Of a stretch of DNA of 40,279 nucleotides, positions 1-40,279 are shown piece by piece. The notes beneath the pieces are model-generated. The model had not been told where the DNA came from. It did not search any database and saw nothing but the letters and a program-made list of their open reading frames with translations. The DNA lies in NCBI GenBank assembly GCA_031269685.1, contig JAISYU010000124.1, forward strand, positions 1 to 40,279, in the 5' to 3' direction. Position numbers and translations under genes: made by a program. Every line of letters starts with the position of its first letter. Within the stretch, counting starts at the first letter, position 1. The stretch comes from Dysgonamonadaceae bacterium (lineage in GTDB: Bacteria > Bacteroidota > Bacteroidia > Bacteroidales > Azobacteroidaceae).

Positions 1-147
1 CGCGCAAAATATAACTCGTACCGTGCAAAATATAACTCGTACCGCGCAAAATATAACTCGTACCGTGCAAAATATAACTCGTACCGTGCAAAATATAACT
101 CGTACCGCGCAAAATATAATCGAGAAATCGCAAAATCACATCTCCCC
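1..147 (+). repeat. 21-bp tandem repeat array, locus 1
   Basis: Seven 21-bp units in exact register starting at 1, 22, 43, 64, 85, 106 and 127. The first five are nearly identical (CGYGCAAAATATAACTCG followed by TAC); the last two are degenerate but keep GCAAAAT at the same place. Both 21 and the unit content are stop-free, so an ORF with QNITRT(A/V) heptads runs through it, probably incidentally. The window begins inside the array, so its left limit is unknown. It passes through a C-rich junction into the 9-mer run that follows. Confidence 0.95.
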
Positions 148-196
148 TACCCTTAATCTCATTAAAACCTTTAAAATCATTAATGTCATTAAAGGA
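148..196 (+). repeat. 9-bp repeat run (CTTTAAAGN type), locus 1
   Basis: About five degenerate 9-bp units built on (C/A)TTAAWNYC follow the 21-mer array directly. The last CAAAAT core of the 21-mers (131) is followed 20 nt later by CCTTAAT, the same spacing as at 31861 and 32050. The run ends with TTAATGTCATTAAAGG and then AAATCAC, which resembles the end of the 32071-32115 run. Confidence 0.75.
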
Positions 197-282
197 AATC
201 ACAAAAAATCGAAAAAGAATTTGTACATTTGCATCGTAAAAAATACCATAAACAGGGTATATATCATCTCAATTTTTATTAT

Positions 283-290
283 TACCTTTG
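283..290 (+). promoter_or_regulatory. Bacteroidota -7 box (TAccTTTG) upstream of the M16 gene
   Basis: TAccTTTG matches the Bacteroidota sigma-70-type -7 element and lies 53 bp before the preferred ATG. No convincing TTTG is present 19-20 bp upstream. A second match, TAcaTTTG, lies at 224-231 and could be an alternative start site. Confidence 0.5.
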
Positions 291-343
291 CAGCCTCATT
301 AATAAACAAAAATGCAGTGTAAAATTTAATATTGAAAATGGTT

Positions 344-3148
344 ATGAAGAAGTTAATGTTACTCACAGGGCTAATTACCCTCATTATCAGTTCGGCAATC
401 TCCCAAAATAATCCCGAGTTGCCCGTCGATCCGAAAGTTAAGTACGGAAAGTTAAGCAATGGATTGACGTATTACATCCGCCACAACGAATTGCCAAAAG
501 AACGCGTCGATTTCTACATCGCACAAAAGGTCGGCTCAATGCAGGAGGAGGAAAATCAACGCGGGTTGGCGCATTTTCTCGAACACATGGCGTTTAACGG
601 CAGCAAGAACTTTCCCGAAAACAATCTTACAAAGTATCTTGAAACAATTGGCGTGAAATTCGGCGAAAACCTCAACGCATATACATCCTTCGACGAGACA
701 GTTTATTACATTTCCAACGTTCCCGTGGCAAGGGAAAGCGCTGTCGACAGTTGCATCTTGATTCTCCACGACTGGTCCGGCGCTTTATTACTCGAGGAAA
801 AGGATATAGACAAAGAACGCGGCGTCATTCGAGAAGAAATGCGCAGCAGAAACGAAGCAACAATGAGATTATATGAAAAACTCCTGCCGATTTTAATGCC
901 CAACAACAAATATGCAAGCAGAATGCCGATAGGTACAGAAGAGGTGGTCATGAATTTTAAGCCGGACGAGATTCGTCAATACTATAAGAAGTGGTATAGA
1001 CCCGATTTGCAGGGAATTATTATCGTTGGCGACATTGATGTAAACAAAATCGAAAGCAAACTGAAAGAAATTTTCGCAGATATTCCCGCACCCGTCAATC
1101 CTGCAGAAAGAATCTACTTCGAAGTGGACGACAACGCCGAACCAATAGTCGGAATCGTGACCGACAAAGAAGCGCCCATAAGTATAATCAACATTGACTT
1201 CAAACATAAACCCGTGACCCCGCGCAACCAACGCAATACAATGGGCGCATTTATCTCGGAATGGTTCGATGCAGTCGCGAAAGAGATAGTTACAGAACGG
1301 TTCCGTGATCTTTCCCAAAAATCCGAACCACCATTCATACAAGCCGACGGAGGTAATGACGATTTCCTCGTAACATGCACCGAGGAAACCTGGAACATGA
1401 TGGCAGCAGTGCGAAACAATGACGCGGAAACGGCGCTCAAAACAATTACCAGGGAAGCAAAAAGAATAGACCTCTATGGTTTCACCGAAAGCGAGTACGA
1501 ACGCGCAAAAAGCAACGTATTAACAGCCTTTGAAACCAATTTTAACGAACGTGACAAGACTCGTAACGAAAATTACGCCAACAATTACGTAAATCATTTC
1601 CTGAAAGGCGGGTATATTCCGGGTATAGAAATAGAATACTCAATCGCTAAAACAATAAGCGAGCAAATTCCACTCAATATCCTGAATCAATACGTCCAAA
1701 CCCTTATCAGGGACAGCAATATCGTGATATGTATGATCGCACCCGAAAAAGAAGACGTCAAAATACCGACAAATCAACAACTGCTCTCGTGGTTTAACGA
1801 AGCGCGCAACGAAAAAATAGAACCAATCGAAGAATCAGTAAACAATGAACCGCTGATCGAAAACATACCCACAGGAGTTAATATAAAGTCCGAAAGCGAC
1901 GGCAAGTTTGGGTCGAAAATTCTAACCTTATCCAACGACGTTAAAGTCATTATCAAATCAACAAATCTCAAGGACGACGAAATTTTATTCACAGCATTCA
2001 GTCCCGGCGGATCATCCCTCTTTCCACAAGACGACCAAATCAACGTGCAACTCTATAACTCGGTTACCGGCATCGGCGGACTTGGAAAATTCAGCAAAAC
2101 AAACCTCTCCAAAGCGCTTGCCGGCAAAAGAGCAGCCGTACAACCAACAATTTCACTCCGTGAAGAAGGTCTTTCCGGCTCGTCCAGCGTAAAAGATTTC
2201 GAGACCCTGCTGCAACTTATCTACCTCAACTTCACAGACGTAAGGAAAGACGAAGAAGCCTTCAAATCATTCGTAACACGCACAAAATCCCTGCTGAAAA
2301 GCATGGAGGTACAACCGCAAAACACCTTACAGGACTCCATTACCAAAACAATCTACGTAGATCAATTAAGGCACTTCCGAATTAAAGCCGATGACCTGGA
2401 TAAAGTCAACTACCAGACCATAGAAAACTGGAGGAAAGAACGATATGCCAACGCAGACGATTTTACATTCATCTTTACCGGCAACATTAACGTGGATTCA
2501 GTGAAAAATCTCATCGCACAATATCTCGGTAACTTGCCTGCCTCCGGCAAAAAAGAAAAATTCATTCCTCTTAATGAAGATTACAATAAAGGTATACGCA
2601 AAAACGCCTTCAATAAAGAAATGGAAAACCTGAAATCAACCGCAGTGAATTTCTATTGGACCGTACTCGACTATAATCTGAAAAATCGCCTGGAAATAAA
2701 TATGCTGCTCGATATTCTTAAAGTCGTATACACGGAAAAAGTACGCGAAGAAGAAGGAGGTACCTACGGCGTCCAAGTCGGTGGCGGATTGTCCGATTAT
2801 CCTAAAGGAAGAGCCGTGCTAAATACAAGTTTTGAAACAGATCCCGCAAAAGTGGAATATCTTAATAAAATAATACACGACGAAATAAAAACAATAGCCG
2901 ATAACGGTCCCAGCCAAGTGAACTTCGATAAGGTAAAGGAACATCTCCTTAAAGCACAAGCCGAAAACGAACAGAAAAACAGATACTGGTTAAACATCAT
3001 CAAAACCTATTACAGCCGCGGGTACGATGATTATACCGAATATCTCAAGACCATAAACAAAATTTCCCCAAACGATGTGCGCAAAAAAGCAAAAGCGCTC
3101 ACAGATGCCGGAAATGTGCTCGAAGTGATCATGACAGGTGTCAAGTAA
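344..3148 (+). CDS. M16 family zinc metallopeptidase (two-domain, secreted)
   Basis: This is predicted to be an exported zinc endopeptidase of the insulinase/pitrilysin family. A signal peptide (MKKLMLLTGLITLIISSAIS) opens the protein. The inverted zinc motif HFLEH is at about residues 77-81, and the third ligand lies in the following VIREEM stretch near residue 164. An M16 C-terminal region follows, and a second, non-catalytic M16 half fills the rest, giving 934 aa, the usual length for the fused form. In-frame starts also exist at 332 (TTG) and 338 (ATG); 344 is chosen because it gives the cleanest signal peptide. The gene lies 24 bp before the GH57 gene on the same strand and is probably cotranscribed with it. 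Its substrate cannot be read from the sequence; periplasmic peptide turnover is the usual inference. Confidence 0.93.
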   Translation: MKKLMLLTGLITLIISSAISQNNPELPVDPKVKYGKLSNGLTYYIRHNELPKERVDFYIAQKVGSMQEEENQRGLAHFLEHMAFNGSKNFPENNLTKYLETIGVKFGENLNAYTSFDETVYYISNVPVARESAVDSCILILHDWSGALLLEEKDIDKERGVIREEMRSRNEATMRLYEKLLPILMPNNKYASRMPIGTEEVVMNFKPDEIRQYYKKWYRPDLQGIIIVGDIDVNKIESKLKEIFADIPAPVNPAERIYFEVDDNAEPIVGIVTDKEAPISIINIDFKHKPVTPRNQRNTMGAFISEWFDAVAKEIVTERFRDLSQKSEPPFIQADGGNDDFLVTCTEETWNMMAAVRNNDAETALKTITREAKRIDLYGFTESEYERAKSNVLTAFETNFNERDKTRNENYANNYVNHFLKGGYIPGIEIEYSIAKTISEQIPLNILNQYVQTLIRDSNIVICMIAPEKEDVKIPTNQQLLSWFNEARNEKIEPIEESVNNEPLIENIPTGVNIKSESDGKFGSKILTLSNDVKVIIKSTNLKDDEILFTAFSPGGSSLFPQDDQINVQLYNSVTGIGGLGKFSKTNLSKALAGKRAAVQPTISLREEGLSGSSSVKDFETLLQLIYLNFTDVRKDEEAFKSFVTRTKSLLKSMEVQPQNTLQDSITKTIYVDQLRHFRIKADDLDKVNYQTIENWRKERYANADDFTFIFTGNINVDSVKNLIAQYLGNLPASGKKEKFIPLNEDYNKGIRKNAFNKEMENLKSTAVNFYWTVLDYNLKNRLEINMLLDILKVVYTEKVREEEGGTYGVQVGGGLSDYPKGRAVLNTSFETDPAKVEYLNKIIHDEIKTIADNGPSQVNFDKVKEHLLKAQAENEQKNRYWLNIIKTYYSRGYDDYTEYLKTINKISPNDVRKKAKALTDAGNVLEVIMTGVK

Positions 3149-3172
3149 TATCAATAAATAATAATAAATCCC

Positions 3173-4483
3173 ATGAAAAGTTTATGCTTCTACTTCCAAA
3201 TCCACCAGCCGTTCAGACTTAAACGCTACCGGTTCTTCGATATAGGCGCCGATTCCTACTATTATGACGACTTCGCTAACGAAGATATAATCACCGGAAT
3301 CGCTAACCGTAGTTACCTGAAGGCTAATAAAATGATACTCGACCTTATACGACAGTATGACGGGGAATTTAAAGTGTCATTCTCAATATCTGGAATAGCA
3401 CTCGAACAACTCGAAATGTATGTCCCCGAAGCCATCGACTCATTCAGGGAACTTGCAAAAACAGACTGCATAGAATTCCTCTCCGAAACATATAATCATT
3501 CCCTCGCCTCAATGGAAGACCCAATAGAATTCCAAAATCAAGTGAAACGGCACGCCGATAAAATAGAACTGCTGTTCGGTATAAGACCGGAAGTCTTCCG
3601 TAATACCGAACTGATCTATAATGACGAAATAGGAGAACTGATTTACAACATGGGCATCAACGCTATACTCGTGGAAGGAGCAAAACATGTCCTGGGATGG
3701 AAAAGTCCCAATTATATCTATACATCAGACACCAATCCCAAACTAAAACTGCTGGTGCGAAACATGAAATACAGCGATGATATTTCCTTTCGCTTCTCAA
3801 ACTATAACTGGAACGAATATCCACTCGTCGCCGACAAATTCATCAACTGGATTAACTCTACTCCCGAAGATGAACAAATAGTGAACGTGTGGATGAACTA
3901 TGAAGTACTCGGCAGTCAACAACCCGCCGAAACCGGTATCTTCGAGTTCTTTAAAGCCATTCCACGATTCGCCCTCGAAAAAGGTATCGCTTTCACTATT
4001 CCCTCAAAAGCAGCTAAAACATTGGAACCAACCGGTAAACTTGCCGTCCCTTACCACTGTTCTTGGGCAGGAGAGGAAAAAGATGTCAGTCCGTGGAAAG
4101 GTAATGTACTGCAACAGGAAGCAATTACTAAACTGTACGGAATCGGTGAAAGGGTGCGCATCATAAATGATCGCCGGATACTTCAGGATTGGGACTACTT
4201 GCAGGCAAGTGATCATTTCAATTTCATGAGTACTAAACTTTTCCCTGGTCCAAGCGTCTATAGCCCCTACGAAAATGCTTTCGATGCGTTTAATAACTAC
4301 ATGAACGTATTAAGTGACTTCATAGGCAGGGTCAAAACATTATATCCCGACGAAATAGAAAACGAGGAACTTAACGCTCTCCTGACTACTATCCGTAATC
4401 TTGAAGGCGAAATAAAATATCTGAGAAAAGAAGTTAACAATGGCAAATCATTCCCAAAACGCAACATCATTCCTCGCCAATGA
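3173..4483 (+). CDS. Glycoside hydrolase family 57 protein, possibly catalytically altered
   Basis: This is a cytoplasmic GH57 protein of 436 aa with no signal peptide. GH57 enzymes act on alpha-glucans such as glycogen and maltodextrin. The first conserved block is FQIHQPFR (residues 8-15), the second is EFLSETYNHS (101-110), and the nucleophile block is VFRNTELIY with Glu146. In the fourth block, where active members read MDYETFGEH with the catalytic Asp, this protein reads WMNYEVLGSQ with Asn242. The rest of the chain (SWAGEEKD, LQQEAITKLYGI, QASDHFNFMSTK) follows the Bacteroides-type family closely. So family membership is secure but activity is doubtful: it may be inactive, or use another acid. 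It overlaps the next gene by 44 bp, suggesting translational coupling. Confidence 0.9.
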   Translation: MKSLCFYFQIHQPFRLKRYRFFDIGADSYYYDDFANEDIITGIANRSYLKANKMILDLIRQYDGEFKVSFSISGIALEQLEMYVPEAIDSFRELAKTDCIEFLSETYNHSLASMEDPIEFQNQVKRHADKIELLFGIRPEVFRNTELIYNDEIGELIYNMGINAILVEGAKHVLGWKSPNYIYTSDTNPKLKLLVRNMKYSDDISFRFSNYNWNEYPLVADKFINWINSTPEDEQIVNVWMNYEVLGSQQPAETGIFEFFKAIPRFALEKGIAFTIPSKAAKTLEPTGKLAVPYHCSWAGEEKDVSPWKGNVLQQEAITKLYGIGERVRIINDRRILQDWDYLQASDHFNFMSTKLFPGPSVYSPYENAFDAFNNYMNVLSDFIGRVKTLYPDEIENEELNALLTTIRNLEGEIKYLRKEVNNGKSFPKRNIIPRQ

Positions 4484-5825
4484 ATCCCGCGCCGAATGGC
4501 ATGACGAAACATTGTGGCTCGTGCGCAAAAAACGAGACAGGGCTGCACAATCCGTACCCGAATGGGAAACCCTCCGCAACCGCGCATCCGCAATAAAAGA
4601 AGACGTATTGTCAAACCTCGATGTCTATCTCGAACAGTTTGAAAGAGAAGCTACCCGTAATGGCGCTAATGTGCTCTGGGCTTCCGACGCAAACGAATTT
4701 AACAATATCATTTTTGATATAATAACGAAGAAACATCAGGCAAAGAATATTGTCAAAAGCAAGTCAATGCTGACCGAAGAGTGCGGACTTAACCATTTCT
4801 TACTCGAACGCGGCATAGAAGTAGTAGATACCGACCTCGGAGAGAGAATTATACAGTTCCGACACGAAACTCCGAGCCATATCGTACTGCCTGCTATACA
4901 TCTGAAAAAAGAAGAAATAGGTGAAACTTTCCACGAAAAACTCGGTACGGAAAAGGGCGCCTCAGATCCTGCTTACCTTACTCATGCAGCCCGTCAACAT
5001 CTGCGTAAAAAATTCCTTACAGCGGAAATAGCAATGACCGGCGTCAATTTTGCCGTTGCGGAAACGGGAAGTGTAGTTGTATGTACCAATGAAGGTAACG
5101 CGGATATGGGTGTGCAGTCGGCGCCGGTGCAGATTCACTGTATGGGAATAGAAAAAATTGTGAGGCAACAGGAAGATCTGGGAGTTTTCATGCGGCTTCT
5201 GGCTCGCAATGCCACAGGTCAGCCGGTTACAACTTATATATCACACTACATGAAACCTAAACCAGCCGGCGCAATGTATATCGTGATAGTAGATAACGGC
5301 AGGTCTAAACATCTTGGCAATAAACATTATGTCAATTCCCTAAAATGTATCCGTTGCGGTGGATGTATGAATACCTGTCCTGTTTTCCGCAGAAGCGGCG
5401 GACATAGTTACGGATATGTGATACCAGGTCCTATCGGCTCAATTCTTGCACCGGAACGTACTGCCGGTTATTCCGACCTGCCGTTTGCTTCATCGCTTTG
5501 CGGTTCGTGTGATAATGTCTGTCCTGTGAAAATAGATATTCATGAGCAGTTGTACCGTTGGCGGCAAGACCTTACGGAACAGGGTAAAACTTCGCTCGCA
5601 AAACGTCTTGCGTTACGTACAGCCGGTTATGCGCTTGCATCAGACAAACTGTATAATGTTGCAGGAGTTACCGTCCGTAAAATGATTGGTCGTTTGCCTC
5701 GTAACTTACTCTACATGCCTCTCAACGCCTGGGGTAGAGGAAGGGAATTGCCTGCGCCACCGAAAGAATCATTTAAGGAATGGTATGAAAAGAATAGAGG
5801 TGCATCTGAAAGTAGCAATACATAA
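4440..5825 (+). CDS. lutB: LutB-type lactate utilisation iron-sulfur protein
   Basis: The protein belongs to the LutB/YkgF family, the iron-sulfur subunit of the LutABC L-lactate oxidation system. The N-terminal half is the LUD domain, and two [4Fe-4S] motifs follow: CIRCGGCMNTCP (near residues 304-315) and CGSCDNVCP (near 359-367). All eight cysteines are present. Length (461 aa) is normal. The start at 4440 is supported by the family N-terminus (ESRAEWHDETLWLVRKKRDRA) although it overlaps the GH57 gene. Neither LutA (CCG-domain protein) nor LutC is beside it, which is unusual; the complex may be completed from elsewhere or this copy may serve another redox role. Confidence 0.88.
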   Translation: MANHSQNATSFLANESRAEWHDETLWLVRKKRDRAAQSVPEWETLRNRASAIKEDVLSNLDVYLEQFEREATRNGANVLWASDANEFNNIIFDIITKKHQAKNIVKSKSMLTEECGLNHFLLERGIEVVDTDLGERIIQFRHETPSHIVLPAIHLKKEEIGETFHEKLGTEKGASDPAYLTHAARQHLRKKFLTAEIAMTGVNFAVAETGSVVVCTNEGNADMGVQSAPVQIHCMGIEKIVRQQEDLGVFMRLLARNATGQPVTTYISHYMKPKPAGAMYIVIVDNGRSKHLGNKHYVNSLKCIRCGGCMNTCPVFRRSGGHSYGYVIPGPIGSILAPERTAGYSDLPFASSLCGSCDNVCPVKIDIHEQLYRWRQDLTEQGKTSLAKRLALRTAGYALASDKLYNVAGVTVRKMIGRLPRNLLYMPLNAWGRGRELPAPPKESFKEWYEKNRGASESSNT

Positions 5826-5999
5826 ATCATCTCAACAGGAGATTTACAGGAAAGTATTTTTTGCAATTACTCAATAATTTATAATATTTCGCTGGGATAC
5901 GTTTGCTCTTATGAAAAAACTCAAAGACCTGTGTAGAGCGTAAGTTTTTATCTCTTAAAAACGCTTAGTTCTTATTTTTCCTCTCTTAACTTTTTTTCT

Positions 6000-6007
6000 T
6001 ACCTTTG
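6000..6007 (+). promoter_or_regulatory. -7 box (TAccTTTG) for the LysM gene
   Basis: TAccTTTG lies 21 bp before the ATG at 6029. It overlaps the upstream TTG codon at 6005, which excludes the longer reading as the start. No clear -33 TTTG is seen. Confidence 0.6.
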
Positions 6008-6028
6008 CAGCGCAATAATGCTTTAAAT

Positions 6029-7546
6029 ATGTTTAAACAATATCTCCTTTCTATTCTCTTTGTCGTTTCCGGTGCAGCGGTATGCGCCCAAAACGGAGAC
6101 TTTTTCCTTCATACCGTAGAGCGTGGGCAGACTGTGTATTCGATTTCCAGGATGTACCACGTCTCGGAGAATGATGTGATAAGGCTTAATCCAGGTAGCG
6201 AAACCGTAATCAGGGACGGGCAAAAGTTGAAAATCCCGCAGCAGTCAGGATCTTACGTTTATCATACCATTCAGCCACAGGAGACACTTTACGGTGTTTC
6301 TAAAAAATACGGAATGACCGGTGAAGATATTATGAATGTCAATCCGGGTCTTTCTGTAAGTACTTTTTTAATTGGAAAGATAATTAGGATACCTGTAAAC
6401 CAAGTTAATACACCGATTAACGGCGATAGTGAGGCGGTAAATACTACGAACTCCCTTCTTAACCGTATTCAGCCTCTCAAATCCGTCAGTCCGATAAAGA
6501 TAGCGCTTATTCTGCCGTTCGATGCCAAAGGGAAAAAAGACAGAAGGATTGTTGAATATTACGAGGGATTCCTTCTGGCGTTGAAAGAGTTAAAGCAAAA
6601 AGGCGTTTCCGTCAATCTGGATGTTTACGACAGCGGTCAGGGGATGACTGAGATCCATTCTATCCTCAAAAACAGCGAGTTGAAGAACGTACACCTTATT
6701 ATCGGAGGTACATCCGCCCAGATACCGGCTATTTCCCAATTCACCAGGGAACGTGACATCCCTTATGTTATCCCTTTCACCTCAGACTGCGACGAACCCT
6801 ACTATAACCCAAAGATTTACCAGATAAATACTCCCCAGTCATACCTTTATTCAAAGGCATCGCTCGCTTTTGCCTTGAAATACCGCAATGAAAATATTTT
6901 TCTTGTCTCCAACGAAGAGGGAAACGCTAATAAAGAAGATTTTATAAGCGCTTTGAAATCCGATTTGCAAGCGCAAAAAGTCAATTTCCGCACTGTTTCG
7001 CTTTCTGACGTAAATCTTGAAAAAATAGAACTTTCTCCTTCAAAGAGAAACATTTTTGTGCCGAACGATGATACACAGAATACTCTTGAAAAACTTATTG
7101 TGATGCTTAAATCAATCGTTGAAGTCAGCCCTGAATACTCAATTTCGCCGTTTGGCTATACCCGTTGGCAGATTGATGCACAGAAAACAATGACGGACGA
7201 ATTTAACAAAATGAATGTCATCTTCTTTTCCGGTTTTTACAGTAACCCGTTGAACGAAGACGTACAAACGTTTTACAAGACGTTTTACAAATGGTACGGT
7301 CGCCCTCCGGTGACTGCGTTTCCACGCTATGGGATTCTCGGATACGACACTGGAATGTTCTTCATCCTTGCCATAGATCGCTACGGCGCCTCGTTTGAGA
7401 ACAAAATCGGCAGTTTCAAATACAATGGCATACAGACCTGCTTTAATTTTGAGCGTGTAAACAACTGGGGCGGCTTTGTAAATACCGGTCTGTACTTTGT
7501 AAACTATCAAAGTGACTTTACGATACGGCAGGATGTAATTAACTAA
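6029..7546 (+). CDS. LysM / type 1 periplasmic-binding-like fusion protein
   Basis: This is an exported 505-aa protein. A signal peptide (start MFKQYLLSILFVVSGAAVCA) is followed by two LysM peptidoglycan-binding repeats at about residues 27-70 (HTVERGQTVYSISRMYHVS) and 77-122 (HTIQPQETLYGVSKKYGM). The remaining 350 or so residues resemble the periplasmic-binding fold of amino-acid ABC receptors (IALILPFDAKG, YYEGFLLALKEL, IIGGTSAQIPAI, YVIPFTSD). The arrangement is common in Bacteroidales and no transport partners are adjacent, so a structural or sensory role at the cell wall is more likely than uptake. The start at 6029 is set by the promoter at 6000. The gene is 9 bp from the next and probably cotranscribed. 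Confidence 0.88.
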   Translation: MFKQYLLSILFVVSGAAVCAQNGDFFLHTVERGQTVYSISRMYHVSENDVIRLNPGSETVIRDGQKLKIPQQSGSYVYHTIQPQETLYGVSKKYGMTGEDIMNVNPGLSVSTFLIGKIIRIPVNQVNTPINGDSEAVNTTNSLLNRIQPLKSVSPIKIALILPFDAKGKKDRRIVEYYEGFLLALKELKQKGVSVNLDVYDSGQGMTEIHSILKNSELKNVHLIIGGTSAQIPAISQFTRERDIPYVIPFTSDCDEPYYNPKIYQINTPQSYLYSKASLAFALKYRNENIFLVSNEEGNANKEDFISALKSDLQAQKVNFRTVSLSDVNLEKIELSPSKRNIFVPNDDTQNTLEKLIVMLKSIVEVSPEYSISPFGYTRWQIDAQKTMTDEFNKMNVIFFSGFYSNPLNEDVQTFYKTFYKWYGRPPVTAFPRYGILGYDTGMFFILAIDRYGASFENKIGSFKYNGIQTCFNFERVNNWGGFVNTGLYFVNYQSDFTIRQDVIN

Positions 7547-7555
7547 CTGACTGAT

Positions 7556-8236
7556 ATGAGCCGTATAATCATTATAATATGTTTCATTCTTTTTTCGCCG
7601 GCGTTCGTATTGATTAACGCACAGGAAAAATTTACGCCGGAATGGTCGTTCGGTATCAATGGCGGTATGACATTGTCCAAGATCGGTTTCGATTCGCAGT
7701 CTCGAGTCCCGCAATCAAATCTGAGACAGTCAACCGGCGGTCTGACGGCGCGTTATATTTCTGAAAATCATTTTGGGCTTGTCGGCGAACTTAATTATTC
7801 AATGCGAGGCTGGCAGGAAAAGACCGACACCTCTTACTTGAACCGTTACGCCCGTTCGCTGGTTTACCTCGAATTGCCGGTAATGACTCAACTCTATTTC
7901 AATATCGGTAAACGGGTTAGGTTGCTCTTTAACGTCGGTCCGCAAATAAGTTACTTCCTGAATGATAAGACTCTCGAAAGGGAGGAATATGATGCTAAGC
8001 CTTATTATAACCTGCCTGTGCAGCGCAGGTTTGATTACGGCATCAAGGGAGGTGCAGGTTTAGAGATACGTACCGGCATCGGCTCATTTATTCTCGACGG
8101 CAATTATTATTTCGGGCTTTCCGACATCTTCAACAATACCCGCGCTGATATTTTCCAGGCTTCACACAACCAGGTTATCGGCGTCCGGCTGACGTATCTT
8201 GTCAGAAGTAAAACAAAAACATTTATCTTCTTTTAA
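7556..8236 (+). CDS. PorT-like outer membrane beta-barrel protein
   Basis: This 226-aa protein has an N-terminal signal peptide (ending near LINAQEK) and alternating amphipathic strands with many aromatic girdle residues, beginning with the typical first strand FGINGGMTLSKIGF and ending with VIGVRLTYLV. It fits the small 8-10-strand barrel family called PorT/OMP_b-brl_2, which sits in the outer membrane. The specific function is unknown: PorT itself takes part in type IX secretion in Porphyromonas, but many barrels of this fold do not. It follows the LysM protein gene by 9 bp, so the two may work together at the cell envelope. Confidence 0.8.
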   Translation: MSRIIIIICFILFSPAFVLINAQEKFTPEWSFGINGGMTLSKIGFDSQSRVPQSNLRQSTGGLTARYISENHFGLVGELNYSMRGWQEKTDTSYLNRYARSLVYLELPVMTQLYFNIGKRVRLLFNVGPQISYFLNDKTLEREEYDAKPYYNLPVQRRFDYGIKGGAGLEIRTGIGSFILDGNYYFGLSDIFNNTRADIFQASHNQVIGVRLTYLVRSKTKTFIFF

Positions 8237-8280
8237 GGAAATTCTGCAAGAATGAATTATCTTTTCCGCTGCTATGACGG

Positions 8281-8343
8281 AAAATTTTTCAGCATGCCGG
8301 GAATCTTTTTCAGCATGCTGGCAAGTTTTTCCAGCACGTTCGG
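8281..8343 (-). repeat. Three-unit 21-bp repeat
   Basis: Units start at 8281, 8302 and 8323. Each carries a T-tract of about five and then an (imperfect) palindrome centred on CAGCATGCTG. On the minus strand this gives an A-tract every 21 bp, like the other 21-bp loci in the window, though the unit sequence itself is different. Confidence 0.75.
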
Positions 8344-8505
8344 AAGCATGGTGAGACAGATAAATTTTCTACTCTTTTCTACTCACGGATAAAGAAATAT
8401 GCTTCTTAGCGCCTCTATTTAATACTTTTCCGGTAAAATAGCGGAGGAATAATATCACGCTGTTTATATCTGCCCGTATAAAACATTCCCAAAAAGTATA
8501 ATGAA

Positions 8506-8540
8506 ATAAAAAAAGGCAGGTGTCTCACGACAACCGCCTT
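8506..8540 (-). terminator. Intrinsic terminator, minus strand
   Basis: Read on the minus strand, AAGGCGGTTGTC and GACACCTGCCTT form a long stem with one mismatch and a bulge, closed by a GTGA tetraloop (GNRA type) and followed by seven T. It would end transcription coming from pepD or from a small RNA between the two. Confidence 0.8.
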
Positions 8541-8737
8541 CAACAGTTATGAACATATAAATTATACGGGTTATAACAGTATCTTTATTTGTGTGCTTCA
8601 GTTTCTTTTATCTCTATAACGCATCAACTAAAAAAAGGTTTTAATTTTTTTTGTCAGTTAGTGATAACTTGCCTTGTAATAACGAAATAAAACTTTTCAA
8701 TTTACCAGCAGCGATTATCTTAAACCTTGCAATACAA
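8541..8737 (-). ncRNA. Candidate small RNA or long pepD 3' untranslated region
   Basis: About 200 nt of non-coding, AT-rich sequence ends at the strong terminator at 8506-8540. A TAttTTTG box on the minus strand (8738-8745) could start a transcript here, but no -33 element is seen. An unprocessed 3' tail of pepD is equally possible. No known RNA family was recognised. Confidence 0.2.
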
Positions 8738-8802
8738 CAAAAATAACCCACTATCTGAAAATGTTACCCTATTAATGATATGGACTTACGGTATGCAATT
8801 TG

Positions 8803-10278
8803 TCAGATATTTTCCAGTACCGCGGTCAAAAATTCCCAAAACTTTCCTACGGATTCTATCTCTACTTTCTCGGCAGGTGAATGTGGATGTTTTATTGTCG
8901 GACCGAATGATACGGTATCCAATCCAGGTATTTTTGCAAGGATTATCCCACATTCCAGACCGGCATGCATCACTTTCACTGCGGGACTATATCCTCGCTG
9001 CTTCTCAAAAACTTTTTTCATCGTCCCAAGTACCGACGAATTGTAATCAGGATCCCACCCTGGATAATTCCCGTCGAAATATACATCCGCACCTGCATTA
9101 TCAAAGGCGCTTTCTATGCTGCTGCATATTGCCTTCTTTTTACTTTTCGAAGAACTCCTGGCTAGGAATTTTACTTCCGCGCGGTTATCCGAAGTATTCA
9201 CGATCGACATATTGACTGATGTTTCCACCGTGTCGGGTATTTTTTCGGAAAACATATTTATGACGCCGTTAGGACATGAGTTGAGGACATTGATTAACTT
9301 TTCCTTAACAGCGAATGGTATGAAACGGAGTATTTCCTCGGGCTTTTCCCGCTTCGTGTCAATGGAAAGTTTTTCAGGATCTTCAATGTCTTCAAATTCT
9401 TTTATGAGAGTCGCCTTGTACTCTTCGGCTAATATTTCAATATCCCGACATGCTTTTTCCCCACAGACTATCACCGTTGCCGATGCCTCACGGGGTATAG
9501 CATTTCGCATGTTACCGCCCGCAAGGGAAATTAGACGCATTGAGACTGTTTTCTCAGCCTCACGCAAAAACCGCGCTAACAGTTTGTTGGCATTAGCACG
9601 CCCCAGATGAATGTCCACGCCGCTATGTCCTCCCTTTAAGCCCGAAAGAGAAATTGTCATCTTAACATCTTCTTCTCTCTTTGTTGCGACGTATGACTCT
9701 TCGGAATAGGAAATCGTGGCGCTGATGTTCTCTCCGCCTGCACAACCGATATACAGTTCGCCGTCAAGTTCAGAGTCGAGGTTCAGCATGATTTTACCAT
9801 TGATAAATCCAGATTCGATTGCCTCAGCACCGTACATCCCTGTCTCTTCGTCCACAGTGAACAATCCCTCAATAGGACCGTGCCTCAAATCGCTCGCTTC
9901 CAGTACCGCCATGATCGCCGCTACCCCGATACCGTTATCCGCACCAAGCGTCGTGCCTGCAGCCCTTACCCATTGCCCGTCAATAATCGCCTCAACAGGC
10001 TTTTGCGTGAAATCAAAATCAGGATCATCAGCTTGCGGTACCATATCAAGATGCGCCTGCAAAATAACCGTCGGACTACCTTCATACCCTGCCGTCGCAG
10101 GTTTGCGGATGCAGACGTTACCAATCCCGTCGCGAAGGACTTCCAAGGAAAGTTCACGCCCAAAATTCTCTATATGTCCGGCAACCGCACTACAGTACCC
10201 CGAAGGTCTTGGAATCTGCGTTAATCCGTAAAAATGCCGCCATATCGCTCCCGGCTTTAAAGAAAGAATTGTATTCAT
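8803..10278 (-). CDS. pepD: Aminoacyl-histidine dipeptidase (M20C)
   Basis: This is a cytosolic zinc dipeptidase of the PepD/carnosinase type, cleaving Xaa-His and other dipeptides. The metal ligands are visible in order: QAHLDMV (His and the catalytic-site Asp), LGADNGIGV (bridging Asp), VDEETGM (catalytic Glu and ligand Glu), LNLDSE (ligand Asp) and MHAGLECG (ligand His). The dimerisation (lid) domain containing GGHSGVDIHLGRANANKLLA lies between the last two. Length is 491 aa, normal for the family. The start is placed at 10278 (MNTILSLKPG), because a promoter -7 box at 10307-10314 lies inside the longer reading. It is transcribed alone, divergent from the DUF4831 gene. Confidence 0.95.
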   Translation of the reverse strand: MNTILSLKPGAIWRHFYGLTQIPRPSGYCSAVAGHIENFGRELSLEVLRDGIGNVCIRKPATAGYEGSPTVILQAHLDMVPQADDPDFDFTQKPVEAIIDGQWVRAAGTTLGADNGIGVAAIMAVLEASDLRHGPIEGLFTVDEETGMYGAEAIESGFINGKIMLNLDSELDGELYIGCAGGENISATISYSEESYVATKREEDVKMTISLSGLKGGHSGVDIHLGRANANKLLARFLREAEKTVSMRLISLAGGNMRNAIPREASATVIVCGEKACRDIEILAEEYKATLIKEFEDIEDPEKLSIDTKREKPEEILRFIPFAVKEKLINVLNSCPNGVINMFSEKIPDTVETSVNMSIVNTSDNRAEVKFLARSSSKSKKKAICSSIESAFDNAGADVYFDGNYPGWDPDYNSSVLGTMKKVFEKQRGYSPAVKVMHAGLECGIILAKIPGLDTVSFGPTIKHPHSPAEKVEIESVGKFWEFLTAVLENI

Positions 10279-10306
10279 ATCGTAATAATTCAGGAAAAAT
10301 CGGGTG

Positions 10307-10314
10307 CAAAGGTA
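10307..10314 (-). promoter_or_regulatory. -7 box (TAccTTTG) for pepD
   Basis: On the minus strand TACCTTTG lies about 28 bp before the pepD ATG at 10278. It rules out the longer start at 10317. No good -33 element is visible. Confidence 0.6.
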
Positions 10315-10415
10315 CAAAAAAACAATGGATAATTGTATTCATCGAGCTATCTATTTTAAAATATTAACCATTTTCTTTTATATCGTCCGTATAAAGTTAT
10401 TTCCCATATAATATT

Positions 10416-10446
10416 TTTGTAGTTATAAAAATTTGTTGTACGTTTG
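10416..10446 (+). promoter_or_regulatory. Bacteroidota promoter for the DUF4831 gene
   Basis: TTTG at 10416-10419 and TAcgTTTG at 10439-10446 are separated by 19 bp, a full match to the Bacteroidota -33/-7 consensus. The ATG at 10466 lies 19 bp further on. Confidence 0.75.
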
Positions 10447-10465
10447 CACTCACAAACGTAAAAAC

Positions 10466-11536
10466 ATGAGAAAATACTTACTGTTATTATTGCTGATTCC
10501 ATTTGGAAGTCTCGCACAGACTAAAGTCGTCAAGATGAGCGCCACTAAAAGTACAAACTATGGAGTGGAGTACTTTTTACCTAAAACCGTACTTATTGTA
10601 GAAGCAGATTACAGCCGAACAACCAAAAAATCCGGTATTTATGCCAAATATGCCGAACGATTCCTCGGACTTGATAAAAAATCGATAATATTAGAAGACG
10701 GTGTCACCTGTACGCTCAACAAAATAAAGATGACAAGTTCGGGAGTGCCCGATAAACGTGAAGGATACCTGATTGAATTCAAGGCAAAAACAACGATGCC
10801 TTTTGTTTTTCTTACCGAAGACGGACTGATTTGCACCATAAATGCCGAATATAGTCCCGAATTACCGAAAACAATCGCTAAATCCACCGAAAACAAAACA
10901 GCGTCCACAGTTAACGCACAATCCATACTGACGGAAGAATACCTTAGAGCAGGGTCAACAATGAAAATGGCGGAAGTCGCCGCCAAACGTATTTATGAAC
11001 TTCGAGAAAGCCGCAACGACCTGCTGACCGGCAATGCAGACAATGCACCACGCGACGGAGAAGGTATGAAAATTGTCCTCGCCCAACTTGATGCGCAGGA
11101 AAAGGCTCTGACGGAACTGTTCACCGGAACATCAATAACAGAAACATTTAATGCCGAGTTTGAAGTTGAACCTCAAATGGAAATCGAAAAAGAAGTTATT
11201 TTCCGGTTTTCCAAACATGAAGGAATAGTAGATGCGGACGATTTGAGTGGCAGTCCGGTTTATATTAATGTGAAACGGGCGGAAGAAGAAATGATTGAAA
11301 TGCCTGTTGACCCTAAAAAGAAGGAAAAAGAACCGGCGAGCATCGTTTACAATGTCCCCGGAAAAGCGGAAGTGGAAGTGTATTTTGGCATCAATTTAAT
11401 GTACAGAAATACATTTCGGATAGTACAGTTTGGGAAAAAGCAGACTCTTGCAACATCTCTGTTTGAAGACAGGAAAGCCCCTGTAAGAATATATTTCTAT
11501 CCGGAAACGGGAGCAATAAAGCAAATAATCCAATAA
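10466..11536 (+). CDS. DUF4831 family exported protein
   Basis: This 356-aa protein begins with a signal peptide (MRKYLLLLLLIPFGSLA followed by QT) and is therefore exported. The sequence (YGVEYFLPKTVLIVEADYSRTT; YAERFLGL; EEYLRAGSTMKMAEVAAKRIYELRESRNDLLTGNAD) matches the DUF4831 family of Bacteroidota envelope proteins, whose function is not known. Start 10466 is chosen over the upstream TTG at 10433, because the promoter -7 box overlaps the latter. The gene is monocistronic. Its stop codon directly abuts the stop codon of the convergent rnz gene, with no base between. Confidence 0.85.
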   Translation: MRKYLLLLLLIPFGSLAQTKVVKMSATKSTNYGVEYFLPKTVLIVEADYSRTTKKSGIYAKYAERFLGLDKKSIILEDGVTCTLNKIKMTSSGVPDKREGYLIEFKAKTTMPFVFLTEDGLICTINAEYSPELPKTIAKSTENKTASTVNAQSILTEEYLRAGSTMKMAEVAAKRIYELRESRNDLLTGNADNAPRDGEGMKIVLAQLDAQEKALTELFTGTSITETFNAEFEVEPQMEIEKEVIFRFSKHEGIVDADDLSGSPVYINVKRAEEEMIEMPVDPKKKEKEPASIVYNVPGKAEVEVYFGINLMYRNTFRIVQFGKKQTLATSLFEDRKAPVRIYFYPETGAIKQIIQ

Positions 11537-12463
11537 TCAAATACGGGGGCGTCCAATATCGAACACCTTCTTCTCATCAGCCAATACGGTGTTTGGGAAA
11601 ATCTTTCCGGCTTCAGATAAAAGCAAATCCTCGTCAGTATATCTTGCCGAGAAATGTCCGATGATTAACTGTTTAACTCCGGCTTTTCGGGCAATTTCAG
11701 CAGCCTGTGCCGCCGAAGAGTGAAAAGTCTCATTTGCTCGTTTCAGGTCTGCCTCTGCAAAAGTTGCCTCGTGATACAATACGTCTGCACCCTCAATTAT
11801 CGGGATAATTTTCTCATAATAGGCAGTATCCGAACAGTAAGCATATCGGCGTGCCGGGTCGGCAGGATAAGTCAGCCGGCAGTTTGGGATAACCATTTCG
11901 TCTTCGGTTACAAAATCTGCGCCCTCTTTCAGTTCCTTCATCTTTGCTATAGGGACTTTGTAAAAGTCTGTCATCTCTCTGTTTATATGCTTATCGGACT
12001 GTTTCTCTTCAAAAAGAAATCCGGCAGTCGGTACGCGATGTTTCAGTGGGATAGATATAACCTTAAGCCCTTTGTCTTCGAAAATCAATTCACTGAGTGA
12101 AGGATTAAAACTGTGGAAAAACACTTTATAAGGCAGTTCGCGGCAGAAATAATCGAGGACTGGTTTAAAGAGCGCTATTGCGTCGGGATGGGCGTAAATA
12201 TGCAGATCTGAAGTACGACCAAGCATACCGAGAGTTGAAATCAAGCCCGGTAATCCGAAACAGTGATCGCCGTGAAGATGTGAAATAAAAATATGTCCTA
12301 ACCGCCGGAAATTTAATTTCATCGCACGAAACTGCAACTGTGTTCCTTCGCCGCAGTCAACCATATACAGTTTATCCCGCAGGCTAATCACTTGTGAACT
12401 CATGCAATGCCTTTTCGTCGGCAAAGCCGAACCACAGCCAAGTATAGTTACCGTAAAATTCAT
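11537..12463 (-). CDS. rnz: Ribonuclease Z
   Basis: This enzyme is the tRNA 3'-processing endonuclease of the metallo-beta-lactamase fold, and acts in the cytosol. The zinc motif HLHGDH is in FISHLHGDHCFGLPGL (near residues 60-75). The family's other ligands appear in CSDTAYYE, LYHEATF and IIGHFSARY. The N-terminal GCGSALPTKRH and VDCGEGTQLQF are characteristic. Length (308 aa) is that of the short bacterial form. It is the last gene of queD-queE-rnz: its ATG overlaps the queE stop by 4 bp (ATGA), indicating translational coupling. All three products act in tRNA maturation, if the 7-deazaguanine goes to queuosine. Confidence 0.95.
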   Translation of the reverse strand: MNFTVTILGCGSALPTKRHCMSSQVISLRDKLYMVDCGEGTQLQFRAMKLNFRRLGHIFISHLHGDHCFGLPGLISTLGMLGRTSDLHIYAHPDAIALFKPVLDYFCRELPYKVFFHSFNPSLSELIFEDKGLKVISIPLKHRVPTAGFLFEEKQSDKHINREMTDFYKVPIAKMKELKEGADFVTEDEMVIPNCRLTYPADPARRYAYCSDTAYYEKIIPIIEGADVLYHEATFAEADLKRANETFHSSAAQAAEIARKAGVKQLIIGHFSARYTDEDLLLSEAGKIFPNTVLADEKKVFDIGRPRI

Positions 12464-13056
12464 TCGATATTAATCAGTTTATGTATCTGCAAACTTAGAC
12501 GCCATTGTGGGTTTTGCCTGACAAGTTCGACACAATAGGCAATATTATCCTCTGTACTTTCTACGTTGGTAGCAAGAATATCATTAAAAACCGGACTCAC
12601 AAAATAGTATTTAGCCTTCGGTAAAATACTAATATCCGGCAATCTATCACCAACGCGTACCGGCAAACGGATTTCATCAACTATCGGATTAACTTTCGCT
12701 GCATAACCAACATTCCCTTTCGGACTGACAACCGTATAATCCAACCCTTCGGGCAAAGGATAGTGCCCGTTACTCTCAATCGCCTGACGATAGCCTTTTT
12801 GTTTCAGGAAAGCGGTATCGACAGCCGTCAGTTGCAAGGCAGGTTCGCCGCCTGTCCAAATGAGCCATTGACAGGGGTAATTACTTATCGCCGCCTCAAT
12901 ATCGGACAATTCCATCTTCGTTCCGCCTGAAAAATCAGTATCACAGAAATCACATTTCAGGTTACATCCGGCAAGACGAATAAAAATCGACGCCTCGCCC
13001 TGTCTTTCTCCTTCACCTTGCAAAGAGTAAAATATTTCTTTGACATTAAGGCTCAT
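12460..13056 (-). CDS. queE: 7-carboxy-7-deazaguanine synthase
   Basis: This radical-SAM enzyme converts 6-carboxytetrahydropterin to 7-carboxy-7-deazaguanine on the path to preQ0 and queuosine. The cluster motif CNLKCDFC (CxxxCxxC) is preceded by the family signature FYSLQGEGERQGEASIFIRL and followed by WTGGEPALQ for SAM binding. The start is placed at 13056 (MSLNVKEIFYSLQGEGE); the longer reading from 13179 lies inside queD. Length is 198 aa. It overlaps queD by 11 bp and rnz by 4 bp, so it is the middle gene of a tight operon. QueC and QueF are not in this window. Confidence 0.95.
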   Translation of the reverse strand: MSLNVKEIFYSLQGEGERQGEASIFIRLAGCNLKCDFCDTDFSGGTKMELSDIEAAISNYPCQWLIWTGGEPALQLTAVDTAFLKQKGYRQAIESNGHYPLPEGLDYTVVSPKGNVGYAAKVNPIVDEIRLPVRVGDRLPDISILPKAKYYFVSPVFNDILATNVESTEDNIAYCVELVRQNPQWRLSLQIHKLINIE

Positions 13057-13399
13057 ATAAACAGGAAGTTTTTGGTGTTTCGCTAACTTCAACGGCATAC
13101 AGTTCGGGAAAATCCGGTTTAAAGCGCTCATAGATGAACCGCGCAATATTTTCGGAAGTTGGGTTTGCGGGAATAACATCGTTTAGATGGCGATGGTCTA
13201 AAGTTTCGTCTATGAACTTTTTCACGGTATTCAGTTCGTTGTAGTCTTTGACAAATCCGAACCTGTTTAATTCTTTGGATTTAAGATGTATTGTAATTAG
13301 ATAATTATGTCCGTGCATACGTGCGCAAGGGTGGTCTGCTCTCGGCATATTGAGTATGTGAGATGCTGAAAAAGAGAATTGCTTACTGATTTTGTACAT
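13046..13399 (-). CDS. queD: 6-carboxytetrahydropterin synthase
   Basis: This is the T-fold enzyme that makes 6-carboxytetrahydropterin from dihydroneopterin triphosphate, the substrate of QueE. The zinc histidines are visible in FSASHIL and MHGHNY, the catalytic Cys in DHPCARMHGH, and the second active-site block in LDHRHLND. Length (117 aa) is typical. The start at 13399 (MYKISKQFSF) is used rather than the TTG at 13423, because the -7 box occupies 13421-13428. It leads the queD-queE-rnz operon. The untranslated leader is only about 20 nt, too short for a preQ1 riboswitch. Confidence 0.95.
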   Translation of the reverse strand: MYKISKQFSFSASHILNMPRADHPCARMHGHNYLITIHLKSKELNRFGFVKDYNELNTVKKFIDETLDHRHLNDVIPANPTSENIARFIYERFKPDFPELYAVEVSETPKTSCLYEP

Positions 13400-13420
13400 T
13401 TTTACTTCATAAAATCGTTG

Positions 13421-13452
13421 CAAAATTAGAAAAAAAAACTACAATGAACAAA
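13421..13452 (-). promoter_or_regulatory. Bacteroidota promoter for queD-queE-rnz
   Basis: On the minus strand TTTG (13449-13452) and TAatTTTG (13421-13428) are separated by 20 bp. This fixes the queD start at 13399. Confidence 0.75.
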
Positions 13453-13484
13453 CAACGGCTATACGCTTAAGGATTATACATCAC

Positions 13485-13788
13485 GTACGGATGTCCGTAC
13501 AAAATATACGGATGTCCGTACAAAACGTACGGATGTCCGTACAAAACGTACGGATGTCCGTACAAAACGTACGGATGTCCGTACAAAACGTACGGGTGTC
13601 CGTACAAAACGTACGGATGTCCGTACAAAACGTACGGGTGTCCGTACAAAATATACGGGTGTCCGTACAAAATATACGGGTGTCCGTACAAAACGTACGG
13701 GTGTCCGTACAAAACGTACGGATGTCCGTACAAAATATACGGGTGTCCGTACAAAACGTACGGGTGTCCGTACAAAACGTACGGGTGT
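13485..13788 (+). repeat. Hairpin-forming 21-bp tandem repeat array (14 full units)
   Basis: Fourteen units start every 21 bp from 13485 to 13758, and a fragment starts at 13779. Each unit is a 16-bp inverted repeat (GTACGGATGTCCGTAC: 7-bp arms, 2-nt centre) plus a 5-bp A-rich linker (AAAAC or AAAAT). Variation is limited to A/G in the left arm (GGA or GGG) and CG/TA at the linker-arm edge. Both strands are open in several frames only because 21 is a multiple of three and units lack stops. There are no spacers, so this is not CRISPR. It lies between the divergent queD and yigZ promoters. Confidence 0.95.
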
Positions 13789-13813
13789 GACTGCAAATCA
13801 GGTATTTATACTA

Positions 13814-13831
13814 TTCCCTGCGAACAGGGAA
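13814..13831. other. Perfect 7-bp hairpin
   Basis: TTCCCTG and CAGGGAA flank CGAA on the plus strand, or TTCG on the minus strand. There is no T-tract after it on either strand, so it is not a clear terminator. It lies between the 21-bp array and the yigZ promoter. Confidence 0.5.
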
Positions 13832-13872
13832 AGCGCAAATAAATAAAATAATTTCTTTCATCTTATTATGTC

Positions 13873-13903
13873 TTGCAATAATTAGGGTTTTAATGTAATT
13901 TTG
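13873..13903 (+). promoter_or_regulatory. Bacteroidota promoter for yigZ
   Basis: TTG at 13873-13875 and TAatTTTG at 13896-13903 are separated by 20 bp. The ATG at 13935 follows 31 bp later. Confidence 0.75.
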
Positions 13904-13934
13904 CACCTTTATTTATATCAATAACCTATTTTAT

Positions 13935-14543
13935 ATGGATGACTGTTACAGGACAGTTTCGGACGTTTCGGAAGGGACATTTACCGAACAGCGCAGTAAG
14001 TTTTTGGCGTTCGCGATACCGGTTGACACTCCCGCGAAGGCTCTGGAAGCAGTAGACTGTCTCCGAAAACGGTACCATGATGCACGGCATGTATGCTGGG
14101 CGTATGTAATTGGCGCCGGAAGTACGGCTTTTCGCGCAAATGATGACGGCGAACCCTCATCTACTGCCGGGATGCCGATACTTGGGGTTATTAATTCCGC
14201 AAGCCTTACGGATATAATTATTATTGTGGTGCGCTATTTCGGAGGCGTCAAGCTCGGCACCGGCGGATTAATCTCGGCTTACCGGAACGCCGCCAAAGCC
14301 GCCCTCGAAAAGGCGGAAATCATCATCAAGACAGTGGAAGAGAATCTTGACGTTTCCTGCAAGTTTGAGTTCCTAAACAGCGTAATGAAGATTATAAAAG
14401 AGGAAAATCTTGCCGTGCCGGAAAAGTCAATCAGTGATGTTTGCCTGATCCGCGTAAGGATCCGCAAAAGCAAGGTACAGATGCTGACCGACAGGTTACG
14501 GAACATTGAAAGTGTGCTCGTTATTCCTGCCGCCGACAAGTAG
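13935..14543 (+). CDS. yigZ: YigZ/IMPACT family protein
   Basis: This is a 202-aa member of the YigZ/IMPACT family. The N-terminal UPF0029 domain carries the family signature (EQRSKFLAFAIPV; ARHVCWAYVIG; NDDGEPSSTAGMPIL; VVRYFGGVKLGTGGLISAYR), and the C-terminal DUF1949-like alpha/beta domain follows from about residue 135. The eukaryotic relative IMPACT regulates GCN2; the bacterial role is not settled. The gene has its own promoter. Its last 48 bp overlap the 3' end of the convergent DUF2851 gene, an unusually long tail-to-tail coding overlap. Confidence 0.92.
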   Translation: MDDCYRTVSDVSEGTFTEQRSKFLAFAIPVDTPAKALEAVDCLRKRYHDARHVCWAYVIGAGSTAFRANDDGEPSSTAGMPILGVINSASLTDIIIIVVRYFGGVKLGTGGLISAYRNAAKAALEKAEIIIKTVEENLDVSCKFEFLNSVMKIIKEENLAVPEKSISDVCLIRVRIRKSKVQMLTDRLRNIESVLVIPAADK

Positions 14544-15797
14544 GCGATGTCCGATATGGCAATATATGCACTTTTTCTTTTCGCAATACTCGTTCCTTAA
14601 CTGAATCAGGGCTTGCGTATCGCCGGCATTGCCGACCTTAATGCCGGCGCGAATGTACATCTCGATGATGTTGTTGTTTTCTATGGTGGTCGTTTTATAT
14701 TTCAGGAGGACATTCTCCATGAGGCTGTGATTGTCGTTCTTTTTCCCATAAGCGAACAGTGTCGGAAGAATGGCGTTGATGTAAAGATTCCTGACAAACG
14801 TGTTACCTGTCTTCTTGCTTTTGGTTACGGAAGTTTTACCGAAAGTATAGTGCGTGTTCCAATAATCATCCGGCTCGGCGTTTAGTGTCCCAAATGGATC
14901 CAGTGTGTCGAATGCCTTAACAAACTCCAAGAACAGGTGCTGTCGGCGGCTTATTATTGCGGCTAATTGGACTATTTTGACTTGCGGGAAACTGCCCGGA
15001 CGAGTACGCATGTTCCTGAAAATGTTCTTCCTTGCCGTCAAACCGTATTTATCCCGCAGGAAATTATACTCTTTCCGCAACGCCGAATAATACTCGTCTA
15101 TGTCCCTCCCTTCCTCCAACATTCCTGCCTGACCCAAGAAAAGCGCTTCCGACTGGAGGCGTGAATTGTGTTTTAAGACTGTCTTCAACGGCAAACTCTT
15201 TGCCAGGTGCTCAAATGCGTCGTTGTTTATGCCGAAGCCGAAATGACGTGCGAAAATGATGTAGAATGTTTCATTCCAATCGTTTTTGTATTCTTCAAGC
15301 AGCATTAATATGTCGTTCGCCTTCCGATCCAATCTTTCGGTAAACAATACAGATTTCCATTCATTAAGATAGATCTCCGGTATCTCGCTTATGCGATCTA
15401 AACACGGTACCGGCAGATCGCTTTCCAATAAAAACCGGTAGTCATCGCGAAGATGCTGCGGAGTGCACATCTCCCACTGAGGAATTAGCCTGCCCGTGGC
15501 GTCACGTATCTCTGCGTCTACCGATTCAGATACGTGCAGAATGACAGAATTGTAGGCGCTATCCCTGTCATGCCGGTGACGGCGCCAATCGGACGAACTT
15601 ACGTGTATCTCTACATTGCCCGCCCATAACTGATCCCCTATCTTTATCTTTGCATTGAAAAAATCCGGTCCAGAATTAGTGTTATGGATGCCTGTGTCAA
15701 TTATCTCAAACGTACTGCCATCGCTTAGCCGTAAACTTCTCCTGTCATATAACCGGTGCTTCCATACATAATGCAGTAGCGCTTCTTTTGTTTTCAT
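14496..15797 (-). CDS. DUF2851 family protein
   Basis: This 433-aa cytoplasmic protein belongs to DUF2851, a family found mainly in Bacteroidota and of unknown function. Recognisable blocks are EALLHYVWKHRLYD at the N-terminus, IHNTNSGPDFFNAKIKIGDQLWAGNVEIHV, SDWRRHRHDRDSAYNSVILHV, and a C-terminal CEKKKCIYCHIG cysteine cluster that could bind metal. The NSGPDFFNA...GNVEIH arrangement resembles a nuclease-type core, but that is only an impression. It is the last gene of cysS-argH-lipoprotein-DUF2851, 22 bp after the lipoprotein. The terminal 48 bp overlap convergent yigZ; the overlap seems real because the C-terminal cysteine motif lies just before it. Confidence 0.85.
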   Translation of the reverse strand: MKTKEALLHYVWKHRLYDRRSLRLSDGSTFEIIDTGIHNTNSGPDFFNAKIKIGDQLWAGNVEIHVSSSDWRRHRHDRDSAYNSVILHVSESVDAEIRDATGRLIPQWEMCTPQHLRDDYRFLLESDLPVPCLDRISEIPEIYLNEWKSVLFTERLDRKANDILMLLEEYKNDWNETFYIIFARHFGFGINNDAFEHLAKSLPLKTVLKHNSRLQSEALFLGQAGMLEEGRDIDEYYSALRKEYNFLRDKYGLTARKNIFRNMRTRPGSFPQVKIVQLAAIISRRQHLFLEFVKAFDTLDPFGTLNAEPDDYWNTHYTFGKTSVTKSKKTGNTFVRNLYINAILPTLFAYGKKNDNHSLMENVLLKYKTTTIENNNIIEMYIRAGIKVGNAGDTQALIQLRNEYCEKKKCIYCHIGHRLLVGGRNNEHTFNVP

Positions 15798-15819
15798 ATA
15801 ACAGTATATAGCATTCCCC

Positions 15820-16281
15820 TCAGTGCGCTACCAAGTAATTATATTCCCCCGTCTTATATACTTTGTATGCACGTAAGAAATGCTTCGCGCCCGACTCGGG
15901 ATTGCCGGTGCCGTAGGCAATGCTGAACACGGCGCCGCAATGCGGGCATACAGCCCTCAAGCCGTCCGAATCGGGGACAACGCGAATGTTCGGCTTTGCC
16001 TCGTTCGGGCAGGCGAGATCGTAGGCATAAAGGTTAATACCCGAAAAATCCGTACCGCTGCCAATACCGTTAATAATAAGAAGCCCGCCGTAGCCAAGAC
16101 GGTCAAGAGACGTACGGGGAGCCGTGAAGACTTTGGCGGCAAGGACCGGTATAAGGTCATTATCTAGCGTATTCAGGTTCAATTCCAACCGTACATCGTA
16201 GTGAGGTATCGGGGAATTGTACTCGTCGTCGCAGGCGGCGGCAAGGGAAACCAAAAGTAATGTTAGAATGGCTTTTCTCAT
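15820..16281 (-). CDS. Lipoprotein with Rieske-like or Cys-rich metal site
   Basis: This 153-aa protein has a lipoprotein signal (MRKAILTLLLVSLAAAC; lipobox LAAAC), so it should be anchored to a membrane on the periplasmic side. The C-terminal half (INLYAYDLACPNEA ... GLRAVCPHCGAVFSIAYGTGNPESGAKHFLRAYKV) has the layout of a Rieske [2Fe-2S] domain. The expected CxH and CxxH ligand pairs are replaced by CPNE and CPHC, so a standard Rieske cluster is unlikely; mononuclear zinc or iron or no metal is possible. It lies 1 bp after argH and 22 bp before DUF2851, in the cysS operon. Confidence 0.7.
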   Translation of the reverse strand: MRKAILTLLLVSLAAACDDEYNSPIPHYDVRLELNLNTLDNDLIPVLAAKVFTAPRTSLDRLGYGGLLIINGIGSGTDFSGINLYAYDLACPNEAKPNIRVVPDSDGLRAVCPHCGAVFSIAYGTGNPESGAKHFLRAYKVYKTGEYNYLVAH

Positions 16282-16282
16282 T

Positions 16283-17617
16283 TCAGATGCAAATTAATTT
16301 TTCTTCCGCCTGCACCACCACCTCAAACTTAAACTCCGCAAGGATGTTGTCCCTTAGTTCCGCAATGCGGTCGTTGCAAAGATTGCCGATGCTGCCTTCA
16401 TGCGTATGATTGACCGTCTTCCCGGCTATGAAGCGACCCTCTTCTATCTCAAGCCCAACCTGCCTGTATGCGTCGCGGAACGGAACGCCGGAAAGGGCAA
16501 GCGCATTGACTTTCTCTACGCTGAACATCAATGAATACTTTTCGTCATCAAGGATATTCCTGTTGACCTCCACTGACTCCAGCATCAGCCGCGTCATGCG
16601 CAGGCAGTCGCCCAATTCCCCAAACGCAGGCAGGAAAATTTCTTTCGTTATCTGAAGGTCGCGAAAATACCCTGACGGCAGGTTGTTGGTAATTAATGTT
16701 ATCTGCTGGGGTAGCCCCTGTATCAGGTTACACTTAGCGCGCGTAAGCTCGAAAACATCGGGATTTTTCTTGTGCGGCATTATACTCGAACCGGTCGTAA
16801 ACTCTGCAGGAAGGGTGATGAAGCCGAAATTCCCGCTACTGTAAAGGCAGGCGTCAAAAGCAAGCTTTGATAGATCCGCCGCGATGCCGGCAAGGGCAAA
16901 ACCCGTCGTACGCTCCATCTTCCCGCGTCCCATCTGGGCGTAAGCAACGTTGTAATTCATCGAATCAAAACCTAAGAGGTCGGTAGTCATCTGCCTCTTA
17001 ACAGGAAAAGACGAGCCGTAACCGGCGGCAGAGCCAAGCGGGTTGCGATTGCAGACCCGGTATGCGGCAAGCATCAGATACAGGTCGTCCACAAGGCTTT
17101 CGGCATAAGAACCGAACCACAAACCAAACGAGGACGGCATGGCAATCTGAAGATGTGTATAACCAGGCAGCAGAACCGACCTGTAACGCTCGCTCAACAC
17201 AAGAAGAGTATCAATCAGCGCCGAAACATCGGCAACTAAGCTGCGGATCTCCCCGCGAGTAAAGATCTTAAGGTCGAGCAACACCTGGTCATTGCGGGAA
17301 CGTCCGCTGTGTATCTTCTTGCCGGTATCGCCAAGCCTGCGCGTCAGCAGGAGTTCAACCTGCGAATGGACATCTTCAACCTGTTCTTCTATTATAAATT
17401 CCCCACCAATGACCTTCCGGTAAATATTACACAACTCGGCTTTTATCATCCTCAGCTCTTCCGCCGTCAAGAGCCCGATACTTTCAAGCATCGTAGCATG
17501 TGCAATCGAGCCGAGTATATCGGCTTTAGCAAGATAAAGATCCATCTCACGGTCTTTGCCGACCGTAAACCTATCGACTTCCGGGTCAACCGCAGTGTTT
17601 TTTTGCCAGAGTTTCAT
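16283..17617 (-). CDS. argH: Argininosuccinate lyase
   Basis: This is the last enzyme of arginine synthesis, splitting argininosuccinate to arginine and fumarate. The fumarase/aspartase superfamily signature GSSIMPHKKNPD is present near residues 270-281, with HSGRSRNDQVLLDLK and LLPGYTHLQIAMP upstream. The protein starts at MKLWQKNTAVDPEVDRFTVG and is 444 aa, a usual length. No argG or other arg gene is nearby. The gene is cotranscribed with cysS (13 bp apart), an association of convenience rather than pathway. Confidence 0.95.
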   Translation of the reverse strand: MKLWQKNTAVDPEVDRFTVGKDREMDLYLAKADILGSIAHATMLESIGLLTAEELRMIKAELCNIYRKVIGGEFIIEEQVEDVHSQVELLLTRRLGDTGKKIHSGRSRNDQVLLDLKIFTRGEIRSLVADVSALIDTLLVLSERYRSVLLPGYTHLQIAMPSSFGLWFGSYAESLVDDLYLMLAAYRVCNRNPLGSAAGYGSSFPVKRQMTTDLLGFDSMNYNVAYAQMGRGKMERTTGFALAGIAADLSKLAFDACLYSSGNFGFITLPAEFTTGSSIMPHKKNPDVFELTRAKCNLIQGLPQQITLITNNLPSGYFRDLQITKEIFLPAFGELGDCLRMTRLMLESVEVNRNILDDEKYSLMFSVEKVNALALSGVPFRDAYRQVGLEIEEGRFIAGKTVNHTHEGSIGNLCNDRIAELRDNILAEFKFEVVVQAEEKLICI

Positions 17618-17630
17618 TAAGACGTCATTT

Positions 17631-19130
17631 TTAATTAGTAGCGGGCTTTACCGAAAACAGACGCCATTCAAATCCATCTTTCGTGTCCTTGATTTCAAAG
17701 CCGAGCGCCGTCAATTCGTCACGTATGCGGTCGGATGTCGTCCAATCCCTGTTATTCTTTGCCTGGAGGCGAATATCAAGCAGCATATCTACCGCCTTCC
17801 CAAATGATTCGTAAGACGCGCCGGCATCATCCCGTTCGTTTTTCATTCCGAGGATACCGAAGAGAAATAGGTCAAAGAAGCCGCGGATTCCGGCAATGTC
17901 ATCCTTCGATAAAGTAATCTGCTTTGCAATAGCGGAGTTGATGATCCGCGAAGCCTCAAACAGGTTAGAGATAACGATAGGTGTGTTAAGGTCATTGTTG
18001 AGCGCTTGGAAACTCTTTACAGACAGGTCACTTACTGCATCCTGGACGCCACCTTTCCCGTCGGGGCTAATCCGGTCAATGTTACCGTATGCTTCCATCA
18101 GCCTCGCCAGCCCCTTTTCGGAAGCCTGTAAAGCATCGTTGCTGAAGTCAACCGTAGAACGGTAATGAGCCTGCAATATAAAGAACCGTATAGTCATTGC
18201 CGGATACGGTTGCGAGAGCAGGGGATGGTTACCGGTAAAGAACTTGTTAAGGTTTATGAAATTGCCGAGGGATTTCCCCATCTTCTGCCCGTTAACCGTA
18301 ATCATATTGTTATGCATCCAATAGCGGACAGCAGACCGGCCGGAGGCAGCAGTGCTCTGTGCTATTTCGCACTCGTGGTGCGGGAAAATAAGATCCATTC
18401 CCCCGCCATGTATATCAAACACATCACCCAGGTATTTACGGCTCATCGCGGTACATTCAAGATGCCACCCTGGAAAGCCGTCACTCCACGGCGATTCCCA
18501 GCGCATAATATGTTCGGGGGCGGCTTTCTTCCACAGTGCAAAGTCTGCCCTGTTATGCTTGTCTTCCTGCCCTTCAAGTTCGCGGGTTGCGGTCAGCATA
18601 TCGTCGGGGTTTCGACCGGACAGCACTCCATAGTTATGTCTGGTGTTATATTTAGCGACATCGAAATATATCGACCCTCGGCTTTCGTACGCGAAGCCGG
18701 AAGCGAGGATTTCTTTTATTAACTGTATCTGTTCGATTATGTGCCCGCTTGCATGTGGCTCAATGCTAGGCGGAATCACATTAAGGGCTTCCATAGCCTT
18801 ATGGTATCGGTTGAGGTATAGTTGTGCAACCTCCATCGGTTCAAGGTCTTCGAGTTTTGCTTTCTTCGCGATCTTGTCTTCGCCCTCATCCGCATCGTTG
18901 ACGAGGTGACCGACATCGGTTATATTCCTCACGTACCTCACCTTATACCCGATATGGGTAAGGTAACGGAAGAGCACGTCGAAGGTAATAGCGGGACGTG
19001 CATGACCCAGGTGTGGATCGCCATATACGGTTGGTCCGCAGACATACAGCCCTACCCGAGGCGGGTTTATTGGGATAAATTGCTCTATTTTACGACTGAG
19101 AGTATTGTAAATCAGGAGTGGATGTTCCAT
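17631..19130 (-). CDS. cysS: Cysteinyl-tRNA synthetase
   Basis: This class I aminoacyl-tRNA synthetase charges tRNA-Cys. The HIGH motif appears as HLGH ([10 protein letters not shown]) and KMSKS as KMGKS ([10 protein letters not shown]). The zinc site cysteines and histidines are visible in [15 protein letters not shown] and [11 protein letters not shown]. The C-terminal helical anticodon-binding part follows ([22 protein letters not shown]). Length is 499 aa. It is the first gene of cysS-argH-lipoprotein-DUF2851 and has a good promoter immediately upstream. Confidence 0.97.
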
Positions 19131-19149
19131 GTTTGTAGTAAATAATTTG

Positions 19150-19180
19150 CAAAGTTAAACGTTTTTCCCAAAAGCGCAAA
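19150..19180 (-). promoter_or_regulatory. Bacteroidota promoter for the cysS operon
   Basis: On the minus strand TTTG (19177-19180) and TAacTTTG (19150-19157) are separated by 19 bp. It starts just after the murA stop codon, so cysS can be expressed independently of murA. Confidence 0.8.
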
Positions 19181-19185
19181 ATTCT

Positions 19186-20490
19186 TTATTCCCGTTTAAT
19201 CTTTGCTCCGAGAGCGTTCAGCCTGGAGTCTATATCCTGGTAGCCGCGATCTATCTGGTCGATGTTGTGTATTTTACTTGTCCCGTTTGCAGTCATCGCG
19301 GCAAGCAGCATTGCGATACCTGCGCGGATGTCCGGCGAAGTCATTACGGCAGGTCTAAGCGAATAGCGGCGGTCGGAACCGATTACAGTTGCGCGGTGCG
19401 GATCGCAGAGTATGACTTGTGCGCCCATGTCTATCATCTTGTCAACGAAAAACAGGCGGCTCTCGAACATCTTCTGGTGAATCAATACGCTACCTTTCGC
19501 TTGCGTTGCCACGACGAGGAAGACACTAAGCAGGTCCGGGGTCAGTCCGGGCCATGGGGCATCGGAGATAGTAAGTATTGATCCGTCGATGAATGTTTCT
19601 ATTGTATATCGTTCTTGTTGTGGAATGAGGATGTCGTCGCCGTCACGGTTGACGGTTATACCGAGTCGCCGGAACGATTCGGGGATTATTCCGAGATCAT
19701 CGTATGATACACTCTTGATACGCAACGCCGATTGTGTCATTGCCGCCATGCCTATGAAACTTCCTACCTCGATCATGTCCGGCAGGATGGTATGTGTACA
19801 GCCGTCCAGGTGCCCGACTCCGGTTACCGTCAGCAGGTTGGATGCTATCCCGTCTATCCGTGCACCCATCGCGACTAGCATCTTAGTCAGTTGTTGGAGG
19901 TACGGTTCGCAAGCCGCGTTGTATATTGTCGTCTTTCCTTCGGCAAGGGTTGCAGCCATCAGGATATTCGCCGTTCCGGTAACCGAAGCTTCATCGAGAA
20001 GCATATAGTCGCCCTTGAGCCCTGCCGATTTGACTTCGTAAACTTGCCTCTGCGGATTGTAGTTAAACTCGGCGCCGAGCTTACCGATACCGGAGAAATG
20101 CGTATCGAGTCTTCGGCGTCCTATTTTATCGCCTCCGGGTTTTGGGGTAACGGCTTTCCCGAATCGTGCAACGAGTGGTCCGACGAGCATTATCGAGCCT
20201 CTCAGCGCTGTTGCTCGTCGAATAAAGTCATCGGTCTGAAGGTAATCGAGATTTATTCCGGCGGCTTGGAAGGTGTATATCCCTTCCGACGGGTGGCTGA
20301 CATCGACTCCCATTGCTACAAGTAATGCGATAAGGTTTTTAACGTCGAGGATTTCCGGTACATTCTTTATTGTTACCGTATCCGCTGTTAAGAGTGTGGC
20401 GCAGATCACTTGTAATGCTTCATTCTTTGCGCCTTGAGGTGTTATTTCACCCGATAAGCGGTTACCGCCTTCTATGATAAATGTTGACAT
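19186..20490 (-). CDS. murA: UDP-N-acetylglucosamine 1-carboxyvinyltransferase, Asp-type active site
   Basis: MurA makes the first committed step of peptidoglycan synthesis, adding enolpyruvate to UDP-GlcNAc in the cytosol. Lys22 (QGAKNEAL), the GRRRLDTHFSGI loop and the late block NIDQIDRGYQDIDSRLNALGA are conserved. In the catalytic loop, where E. coli has Cys115 in PGGC, this protein has Asp121 (KPGGDKIGRR). An Asp here is known in some bacteria and gives insensitivity to fosfomycin. The start is placed at 20490 (MSTFIIEGGN), 434 aa; the longer reading to 20544 would span the -7 box. The gene is monocistronic and divergent from the RND gene. Confidence 0.95.
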   Translation of the reverse strand: MSTFIIEGGNRLSGEITPQGAKNEALQVICATLLTADTVTIKNVPEILDVKNLIALLVAMGVDVSHPSEGIYTFQAAGINLDYLQTDDFIRRATALRGSIMLVGPLVARFGKAVTPKPGGDKIGRRRLDTHFSGIGKLGAEFNYNPQRQVYEVKSAGLKGDYMLLDEASVTGTANILMAATLAEGKTTIYNAACEPYLQQLTKMLVAMGARIDGIASNLLTVTGVGHLDGCTHTILPDMIEVGSFIGMAAMTQSALRIKSVSYDDLGIIPESFRRLGITVNRDGDDILIPQQERYTIETFIDGSILTISDAPWPGLTPDLLSVFLVVATQAKGSVLIHQKMFESRLFFVDKMIDMGAQVILCDPHRATVIGSDRRYSLRPAVMTSPDIRAGIAMLLAAMTANGTSKIHNIDQIDRGYQDIDSRLNALGAKIKRE

Positions 20491-20508
20491 ATAAACTATT
20501 TTAGATTG

Positions 20509-20516
20509 CAAAGGTA
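20509..20516 (-). promoter_or_regulatory. -7 box (TAccTTTG) for murA
   Basis: TACCTTTG on the minus strand lies 18 bp before the murA ATG at 20490. This excludes the upstream in-frame start at 20544. No clear -33 element is visible. Confidence 0.65.
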
Positions 20517-20642
20517 AGTTTTTTTTCCGGTTTACTTTAAACATTTATGTTTTTCCAAAAATATCTATACATTGTCCTGCTTCTTCTATATTTAAACTTT
20601 ATATTATACCTGGCGTCTAACGGTGAATAAAAATCCCTTCAA

Positions 20643-23600
20643 ATGAAGAGTATTATCAAGTTTGCAGTCAATAATCCCGTGACGGTCTCGATGGCTGTGT
20701 TGGCGATTCTGTTGTTAGGAAAAATTTCTTACGACAGGTTAAGTGTTGATCTTATGCCGGAAATGAATAACCCGCGATTGTTTGTCGAATTGACTGCGGG
20801 TGAGCGACCTCCTGGTGAAATTGAGTCGCAGTTTGTAAAAAATATGGAATCTGCTGCGGTTAGGCAAACCGGTGTTACGCAGGTTTCTTCTGTTATTCGT
20901 TCCGGTTCTGCGCGTATTACCGTTGATTATTCCTACGGTAAGAACATGGACGAAGCATTCCTTGATCTTCAAAATGCAATGAATCCTTTTTTGCAGAATG
21001 AAAATCTTGATGAGTTAAAAATAACCCAGCATGATCCGAATAGTGCACCTGTGTTGTTGGTTGGAATGTCTCACATTACGATTAACGATCCTGCGGAATT
21101 GCGTAAGGTTGCGGAAAACTACATTCGCAATGAACTTATCCGTCTTGAAGGTGTTGCGGAGGTAACTATTTCCGGTCATGAAGTTTCAAGTTTGATAATA
21201 AAGACCGATACTTATAAACTTGCTGCCTTTGGGTTGACTATAGATGGTATTGCCTCGAAGATACAGTCTAATAATCAAAGTGTTTCCGGCGGACGGGTTT
21301 CGGAGATGGGCATTCAGTATCTTGTGAAGGGAGCGACTTCATTTGCTTCGGAAAAAGATTTTGAGAATCTTATAGTAGGTTATAAGCCTGTGGAATCTCA
21401 GTCGACTGCTACTCAGGCAACATCTTCTGTTTTTGTCGAAAGTGCTCCGATTTATTTGAGTGAGGTATCTGAGGTACGGTTTGAGAATGATCGACCTGAA
21501 AATATTGTACGTATTAACGGCGAGCGCAGTCTTGGGTTGTCGGTTTACAAGGAGATGCAGTTCAACACTGTAAAAACTGTTGAGGGAGTTGTCCGGCAGT
21601 TAAAATCTATAGAGCAGGCGTTACCCGGGTATCGTTTTCAGGTTATTTCCAACCACGGTACTTTCATAAGGCAGGCTATTGATGAGTTGCAACAGAGTGC
21701 GATTATCGGCATTATTCTTGCTGTGCTTGTCCTTTTCTTTTTCCTTCGTAAATTAGGCACGACACTTATTGTCAGTCTTGCGATTCCGGTTTCCATTATT
21801 GCCACTTTCAATTTAATGTTTTTCGGTGGTTTATCTTTAAATATTATGACGCTTGGCGGACTTGCGCTTGGTGCTGGTATGTTGATAGATAATGCGATAG
21901 TTGTTATTGAAAGTATTTTCCAGAATCGGGAGAGGGGTCTTAGTGTTAATGATTCTGCTATCAATGGCACGTCGGAGGTTTCGGGAGCGGTAATTGCTTC
22001 TACTTTAACTACGATTGTTGTTTTTCTTCCTGTTGTTTATCTTCACGGAGTGATAGGGGAGTTGTTCAAGGATCAGGCATTGACGGTATCCTTTTCATTG
22101 CTTTCCTCTCTTTTTGTGGCTCTTTTTGTGATACCGATGCTTTATAAGCAGATGAATGGTCTTTGGAAGAAATCTGTTTCGGAGTCTTCATTACATGACA
22201 GGGAAATAAAGTCGGTAAAGATACACGGTTACGGTCTTCTTTTGCGTAATCTTTTGAAATATCGTTGGACGGTAGTTAGTTTAGCGGCTTTTCTTGTGGT
22301 ATTTTCCATGTTTTTGGTACCACATATTGGTACGGAGTTCATGCCACGCAATGAAGGGAAAACATTTACGCTTTTGCTTAAGATGCCGGAGGGTACGCGC
22401 TTGGAACGCACGGTTTCGGCTGTAGAGAATCTGTCTAAGTTACTGCCTGCGATTACTTCCGACAGTTTATTGACGGTTTATACTCACGCGGGACCTGGGA
22501 GTGGCATGGAAGACGCTGTTTTTGAAGGGGAAAATACTGCTATCTTGAAGGCGATTCTTTCTTCTGCCTGTCGGAAATCGACCGAGGCGGTTATTGCGCA
22601 ACTTATATCCGCCGCAGGCAATACCGATGGGATGGAAATCACTGTTAAGCAGGACGATCACTCGTTTAACGCTGCACTTGGCACGGAAGGTTCTCCGCTT
22701 GTTGTTGAGATAAAGGGGGAAGATCTTGATAAGATCTCTGAAATTGCGACTGAGGTGAAGGCGTGTGCGATGAATGTCAAGGGCTTGCATAATGTTATTT
22801 CGGCAATAGATGATGGTGCGCCCGAATTGACTATTTCTGTTGACAGGATTGTAGCGGGCATCAACAATCTACCACTTTCGACTGTCATTGAGCAGATAAG
22901 GCAGCAGTTAAGCGGTCATAATGCCGGTCAAATGGAATATCATGGCGAGATGCGCGAGATAACTCTTCGTTTGCCGGATGTTTCGCTTTCAGATCTTAAC
23001 AATATGATAATCAGTTCTGGGGAAAAGACTTTCAGGTTGCAGGAGATTGCGACCGTTACCCATACCAATGCTCCGAAAGAGATTTATCATCGCAACCAGA
23101 GTCGTATTAGCCGTGTTTATGCCGACATTGATGCCGGTTTATCTCTTGATAAGATTGCAGATGATGTACGTATTGCGATGAGGGATATAGACTTACCGTC
23201 TGATTATACGATAACCGTCACCGGAGAGGAGGAATTGCGCAGCGAATCTATGAATGGGCTTTTGTTTGCTTTGTTATTGGCTGTGATACTTGTGTATATG
23301 GTTATGGCATCGCAGTTTGAGTCTCTTTTGCATCCTTTTACGATCCTTTTAACTATTCCTTTTGCGGTAGTTGGCGCGGTATTTTTGTTTTTCATTACCG
23401 GCAAAACCGTTAATATGATGGGAGTTATCGGCATAGTGATGTTAGTTGGCATCGCGGTTAACAATTCGATTCTGCTTGTCGATCGTATAAACCGTTTAAA
23501 GTTGCTTTTTCCTTTGCATGAGGCGATTATCCATGCCGGAGAGGAGCGTATCCGCCCCATATTAATGACGACGTTAACGACAATCCTGGCACTTTTACCT

Positions 23601-23750
23601 TTAACATTCAGTATTGGCGAAGGATCTTCATTACGTTCGCCGATGGCAATCGCAGTAGTTGGGGGACTTGTAACATCAACCGTCATGAGTTTGGTTGTGA
23701 TTCCCTGTGTTTATTCCTTGATGGAGAGGGGGAAACGTTCTGCAAATTAA
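20643..23750 (+). CDS. RND family efflux transporter permease (AcrB-like)
   Basis: This is a 1035-aa inner-membrane proton-driven pump. Architecture: TM1 (about residues 8-27, VSMAVLAILLLGKISYDRL), a large porter domain, TM2-6 (from about 345), a second porter domain, and TM8-12 (from about 870). The TM4 block reads LGAGMLIDNAIVVIES, with one Asp and an Asn where AcrB has two Asp, a common form in HAE1-type pumps outside AcrB. The TM10 block reads VGIAVNNSILLVD. There is no membrane-fusion or outer-membrane partner beside it, so it must share partners or act alone. The third codon positions are rich in T and G, unlike the flanking FkbM patch. Substrate not predictable. Confidence 0.92.
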   Translation: MKSIIKFAVNNPVTVSMAVLAILLLGKISYDRLSVDLMPEMNNPRLFVELTAGERPPGEIESQFVKNMESAAVRQTGVTQVSSVIRSGSARITVDYSYGKNMDEAFLDLQNAMNPFLQNENLDELKITQHDPNSAPVLLVGMSHITINDPAELRKVAENYIRNELIRLEGVAEVTISGHEVSSLIIKTDTYKLAAFGLTIDGIASKIQSNNQSVSGGRVSEMGIQYLVKGATSFASEKDFENLIVGYKPVESQSTATQATSSVFVESAPIYLSEVSEVRFENDRPENIVRINGERSLGLSVYKEMQFNTVKTVEGVVRQLKSIEQALPGYRFQVISNHGTFIRQAIDELQQSAIIGIILAVLVLFFFLRKLGTTLIVSLAIPVSIIATFNLMFFGGLSLNIMTLGGLALGAGMLIDNAIVVIESIFQNRERGLSVNDSAINGTSEVSGAVIASTLTTIVVFLPVVYLHGVIGELFKDQALTVSFSLLSSLFVALFVIPMLYKQMNGLWKKSVSESSLHDREIKSVKIHGYGLLLRNLLKYRWTVVSLAAFLVVFSMFLVPHIGTEFMPRNEGKTFTLLLKMPEGTRLERTVSAVENLSKLLPAITSDSLLTVYTHAGPGSGMEDAVFEGENTAILKAILSSACRKSTEAVIAQLISAAGNTDGMEITVKQDDHSFNAALGTEGSPLVVEIKGEDLDKISEIATEVKACAMNVKGLHNVISAIDDGAPELTISVDRIVAGINNLPLSTVIEQIRQQLSGHNAGQMEYHGEMREITLRLPDVSLSDLNNMIISSGEKTFRLQEIATVTHTNAPKEIYHRNQSRISRVYADIDAGLSLDKIADDVRIAMRDIDLPSDYTITVTGEEELRSESMNGLLFALLLAVILVYMVMASQFESLLHPFTILLTIPFAVVGAVFLFFITGKTVNMMGVIGIVMLVGIAVNNSILLVDRINRLKLLFPLHEAIIHAGEERIRPILMTTLTTILALLPLTFSIGEGSSLRSPMAIAVVGGLVTSTVMSLVVIPCVYSLMERGKRSAN

Positions 23751-23795
23751 AACCCGTTTATTTTTTCGGAAAACGATATGTAGTTCTGCAATGGA

Positions 23796-23872
23796 TTTAA
23801 GAACTTTAAAGACGTTAAGGACATTAAGGACTTTAAAGTCTTTAAGGGCTTTATTCTTTTAATTTTGCCCGA
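23796..23872 (-). repeat. 9-bp repeat run, inverted copy
   Basis: About six 9-bp units of the CTTTAAAGN / CCTTAATGT type, read best on the minus strand. On that strand a CAAAAT (23862-23867) is followed 20 nt later by CCTTAAAGAC, exactly the spacing of the other composite copies, but the C-rich junction is lost. Units contain the palindromes CTTTAAAG and GACTTTAAAGTC. Confidence 0.7.
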
Positions 23873-23945
23873 ATAAATCATAAAATTCGTTAATTATATC
23901 ATTGACAAATCTGAATAAAAAATATTGTGTTTTTTATTCAAATAA

Positions 23946-23977
23946 TTTGTCGTTTAAAAAATTTATTTATACCTTTG
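23946..23977 (+). promoter_or_regulatory. Bacteroidota promoter of the accessory patch
   Basis: TTTG at 23946-23949 and TAccTTTG at 23970-23977 are separated by 20 bp. The ATG of the small heptad ORF at 23985 is only 7 bp after the -7 box, so a transcript would be nearly leaderless, or translation begins further on. Confidence 0.75.
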
Positions 23978-23984
23978 CAGCGTC

Positions 23985-24179
23985 ATGATTGAAGGCAGAT
24001 ACACATATCATTACGCTAAATACTTGCAAGATACAGTAATATACAATATAAATGCTGTAAAATACAAGATAAACAAAGCGAAATACAATCAAAATGCAGT
24101 GGAATACATTGTAGAATTATCCGGCTATAATTATTTTGAAGTCGACTGCAATTTATACGTTTACAAATTTAAATTATAA
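23985..24179 (+). CDS. Small heptad-repeat ORF of unknown function
   Basis: This 64-codon ORF directly follows a strong promoter. From 24018 to 24122 it consists of five degenerate 21-bp units, each encoding a heptad (for example KYLQDTV, IYNINAV, KYKINKA, KYNQNAV), rich in Tyr, Asn and Lys. No family is recognised. It could be a real small protein, or a repeat tract that happens to be open. The close match of the 21-bp period with the other repeat loci argues for shared origin. Confidence 0.35.
   Translation: MIEGRYTYHYAKYLQDTVIYNINAVKYKINKAKYNQNAVEYIVELSGYNYFEVDCNLYVYKFKL
24018..24122 (+). repeat. Degenerate 21-bp repeat inside a small ORF
   Basis: Five in-register units start at 24018, 24039, 24060, 24081 and 24102. 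Most open with (A/G)AATAC, and the fourth contains CAAAATGCAGTG, close to the CAAAATNACACTG core found at 31.8-32.1 kb. Confidence 0.6.
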
Positions 24180-24200
24180 ATATTTTAACACATTTATACT

Positions 24201-24290
24201 ATGGCTTCAAAAATATACTGGATGCTAAGAAATCATAAACTTTTTTATGATCAAGCAACAAAAACAACATCCTATTTGTTATTAACATAA
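24201..24290 (+). CDS. Possible 29-residue peptide
   Basis: A short ORF (starts MASKIYWMLRNHKLFYDQ) sits between the heptad ORF and the FN3-like gene. No family is recognised and its coding status is uncertain. It may be the remnant N-terminus of a larger protein. Confidence 0.2.
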   Translation: MASKIYWMLRNHKLFYDQATKTTSYLLLT

Positions 24291-24302
24291 AATCGTAACA
24301 GA

Positions 24303-24893
24303 ATGGGACTCGGAGAATCTACACCTGGCGGAGACTGGTTTGATAACATCTATATCCCGGCATACAATGAATACAAACTCGCCTTTAATAGTTGGGAAAA
24401 TGAGGCAACAAGAACCAAATCTATTTCAACTACATTCTACGATGCTGAAAAAGAGTTTAAACCTTTTTATAGAGAACTTTACATCGGATTCCTTAAAGGA
24501 AACCCATTAGTAACAGACACCGACCTCGTCGTAATGGAGTTGCCCCAAAGACGTGAAAAAACCAGTATGAAGTCACCGGTGGCGAAAGATTTTCCATTCT
24601 TGAAGGTCATTACAAACACTATCCGGTACATTATAATAGAATTTAGCGGCTCGGAAATAGCTCGTGCAAAACCAGAAGGACAAAGCAGCATGGAATTTGT
24701 ATATATTGTTGCCAAAGAACAACCGACGGAGATAACACATCTGACTAATACTTGCTTCTGTACACATACTCCGCTCAATATCGAATTTTTAGAGTCAGAT
24801 CGCGGAAAAATAATCTACTTCTCCGCAAGATGGGTTAACACACGAGGGGAAAAGGGTCCATGGTCGCCAATTTATTCGCCAATTATTCCATAA
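24303..24893 (+). CDS. Hypothetical protein with C-terminal FN3-like domain
   Basis: This 196-aa protein has no signal peptide or membrane segment. Residues 1-80 are likely helical (DNIYIPAYNEYKLAFNSWENEATRTKSISTTFYDAEKEFKPFYREL). Residues from about 100 to the end form a beta-sandwich-like domain with the motifs SEIARAKPEG and WVNTRGEKGPWSPIYSPIIP, which recur in a family of uncharacterised Bacteroidota proteins as I remember it. No enzymatic residues stand out. It lies 25 bp upstream of the FkbM gene and shares its A-rich codon use. Function unknown. Confidence 0.7.
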   Translation: MGLGESTPGGDWFDNIYIPAYNEYKLAFNSWENEATRTKSISTTFYDAEKEFKPFYRELYIGFLKGNPLVTDTDLVVMELPQRREKTSMKSPVAKDFPFLKVITNTIRYIIIEFSGSEIARAKPEGQSSMEFVYIVAKEQPTEITHLTNTCFCTHTPLNIEFLESDRGKIIYFSARWVNTRGEKGPWSPIYSPIIP

Positions 24894-24918
24894 TAAACAT
24901 TAAACAAATAAACTAAAG

Positions 24919-25860
24919 ATGAACAAAACAAAGAAAATTAAACGTATCATCAAAAAATTCACTCCAGATTTTATTATGTCTATCTGGCGAAAATACCAAG
25001 AGATAAAAGAAAAAAAAGAGTGGAAAAAATGGGCTATACCATTGGAAAATCAAGTCAAAAATTATCTGGAAAATATTCCGAAAGAGTCAATGACAGACGA
25101 AATACAGGAAATACTTGACTACCTGCGGAAACCACATTCATATACACATATACCATATTCCTACAAAGAAAACTACAATCCTGACAATGTGAAGGTTTAC
25201 AAGGACAATGAACGGGGAATGCTCTACGTAATATATGATGAAAAACGACTGTATTTCAAAAAAGACTGGCATGAGAAATGGATACGGAAATATTATAACT
25301 ACCTTATGATAGAACAGGACGAAAAATCCCCGCACAGGTACGAAACATCTGACTTTTGTGTCAACCAAGGAGATATTGTGGTCGACGCAGGAGCCGCAGA
25401 GGGAAACTTCGCACTGTCTGTGATAGAAAAAGTTAAAAAGATTTACCTCTTTGAAGTGGAAGAGGAGTGGATAGATGTGCTGAGGGTGACCTTCGAGCCT
25501 TGGAAGGATAAAGTAGTGATAATCAAGAAATACATATCCGATAATAATGAAAATAATTGCGTAACACTGGATTCTATTTTTGAAAATGAGGAAATAAATT
25601 TCATAAAAGCGGACATCGAAGGCGCGGAAATTCAACTCCTTAACGGCGCAAAGTCAATCATGGCAAGAGAAATGCCACCGAAAATCATCCTATGCACATA
25701 CCATAACCAAAATGATGCGGAAATTATTGACAATATGCTCACCAAACAGGGATTCAATACGGAATTTTCAAAAGGATTCATGATCTATCTCTATGAAACC
25801 CTTAACCCACCTTACCTTAGAAGAGGACTAATCAGAGCATGGAAAAATAAAAAGCGCTGA
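24919..25860 (+). CDS. FkbM family methyltransferase
   Basis: This is a 313-aa SAM-dependent methyltransferase of the FkbM type. A basic, helical N-terminal 140 residues precede the catalytic domain: motif I VVDAGAAEGNFALSV (about residues 155-169), LFEVEEEW, and the family block FIKADIEGAEIQLLNGA (about 230-246), then PKIILCTYHNQNDAEII. Such enzymes often methylate sugars or lipids in surface glycoconjugates. No glycosyltransferases are adjacent, but polysaccharide genes occur 7 kb downstream. The gene is A-rich compared with both neighbours, suggesting transfer. Its stop codon lies in the stem of the following terminator. Confidence 0.88.
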   Translation: MNKTKKIKRIIKKFTPDFIMSIWRKYQEIKEKKEWKKWAIPLENQVKNYLENIPKESMTDEIQEILDYLRKPHSYTHIPYSYKENYNPDNVKVYKDNERGMLYVIYDEKRLYFKKDWHEKWIRKYYNYLMIEQDEKSPHRYETSDFCVNQGDIVVDAGAAEGNFALSVIEKVKKIYLFEVEEEWIDVLRVTFEPWKDKVVIIKKYISDNNENNCVTLDSIFENEEINFIKADIEGAEIQLLNGAKSIMAREMPPKIILCTYHNQNDAEIIDNMLTKQGFNTEFSKGFMIYLYETLNPPYLRRGLIRAWKNKKR

Positions 25861-25881
25861 AAATCCAAATATTCAGCGCTT
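25852..25881 (-). terminator. Intrinsic terminator for the RNase G gene
   Basis: AAGCGCTGAA (25852-25861) and TTCAGCGCTT (25872-25881) form a perfect 10-bp stem with a 10-nt loop. On the minus strand it is followed by TTTTTATTTTT, a good terminator for rng. On the plus strand the tail is weaker, but it could also stop FkbM transcripts. Confidence 0.85.
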
Positions 25882-25919
25882 CCCTTAATCTTATCAAGAA
25901 AATTTTACTGCAAATCTTC

Positions 25920-27470
25920 TCAAAAATCTAACTCATTCCTGTCAGTGTCGAAAATCTTGTATTGCAAGAACCCTAAACTCTGGTCAGGGATGATCGTTAT
26001 TCCAAATGAATACTGGAATCTCCATTTCCATTTCAAGGAAAATATTCCCTTGCAAATGTATGCCGCAATGTACGGATGTACATACAATTTAAATTTACCG
26101 ATCTTGCGGATCTTTACTACTTCTGTTATCTTTTCCTCTATCTCATCTGTAAAGAGGATCGATGATTTGATTTCGCCTTTGCCGAGGCAGGTCGGACAGA
26201 CTTCCGAAGTGTTAAAGTCTATCACCGGACGGACACGTTGGCGGGTTATTTGCATCAAGCCGAACTTGCTTATTTGCAAAATGTTGTGTTTGGCTCGATC
26301 GTTTTCCATAAATATGCGCATCTGATCGCAAAGCTTCTGCCGATTGGCGTTGTCATGCATGTCAATGAAGTCAATGACAATAATTCCACCCATATCACGA
26401 AGCCTTAATTGACGCGCAATCTCTTCTGCCGCAGCCAGATTTACCTCGTAGGCGTTCAATTCCTGGTTAGTCCCGGTGCGGGCGCGATTGCCGCTGTTCA
26501 CGTCTATAACGTGCATAGCCTCAGTGTGCTCAATGATAAGGTAAGCCCCACTCTTGAAGACAACATATTTCCCAAAAGCAGACTTAATTTGCTTCGTGAG
26601 GGCGTAATTGTCGAAAATGGGCTGATCACCCTTGTATACATTGACAATTTTTGTACGTTCGGGAGAAACAGCCGACAAATAATCGCGAATCTCAACAGCA
26701 ACCGTGTCATCATTTACATGTATACTCTCGAAAGATAGGTTGAAAATGTCCCTCAACAAGGCTACTATACGCCCCGTCTCCTGATAAATCAAAACAGGCG
26801 GCTTCGCCTTAAACAACTTGGGGATATTGTCGTCCCAACGTTTGACGAGCGAATGAAGCTCCGCATCAAGCTCTGCAACTTTAACTCCTTCCGCAGATGT
26901 ACGTACAATTATGGAAAAATTTTTTGGCTTAATGCTCTGAATCAACTGCTTCAACCTCATCCTTTCTTCACCGGACTTGATCTTAGTCGAAACTAAAACC
27001 TTATCCCCGAACGGCATCGCAACCAAAAAACGACCGGCAAACGAAATTTCCGCCGTAAGGCGCGGTCCTTTTGTCGAAATGGGTTCCTTAGTGATCTGAA
27101 CAAGCACCTCATCGCCAACTTTCAGTCTCTCGGAAATTTGTCCATCCTTCACAATGTCAGGAATATTGGCAAATTTATTGATAGACGGAACCTTTTTCTT
27201 GTCGGCGAGCGCAGCCTTCAGGAAAGCATCAAAACGATTAAAGTTGGCGCTTAAATCCTGATAGTGCAAAAAAGCCTCTTTTGAGTAACCTACGTCAACG
27301 AATGCAGCATTCAATCCCGGCATAATCTTTTTGATCCTGCCCAGGTAGATGTCGCCAACCGTAAACGAAATATTCTGTGCCTCCTTCTGAAACTCAACAA
27401 GTTTCTTGTCTTCAAGAACAGCGATGGATATTGCGTTCGGTTGAACATCGATTACTAATTCGCTAACCAC
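25920..27470 (-). CDS. rng: Ribonuclease G/E family protein
   Basis: This is an endoribonuclease of the RNase E/G family, acting in rRNA processing and mRNA decay. Near the N-terminus is an S1-type domain (FTVGDIYLGRIKKIMPGLNAAFVDVGYSKEAFLH). The catalytic aspartates are in MHVIDVNSG and IIVIDFIDMHD, and the zinc-link in CPTCLGKGEI. The 516-aa length and lack of a long C-terminal scaffold fit RNase G. The usual Bacteroidota N-terminus SELVIDVQP points to the GTG at 27470 as start; the longer TTG start at 27512 overlaps a -7-like AAccTTTG and has no in-frame ATG. HU and a tiny basic protein are encoded upstream. Confidence 0.92.
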   Translation of the reverse strand: MVSELVIDVQPNAISIAVLEDKKLVEFQKEAQNISFTVGDIYLGRIKKIMPGLNAAFVDVGYSKEAFLHYQDLSANFNRFDAFLKAALADKKKVPSINKFANIPDIVKDGQISERLKVGDEVLVQITKEPISTKGPRLTAEISFAGRFLVAMPFGDKVLVSTKIKSGEERMRLKQLIQSIKPKNFSIIVRTSAEGVKVAELDAELHSLVKRWDDNIPKLFKAKPPVLIYQETGRIVALLRDIFNLSFESIHVNDDTVAVEIRDYLSAVSPERTKIVNVYKGDQPIFDNYALTKQIKSAFGKYVVFKSGAYLIIEHTEAMHVIDVNSGNRARTGTNQELNAYEVNLAAAEEIARQLRLRDMGGIIVIDFIDMHDNANRQKLCDQMRIFMENDRAKHNILQISKFGLMQITRQRVRPVIDFNTSEVCPTCLGKGEIKSSILFTDEIEEKITEVVKIRKIGKFKLYVHPYIAAYICKGIFSLKWKWRFQYSFGITIIPDQSLGFLQYKIFDTDRNELDF

Positions 27471-27581
27471 AATACTAATTTTTAGATATAAAACATTATA
27501 AATAAATGCCAAAGGTTAAACGTGCTTTTAACACCCTTAACCTTCAACATGATTTTACGTACTGGATTGAATTTCACAAAG

Positions 27582-27674
27582 TTACTTCTTCTTCTTGTGA
27601 CGATTCTTTCTCAGTCTTTTCTTACGTTTGTGCGTAGACATCTTGTGCCTTTTTCTTTTTTTTCCGCTTGGCAT
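27582..27674 (-). CDS. Tiny strongly basic protein, possibly ribosomal (bS22/mS38-like)
   Basis: This 30-codon ORF encodes MPSGKKRKRHKMSTHKRKKR followed by LRKNRHKKKK: 21 of 30 residues are Lys, Arg or His. The same tiny ORF is, as far as I recall, conserved at this position in many Bacteroidota. Its pattern (KKRKRHKM...HKRKKRLRKNRHKK) resembles the C-terminal AURKAIP1/COX24 segment of mitochondrial mS38 and the actinobacterial ribosomal protein bS22. That suggests a small-subunit ribosomal peptide, but this is inference. It lies 36 bp downstream of the HU gene and 111 bp upstream of rng. Confidence 0.75.
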   Translation of the reverse strand: MPSGKKRKRHKMSTHKRKKRLRKNRHKKKK

Positions 27675-27710
27675 CGTTAATTTCTGATTTTCTGTTAATA
27701 AAAAAAGGAA

Positions 27711-28007
27711 TTACTTCTTTGTTTTGTCCAAGTTTTGCGTCAAGGCTTCGCTGAAATAATGTGAAGGTTTGAAGGTAGGCACAGAACGTTCCGGTATAAT
27801 GATCGTTTTGTTCTGCTTGATATGCCTTGCAGCTTTAGCAGCACGTTTTTTAACTACGAAGGAACCGAAACCTCTAAGGTAAACGTTGTTGCCTTCTATC
27901 ATTGAACCGGTTACAGTTTCGATGAAACCTTCAACCACAGTTAAAACAGTTGCCCTGTCCAAACCAGAGCTTTTCGCGATTGTACTAACAATTTCCGCTT
28001 TTGTCAT
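27711..28007 (-). CDS. hup: HU family DNA-binding protein
   Basis: This is a 98-aa histone-like nucleoid protein that bends DNA without sequence specificity. The helical dimerisation half begins MTKAEIVSTIAKSSGLDRATV, and the beta-arm half carries the signature GFGSFVVKKRAAKAARHIKQNKTIIIPERSVPTFKPS. It is somewhat longer than 90-aa HU by a short basic tail (DKTKK). A -7 box lies at 28052-28059. Given the abundance of 21-bp (two helical turn) repeats with A-tracts in this genome, HU-type proteins are natural candidate binders, but nothing in the sequence proves this. Confidence 0.95.
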   Translation of the reverse strand: MTKAEIVSTIAKSSGLDRATVLTVVEGFIETVTGSMIEGNNVYLRGFGSFVVKKRAAKAARHIKQNKTIIIPERSVPTFKPSHYFSEALTQNLDKTKK

Positions 28008-28051
28008 GATAAATAATTTTAATTAATTAGTAATAAGTTTGTTTTAGGCTG

Positions 28052-28059
28052 CAAAAGTA
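28052..28059 (-). promoter_or_regulatory. -7 box (TActTTTG) for the HU gene
   Basis: TACTTTTG on the minus strand lies 44 bp before the HU ATG. No clear -33 TTTG is present. Confidence 0.5.
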
Positions 28060-28248
28060 AGATAAATTTTTGATATACGAAAAGATTATAGCATATTTCT
28101 TCAATTTTAATATATTATTTTAATAAATACGCTGTTTTATCATCAATATTTACCTTAGAAAATACGTTATGAGCCTTGGAAATTGCTTTTAATCACCGTG
28201 CACTTCAAAGAATTTACAGCATTTTATTAAGATACAGATAAAATTTTG

Positions 28249-28256
28249 TACTTTTG
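28249..28256 (+). promoter_or_regulatory. -7 box (TActTTTG) for nrnA-guaD
   Basis: TACTTTTG lies 22 bp before the ATG at 28279 and overlaps the longer in-frame reading from 28246, which it excludes. Confidence 0.6.
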
Positions 28257-28278
28257 TTGCTCACAGTTTTCAAATATA

Positions 28279-29313
28279 ATGCTTACAAAAATAATTACAG
28301 AGGATAACATCCATAAAGCAAAGAAATTAATCAATCGCAGTCATAAAATAGTGATAGTAGTTCATACGTATCCTGATGGTGATGCTTTGGGTTCGTCGCT
28401 TGGTCTGTGGCATTTTCTTAGCGAACTCGGCAAAAGTGTGAATGTGATAGTACCGGACGGTTATCCCTCGTATTACAAGTGGATGCCGGGGTCAGAGGGG
28501 ATTATTGTTGCCGACCGCCAGCATAAGTACGCTGGGGAATTGATTTCTTCTGCCGATCTCATCTTTTGCCTTGACTTCAACGAACTGCGTCGCACGGCGA
28601 TCCTCGAACCATTTCTCAGGGACTCGAAGGCGAAGAAAATCATGATTGATCATCATCCTGATCCTGTTAAGTTTTGCGATGTAATCATTTCACATCCAGA
28701 GATGTCATCTACTGCCGAGTTAGTTTTCCGGTTTATTTGTCGGATGGGCATGTTTGAGTACGTCAATTTATTTTGTGCCGAATGTATTTACACGGGAATG
28801 ATGACCGACACCGGCGCGTTTACTTTCAACTCCAACCGTCCCGACATATTTTTCATTATCAGCGAGTTATTGAAGACGGGTATTGACAGGGACGCCATTT
28901 ATTCGCGCATTTACAACCGGCACAGTGTAGATCGCGTTCGCTTACAAGGCTACGTATTGTATAATAAGATGAAGATTTACGAGAAATATCACACTTCATT
29001 GATCGCGCTTTCGCATGAAGAGCATCAACGGTTTAACATACAGAGGGGAGATACGGAAGGCTTTGTTAATATCCCGCTTTCCATGGGTGATATTATTTTC
29101 TCAGCCTTCATTCGTGAGGACAAAGACGTTGTAAAAATTTCTCTTCGGTCGAAGGATTCGTTCCCCTGCAATCGATTTGCGGCTGAAGTTTACGGAGGTG
29201 GCGGTCACTTGAATGCTTCTGGCGGTGAGTTTTGCGGAACTTTGGACGAAGCCATCCAAAAATTTGAGGAGAACTTGGAAAATTACAAAGAATTGCTTGT
29301 ATTAAATCATTAA
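28279..29313 (+). CDS. nrnA: DHH family phosphoesterase (NrnA-like oligoribonuclease / pAp phosphatase)
   Basis: This 344-aa cytosolic enzyme belongs to the DHH/DHHA1 family whose NrnA members degrade short RNA oligonucleotides and dephosphorylate pAp. The manganese-binding motifs are HTYPDGDALGSS (residues ~28-39), FCLDFN (third motif, Asp), IDHHP (the DHH triad) and MMTDTGAFTFNSN. The C-terminal DHHA1 domain ends in the substrate-binding GGGGHLNASGG. The start MLTKIITEDN at 28279 agrees with the family N-terminus and the promoter. The guaD gene begins 3 bp after its stop, so the two form an operon. An RNA-turnover role matches the divergent rng cluster. Confidence 0.9.
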   Translation: MLTKIITEDNIHKAKKLINRSHKIVIVVHTYPDGDALGSSLGLWHFLSELGKSVNVIVPDGYPSYYKWMPGSEGIIVADRQHKYAGELISSADLIFCLDFNELRRTAILEPFLRDSKAKKIMIDHHPDPVKFCDVIISHPEMSSTAELVFRFICRMGMFEYVNLFCAECIYTGMMTDTGAFTFNSNRPDIFFIISELLKTGIDRDAIYSRIYNRHSVDRVRLQGYVLYNKMKIYEKYHTSLIALSHEEHQRFNIQRGDTEGFVNIPLSMGDIIFSAFIREDKDVVKISLRSKDSFPCNRFAAEVYGGGGHLNASGGEFCGTLDEAIQKFEENLENYKELLVLNH

Positions 29314-29316
29314 CTC

Positions 29317-29787
29317 ATGACAGATGAGATGTACATTAAGGAAGCCATTCGCATAGCGGAGGAAAATGTAATTAACGTCGGCGGGGGTCCTTTTGGCGCC
29401 TTGATTGTTAAGGGCGACATGATTATATCTGAGGCGGTTAACACTGTAACTTTGACAAACGACCCGACTGCTCATGCGGAAGTGAACGCTATACGCGCAG
29501 CATGTAAGGCATTGAACACGTTTGACTTGTCAGGATCTGTGTTATATTCGAGTTGTGAGCCTTGTCCCATGTGTCTTTCGGCTATTTACTGGGCTCATAT
29601 AGACAAAATATATTACGCTGCTTCTCGTTATGACGCGCAAGATGCCGGCTTTGACGATTCTTTCATTTACGAGGAGTTAAATTTGCCGATTTCCGAGCGT
29701 CATATTAAGATCATCCGGTTGTTATCTGCTGATGGCAGGCTTCCTTTTGATCAATGGAAAAAAAATATAACGAAAGTTCCTTATTAA
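29317..29787 (+). CDS. guaD: Guanine deaminase-type nucleoside/base deaminase
   Basis: This 156-aa enzyme is of the cytidine deaminase fold. The zinc and proton-shuttle residues appear in TAHAEVNAIR (HAE) and SSCEPCPMCLSAIYWA (PCxxC). The sequence CEPCPMCLSAIYWAHIDKIYYA and the C-terminal region (AGFDDSFIYEELNLP, ... W) fit the B. subtilis GuaD type, which deaminates guanine to xanthine, better than tRNA adenosine deaminase TadA. It is cotranscribed with nrnA (3-bp gap), suggesting a purine salvage or turnover unit. Confidence 0.88.
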   Translation: MTDEMYIKEAIRIAEENVINVGGGPFGALIVKGDMIISEAVNTVTLTNDPTAHAEVNAIRAACKALNTFDLSGSVLYSSCEPCPMCLSAIYWAHIDKIYYAASRYDAQDAGFDDSFIYEELNLPISERHIKIIRLLSADGRLPFDQWKKNITKVPY

Positions 29788-29793
29788 ACGTTA

Positions 29794-29824
29794 TTTGCTT
29801 TTTCGGAAAAACATTGTACTTTTG
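29794..29824 (+). promoter_or_regulatory. Bacteroidota promoter for the three-gene helical protein cluster
   Basis: TTTG at 29794-29797 and TActTTTG at 29817-29824 are separated by 19 bp. The ATG at 29857 follows 32 bp later. Confidence 0.75.
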
Positions 29825-29856
29825 TCTTTTAAACAAATATGTAATAATAAACGGCT

Positions 29857-30345
29857 ATGAATTTAAGAAAAAAGGGTCTGGACGCTTTGGGTCACGTTGC
29901 GAAGTTGTTAAATTACGATGACTTGTCGAATAAAAGTTTTTACAACATGCGTTATTACCTTGAGAATTCGCAGGCTTACAGTAAGGACTTGGTCTCCGGC
30001 AGGAAGAATGTGTTTGATTCGCCGAGTGAGTTTATTGCTGTTCGTAAAACTTTTCGTTATTATCTTGGCAAGATGGAATTAAATGTCGGTAATTTACAAA
30101 CTGTGCTCAATGAGGCTCAGGATTATGTTGACAGCGAGCGATGCGCTGTCGAAAATTCGCAAGGTTTTATCGACGACTTGCGTACTGTGATCGATAACAC
30201 GACGAAGAACATCACTTTCATCCTTCAATATACTGATTTGGTTCAACAGGCGGCAGCCGAGCTTGATAAGATTGACGAAGCGGTGCAAAAGCACCTTCGC
30301 GGGGAAAATGATGAGACGGAAGACGAAGTTAAGGACATTAATTGA
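29857..30345 (+). CDS. Helical protein of unknown function, cluster member 1
   Basis: This 162-aa protein has no signal peptide or membrane segment. Residues 1-75 contain FYNMRYYLENSQAYSKDLVSG and FRYYLGKMELNV. Residues 75-145 are predicted to form long amphipathic helices with heptad periodicity (NEAQDYVDSERCAVENSQGF, IDDLRTVIDNTTKNITFILQYTDLVQQ), suggesting a coiled coil. The C-terminus is acidic. It shares the NLQ..L.EAQ.YV pattern with the third gene of the cluster, so they may be distant paralogues. It follows a strong promoter, and the second gene is 15 bp downstream. I recognise no family; structural or scaffold role is possible. Confidence 0.7.
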   Translation: MNLRKKGLDALGHVAKLLNYDDLSNKSFYNMRYYLENSQAYSKDLVSGRKNVFDSPSEFIAVRKTFRYYLGKMELNVGNLQTVLNEAQDYVDSERCAVENSQGFIDDLRTVIDNTTKNITFILQYTDLVQQAAAELDKIDEAVQKHLRGENDETEDEVKDIN

Positions 30346-30360
30346 TAAAAGCCAACGCTT

Positions 30361-31029
30361 ATGGATTTGAAAAATGACAATATTGGGACTGAAAATAATA
30401 CGAAGGAGTCCAAGATTAACATCTACAATTGGGAATATACTGTTGAGAACGATCAATATTACATCAGTGACGAGATAATTTCGACCCAACCCGGGATATA
30501 TTTCACCAAAACCTTGCAATATTTCTTCAAGGAGTTGGATGATTCCTGCTCTTATTTGGGCGATTCGTGTGAGAACTTGCGGTATTACGTTCTGCACATA
30601 CCCGATTTGACTGATCCTCCGCTTGGTTCCGGCAACAGGGTATTGATGTTCCTCGACAGTATACGGGAAAATATTGACATGGTATTAAATTGTGCGGCAG
30701 TATCGCAGTATTACCTTGACGATCCGGCGAATTATGCCATTAATTCGGCACATTCTATCGAGATCTTACAGAAGGCGATTAAGGGTGCGTACATACAGGT
30801 TGACAGTGTTCGGGGTTATATCGAATTGATGCAATTTATTGCTAATTTGTTTCAAATTTGCATTGACCGCAACAGACCTTACCCTGATGAGCGTTCATAT
30901 ACGATCTGTTACGACCCTGCGCCCACATTTCGTTTGTTTCATGACGATAAATATCAGACAAATTTTGTTGTTTTCGCCTATAATGAGCCACGAACGTTAT
31001 GTGATGCGCAGCGAACGTTACGCGATTAG
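30361..31029 (+). CDS. Helical protein of unknown function, cluster member 2
   Basis: This 222-aa protein has no signal peptide. An N-terminal acidic linker leads to IYNWEYTVENDQYYISDEIIS and then to a helical core (FFKELDDSCSYLGDSCENLRYYVLHIPDL; SAHSIEILQKAIKGAYIQVDSVRGYIELMQFIANLFQICID). The tail TFRLFHDDKYQTNFVVFAYNE resembles the tail of member 3 (EISFFKHPKYQLEYVVHMK), which supports paralogy. It is 15 bp after member 1. The final residues (EPRTLCDAQRTLRD) come from a short near-duplicated stretch, CGAACGTTA at 30991 and 31013. Function unknown. Confidence 0.7.
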   Translation: MDLKNDNIGTENNTKESKINIYNWEYTVENDQYYISDEIISTQPGIYFTKTLQYFFKELDDSCSYLGDSCENLRYYVLHIPDLTDPPLGSGNRVLMFLDSIRENIDMVLNCAAVSQYYLDDPANYAINSAHSIEILQKAIKGAYIQVDSVRGYIELMQFIANLFQICIDRNRPYPDERSYTICYDPAPTFRLFHDDKYQTNFVVFAYNEPRTLCDAQRTLRD

Positions 31030-31074
31030 CCGTTAATTTTCATAAATAAAAAGAAATTGACAAAGAAAAATAAT

Positions 31075-31716
31075 ATGACAAAACTGGAAAAGAGGTTACG
31101 GATGAAAGATTACATTGCTCGGATTGGGGAATACTCTGAGACGGCGCGACTTTGTATCAAGCAGATAAACGATTACATTGTGAGTTCGAAATTTTACGAT
31201 GCCGAGACGAAAAGTTTCAATAAGGTATTCTACATCCCCGCCGAGGAGTTTGGAGAATCCCTTGATTTGATTTATCATTATTGCGACGTGTTGCGTTCTT
31301 TTACAAAAAAAGTGCAAGTCTGCACCGAAGAGGCTCAGGAATACGTCAACAATCTTCAAAATGACACCGAAGACCTTCAGAATTACACTAACAACCTTCA
31401 AAATGACACCGAAGACCTTCAGAATTACACTGAAAGCCTGCAAGATTACACTGAAGACCTTCTAAATGACACTGAAGACCTTATCGAGGACATTATCGAC
31501 CTTCAGGATGTCATCAATTCCTCGCAGGAAAACATCAAAGGGATTACGGGTTTCTGCAATCACATGCAAGAGGCTATCAACACGTTACGGCATAATAACC
31601 GGCCGCCATCTTCCGACACTAAGCACAGCGTATTTCACGAGATAAGTTTCTTTAAGCACCCCAAATACCAGTTAGAATATGTCGTGCACATGAAGACAAT
31701 AGCCAAAGCCGAGTAA
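31075..31716 (+). CDS. Coiled-coil protein with in-frame 21-bp repeats, cluster member 3
   Basis: This 213-aa protein has no signal peptide. The N-terminal 85 residues (LEKRLRMKDYIARIGEYSET ... YHYCDVLRSFTKKV) are helical. Residues ~88-145 are heptads of the type LQNDTED / LQNYTEN / LQDYTED, expected to form a coiled coil. The DNA for these (31357-31482) is a 21-bp tandem repeat whose core is nearly the same as the non-coding repeats 300 bp downstream. The C-terminus (RHNNRPPSSDTKHSVFHEIS FFKHPKYQLEYVV) resembles that of member 2. Start at ATG 31075 is preferred to TTG 31057. Function unknown; 45 bp separate it from member 2. Confidence 0.7.
   Translation: MTKLEKRLRMKDYIARIGEYSETARLCIKQINDYIVSSKFYDAETKSFNKVFYIPAEEFGESLDLIYHYCDVLRSFTKKVQVCTEEAQEYVNNLQNDTEDLQNYTNNLQNDTEDLQNYTESLQDYTEDLLNDTEDLIEDIIDLQDVINSSQENIKGITGFCNHMQEAINTLRHNNRPPSSDTKHSVFHEISFFKHPKYQLEYVVHMKTIAKAE
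31357..31482 (+). repeat. In-frame 21-bp repeat in cluster member 3
   Basis: Six units start at 31357, 31378, 31399, 31420, 31441 and 31462, alternating CAAAATGACACC and CAGAATTACACT cores followed by GAAGACCTT. The first 42 bp are repeated almost exactly at 31399, which points to a recent duplication. Confidence 0.9.
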
Positions 31717-31722
31717 TAAAAT

Positions 31723-31750
31723 AGTGAAGAGTGAAGAGTGAAGAGTGAAG
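31723..31750 (+). repeat. 7-bp tandem repeat AGTGAAG x4
   Basis: Four perfect AGTGAAG copies are followed by a degenerate AATTAAG. They lie 7 bp after the stop codon of cluster member 3. Confidence 0.9.
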
Positions 31751-31776
31751 AATTAAGGGTTTACACCTACAAGTGG

Positions 31777-31881
31777 CAAAATTACATGACAGTATTACAA
31801 AATTACACTGCCAAGTGGCACAATTACGCCGATAACCGGCAAAATTATACGACAGTGTCACAAAATTACACTGCCCCCCTC
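31777..31881 (+). repeat. Degenerate 21-bp units before 9-mers, copy B
   Basis: Five units start at 31777, 31798, 31819, 31840 and 31861, each with a CAAAATTA-like core (one CACAATTA). The last unit runs through CAAAATTACACTGCC into a C-rich junction. Confidence 0.85.
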
Positions 31882-31985
31882 CTTAAAGACCTTAAAATCC
31901 TTAAAGACTTTAATGTCCTTAAAGTCCTTAAAGCCTTTAAAGTCCTTAATCTCTTTAACGCCTTTAAAGCCCTTAATGACTTTTC
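31882..31985 (+). repeat. 9-bp repeat run, copy B
   Basis: About eleven degenerate 9-bp units such as CTTAAAGAC, CTTTAATGT, CCTTAAAGT and CTTTAAAGC. The CCTTAAAG that opens the run is 20 nt after the CAAAAT of the preceding 21-mer. Confidence 0.85.
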
Positions 31986-32007
31986 CGAAAATAACCCGAT
32001 AGCATTG

Positions 32008-32070
32008 CGAAATTTCGCCGCATCGCCGCAAAACCACACCGCCGCGTCTCAAAATGACACTGCCCTCCTC
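32008..32070 (+). repeat. Degenerate 21-bp units before 9-mers, copy C
   Basis: Three units start at 32008 (CGAAAT), 32029 (CAAAAC) and 32050 (CAAAAT). The last reads CAAAATGACACTGCCC and passes into the 9-mer run with the same junction as copy B. Confidence 0.8.
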
Positions 32071-32115
32071 CTTAAAGACCTTAAAGCCTTTAAAGCCCTT
32101 AATGTCTTTAAAAGA
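32071..32115 (+). repeat. 9-bp repeat run, copy C
   Basis: About five 9-bp units (CTTAAAGAC, CTTAAAGCC, TTTAAAGCC, CTTAATGTC) end in TTTAAAAGAAATTACCC, which resembles the endings of the other 9-mer runs. Two further 21-mer remnants follow at 32133 and 32154. Confidence 0.8.
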
Positions 32116-32238
32116 AATTACCCGACAGTGTCACAAATTTACGCCGAAACCGGCAAACTTTCTCTGTCACGGGGAATGACTTACAACCTCAATCTTCGCC
32201 TTTACATTGCCTGGATGCGGTCACTCGCTGTCACTCGG

Positions 32239-32469
32239 CAAACTTACACTGTTAACTGGCAAACTTACGCTGTTAACTCGCAAACTTACGCTGTTAACTG
32301 GCAAACTTACACTGTTAACTGGCAAACTTACGCTGTTAACTGGCAAACTTACGCTGTTAACTCGCAAACTTACGCTGTTAACTCGCAAACTTACGCTGTT
32401 AACTCACAAACTTACGCTGTTAACTCGCAAACTTACGCTGTTAACTCGCAAACTTACGCTGTTAACTCG
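32239..32469 (+). repeat. 21-bp tandem array, eleven units (CAAACTTACGCTGTTAAC type)
   Basis: Eleven units in perfect register from 32239 to 32469. Each is CAAACTTAC(G/A)CTGTTAAC plus TSG or TCA, with almost no variation, so expansion is recent. The GTTAAC palindrome recurs in every unit. Confidence 0.97.
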
Positions 32470-32608
32470 CAAATTTAGACCGACGACTCGCAAACTTAGA
32501 CCGACGATGAGCAAACTTAGAGCGACGACTAGCAAACTTAGAGCGACAACTAGCAAACTTAGAGCGACGATGAGCAAACTTAGAGCGACAACTCGCAAAC
32601 TTAGACCG
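32470..32608 (+). repeat. 21-bp tandem array, second unit type (CAAACTTAGAGCGAC)
   Basis: Six full units and a fragment continue the register of the preceding array without a break, but the second half of the unit changes to AGAGCGACRACTMG or AGACCGACGATGAG. TTAG puts a stop in the frame that was open upstream. Confidence 0.95.
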
Positions 32609-32637
32609 TTTTTTAAAAAAATTACACCAAATATTAT

Positions 32638-34077
32638 ATGGAAAATACAACATTGAAGCAAAAAACTGCAAAAGGGTTGTTTTGGGGCGCTGCAAGCAAC
32701 TTAATTGTACAGACAGTCGGGCTAATCTACGGTATTATCCTCGCAAGATCGCTCACAGCGGAAGATTATGGCATCGTCGCCTTGATAACTGTATTCACAG
32801 CGATGGCAGTAACGCTTGCCAACTGCGGATTTTCCGTCGCCTTGATCAACAAAAACGACGTAACCTCAAAGGATTACAATGCAGCCTTCTGGTTTGCGAT
32901 CATGATGAGCGTAATTTTGTATGCAATCGCGTTTATTTCGGCTCCAGCCATAGCAAATTTCTATAACGTCCCGCAATTAAACGCCTTAACGAAGGTATAT
33001 TGCTTGACATTCATCTTTTCCGGCGCCTCACTCGTCTCAAATACAATTATACTCAAGCAAATAAAGGTCAAATTGGTCGCAATCATAGAGATAATCTCGC
33101 TAACAATAGCCTGTTTCGTCGGAATTTACCTCATCATCGACGGACATCGCAACTCCTGGACGATAATTATACCGATGCTCGTCCAAGTCGCCGCCTCATC
33201 GGTGCTAAAAATCATCGCCGCCAAGTGGAAACCGGCTATGGACTTTGATCTTTCGCCTCTCAAGCCGATGATTTCGTTCAGCGTCAAGATAGTTTTAACA
33301 AGCATCTTCTCAAATATATACGCATACATCCTGCCTTTGCTCTTGGGGAAGTTTTATGACATCAAAGACGTTGGAAATTACAATCAAGGGCAGAAATGGT
33401 CAACCATGGGCTTCACGGTTATAAGTACCATGATTGGATATGTAACTCAACCCGTGCTCGCTCAGATCGGCGACTCGAAAGAAAGACAAATCAACGCCTT
33501 AAGAAAGTTGATACGCTTCGGGGCTTTCACTTCATTCCCTTTAATGCTCGGTTTTGCCTTTGCGGGTGAAGAATTTATCTTGCTATCTATAGGTGAGAAG
33601 TGGCTTCCTGCCGTCCCATTCCTGCAAATTTTCTGTGCCGGCAACGCCTTTATGTTCCTTCTCCCGCTATTTTCGAACATGATCTTTGCACAAGGCAAAT
33701 CAGGCGTCCACATGAAGGCTACAATCTTGACGGGTGTAATCCAAATCGCCTCTGTTGCCGCTATGTACCCGCTCGGTATAATCCCCATGGTGGCGGCTTA
33801 CACAATAATGTCGGTCGCCGGCTTAATAATCTGGCATTATTACGTCAACAGATTGGTCAATTTACCGTTACGGGCGGTTCTAAACGACATCATCCCCTAT
33901 CTTGCCGTCACAGTCTGCTGCATCGCCGTCGCATGGCTGCTAACTAAGAACATGACCAATGTTTATTTACTATTCTTCTCGAAAATTTTAATCACAGGAG
34001 TTTTATATATCTTTGCACTCAAAATATTCAAGTCCGTAATCTTCAAAGAAAGTATGGAATTCTTAATAAAAAAATAA
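32638..34077 (+). CDS. Wzx-type polysaccharide flippase (MOP superfamily)
   Basis: This 479-aa integral membrane protein has about 12-14 predicted membrane segments and belongs to the polysaccharide transporter family that flips lipid-linked oligosaccharides across the inner membrane. The N-terminus (KQKTAKGLFWGAASNLIVQTVGLIYGIILARSLTAEDYGIVALI) and internal YNQGQKWSTM and FLQIFCAGNAFMFLLPL are typical of the WzxC/lipopolysaccharide-exporter group. It is followed after 6 bp by a UDP-sugar dehydrogenase, so the two form a surface polysaccharide unit. No glycosyltransferases are adjacent. Codons favour C and A in third position. A tandem repeat array lies 29 bp upstream of the ATG. Confidence 0.9.
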   Translation: MENTTLKQKTAKGLFWGAASNLIVQTVGLIYGIILARSLTAEDYGIVALITVFTAMAVTLANCGFSVALINKNDVTSKDYNAAFWFAIMMSVILYAIAFISAPAIANFYNVPQLNALTKVYCLTFIFSGASLVSNTIILKQIKVKLVAIIEIISLTIACFVGIYLIIDGHRNSWTIIIPMLVQVAASSVLKIIAAKWKPAMDFDLSPLKPMISFSVKIVLTSIFSNIYAYILPLLLGKFYDIKDVGNYNQGQKWSTMGFTVISTMIGYVTQPVLAQIGDSKERQINALRKLIRFGAFTSFPLMLGFAFAGEEFILLSIGEKWLPAVPFLQIFCAGNAFMFLLPLFSNMIFAQGKSGVHMKATILTGVIQIASVAAMYPLGIIPMVAAYTIMSVAGLIIWHYYVNRLVNLPLRAVLNDIIPYLAVTVCCIAVAWLLTKNMTNVYLLFFSKILITGVLYIFALKIFKSVIFKESMEFLIKK

Positions 34078-34083
34078 AACATC

Positions 34084-35358
34084 ATGGACAATTCCAAAGT
34101 ATGCATCGTAGGTCTCGGTTACGTCGGGCTACCTCTCGCAATGCTCTTCGCTTCTCACTACAAAACCTTCGGTTATGACACCAACATCCGGCGAGTAAAG
34201 GCAATAATGAGCGGAATCGACGAAACAGGGCAGGTAGATAACAAAATACTCAAGCAAAATATAAAAAATGGTTTTAGATGTTCCTCCAACGCCCTTAAAA
34301 TACAGCCAAGCGACGTCTACATCATCGCCGTACCGACGCCTGTCGACACCGCCAACAGACCGGATTTAACCCCACTCAAAAAAGCCTCCGAAACAGTCGG
34401 GCGAATATTAAAACCAGGCAACACAGTAATATACGAATCCACCGTATATCCGGGTCTTACCGAAGATATTTGCCTTCCAATCATCGAAAAATATTCCAAC
34501 CTCAAACGAGATAAAGATTTCTTCGCCGGATATAGCCCCGAACGCGTTAATCCCGGCGACAAAGTCCATACTCTCGAGAACACAGTCAAGATAACTTCCG
34601 GCGCAACCCCCGAAGCCGCAGACTTCATCGACCAACTATACAACTCAGTCCTCTCTTCCGGCACGCACCGCGCATCTTCAATCAAAGTCGCCGAAGCCGC
34701 CAAAATCATAGAGAACGCTCAACGCGACGTCAACATCGCTTTCATGAACGAAGCCGCCAAAATATTCAACGCACTCAATATAGATACGCACGACATCATA
34801 AACGCTTCCGCTACAAAATGGAACTTTATCAATATGAAGCCCGGACTTGTAGGTGGACACTGTATCGGTGTCGATCCCTACTACCTTATCGAACAAGCCA
34901 AAGCGTACGGTATAGCCCCCAGGATCATGACTACCGCAAGAAACCTCAATAATAGCATGGGCGAGTACGTTGCCCATCGTGTAATCCGTCTCCTTAACCT
35001 CAAAGGCTGCAAAGTAAACAACGCACGGATACTAATTCTCGGTTTCACATTCAAAGAAAACTGCGCAGACAGCCGTAATACAAAAGTTATCGACATAATA
35101 AATGTCCTAAGCGAATATACTTCCAACATCGACGTATGCGATCCCGTCATCAACCGCCAGGAAACGATCTCCGAATACAAAATAAACCTGATCAACTCTC
35201 AGCCCGACAAAATAGAAGAGCATTATGACGCCATCATCCATTGCGTCAGCCACGATGCCTTCCAAAATATAAACTTCCGCCGGTTACTAAATCCTAACGG
35301 AATCATATATGACGTCAAAGGCTCGCTAAATAGAGATATGGTCGAGGAAAGGTTATAA
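34084..35358 (+). CDS. Nucleotide-sugar dehydrogenase (VipA/TviB/WbpA type)
   Basis: This is an NAD-dependent UDP-HexNAc or UDP-glucose 6-dehydrogenase of 424 aa, making uronic acid precursors for surface polysaccharide. The Rossmann motif is VCIVGLGYVGLPLAMLFA (residues ~5-22), with VPTPVDTANRPDL and YESTVYPGLTED. The catalytic Cys is in LVGGHCIGVDPYYL. The C-terminal domain contains ILGFTFKENCADSRNTKVIDI. The sequence fits the VipA/TviB (UDP-GlcNAc or UDP-GalNAc) group better than UDP-glucose dehydrogenases. It is cotranscribed with the flippase. Its last 6 bp overlap the convergent aminotransferase gene. Confidence 0.92.
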   Translation: MDNSKVCIVGLGYVGLPLAMLFASHYKTFGYDTNIRRVKAIMSGIDETGQVDNKILKQNIKNGFRCSSNALKIQPSDVYIIAVPTPVDTANRPDLTPLKKASETVGRILKPGNTVIYESTVYPGLTEDICLPIIEKYSNLKRDKDFFAGYSPERVNPGDKVHTLENTVKITSGATPEAADFIDQLYNSVLSSGTHRASSIKVAEAAKIIENAQRDVNIAFMNEAAKIFNALNIDTHDIINASATKWNFINMKPGLVGGHCIGVDPYYLIEQAKAYGIAPRIMTTARNLNNSMGEYVAHRVIRLLNLKGCKVNNARILILGFTFKENCADSRNTKVIDIINVLSEYTSNIDVCDPVINRQETISEYKINLINSQPDKIEEHYDAIIHCVSHDAFQNINFRRLLNPNGIIYDVKGSLNRDMVEERL

Positions 35359-36534
35359 AGCGTCTCCGGCGATTCCTGCAAGTCTTATCCTCTCTATTGC
35401 CTCCTTTAATCTATCCTCACAGCAACAAAGGGATATGCGTACGTATTGCCCGCCATTGCTGCCGAAGATTATGCCGGGAGTGATGAAGACACGGGCGCTG
35501 CTGAGGATTTTGTCGGACAATTCAACACTGTCGCCGTAATTGACGGGTATGCGTCCCCAAAGAAACATGCCGGATTGAGCAGTATCAAACCTGCATCCGA
35601 GAAATCGCATGATCTCTTCCGCTAACAGGCGGCGGCGACCGTAAATTTGATTCATGGAACGGTACCATACTTCGGAGGCTTTCAAGGCTTCGGCGGCGGC
35701 AAGCATAACAGGACGGAATTGACCGCTGTCGATATTGCTTTTTACTTTCAATATCCATTGCACAAACTGTTCGTTGGAGGCAAGCATCGCTACGCGCCAG
35801 CCGGGCATGTTTTGTGCTTTGCTCAGTGAATTCATTTCAATAGAGATGTCTTTTGCACCGTCGATCTCAAGGATACTGAGAGGGTGGTCGTTGAGGATAA
35901 AACCGTATGGATTGTCGTGGCAGATAACGATGCCGTGACGGTGTCCAAAGTCGACGAGCCTTTGAAAGAGTTCTTTAGTCGCAGGTGCACCGGAAGGCAT
36001 GTTGGGATAATTAACCCACATCATTTTGACACCGGTCAGGTCCATTTGCTCAAGTGCATTGAAGTCGGGCTGCCAACGGTTCTCTTCTTTCAGATCGTAT
36101 GGAATGATGCGAGCCTCCACAAGCCGGCTGACTGAAGTATAGGTCGGATAACCCGGGTTGGGAGTGAGTACGCCGTCGCCCTGGTTGAGGAAAGCAAGAG
36201 AAGTGTGCAGGATACCTTCCTTTGATCCGATAAGAGGCTGGATTTCAGTGTCGGGATTAAGTTGGACGCGATACCAGCGACGATACCAGTCGGCAAAGGC
36301 TCTACGTAGTTCGGGGATGCCGGTGTATGGCTGGTATCCGTGTGTGTCTGCCTGCCTTGCCGAACGGCAAAGGGTTTCGATGGCTGTTTCCGAAGGCGGC
36401 ATATCGGGGCTTCCGACGCCAAGGTTGATGACATCCATCCCTTTTGCGTTCATCTCCGCGATTTGTTTAAGCTTGCGGGAGAAATAGTATTCGGTGACCG
36501 ATTGTAGCCGGTTTGCGGGTTTAATCATTTCCAT
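35353..36534 (-). CDS. PLP-dependent class I/II aminotransferase
   Basis: This 393-aa enzyme is of PLP fold type I. The lysine that binds PLP is in MNSLSKAQNMPGWRVAM, and other fold-type I blocks are INLGVGSPDMPP, LTPNPGYPTY, VNYPNMPSGAP and ICHDNPYGF. It overlaps pheA by 10 bp, so in context it probably transaminates aromatic keto acids (phenylpyruvate to phenylalanine). Sequence similarity alone would also allow an aspartate or LL-diaminopimelate aminotransferase. It is convergent with the sugar dehydrogenase gene. Confidence 0.88.
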   Translation of the reverse strand: MEMIKPANRLQSVTEYYFSRKLKQIAEMNAKGMDVINLGVGSPDMPPSETAIETLCRSARQADTHGYQPYTGIPELRRAFADWYRRWYRVQLNPDTEIQPLIGSKEGILHTSLAFLNQGDGVLTPNPGYPTYTSVSRLVEARIIPYDLKEENRWQPDFNALEQMDLTGVKMMWVNYPNMPSGAPATKELFQRLVDFGHRHGIVICHDNPYGFILNDHPLSILEIDGAKDISIEMNSLSKAQNMPGWRVAMLASNEQFVQWILKVKSNIDSGQFRPVMLAAAEALKASEVWYRSMNQIYGRRRLLAEEIMRFLGCRFDTAQSGMFLWGRIPVNYGDSVELSDKILSSARVFITPGIIFGSNGGQYVRISLCCCEDRLKEAIERIRLAGIAGDAL

Positions 36535-37364
36535 TCCTTGTATTCGCCAAGTATCTTAAAGTCTTTTGTTAACGGTCGCGCCGCATCAAGTCCCTGCTTG
36601 TATTTGAGGATGTTTGAGAATGTCAGGTCTACATAAAAGAGATATTCCCATTCCCGTCCAATGATTGGCAGCGATTGTATTTTAGTCAGGTTAATGTCGT
36701 AGAAATGGAATATCGTCAATACTTTCGACAGGCTACCTTCGGTGTGAGGCAAGTTGAATACGAGTGATGATTTGTTGATTTCCCGTTCGTCTACGATTTC
36801 GTTAGCCATCCACCGGTTTACAAGGACCAGGAAACGGGTGAAGTTACGCTTGTTGGTCTCAATACCTTCGTCAAGTATTTGCAATCCGTAGAGTTCGGCT
36901 GCATAACGGCTGCAAATGGCGGCATGCCCCTTGAGGCGGTTCTCTGCGATGCGCCGCGCACTGGATGCCGTATCGTCACTTTCCACTACTTTCACTCCGT
37001 GCAGGTTGTCAATGTATTCGCCGCACTGCATCAAGGCTATCGGATGGGAATTGACCTCTGTTACCGTTTCAAGAGTCTCGTCGGGTAAAGCCGCTATGCT
37101 GTGCGTGATGTGAATCTTTTCCTCCCCTACAACGACAAGATCGCTCTCGCGGATAAGTTCGTGATTCTGCAGCAGACTGCCGGCAATGGTGTTCTCTATT
37201 GCCATGATCCCTGTCACTTTCGGGTCGCGCTTTACTTCTGCTATCACTCCTCGAAAATTGTCGCACGGCATTATCTCTATCTCTTCTCCCTTACTGAGGA
37301 AGAATTTTCGCGCCGCCATCTCATGATATGAACCCGCGATTCCCTGTATTGCTACTGTTTTCAT
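36525..37364 (-). CDS. pheA: Prephenate dehydratase
   Basis: This 279-aa enzyme makes phenylpyruvate from prephenate for phenylalanine synthesis. The N-terminal periplasmic-binding-like domain has IQGIAGSYHEMAARKFF, ENTIAGSLLQNHELI and the catalytic-loop motif NFTRFLVL (near residues 173-180). A C-terminal ACT domain (LPHTEGSLSKVLTIFHFYDINLTKIQSLPI) should give feedback control by phenylalanine. No chorismate mutase domain is fused. The start MKTVAIQGIAG at 37364 is preferred to the longer reading from 37412. It is the first gene of pheA-aminotransferase. Confidence 0.95.
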   Translation of the reverse strand: MKTVAIQGIAGSYHEMAARKFFLSKGEEIEIMPCDNFRGVIAEVKRDPKVTGIMAIENTIAGSLLQNHELIRESDLVVVGEEKIHITHSIAALPDETLETVTEVNSHPIALMQCGEYIDNLHGVKVVESDDTASSARRIAENRLKGHAAICSRYAAELYGLQILDEGIETNKRNFTRFLVLVNRWMANEIVDEREINKSSLVFNLPHTEGSLSKVLTIFHFYDINLTKIQSLPIIGREWEYLFYVDLTFSNILKYKQGLDAARPLTKDFKILGEYKEWK

Positions 37365-37398
37365 TATTTCTAAGCAAATGTTTGAAGTTTTTACCGGA

Positions 37399-37432
37399 AA
37401 GAAAGCGACCACCTTTCGACAGCCGCTTTCTT
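37399..37432 (-). terminator. Probable terminator of galM-MFS transcription
   Basis: AAGAAAGCG (37399-37407) and CGCTTTCTT (37424-37432) form a 9-bp stem with a 16-nt loop. On the minus strand it lies just after the MFS stop codon and is followed by a weak T-rich tail (TTCTTTCC). Confidence 0.55.
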
Positions 37433-37464
37433 ATTGTTAACTTGCGTTCCGTCCAAAGCAAATC

Positions 37465-38781
37465 TTAATCAACCGGAATGTCTTTGTTTACATTCTTGCT
37501 GCCGATAAGGGCGTAGTAGAGAAGGTAAATAAGACCGACAACTACTATCCAGTAACTTGTAAGGTAACCAACGCCACCGGTTAAATCTACGATCCCATTT
37601 TGCAACAAAGGTAAAATACCACCGCCGCAGACGAGTACCATAAAGATACCGGATGCTTTTTCGGTATATCTGCCCAGATCTTGAACTGCAAGATTGAATA
37701 TACCACCCCACATAACTGATGTGCAAAGCCCTACAAGGACAAGCAATGCAGCACTGATCGGTACCTGTTCCAGCCCGAACCCGTTTGCGCTCTTGAATAC
37801 AGGCAGATTGACAAGTGAATCGGTCGGGGAGAAGATGGCTATCAATGTAAGACTTAATGCTACGATGGACGCGACACCAAGCATCATTTTTGCCGATACT
37901 TTGCTGGCTATGGCGACACCCAAAAGCCGTCCGATGAGCATCAGGAACCAGTAGGTTGCCGCAACCGAGCCTGCTATCGCTTCCGCACTTGCACCGCCGC
38001 TGAGTTTCAGTACATTTAAATCAGGATTTTGCAGCCATTTGTTAAGAACGTTAGGGACTCCAACTTCAACGCCTACATAGACAAAGATTCCGACTGCGCC
38101 AAGAACAAAGTGCCGGAATGACAGTGCACTGTATTTGGATGAAACTGCCGCTGCCTGCTTCTTTTCTTCGGATTTTTCAGGAATAGAAGAAACAAGTATT
38201 ACAACAAAAGCAAAGGCGAAAATAGACAGCGCGGCATACATAAGTGGGAATACGTCGCTGATATTTGCTTCGGTAATCGCAGGAATCAGAAGACCGGTCA
38301 GGATAATGACCAGCGTACCGCAAAACGAATTGAACGAGCCTCCCAACTGTAATAGACGGTTGCCCGAATTGCCACCTCCGCCAAGCGAATTGAGCATCGG
38401 ATTGACGACCGTGTTAAGCAAACACATCGAAAAGCCTGCTACGAAAGCGCCAAGCAAGTAAACATACATCGCCGCGTTTGTTCCGATTGTGCCGGAAATG
38501 GTTTGAATACCGACGCCAATAAAACCTAAGGCAATAGCAATCAACGCGGTTTTCTTGTAACCGAGTTTTTGCAGCATATTACCGGCAGGATACCCCATCA
38601 CTGCGTATGCAATGAAGTTGCAGAACACGCCAAGCGTTCCCACCCAGTTTGCTACTTCAAACTTGTTTTTAAGAATATCACCCATCGGCGAAGCGAGGTT
38701 CGTGACGAATGAGATCATACCGAACAGGAAAATCATCACTATGATTGCGACAATGTTTCCTTTCTTTTCTTGTTGTACCAT
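37465..38781 (-). CDS. Sugar MFS transporter (FucP/GluP type)
   Basis: This is a 438-aa inner-membrane transporter of the major facilitator superfamily, fucose/glucose-galactose porter group, with about 12 membrane segments. Family features include the N-terminal FLFGMISFVTNLASPMGDILKN, VMGYPAGNMLQKLGYKK and the loop LNTVVNPMLNSLGGGGNSGNRLLQLGGSFNS. The gene lies 21 bp downstream of an aldose 1-epimerase gene, suggesting uptake of glucose or galactose as a unit. Which sugar is carried is not certain. Confidence 0.9.
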   Translation of the reverse strand: MVQQEKKGNIVAIIVMIFLFGMISFVTNLASPMGDILKNKFEVANWVGTLGVFCNFIAYAVMGYPAGNMLQKLGYKKTALIAIALGFIGVGIQTISGTIGTNAAMYVYLLGAFVAGFSMCLLNTVVNPMLNSLGGGGNSGNRLLQLGGSFNSFCGTLVIILTGLLIPAITEANISDVFPLMYAALSIFAFAFVVILVSSIPEKSEEKKQAAAVSSKYSALSFRHFVLGAVGIFVYVGVEVGVPNVLNKWLQNPDLNVLKLSGGASAEAIAGSVAATYWFLMLIGRLLGVAIASKVSAKMMLGVASIVALSLTLIAIFSPTDSLVNLPVFKSANGFGLEQVPISAALLVLVGLCTSVMWGGIFNLAVQDLGRYTEKASGIFMVLVCGGGILPLLQNGIVDLTGGVGYLTSYWIVVVGLIYLLYYALIGSKNVNKDIPVD

Positions 38782-38802
38782 AAAATATGAAAGTTAAAGT
38801 GT

Positions 38803-39894
38803 TTATAAATTGAAATTAGTTTTCACGTTGAATTTAAACACCGTTTCCGATTTGAAAGTATCTTCCGGTTTGAGGATAACAGTCGGATAATCGGAGTGGT
38901 TTATGCTGTCGGGGAAATGTTGTGTTTCCAGGCAAAACGCGGATCGTTTAGGATAGCGATGCCCGTTTTTTGCGATGAAACTGCCGTCAAGGTAATTACC
39001 TGTATATAACTGTACGCCCGGCTCGGTGGTGAATACCTCCATCTGAATACCGGTTTTTGGAGAGAATGCTCTTGCGCAGAATTGCAAACCGTCCTCTTTG
39101 CGATTGATGATATAGGTATGATCATATCCGTTGCCGAAAATCAACTGGGTATGCTCTGTGTCAATCCTGTCGCCGATCGGATAAGGCTTACGAAAATCGA
39201 AAGGAGTATCTTCGACCGGTTCCGGCAGTCCGAGGGGAATAGCGACGTCGTCAGTGGGAAGGTAATAATCGGCGTTGATTTCCAGAATATTGTCATTGAT
39301 TGTAGGATTGCCTTCGCCGGAAAGGTTGAAATATGAATGGTTTGTGAGATTGATTATCGTCGGCTGGTCGGTTTGTGCGGAATATATAATCCTTAACTCG
39401 TTTTCGTCGGTCAGCGTATATGTAACTTTTACGGAAAGGTTGCCCGGGTATCCTTCTTCGCCGTCGGGTGAAAGATACTGCAATTCGAGTGTTTGTGCGT
39501 CAATCTGTTTTGCATCCCAGACTACGGCATTGAAACCTTTGATACCGCCATGCAGACAGTTTGGTCCGTTATTGACGGGCAGTTGATATTCTTTTCCGTC
39601 GAGAAGGAAATTCCCGTTTGCTATCCGGTTGGCGGTTCGTCCGCAGATTGCGCCGAAATACGGTTCCTGTTGGTTTTGGTATTCGCTGATATTGTTTTTG
39701 CCAAGTACAATATCTGTCGGGTTTCCGTTACAGTCGGGGAGAATAAGAGCAGCAATTTTCGCACCGAAATTAGTTACGGCAACTTCAGATCCTGATTTGT
39801 TTTTCAAAAAGAATAAATTGATCGGCTTACCTTCAACTATTTGTTGAAAGTCGTATCGCTGAAGTCCACTTGAAGAATCCGTATTATTTTCCAT
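38803..39894 (-). CDS. galM: Aldose 1-epimerase (mutarotase)
   Basis: This 363-aa enzyme interconverts alpha and beta anomers of galactose or glucose. The active-site blocks are CGRTANRIANG, LHGGIKGFNAVVWD, LTNHSYFNLSGEG (catalytic His) and the late CLETQHFPDSINH (catalytic Glu). There is no obvious signal peptide, so it is probably cytoplasmic. The start MENNTDSSSG at 39894 is chosen over the longer reading from 39948, because a -7 box sits at 39916-39923. It is the first gene of galM-MFS. Confidence 0.93.
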   Translation of the reverse strand: MENNTDSSSGLQRYDFQQIVEGKPINLFFLKNKSGSEVAVTNFGAKIAALILPDCNGNPTDIVLGKNNISEYQNQQEPYFGAICGRTANRIANGNFLLDGKEYQLPVNNGPNCLHGGIKGFNAVVWDAKQIDAQTLELQYLSPDGEEGYPGNLSVKVTYTLTDENELRIIYSAQTDQPTIINLTNHSYFNLSGEGNPTINDNILEINADYYLPTDDVAIPLGLPEPVEDTPFDFRKPYPIGDRIDTEHTQLIFGNGYDHTYIINRKEDGLQFCARAFSPKTGIQMEVFTTEPGVQLYTGNYLDGSFIAKNGHRYPKRSAFCLETQHFPDSINHSDYPTVILKPEDTFKSETVFKFNVKTNFNL

Positions 39895-39915
39895 GTGATT
39901 TTTTATTTCAAGGCG

Positions 39916-39923
39916 CAAATATA
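39916..39923 (-). promoter_or_regulatory. -7 box (TAtaTTTG) for galM
   Basis: TATATTTG on the minus strand lies 21 bp before the galM ATG at 39894 and excludes the longer start. No -33 TTTG is evident. Confidence 0.55.
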
Positions 39924-40093
39924 TAAATAATTTTTTTAATCTATTCATATTCTTAATGAATTTTTATCAAAACAATAAAATTTACGGTGTATCAAGACAT
40001 GTTTACCCTTGTCATGTCCTGCTATAATTATACGAACTTTCATAGGGATAACGAAAAAAAATAATCTTTTTTAAGAAATTTCTCAAAAACGTA

Positions 40094-40123
40094 TTGTCGT
40101 TTCAAAATAATGTTTTACCTTTG
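40094..40123 (+). promoter_or_regulatory. Bacteroidota promoter before the truncated ORF
   Basis: TTG at 40094-40096 and TAccTTTG at 40116-40123 are separated by 19 bp. An ATG follows at 40133. The match supports a real gene running off the window. Confidence 0.7.
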
Positions 40124-40132
40124 CTGCCGATT

Positions 40133-40279
40133 ATGAAAGAAATGATTACATATTGTCCCATAAAAAGGATGCCGAATACGGAAAAGTACTTTACGATGTC
40201 AGGCATTGTCAGTTCTAAATCAGAGCATGATTTGGATATGTCAAATATTTTGTTAACACACACACACACACACACACAC
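40133..40279 (+). CDS. Truncated ORF running off the window, unknown
   Basis: About 49 codons (begins MKEMITYCPIKRMPNTEKYF) follow a good promoter and run into an AC microsatellite, which would encode alternating Thr and His. No family is recognised and there is no signal peptide. It could be the start of a real protein or a short leader. Confidence 0.35.
   Translation, partial: MKEMITYCPIKRMPNTEKYFTMSGIVSSKSEHDLDMSNILLTHTHTHTH
40256..40279 (+). repeat. (AC)12 dinucleotide microsatellite at window end
   Basis: Twelve AC units run to the end of the window. In frame with the ORF they code for Thr-His repeats. It may be a phase-variable tract, or an assembly end. Confidence 0.9.

Follow-up and report, generated by a model that had tools for sequence, protein, structure and literature searches.

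The window, by which we mean the whole 40,279-nucleotide stretch of Dysgonamonadaceae bacterium DNA that was analysed, carries a 21-bp tandem array at positions 13485-13788, consisting of 14 full units and a broken fifteenth. The array lies between a queD-like gene (13046-13399, minus strand; PTPS, PF01242, E 2.8e-32), whose start is 86 bp to its left, and a yigZ-like gene (13935-14543, plus strand; UPF0029, PF01205, E 1.1e-35), whose start is 147 bp to its right. TRF called it at 13483-13788 with a period of 21, 14.6 copies, 94% matches and a score of 507, and the units run head-to-tail. Read on the plus strand, the full units (13485-13778) each consist of a dyad, GTACGG(A/G)TGTCCGTAC, and an AAAAC or AAAAT linker; the unit-by-unit read-out breaks down after 10 bases of the truncated fifteenth unit (13779-13788), which forms the edge of the array. 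The array is real, and far exceeds what chance would give. A tandem dyad array with these two linkers and a period of two helical turns, placed between two divergent promoters, was what the preliminary description had reported, and TRF and the unit read-out agreed with it. The same description had every unit containing GTACGGATGTCCGTAC and counted fourteen identical dyad sites; in fact, this exact 16-mer occurs six times in the window, in 6 of the 14 units, and the sites are near-identical, with GGG for GGA in seven units and/or ATAC for GTAC in four. Linkers were AAAAC ten times and AAAAT four times, and every T-ending linker was followed by an A-starting unit (T|A at 4 and C|G at 9 of 13 junctions).

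Promoter-like sites were named by the Bacteroidales promoter consensus. One, TTTG-N20-TAATTTTG on the minus strand (13421-13452), faces queD, and the other, TTG-N20-TAATTTTG on the plus strand (13873-13903), faces yigZ, both pointing away from the array. Because each gene is faced by such a site, the array is upstream of both queD and yigZ and outside both expected transcripts. Furthermore, among the 27 relatives that matched yigZ, none had the array at this gene, and queD was not adjacent to it. The window array probably does little for queD or yigZ. A synteny breakpoint was considered and rejected, since relatives keep no neighbour of yigZ or cysS, with the exception of G019, where yigZ is beside cysS.

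The dyad was earlier described as a palindrome with 7-bp arms, and as a dyad this stands; a hairpin with 7-bp arms would not form, since the arms are separated by just 2 nt, leaving 6 bp and a 4-nt loop. The GGA-to-GGG change, which had been taken as an arm change that preserves G-U pairing, falls in this would-be loop. Likewise, the best RNA fold was not a chain of hairpins (-109.0), as had been proposed, but unit-with-unit pairing (-155.6). In the 52 units of the five arrays that share the GTACGG unit (see below), the arm changes were one-sided transitions with zero compensatory pairs, although the unit pattern behind this comparison itself excluded transversions at four arm columns. On the plus strand, A.C mismatches occurred at pair 7-10 in 10 of the 52 units and at pair 1-16 in 9. 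At pattern-free columns 15 of 16 alleles were transitions, a bias above that of other arrays; it is no proof of pairing, because the loop shows it too. With promoter-like sites that fire away from the array and arms without compensatory pairs, the RNA-level constraint suggested for the window array is unsupported.

The GTACGG unit and other 21-bp arrays

Among 38 genus genomes, the GTACGG unit was confined to five arrays, three of them in the window's genome (G000; 2.23 Mb, 125 contigs, 93% complete) on contigs C118 (the window array), C80 and C96, and two in the relative G008 on contigs C6 and C152. Zero solo copies were found, and the other 36 genomes had none. The consensus unit of the C80 array equals that of the window array in 21 of 21 letters, and those of the G008 arrays equal the window array's in 19 of 21. 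The flanks of the five arrays are unrelated apart from (AC)n tracts; on one side of some other arrays there is a common, dispersed leader/(AC)n element. A MITE of the BrickBuilt kind, with shared leader and tail and terminal inverted repeats, was rejected for the GTACGG arrays, whose flanks have only the (AC)n tracts in common.

Neighbours of the five arrays were queD/yigZ, GH116/UvrB, EF-G/amine oxidase and, for C80 and C152, a gene of an unannotated protein family of about 220 aa that we call DFLP after its N-terminal motif. The C80 array is followed by the start of a DFLP gene that continues on contig C124, and in G008 the DFLP gene behind the C152 array is 57% identical to the C80/C124 one. 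These two arrays stand in opposite orientation to their DFLP genes (sense linker GTTTT in C80 vs AAAAC in C152), and thus fit a sense-specific RNA role poorly. Given that the unit recurs at four other loci with unrelated neighbours, neither a centromere nor an operator specific to queD/yigZ, both raised in the preliminary description, found support; what holds of its DNA-level reading is the dyads, the 21-bp period and a palindromic tendency of the class across the phylum. A plasmid or phage origin, with iterons or a centromere, was also rejected, as the array had no match in plasmids or phages; its two-unit pattern was absent from viral contigs, and an Rfam search with the array gave no match. 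The window array has the consensus unit of the C80/C124 DFLP array with no DFLP gene behind it. Specifically, it is an orphan because the sole DFLP copy on its contig (24303-24890, plus strand; profile positions 46-220, E 2e-36) is without the usual N-terminus, lies 10 kb away and has no period-21 array before it.

TRF on 518 kb of G000 yielded 29 arrays of period 21, along with periods of 23 (seven arrays), 42 (five), 41 (four) and 63 (three). Two of the other 21-bp calls are in the window, at 4-119 (GCAAAATATAACTCGTACCGT, cut by the contig end) and at 32226-32608 (CGCTGTTAACTCGCAAACTTA and relatives, one array or more). When stretches picked for arrays were left aside, 22 period-21 arrays remained in 463 kb, or about 106 per genome. 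We found 10 in 141 kb of G008, an isolate of a kind that comes from termite guts, and 5 in 154 kb of G050; elsewhere there was a single one in 359 kb from 19 further genomes of the genus, and none in 170 kb from 14 genomes of the order. G000, G008 and G050 may form one clade, on a weak tree, and are therefore not independent. Among 69 arrays with periods of 15-50, the period was 21 in 44, 22 in 1, 23 in 9, 41 in 5 and 42 in 7. Units of 21-bp arrays were mostly unrelated to one another, and many arrays had 63-bp higher-order periods. At p<=0.05, 13 of 48 unit families were palindromic vs 3.2-4.2% of random genomic 21-mers; these families take in 23-, 41- and 42-bp units, and for 21-bp units alone the count was 6 of 34. 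We sampled 44 arrays of period 21 in these three genomes, of which 11 were DFLP-linked and 33 were orphans beside unrelated genes. Genomes with at least 10 DFLP genes held 44 such arrays in 813 kb, and 13 sampled genus genomes without a DFLP gene held 1 in about 291 kb.

Loss of mismatch repair was rejected as the cause of the arrays, since mutS1 is intact, and so was loss of SbcD; G000 has no match over the cut-off, yet neither do 30 of the 38 genus genomes. In a wedge model, a period of 21 bends most, but the curvature of the units did not exceed that of shuffles (3 of 34 at p<=0.05). A-tracts occurred in 23 of 34 units vs 17.0 +- 2.6 in non-coding controls, a weak excess.

Other repeats were seen in the same genomes. 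At 40133-40279 of the window, at the contig end, an ORF for a conserved leader peptide (MKEMITYCPIKRMPNTEKYFTMSGIVSSKSEHDLDMSNILL) continues into an (AC)n tract that encodes (TH)n. This leader has many relatives in the G000 stretches that were sampled and several in G008, frequently at contig ends; some of them run in frame into 21-bp arrays, and the leader is possibly phase-variable. Tracts of (AC)n with 19-33 copies, which are unusual for bacteria and several of which are at contig ends, occur at L046 5170-5227, L051 11829-11894, L053 1-66, L058 19773-19811, L063 366-425, L089 22-65, L099 58-111 and L103 15934-15978. The window also has 9-bp tandem repeats (TTTAAGGAC/CCTTAAAGC) at 23796-23853, 31880-31976 and 32072-32112, with akin repeats in other genus genomes. 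A dispersed family of 23-bp arrays (GCATACATTGTCGTTGTATGCCA and rotations) occupies L059 16614-16770, L089 11179-11304, L090 14451-14596 and L093 9218-9333 of G000; 23- and 41-nt minisatellites are likewise described for P. gingivalis in excerpts of PMC4596501. Arrays of 69, 108 and 114 bp in G000 sit inside long ORFs, with protein repeats of 108 bp in L051, L050, L048 and L092 and of 69 bp in L094 and L095.

Arrays upstream of DFLP genes

DFLP had zero matches in NCBIfam (one member scanned), scattered weak matches of which none was credible in Pfam and PADLOC (21 members), and no match among PDB sequences; a plasmid or phage origin was rejected for the protein too, and a profile search of viral contigs found no relative. 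A structure model of low confidence (pLDDT 46) suggests a helical front and a beta-rich end. With a single query, DFLP copies at E<=0.001 numbered 25 in G000, 10 in G008 and 22 in G050. A 21-member profile matched in further genomes, namely 13 of 35 in the genus, 13 of 294 in the order and 4 of 295 in a phylum sample.

We then counted arrays around non-redundant DFLP genes whose N-terminus is intact and whose upstream DNA extends for 330 bp or more, others being dropped before counting; the genes had been picked mostly by protein similarity alone. An array with a period of 21 or a multiple of it (periods of 20 and 22 were also allowed, and did not occur) was present within 700 bp upstream of 61 of the 70 testable genes. 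Linked genes were 18/20 in G000, 5/5 in G008, 11/13 in G050 and 12/13 in other genus members. The two distant families gave 7/7 in G308 and 8/10 in G213 (together 15/17); G225 and G320 gave 0/1 each. A downstream array was seen at 1 of 70 genes, 18 of which had less than 500 bp downstream. As for the nine misses, the array of L238 is just past the limit, the gene of L090 breaks off after 26 residues, and the other seven are plain misses. In several families of the phylum, most DFLP genes thus have an array close in front of them. The best array at the 61 loci had a period of 21 in 54, 42 in five, 105 in one and 126 in one (L200, which also has a 21-bp array); the gap from array to start codon had a median of 82 bp, and copy number ranged from 2.3 to 23.6.

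Units did not follow the proteins. Three protein pairs of 87, 84 and 80% identity had units sharing 10-11 of 21 letters, which is the chance level, and the similarity of linked 21-bp units does not climb with DFLP identity, the exception being the GTACGG unit of C80/C124 and G008 C152. The array format (period 21/42, place and dyad tendency) is kept, and the unit is private to each DFLP gene. Linked units were palindromic at p<=0.05 in 16 of 61 cases (combined p 2e-10), and four-unit RNAs of linked arrays gave better folds than arrays built of shuffled units did (mean z -1.4, n=52). Promoter-like sites toward the DFLP gene were upstream of the array at 20 of the 61 loci and between array and gene at 2, with none found at 39. 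The sense strand of linked arrays had 424 A vs 312 T, and 302 G vs 304 C. Palindromic units, folding, promoter positions and A excess lean towards a transcribed leader with folded repeats. Terminator-like sites were found in 2 of the 61 gaps between array and gene, and shuffles gave 0.6.

Origin of the window array

We consider the window array to be an orphan copy of a class of 21-bp arrays that normally belong to the 5' leaders of DFLP genes, and put the probability of this reading at about 0.6. At a DFLP locus, the array would be transcribed as a leader, given the promoter-like sites upstream of it, and its repeated folded format would act on DFLP expression or activity. Sequence-independent tandem amplification would give rise to new units. 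Copies away from DFLP genes, the window array included, would be by-products or relics, or else serve as sites for action in trans. Of these, a by-product or relic is most likely for the copy at queD-yigZ, because neither promoter reads the array, the arm changes are non-compensatory and yigZ is without the array in 27 relatives.

Since 33 of the 44 sampled arrays are unlinked to DFLP, a general amplification habit could be primary. The window array would then be an inert, plain minisatellite in a genome prone to 21-bp intergenic amplification through slippage or unequal exchange, with the regions upstream of DFLP genes as hot spots. The unrelated units of those 33 arrays, the 19-33-copy (AC)n tracts of G000, the 63-bp higher-order periods in many arrays and the flanks of the five GTACGG arrays, with just (AC)n tracts in common, are in line with this account. 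We nevertheless think it unlikely, as it leaves aside that in distant families of the phylum the arrays accompany one and the same protein family, that the period is sharp (21 in 44 of 69 arrays), that palindromes make up 13 of 48 unit families vs 3-4% of genomic 21-mers, and that most relatives are without such arrays (1 in 359 kb, 19 genomes). A more speculative proposal, which we hold to be doubtful, is that DFLP (perhaps) or another cis process writes arbitrary, often palindromic 21-bp arrays before each DFLP gene. Array and DFLP gene would then form an unrecognised nucleic acid-protein system of the phylum, one that conserves format instead of sequence and in which private paralog tags are replaced far faster than the protein evolves. 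If it were true, orphan arrays would be products of the same writer, explaining why genomes with at least 10 DFLP genes are array-rich and those without are array-poor.

Protein-binding DNA, in which DFLP or another factor binds the dyads, the DFLP arrays being autoregulatory operators and the others targets or decoys, would suit dyads that lie on one face every two turns, a GTACGG unit present at two DFLP genes and three further loci, a linker orientation irrelevant between the two GTACGG DFLP loci, and the position of the window array upstream of both promoters. It is rather improbable, since paralogs of 80-87% identity have wholly different units, which is difficult to reconcile with sequence-specific binding, no DNA-binding domain was found in DFLP, and the GH116/UvrB and EF-G/amine oxidase neighbours share no theme. 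Still less probable is translation of the arrays as heptapeptide repeats (21 bp being 7 codons) in small leader-peptide genes. The arrays of L094, L089, L059, L153 and L065 do lie in one open frame from an ATG with the conserved leader peptide, and sense frames were open in 148 of 177 cases. However, antisense frames were equally open (143 of 177), variable columns had no codon phase (132 observed, 132.7 expected, in a weak test that missed its coding control), the window array is without an in-frame leader or start, and a recognised leader occurs at just 7 of the 61 DFLP loci. The idea that an RNA hairpin chain regulates queD or yigZ, which came with the preliminary description, can hardly be upheld. 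The minus-strand units also resemble a hairpin followed by U4, giving 13 terminator-like sites at 13505-13774 (a short hairpin and TTTT per unit) vs 0.8 expected, and the window array folds strongly against shuffles (z -10); yet both promoter-like sites point away, GTACGG arrays lack compensatory changes, unit-to-unit pairing beats the local hairpins, and the 27 relatives with a yigZ match have neither the array there nor queD as a neighbour.

Relation to known systems

Known type III toxin-antitoxin loci carry a terminator between array and gene. In these systems (ToxIN, CptIN, TenpIN), according to excerpts of PMC4627078, a protein gene is directly preceded by short tandem repeats whose sequence and length vary by locus, the RNAs are 36-nt and 45-nt pseudoknots, and constructs with "repeats and terminator" are named. 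The 61 of 70 DFLP genes with an array immediately upstream resemble them in this respect, and the window array does not. In contrast to these systems as excerpted, DFLP arrays have units of 21 nt instead of 36 or 45 nt. In addition, DFLP matches no ToxN/CptN/TenpN (Kid-like RNase) in NCBIfam, Pfam, PADLOC or PDB sequences, just 2 of the 61 loci have a terminator-like site, near-identical DFLPs go with unrelated repeats, and there are tens of copies per genome. Because the defining protein family was not found and terminator-like sites were rare, we did not assign array and DFLP to type III toxin-antitoxin systems.

Porphyromonas gingivalis has BrickBuilt (23-nt) and MITE464/PgRS (41-nt), described in excerpts of PMC4596501 as intergenic minisatellites of about two and four helical turns with predicted stem-loops and promoter elements within; BrickBuilt has one common 23-nt sequence, leader and tail segments and IS5-like ends. 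Arrays of the DFLP class are similar in size and order to these elements, but differ from BrickBuilt, as far as the excerpts go, in having units that differ at nearly every locus, unrelated flanks where the unit is shared, and a link to a gene family. In Mycoplasma, GAA repeats lie upstream of vlhA genes, a phase-variable family. A repeat tract upstream of each paralog is common to vlhA and DFLP; unlike vlhA, in which one short repeat is common to all members, each DFLP gene has a private 21-bp unit. REP/BIME elements, which go with a RAYT transposase, are dispersed intergenic palindromes as well, although the arrays described here are tandem and of many unrelated sequences. A REP/RAYT origin was rejected, with 0 Y1_Tnp matches in G000, G008 and G050 (17 of the 38 genus genomes have one). 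The literature searched, including excerpts of PMC6344855, PMC3940949 and PMC12654330, contained nothing on 21-bp arrays tied to a gene family. We rate the pairing of array and DFLP as of a kind absent from that literature, and the array alone as another bacterial minisatellite.

If the link between array and DFLP holds, the phylum carries a large unannotated family with a private 21-bp array before nearly every member. Conservation that is free of sequence and bound to format is rare, and would point either to an RNA or DNA partner that is recognised through its shape or to an array-writing process. The same link would explain the odd minisatellites scattered in these genomes, the window array included, and would make the array a direct handle on the DFLP family.

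Follow-up and report, generated by a model that had tools for sequence, protein, structure and literature searches.

Silent codon choice is usually explained by composition, translation or local structure. A rhythm laid over a sequence is known from the PATCs of C. elegans, ~10-bp A/T clusters that are mainly intronic and phase-coherent over long stretches. The bacterial pattern described here shares with them a long phase-coherent rhythm on top of coding content, but its period is 21 or 23 bp, it employs all four letters in a domain-specific manner and it occupies synonymous sites; the ~10-bp A/T spacing was not found. Concerted evolution, or cryptic simplicity by slippage, makes units at a fixed distance alike. 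The known cases act within repeats or at short range only, whereas here silent sites are affected kilobases into conserved genes. The arrays themselves are like minisatellites (VNTRs), with tandem 21-bp units, higher-order 42/63 repeats and mostly intergenic positions. Ordinary arrays, however, do not phase synonymous sites several kilobases away, while here the flanks bear the letters of the array in register.

Prokaryotic genomes have a 10-11 bp periodicity, linked to DNA curvature and the helix and thought to be related to chromosome structure (PMC4060949). The present rhythm is likewise genome-wide, but has an exact integer period, is phase-locked over 5-9 kb and has letters that match local arrays. 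In RIP of Neurospora, partial homology at fixed steps is sensed over hundreds of bp and is promoted by adjacent perfect homology (PMC4858203). Both phenomena have fixed-step homology along DNA that is acted upon. RIP makes C-to-T changes in repeats, whereas here every letter is imposed and the sequences grow more alike; its C-to-T signature is absent, different columns being pushed towards G, A, T or C. Our search for literature on 21-bp periodicity, synonymous rhythm or tandem repeats in this group returned nothing relevant, most subscription papers being outside its coverage.

A register shared by coding and non-coding DNA

The window, that is, the whole stretch of 40,279 nucleotides analyzed, holds a cluster of three genes (members 1-3, or M1-M3) amid the features listed below. 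Periodicity is given as z21, a normalized G statistic with codon phase removed (conditional), which is not exactly normal and whose meaning rests on empirical nulls. We searched Pfam with members 1-3 and two further frames; the other gene names were assigned by eye from translations.

28246..37412, unstranded: register domain with an exact 21-bp phase-locked pattern, consensus ~TTGCAAAATTACACCGACAAC, defined by weight matrices and a sliding map
29857..30345, + strand: cluster member 1 (162 aa), z21 10.1, with a paralogue on contig C28 (55% identity)
30361..31029, + strand: cluster member 2 (222 aa), z21 14.4
31057..31716, + strand: cluster member 3 (up to 219 aa; start TTG 31057 or ATG 31075), a predicted helical protein with heptads, z21 20.0
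31354..31500, + strand: coding 21-bp units (heptads LQNDTED / LQNYTEx) inside member 3
31774..31878, + strand: five non-coding units CAAAATTAC..., in the register of the heptads
31880-31976 and 32070-32112, unstranded: CTTAAAGnC 9-bp arrays between 21-bp units
32005..32151, + strand: more degenerate non-coding units in the heptad register, interrupted by a 9-bp array
32226..32610, + strand: non-coding 21-bp array of ~18 copies (CAAACTTACGCTGTTAACTCG, then CAAACTTAGAGCGACGACTAG)
32638..34077, + strand: flippase gene, the strongest synonymous imprint of the domain (z21 24.6), reading G A T C C A C at the third positions of 7 codons
34084..35358, + strand: UDP-sugar dehydrogenase (ugd-like) gene with the phase and letters of the flippase, z21 12.6
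35353..36534, - strand: aminotransferase (aat), in the + strand register of the domain, weaker

The first-pass annotation had noticed that one repeat core is coding in member 3 and non-coding just downstream, with the same 21-bp period, and both observations are borne out. The heptads at 31354-31500 read LQNDTED, LQNYTNN, LQNDTED, LQNYTES, LQDYTED, LLNDTED and LIEDIID, and their coding units show a 42-bp higher-order repeat. Downstream, the core CAAAATTA lies in the non-coding units at 31777, 31798, 31840 and 31861, the unit at 31819 being CACAATTACGCC, and CAAAATGACACTGCC is found at 32050, slightly beyond the interval 31357-31881 annotated at first. The whole genome (2,234,136 bp) has 10 matches to CARAATKACACY, 7 of them inside these 700 bp, compared with 5 for the reversed control pattern; the concentration at the member 3 locus is real and not due to chance. 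Coding and non-coding cores share one absolute register (31777-31357 = 20x21; 32050-31357 = 33x21; 32239-31357 = 42x21). The 21-bp units contain no stops, and for this reason an open frame of 246 codons (31738-32478), in the frame of member 3, spans the non-coding region; it is probably not a gene. The CTTAAAGnC 9-bp arrays adjoin 21-bp arrays repeatedly, in the window (23796-23853 and the two positions listed) and at L035:6964, L042:4550 and L048:9022.

The same register extends far beyond the repeats. Two weight matrices were used, one trained only on the flippase and ugd genes and the other only on the non-coding DNA 31774-32235. With either of them, phase 0 comes out on top of the 21 phases in all remaining segments of 28.2-36.5 kb, so that 12/12 segments have one phase. 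For pheA (to 37.4 kb) phase 0 is recovered with the flippase+ugd matrix only, and genes outside the domain show no phase-0 preference with either. The domain thereby spans the DHH and tad genes, M1-M3, the non-coding DNA, flippase, ugd, the - strand aat and, weakly, the - strand pheA; the first base of its consensus falls where p mod 21 = 1. A matrix of the non-coding units has + strand matches in the single class p mod 21 = 4 across 29-33 kb, including single matches inside members 1 and 2 and the flippase, with a lone low-scoring exception at 32154. If 29.8-33.0 kb is written in rows of 21, M1-M3, the spacers and the non-coding array form one column pattern, approximately TTG CAA AAT TAC ACC GAC AAC. 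In the sliding map the signal is strongest at the array 32226-32610 and just to its right, and declines both ways. With near certainty, coding heptads and non-coding units alike belong to a single pattern at the DNA level, a ~9-kb register of exactly 21 bp centered on the non-coding array. This pattern is indifferent to gene borders, gene strand and codon meaning. As a separate observation, all seven + strand genes of 28246-35358 start in one frame (start = 1 mod 3; chance ~1 in 729).

The initial annotation was right to treat the coding and non-coding copies as one thing; neither origin that it offered stands as a full account. One was that a coiled-coil gene seeded the intergenic repeats. 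AQEYVNN-like heptads do exist in repeat-free paralogues, and the coding units may have arisen when such a native heptad was duplicated in tandem. Yet register and letters also occupy heptad-free genes on both sides, the pattern runs through other gene families on both strands, other domains have no such gene, and similar arrays adjoin the heptad-free paralogue of member 3 on contig C108, all of which makes seeding by the gene very unlikely. The other was the in-frame insertion of a mobile minisatellite into member 3, an idea to which arrays of similar units elsewhere, for example on C108, lend something. We consider it more improbable still: the heptads have no insert borders, register and letters run on through the entire gene and its neighbors, members 1-3 follow the pattern throughout, and the conserved neighbor genes carry it at synonymous sites only.

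Synonymous sites and the cluster proteins

Three further regions of the window carry the signal.

2..5040, unstranded: second register domain, with an array at 2-136, the M16 peptidase gene at 332-3148 (z21 24.7) and a GH57 gene at 3173-4483 (6.7), fading by ~5 kb
5986..8336, unstranded: third domain, with the LysM gene at 6005-7546 (z21 13.0) and a short array at 8285-8336, in other letters
20643..25860, unstranded: fourth region, with the RND pump gene (z21 10.1) and a gene at 24919-25860 (5.8), in other letters

Once codon phase is removed, only period 21 (and 42, 63) stands out; periods 15, 18 and 24-33 give no signal comparable to 21 and its multiples. The best period is 21.00, and the signal is roughly halved at 20.99 and at 21.01. 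In cysS, murA, galM and fucP z21 is ~0, as are the values at other periods. The columns affected in conserved genes are third codon positions, and they are enriched for G, A, T and C; at two-fold pyrimidine sites the C/T counts are 25/0 at one column and 2/36 at another. Shuffling of synonymous codons within the gene abolishes the signal (from 24.7 to 0.20 +/- 0.76 for M16), and the pattern is absent from 22 M16 orthologues in the genus (z21 -2.4 to 2.1). Sites that match the consensus do not group into tracts; sites behave independently of one another, with a plateau of 67% matches.

In M1-M3 all three codon positions carry a strong pattern, a large part of which persists when synonymous codons are shuffled. 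The best period of member 3 is still 21 after removal of the heptads from the analysis, and its paralogue on C108 has no heptads. Orthologues of members 1 and 3 were not detectable in 40 other species of the genus, and no Pfam family scored above its cut-off in members 1-3. Differences between member 1 and its C28 paralogue are distributed 26/24/50% over the codon positions; their preponderance at third positions argues that these are real proteins and that the member 1 protein is under purifying selection. The AlphaFold model of member 3, of low confidence (mean pLDDT 62.7, pTM 0.34), predicts one long helix, 52-169, through the heptads. Conserved genes take the pattern at synonymous sites only, while the weakly constrained, lineage-restricted M1-M3 take it at all codon positions and hence read as heptad-rich, predicted helical proteins; the M1-M3 proteins themselves are moulded by the DNA pattern. 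The heptads are a by-product of this pattern in loosely constrained genes, plus a local 42-bp duplication. Amino-acid heptads as the cause are ruled out by the synonymous permutation and by domains of period 23 (below). A heptad coiled-coil gene as the sole cause was also rejected, as permutation removes the periodicity in conserved genes and partly keeps it in M1-M3.

The array-derived look of M1-M3 and the array-like non-coding spacers could suggest that these regions were formerly kilobase arrays, which genes then displaced or entered, so that only periodic remnants are left. As regards only the origin of M1-M3 this is a fair account. M16 and other conserved genes have orthologues and show the pattern at synonymous sites alone, which array remnants cannot yield, and as a general explanation we give ancient giant arrays very little weight.

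Domains across the genome and among species

The genome sample comprises 331 kb with arrays masked (~15% of the genome; one assembly per species) and was partly picked for hits, contigs C1-C12 being unselected. At period 21, 34% of its 1-kb windows exceed z 3, versus 0.5-1.2% at periods 15, 18, 24, 27, 30 and 33. Approximately a quarter of the C1-C12 windows are above z 3, and therefore the phenomenon is not a product of picking hit-bearing contigs. Among 219 genes, 35% are above z 3 and 10% above z 10. The fragmented genome assembly and a statistic that is not exactly normal might raise the suspicion of an artefact. Its probability is close to negligible in view of the disparity between period 21 and the others, of the synonymous permutations, orthologues and negative species, which are all clean, and of the independent presence of the pattern in two other genome assemblies.

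About a third of the sampled genome lies in domains of 5-8 kb, whose letters are domain-specific and usually those of their own array, in phase. Agreement of strong windows in phase and letters is 82% at 1 kb and 44% at 3 kb, and falls to chance past ~7 kb. The excess of third-position identity within a domain is flat across lags of 1-70 units, which indicates one letter set per domain; local copying from the neighbor 21 bp away is disfavored by the same flat excess. Flanks match their own array best at an in-phase shift in 26 of 48 cases (2.3 expected), and in 18 of the 24 where flank z21 > 8. Domain letters are of several types: the third letters G A T C C A C recur in several domains, and the other types do not match this profile on either strand. 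Such variation between domains disfavors a single universal binding motif. Neighboring imprinted genes share their third-position class in 23/46 pairs, compared with 23/70 unimprinted pairs.

Tandem copies run head-to-tail, like those of ordinary minisatellites, at 2-136, 13483-13788, 31348-31492 and 32226-32610. Similarity stops at the array border only at non-imprinting arrays such as 13483-13788; elsewhere the flanks follow the letters and phase of the array. This clean array (14.6 copies of ACGTACGGGTGTCCGTACAAA, 94%) has flanks without imprint and is perhaps young. Several further arrays likewise leave their flanks without imprint, and the flanks of 22/23-bp arrays have little or none (marginal at one 22-bp array). 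Three domains in coding DNA have an exact period of 23 (L041:5251-8900; L047:1051-3650; L049:9976-12000), with no 23-bp array visible inside them. Their existence excludes a codon or coiled-coil/heptad cause, and disfavors helix phasing as the sole reason.

Some additional features were seen in passing. On contig C108 (L042:5550-6872) a gene for a TolC-like outer-membrane protein, which contains a 42-bp repeat in frame (GELPNDNVTLQKPS), lies in an imprinted domain. A 64-codon ORF at 23986-24178 of the window, with tyrosine at about every seventh residue, lies downstream of the promoter-like TACCTTTG and is possibly another array-moulded peptide. Microsatellites of 12-39 copies, unusual for a bacterium, lie at or near many contig ends, where they probably break assembly.

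Window 40256-40279; L033:13458-13523; L040:122-199; L041:22-65; L043:58-111; L044:16297-16338: (AC)n/(GT)n microsatellites

Among 46 genomes, which include four other genera of the family, widespread signal is present in 3 only: the source genome (G000), G021 (20% of windows > 3) and G028 (8%). G017 has one array flank with signal, and several surveyed species with a few 21-bp arrays lack the pattern. Of the strongly periodic flanks in G021 and G028, 10/16 give an in-phase match to the array beside them. In a murA tree the three carriers form one clade (support 100/99) with long branches, which is compatible with one origin, in a fast-evolving lineage. By analogy with Dysgonamonadaceae metagenome assemblies, the habitat is presumably the termite gut. 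The + strand of the source genome is richer in G+T to the left of arrays and in A+C to the right (p = 0.0006); the switch persists on + genes alone (p = 0.0015), so that gene direction is not its whole cause. It is a trend only in G021 (p = 0.06) and is absent in G028. Such a switch is as expected from 3' single strands exposed on both sides of a recurrent break, and other bidirectional processes could also produce it.

Homogenization and filament as possible origins of the pattern

The pattern is DNA-level, phase-locked, array-linked and limited by protein constraint. As to how it was made, our leading proposal, still a tentative one, is register-preserving homogenization through repeated misaligned repair at arrays. 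DNA at an array would repeatedly suffer breaks or gaps, with resection across a few kb; repair would then proceed with the array misaligned by whole units, and bases n x 21 bp apart would be brought opposite one another and converted to a common letter, with selection purging changes that alter conserved proteins. Unconstrained DNA would end as a clean tandem array and conserved genes with a hidden synonymous rhythm, M1-M3 standing between. Homogenization would account for the domain-specific letters, both periods, the fast-evolving clade, the decay with distance and the strand switch, which fits 3' single strands exposed on both sides. In its support stand the flanks that match the nearby array in letters and phase (26/48; 10/16 in G021/G028), the one phase across 12/12 segments, the absence of the synonymous-site signal from the 22 M16 orthologues and the sharing of third-position class by imprinted neighbors. 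The carriers are moreover a fast-evolving clade, in which weak selection could hardly be sustained at thousands of silent sites. Several observations fit homogenization poorly: consensus matches do not cluster in tracts, the dominant present array unit has GTT at one column where the flanks have A/C, arrays of less than 0.4 kb reach 4-5 kb, the array 13483-13788 and several other arrays have no imprint, the 23-bp domains have no visible array, and the strand switch is a mere trend in one carrier and absent in another. The MutS gene is intact, which also counts against it, and loss of MutS as a cause was discarded on that ground. We know of no enzyme shown to perform such homogenization.

Selection provides the other account of some weight, which we regard as possible but rather doubtful. 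A putative cooperative DNA-binding protein or nucleoprotein filament would step every 21 bp, nucleate at arrays and spread over several kb; synonymous sites would have evolved to fit it, and phase-breaking indels would be selected against. The exact integer register held over 9 kb, intergenic DNA included, is in line with a filament, as are the unequal column strengths, reminiscent of a binding matrix, the independent sites with their 67% plateau, the recurrence of G A T C C A C across several domains and the equivalence of 21 bp to two helical turns. But a period of 23 is not two turns, the many domains whose other letters match their own array would require many proteins, and only weak selection is expected at thousands of silent sites in a fast-evolving clade. 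We therefore favor homogenization over a phased filament, leaving room for an explanation not listed here.

Whichever is correct, it is likely that this bacterial clade possesses a hitherto undescribed system for reading or rewriting DNA in fixed steps of 21 bp (sometimes 23 bp), in domains of 5-9 kb around arrays, imposing a domain-specific sequence on the silent sites of about a third of genes and moulding new orphan proteins out of this very pattern. DNA as much as several kilobases distant sets an exact long-range rhythm in about a third of the sampled genes. If the process is mutational, it would amount to a novel type of genome-wide drive, by which array letters are copied into genes and new proteins can arise. 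If it is selected, it would be a second code at synonymous sites, read by a DNA-organizing machine not yet known. Either way, methods based on codon bias and dN/dS would mislead in this clade.
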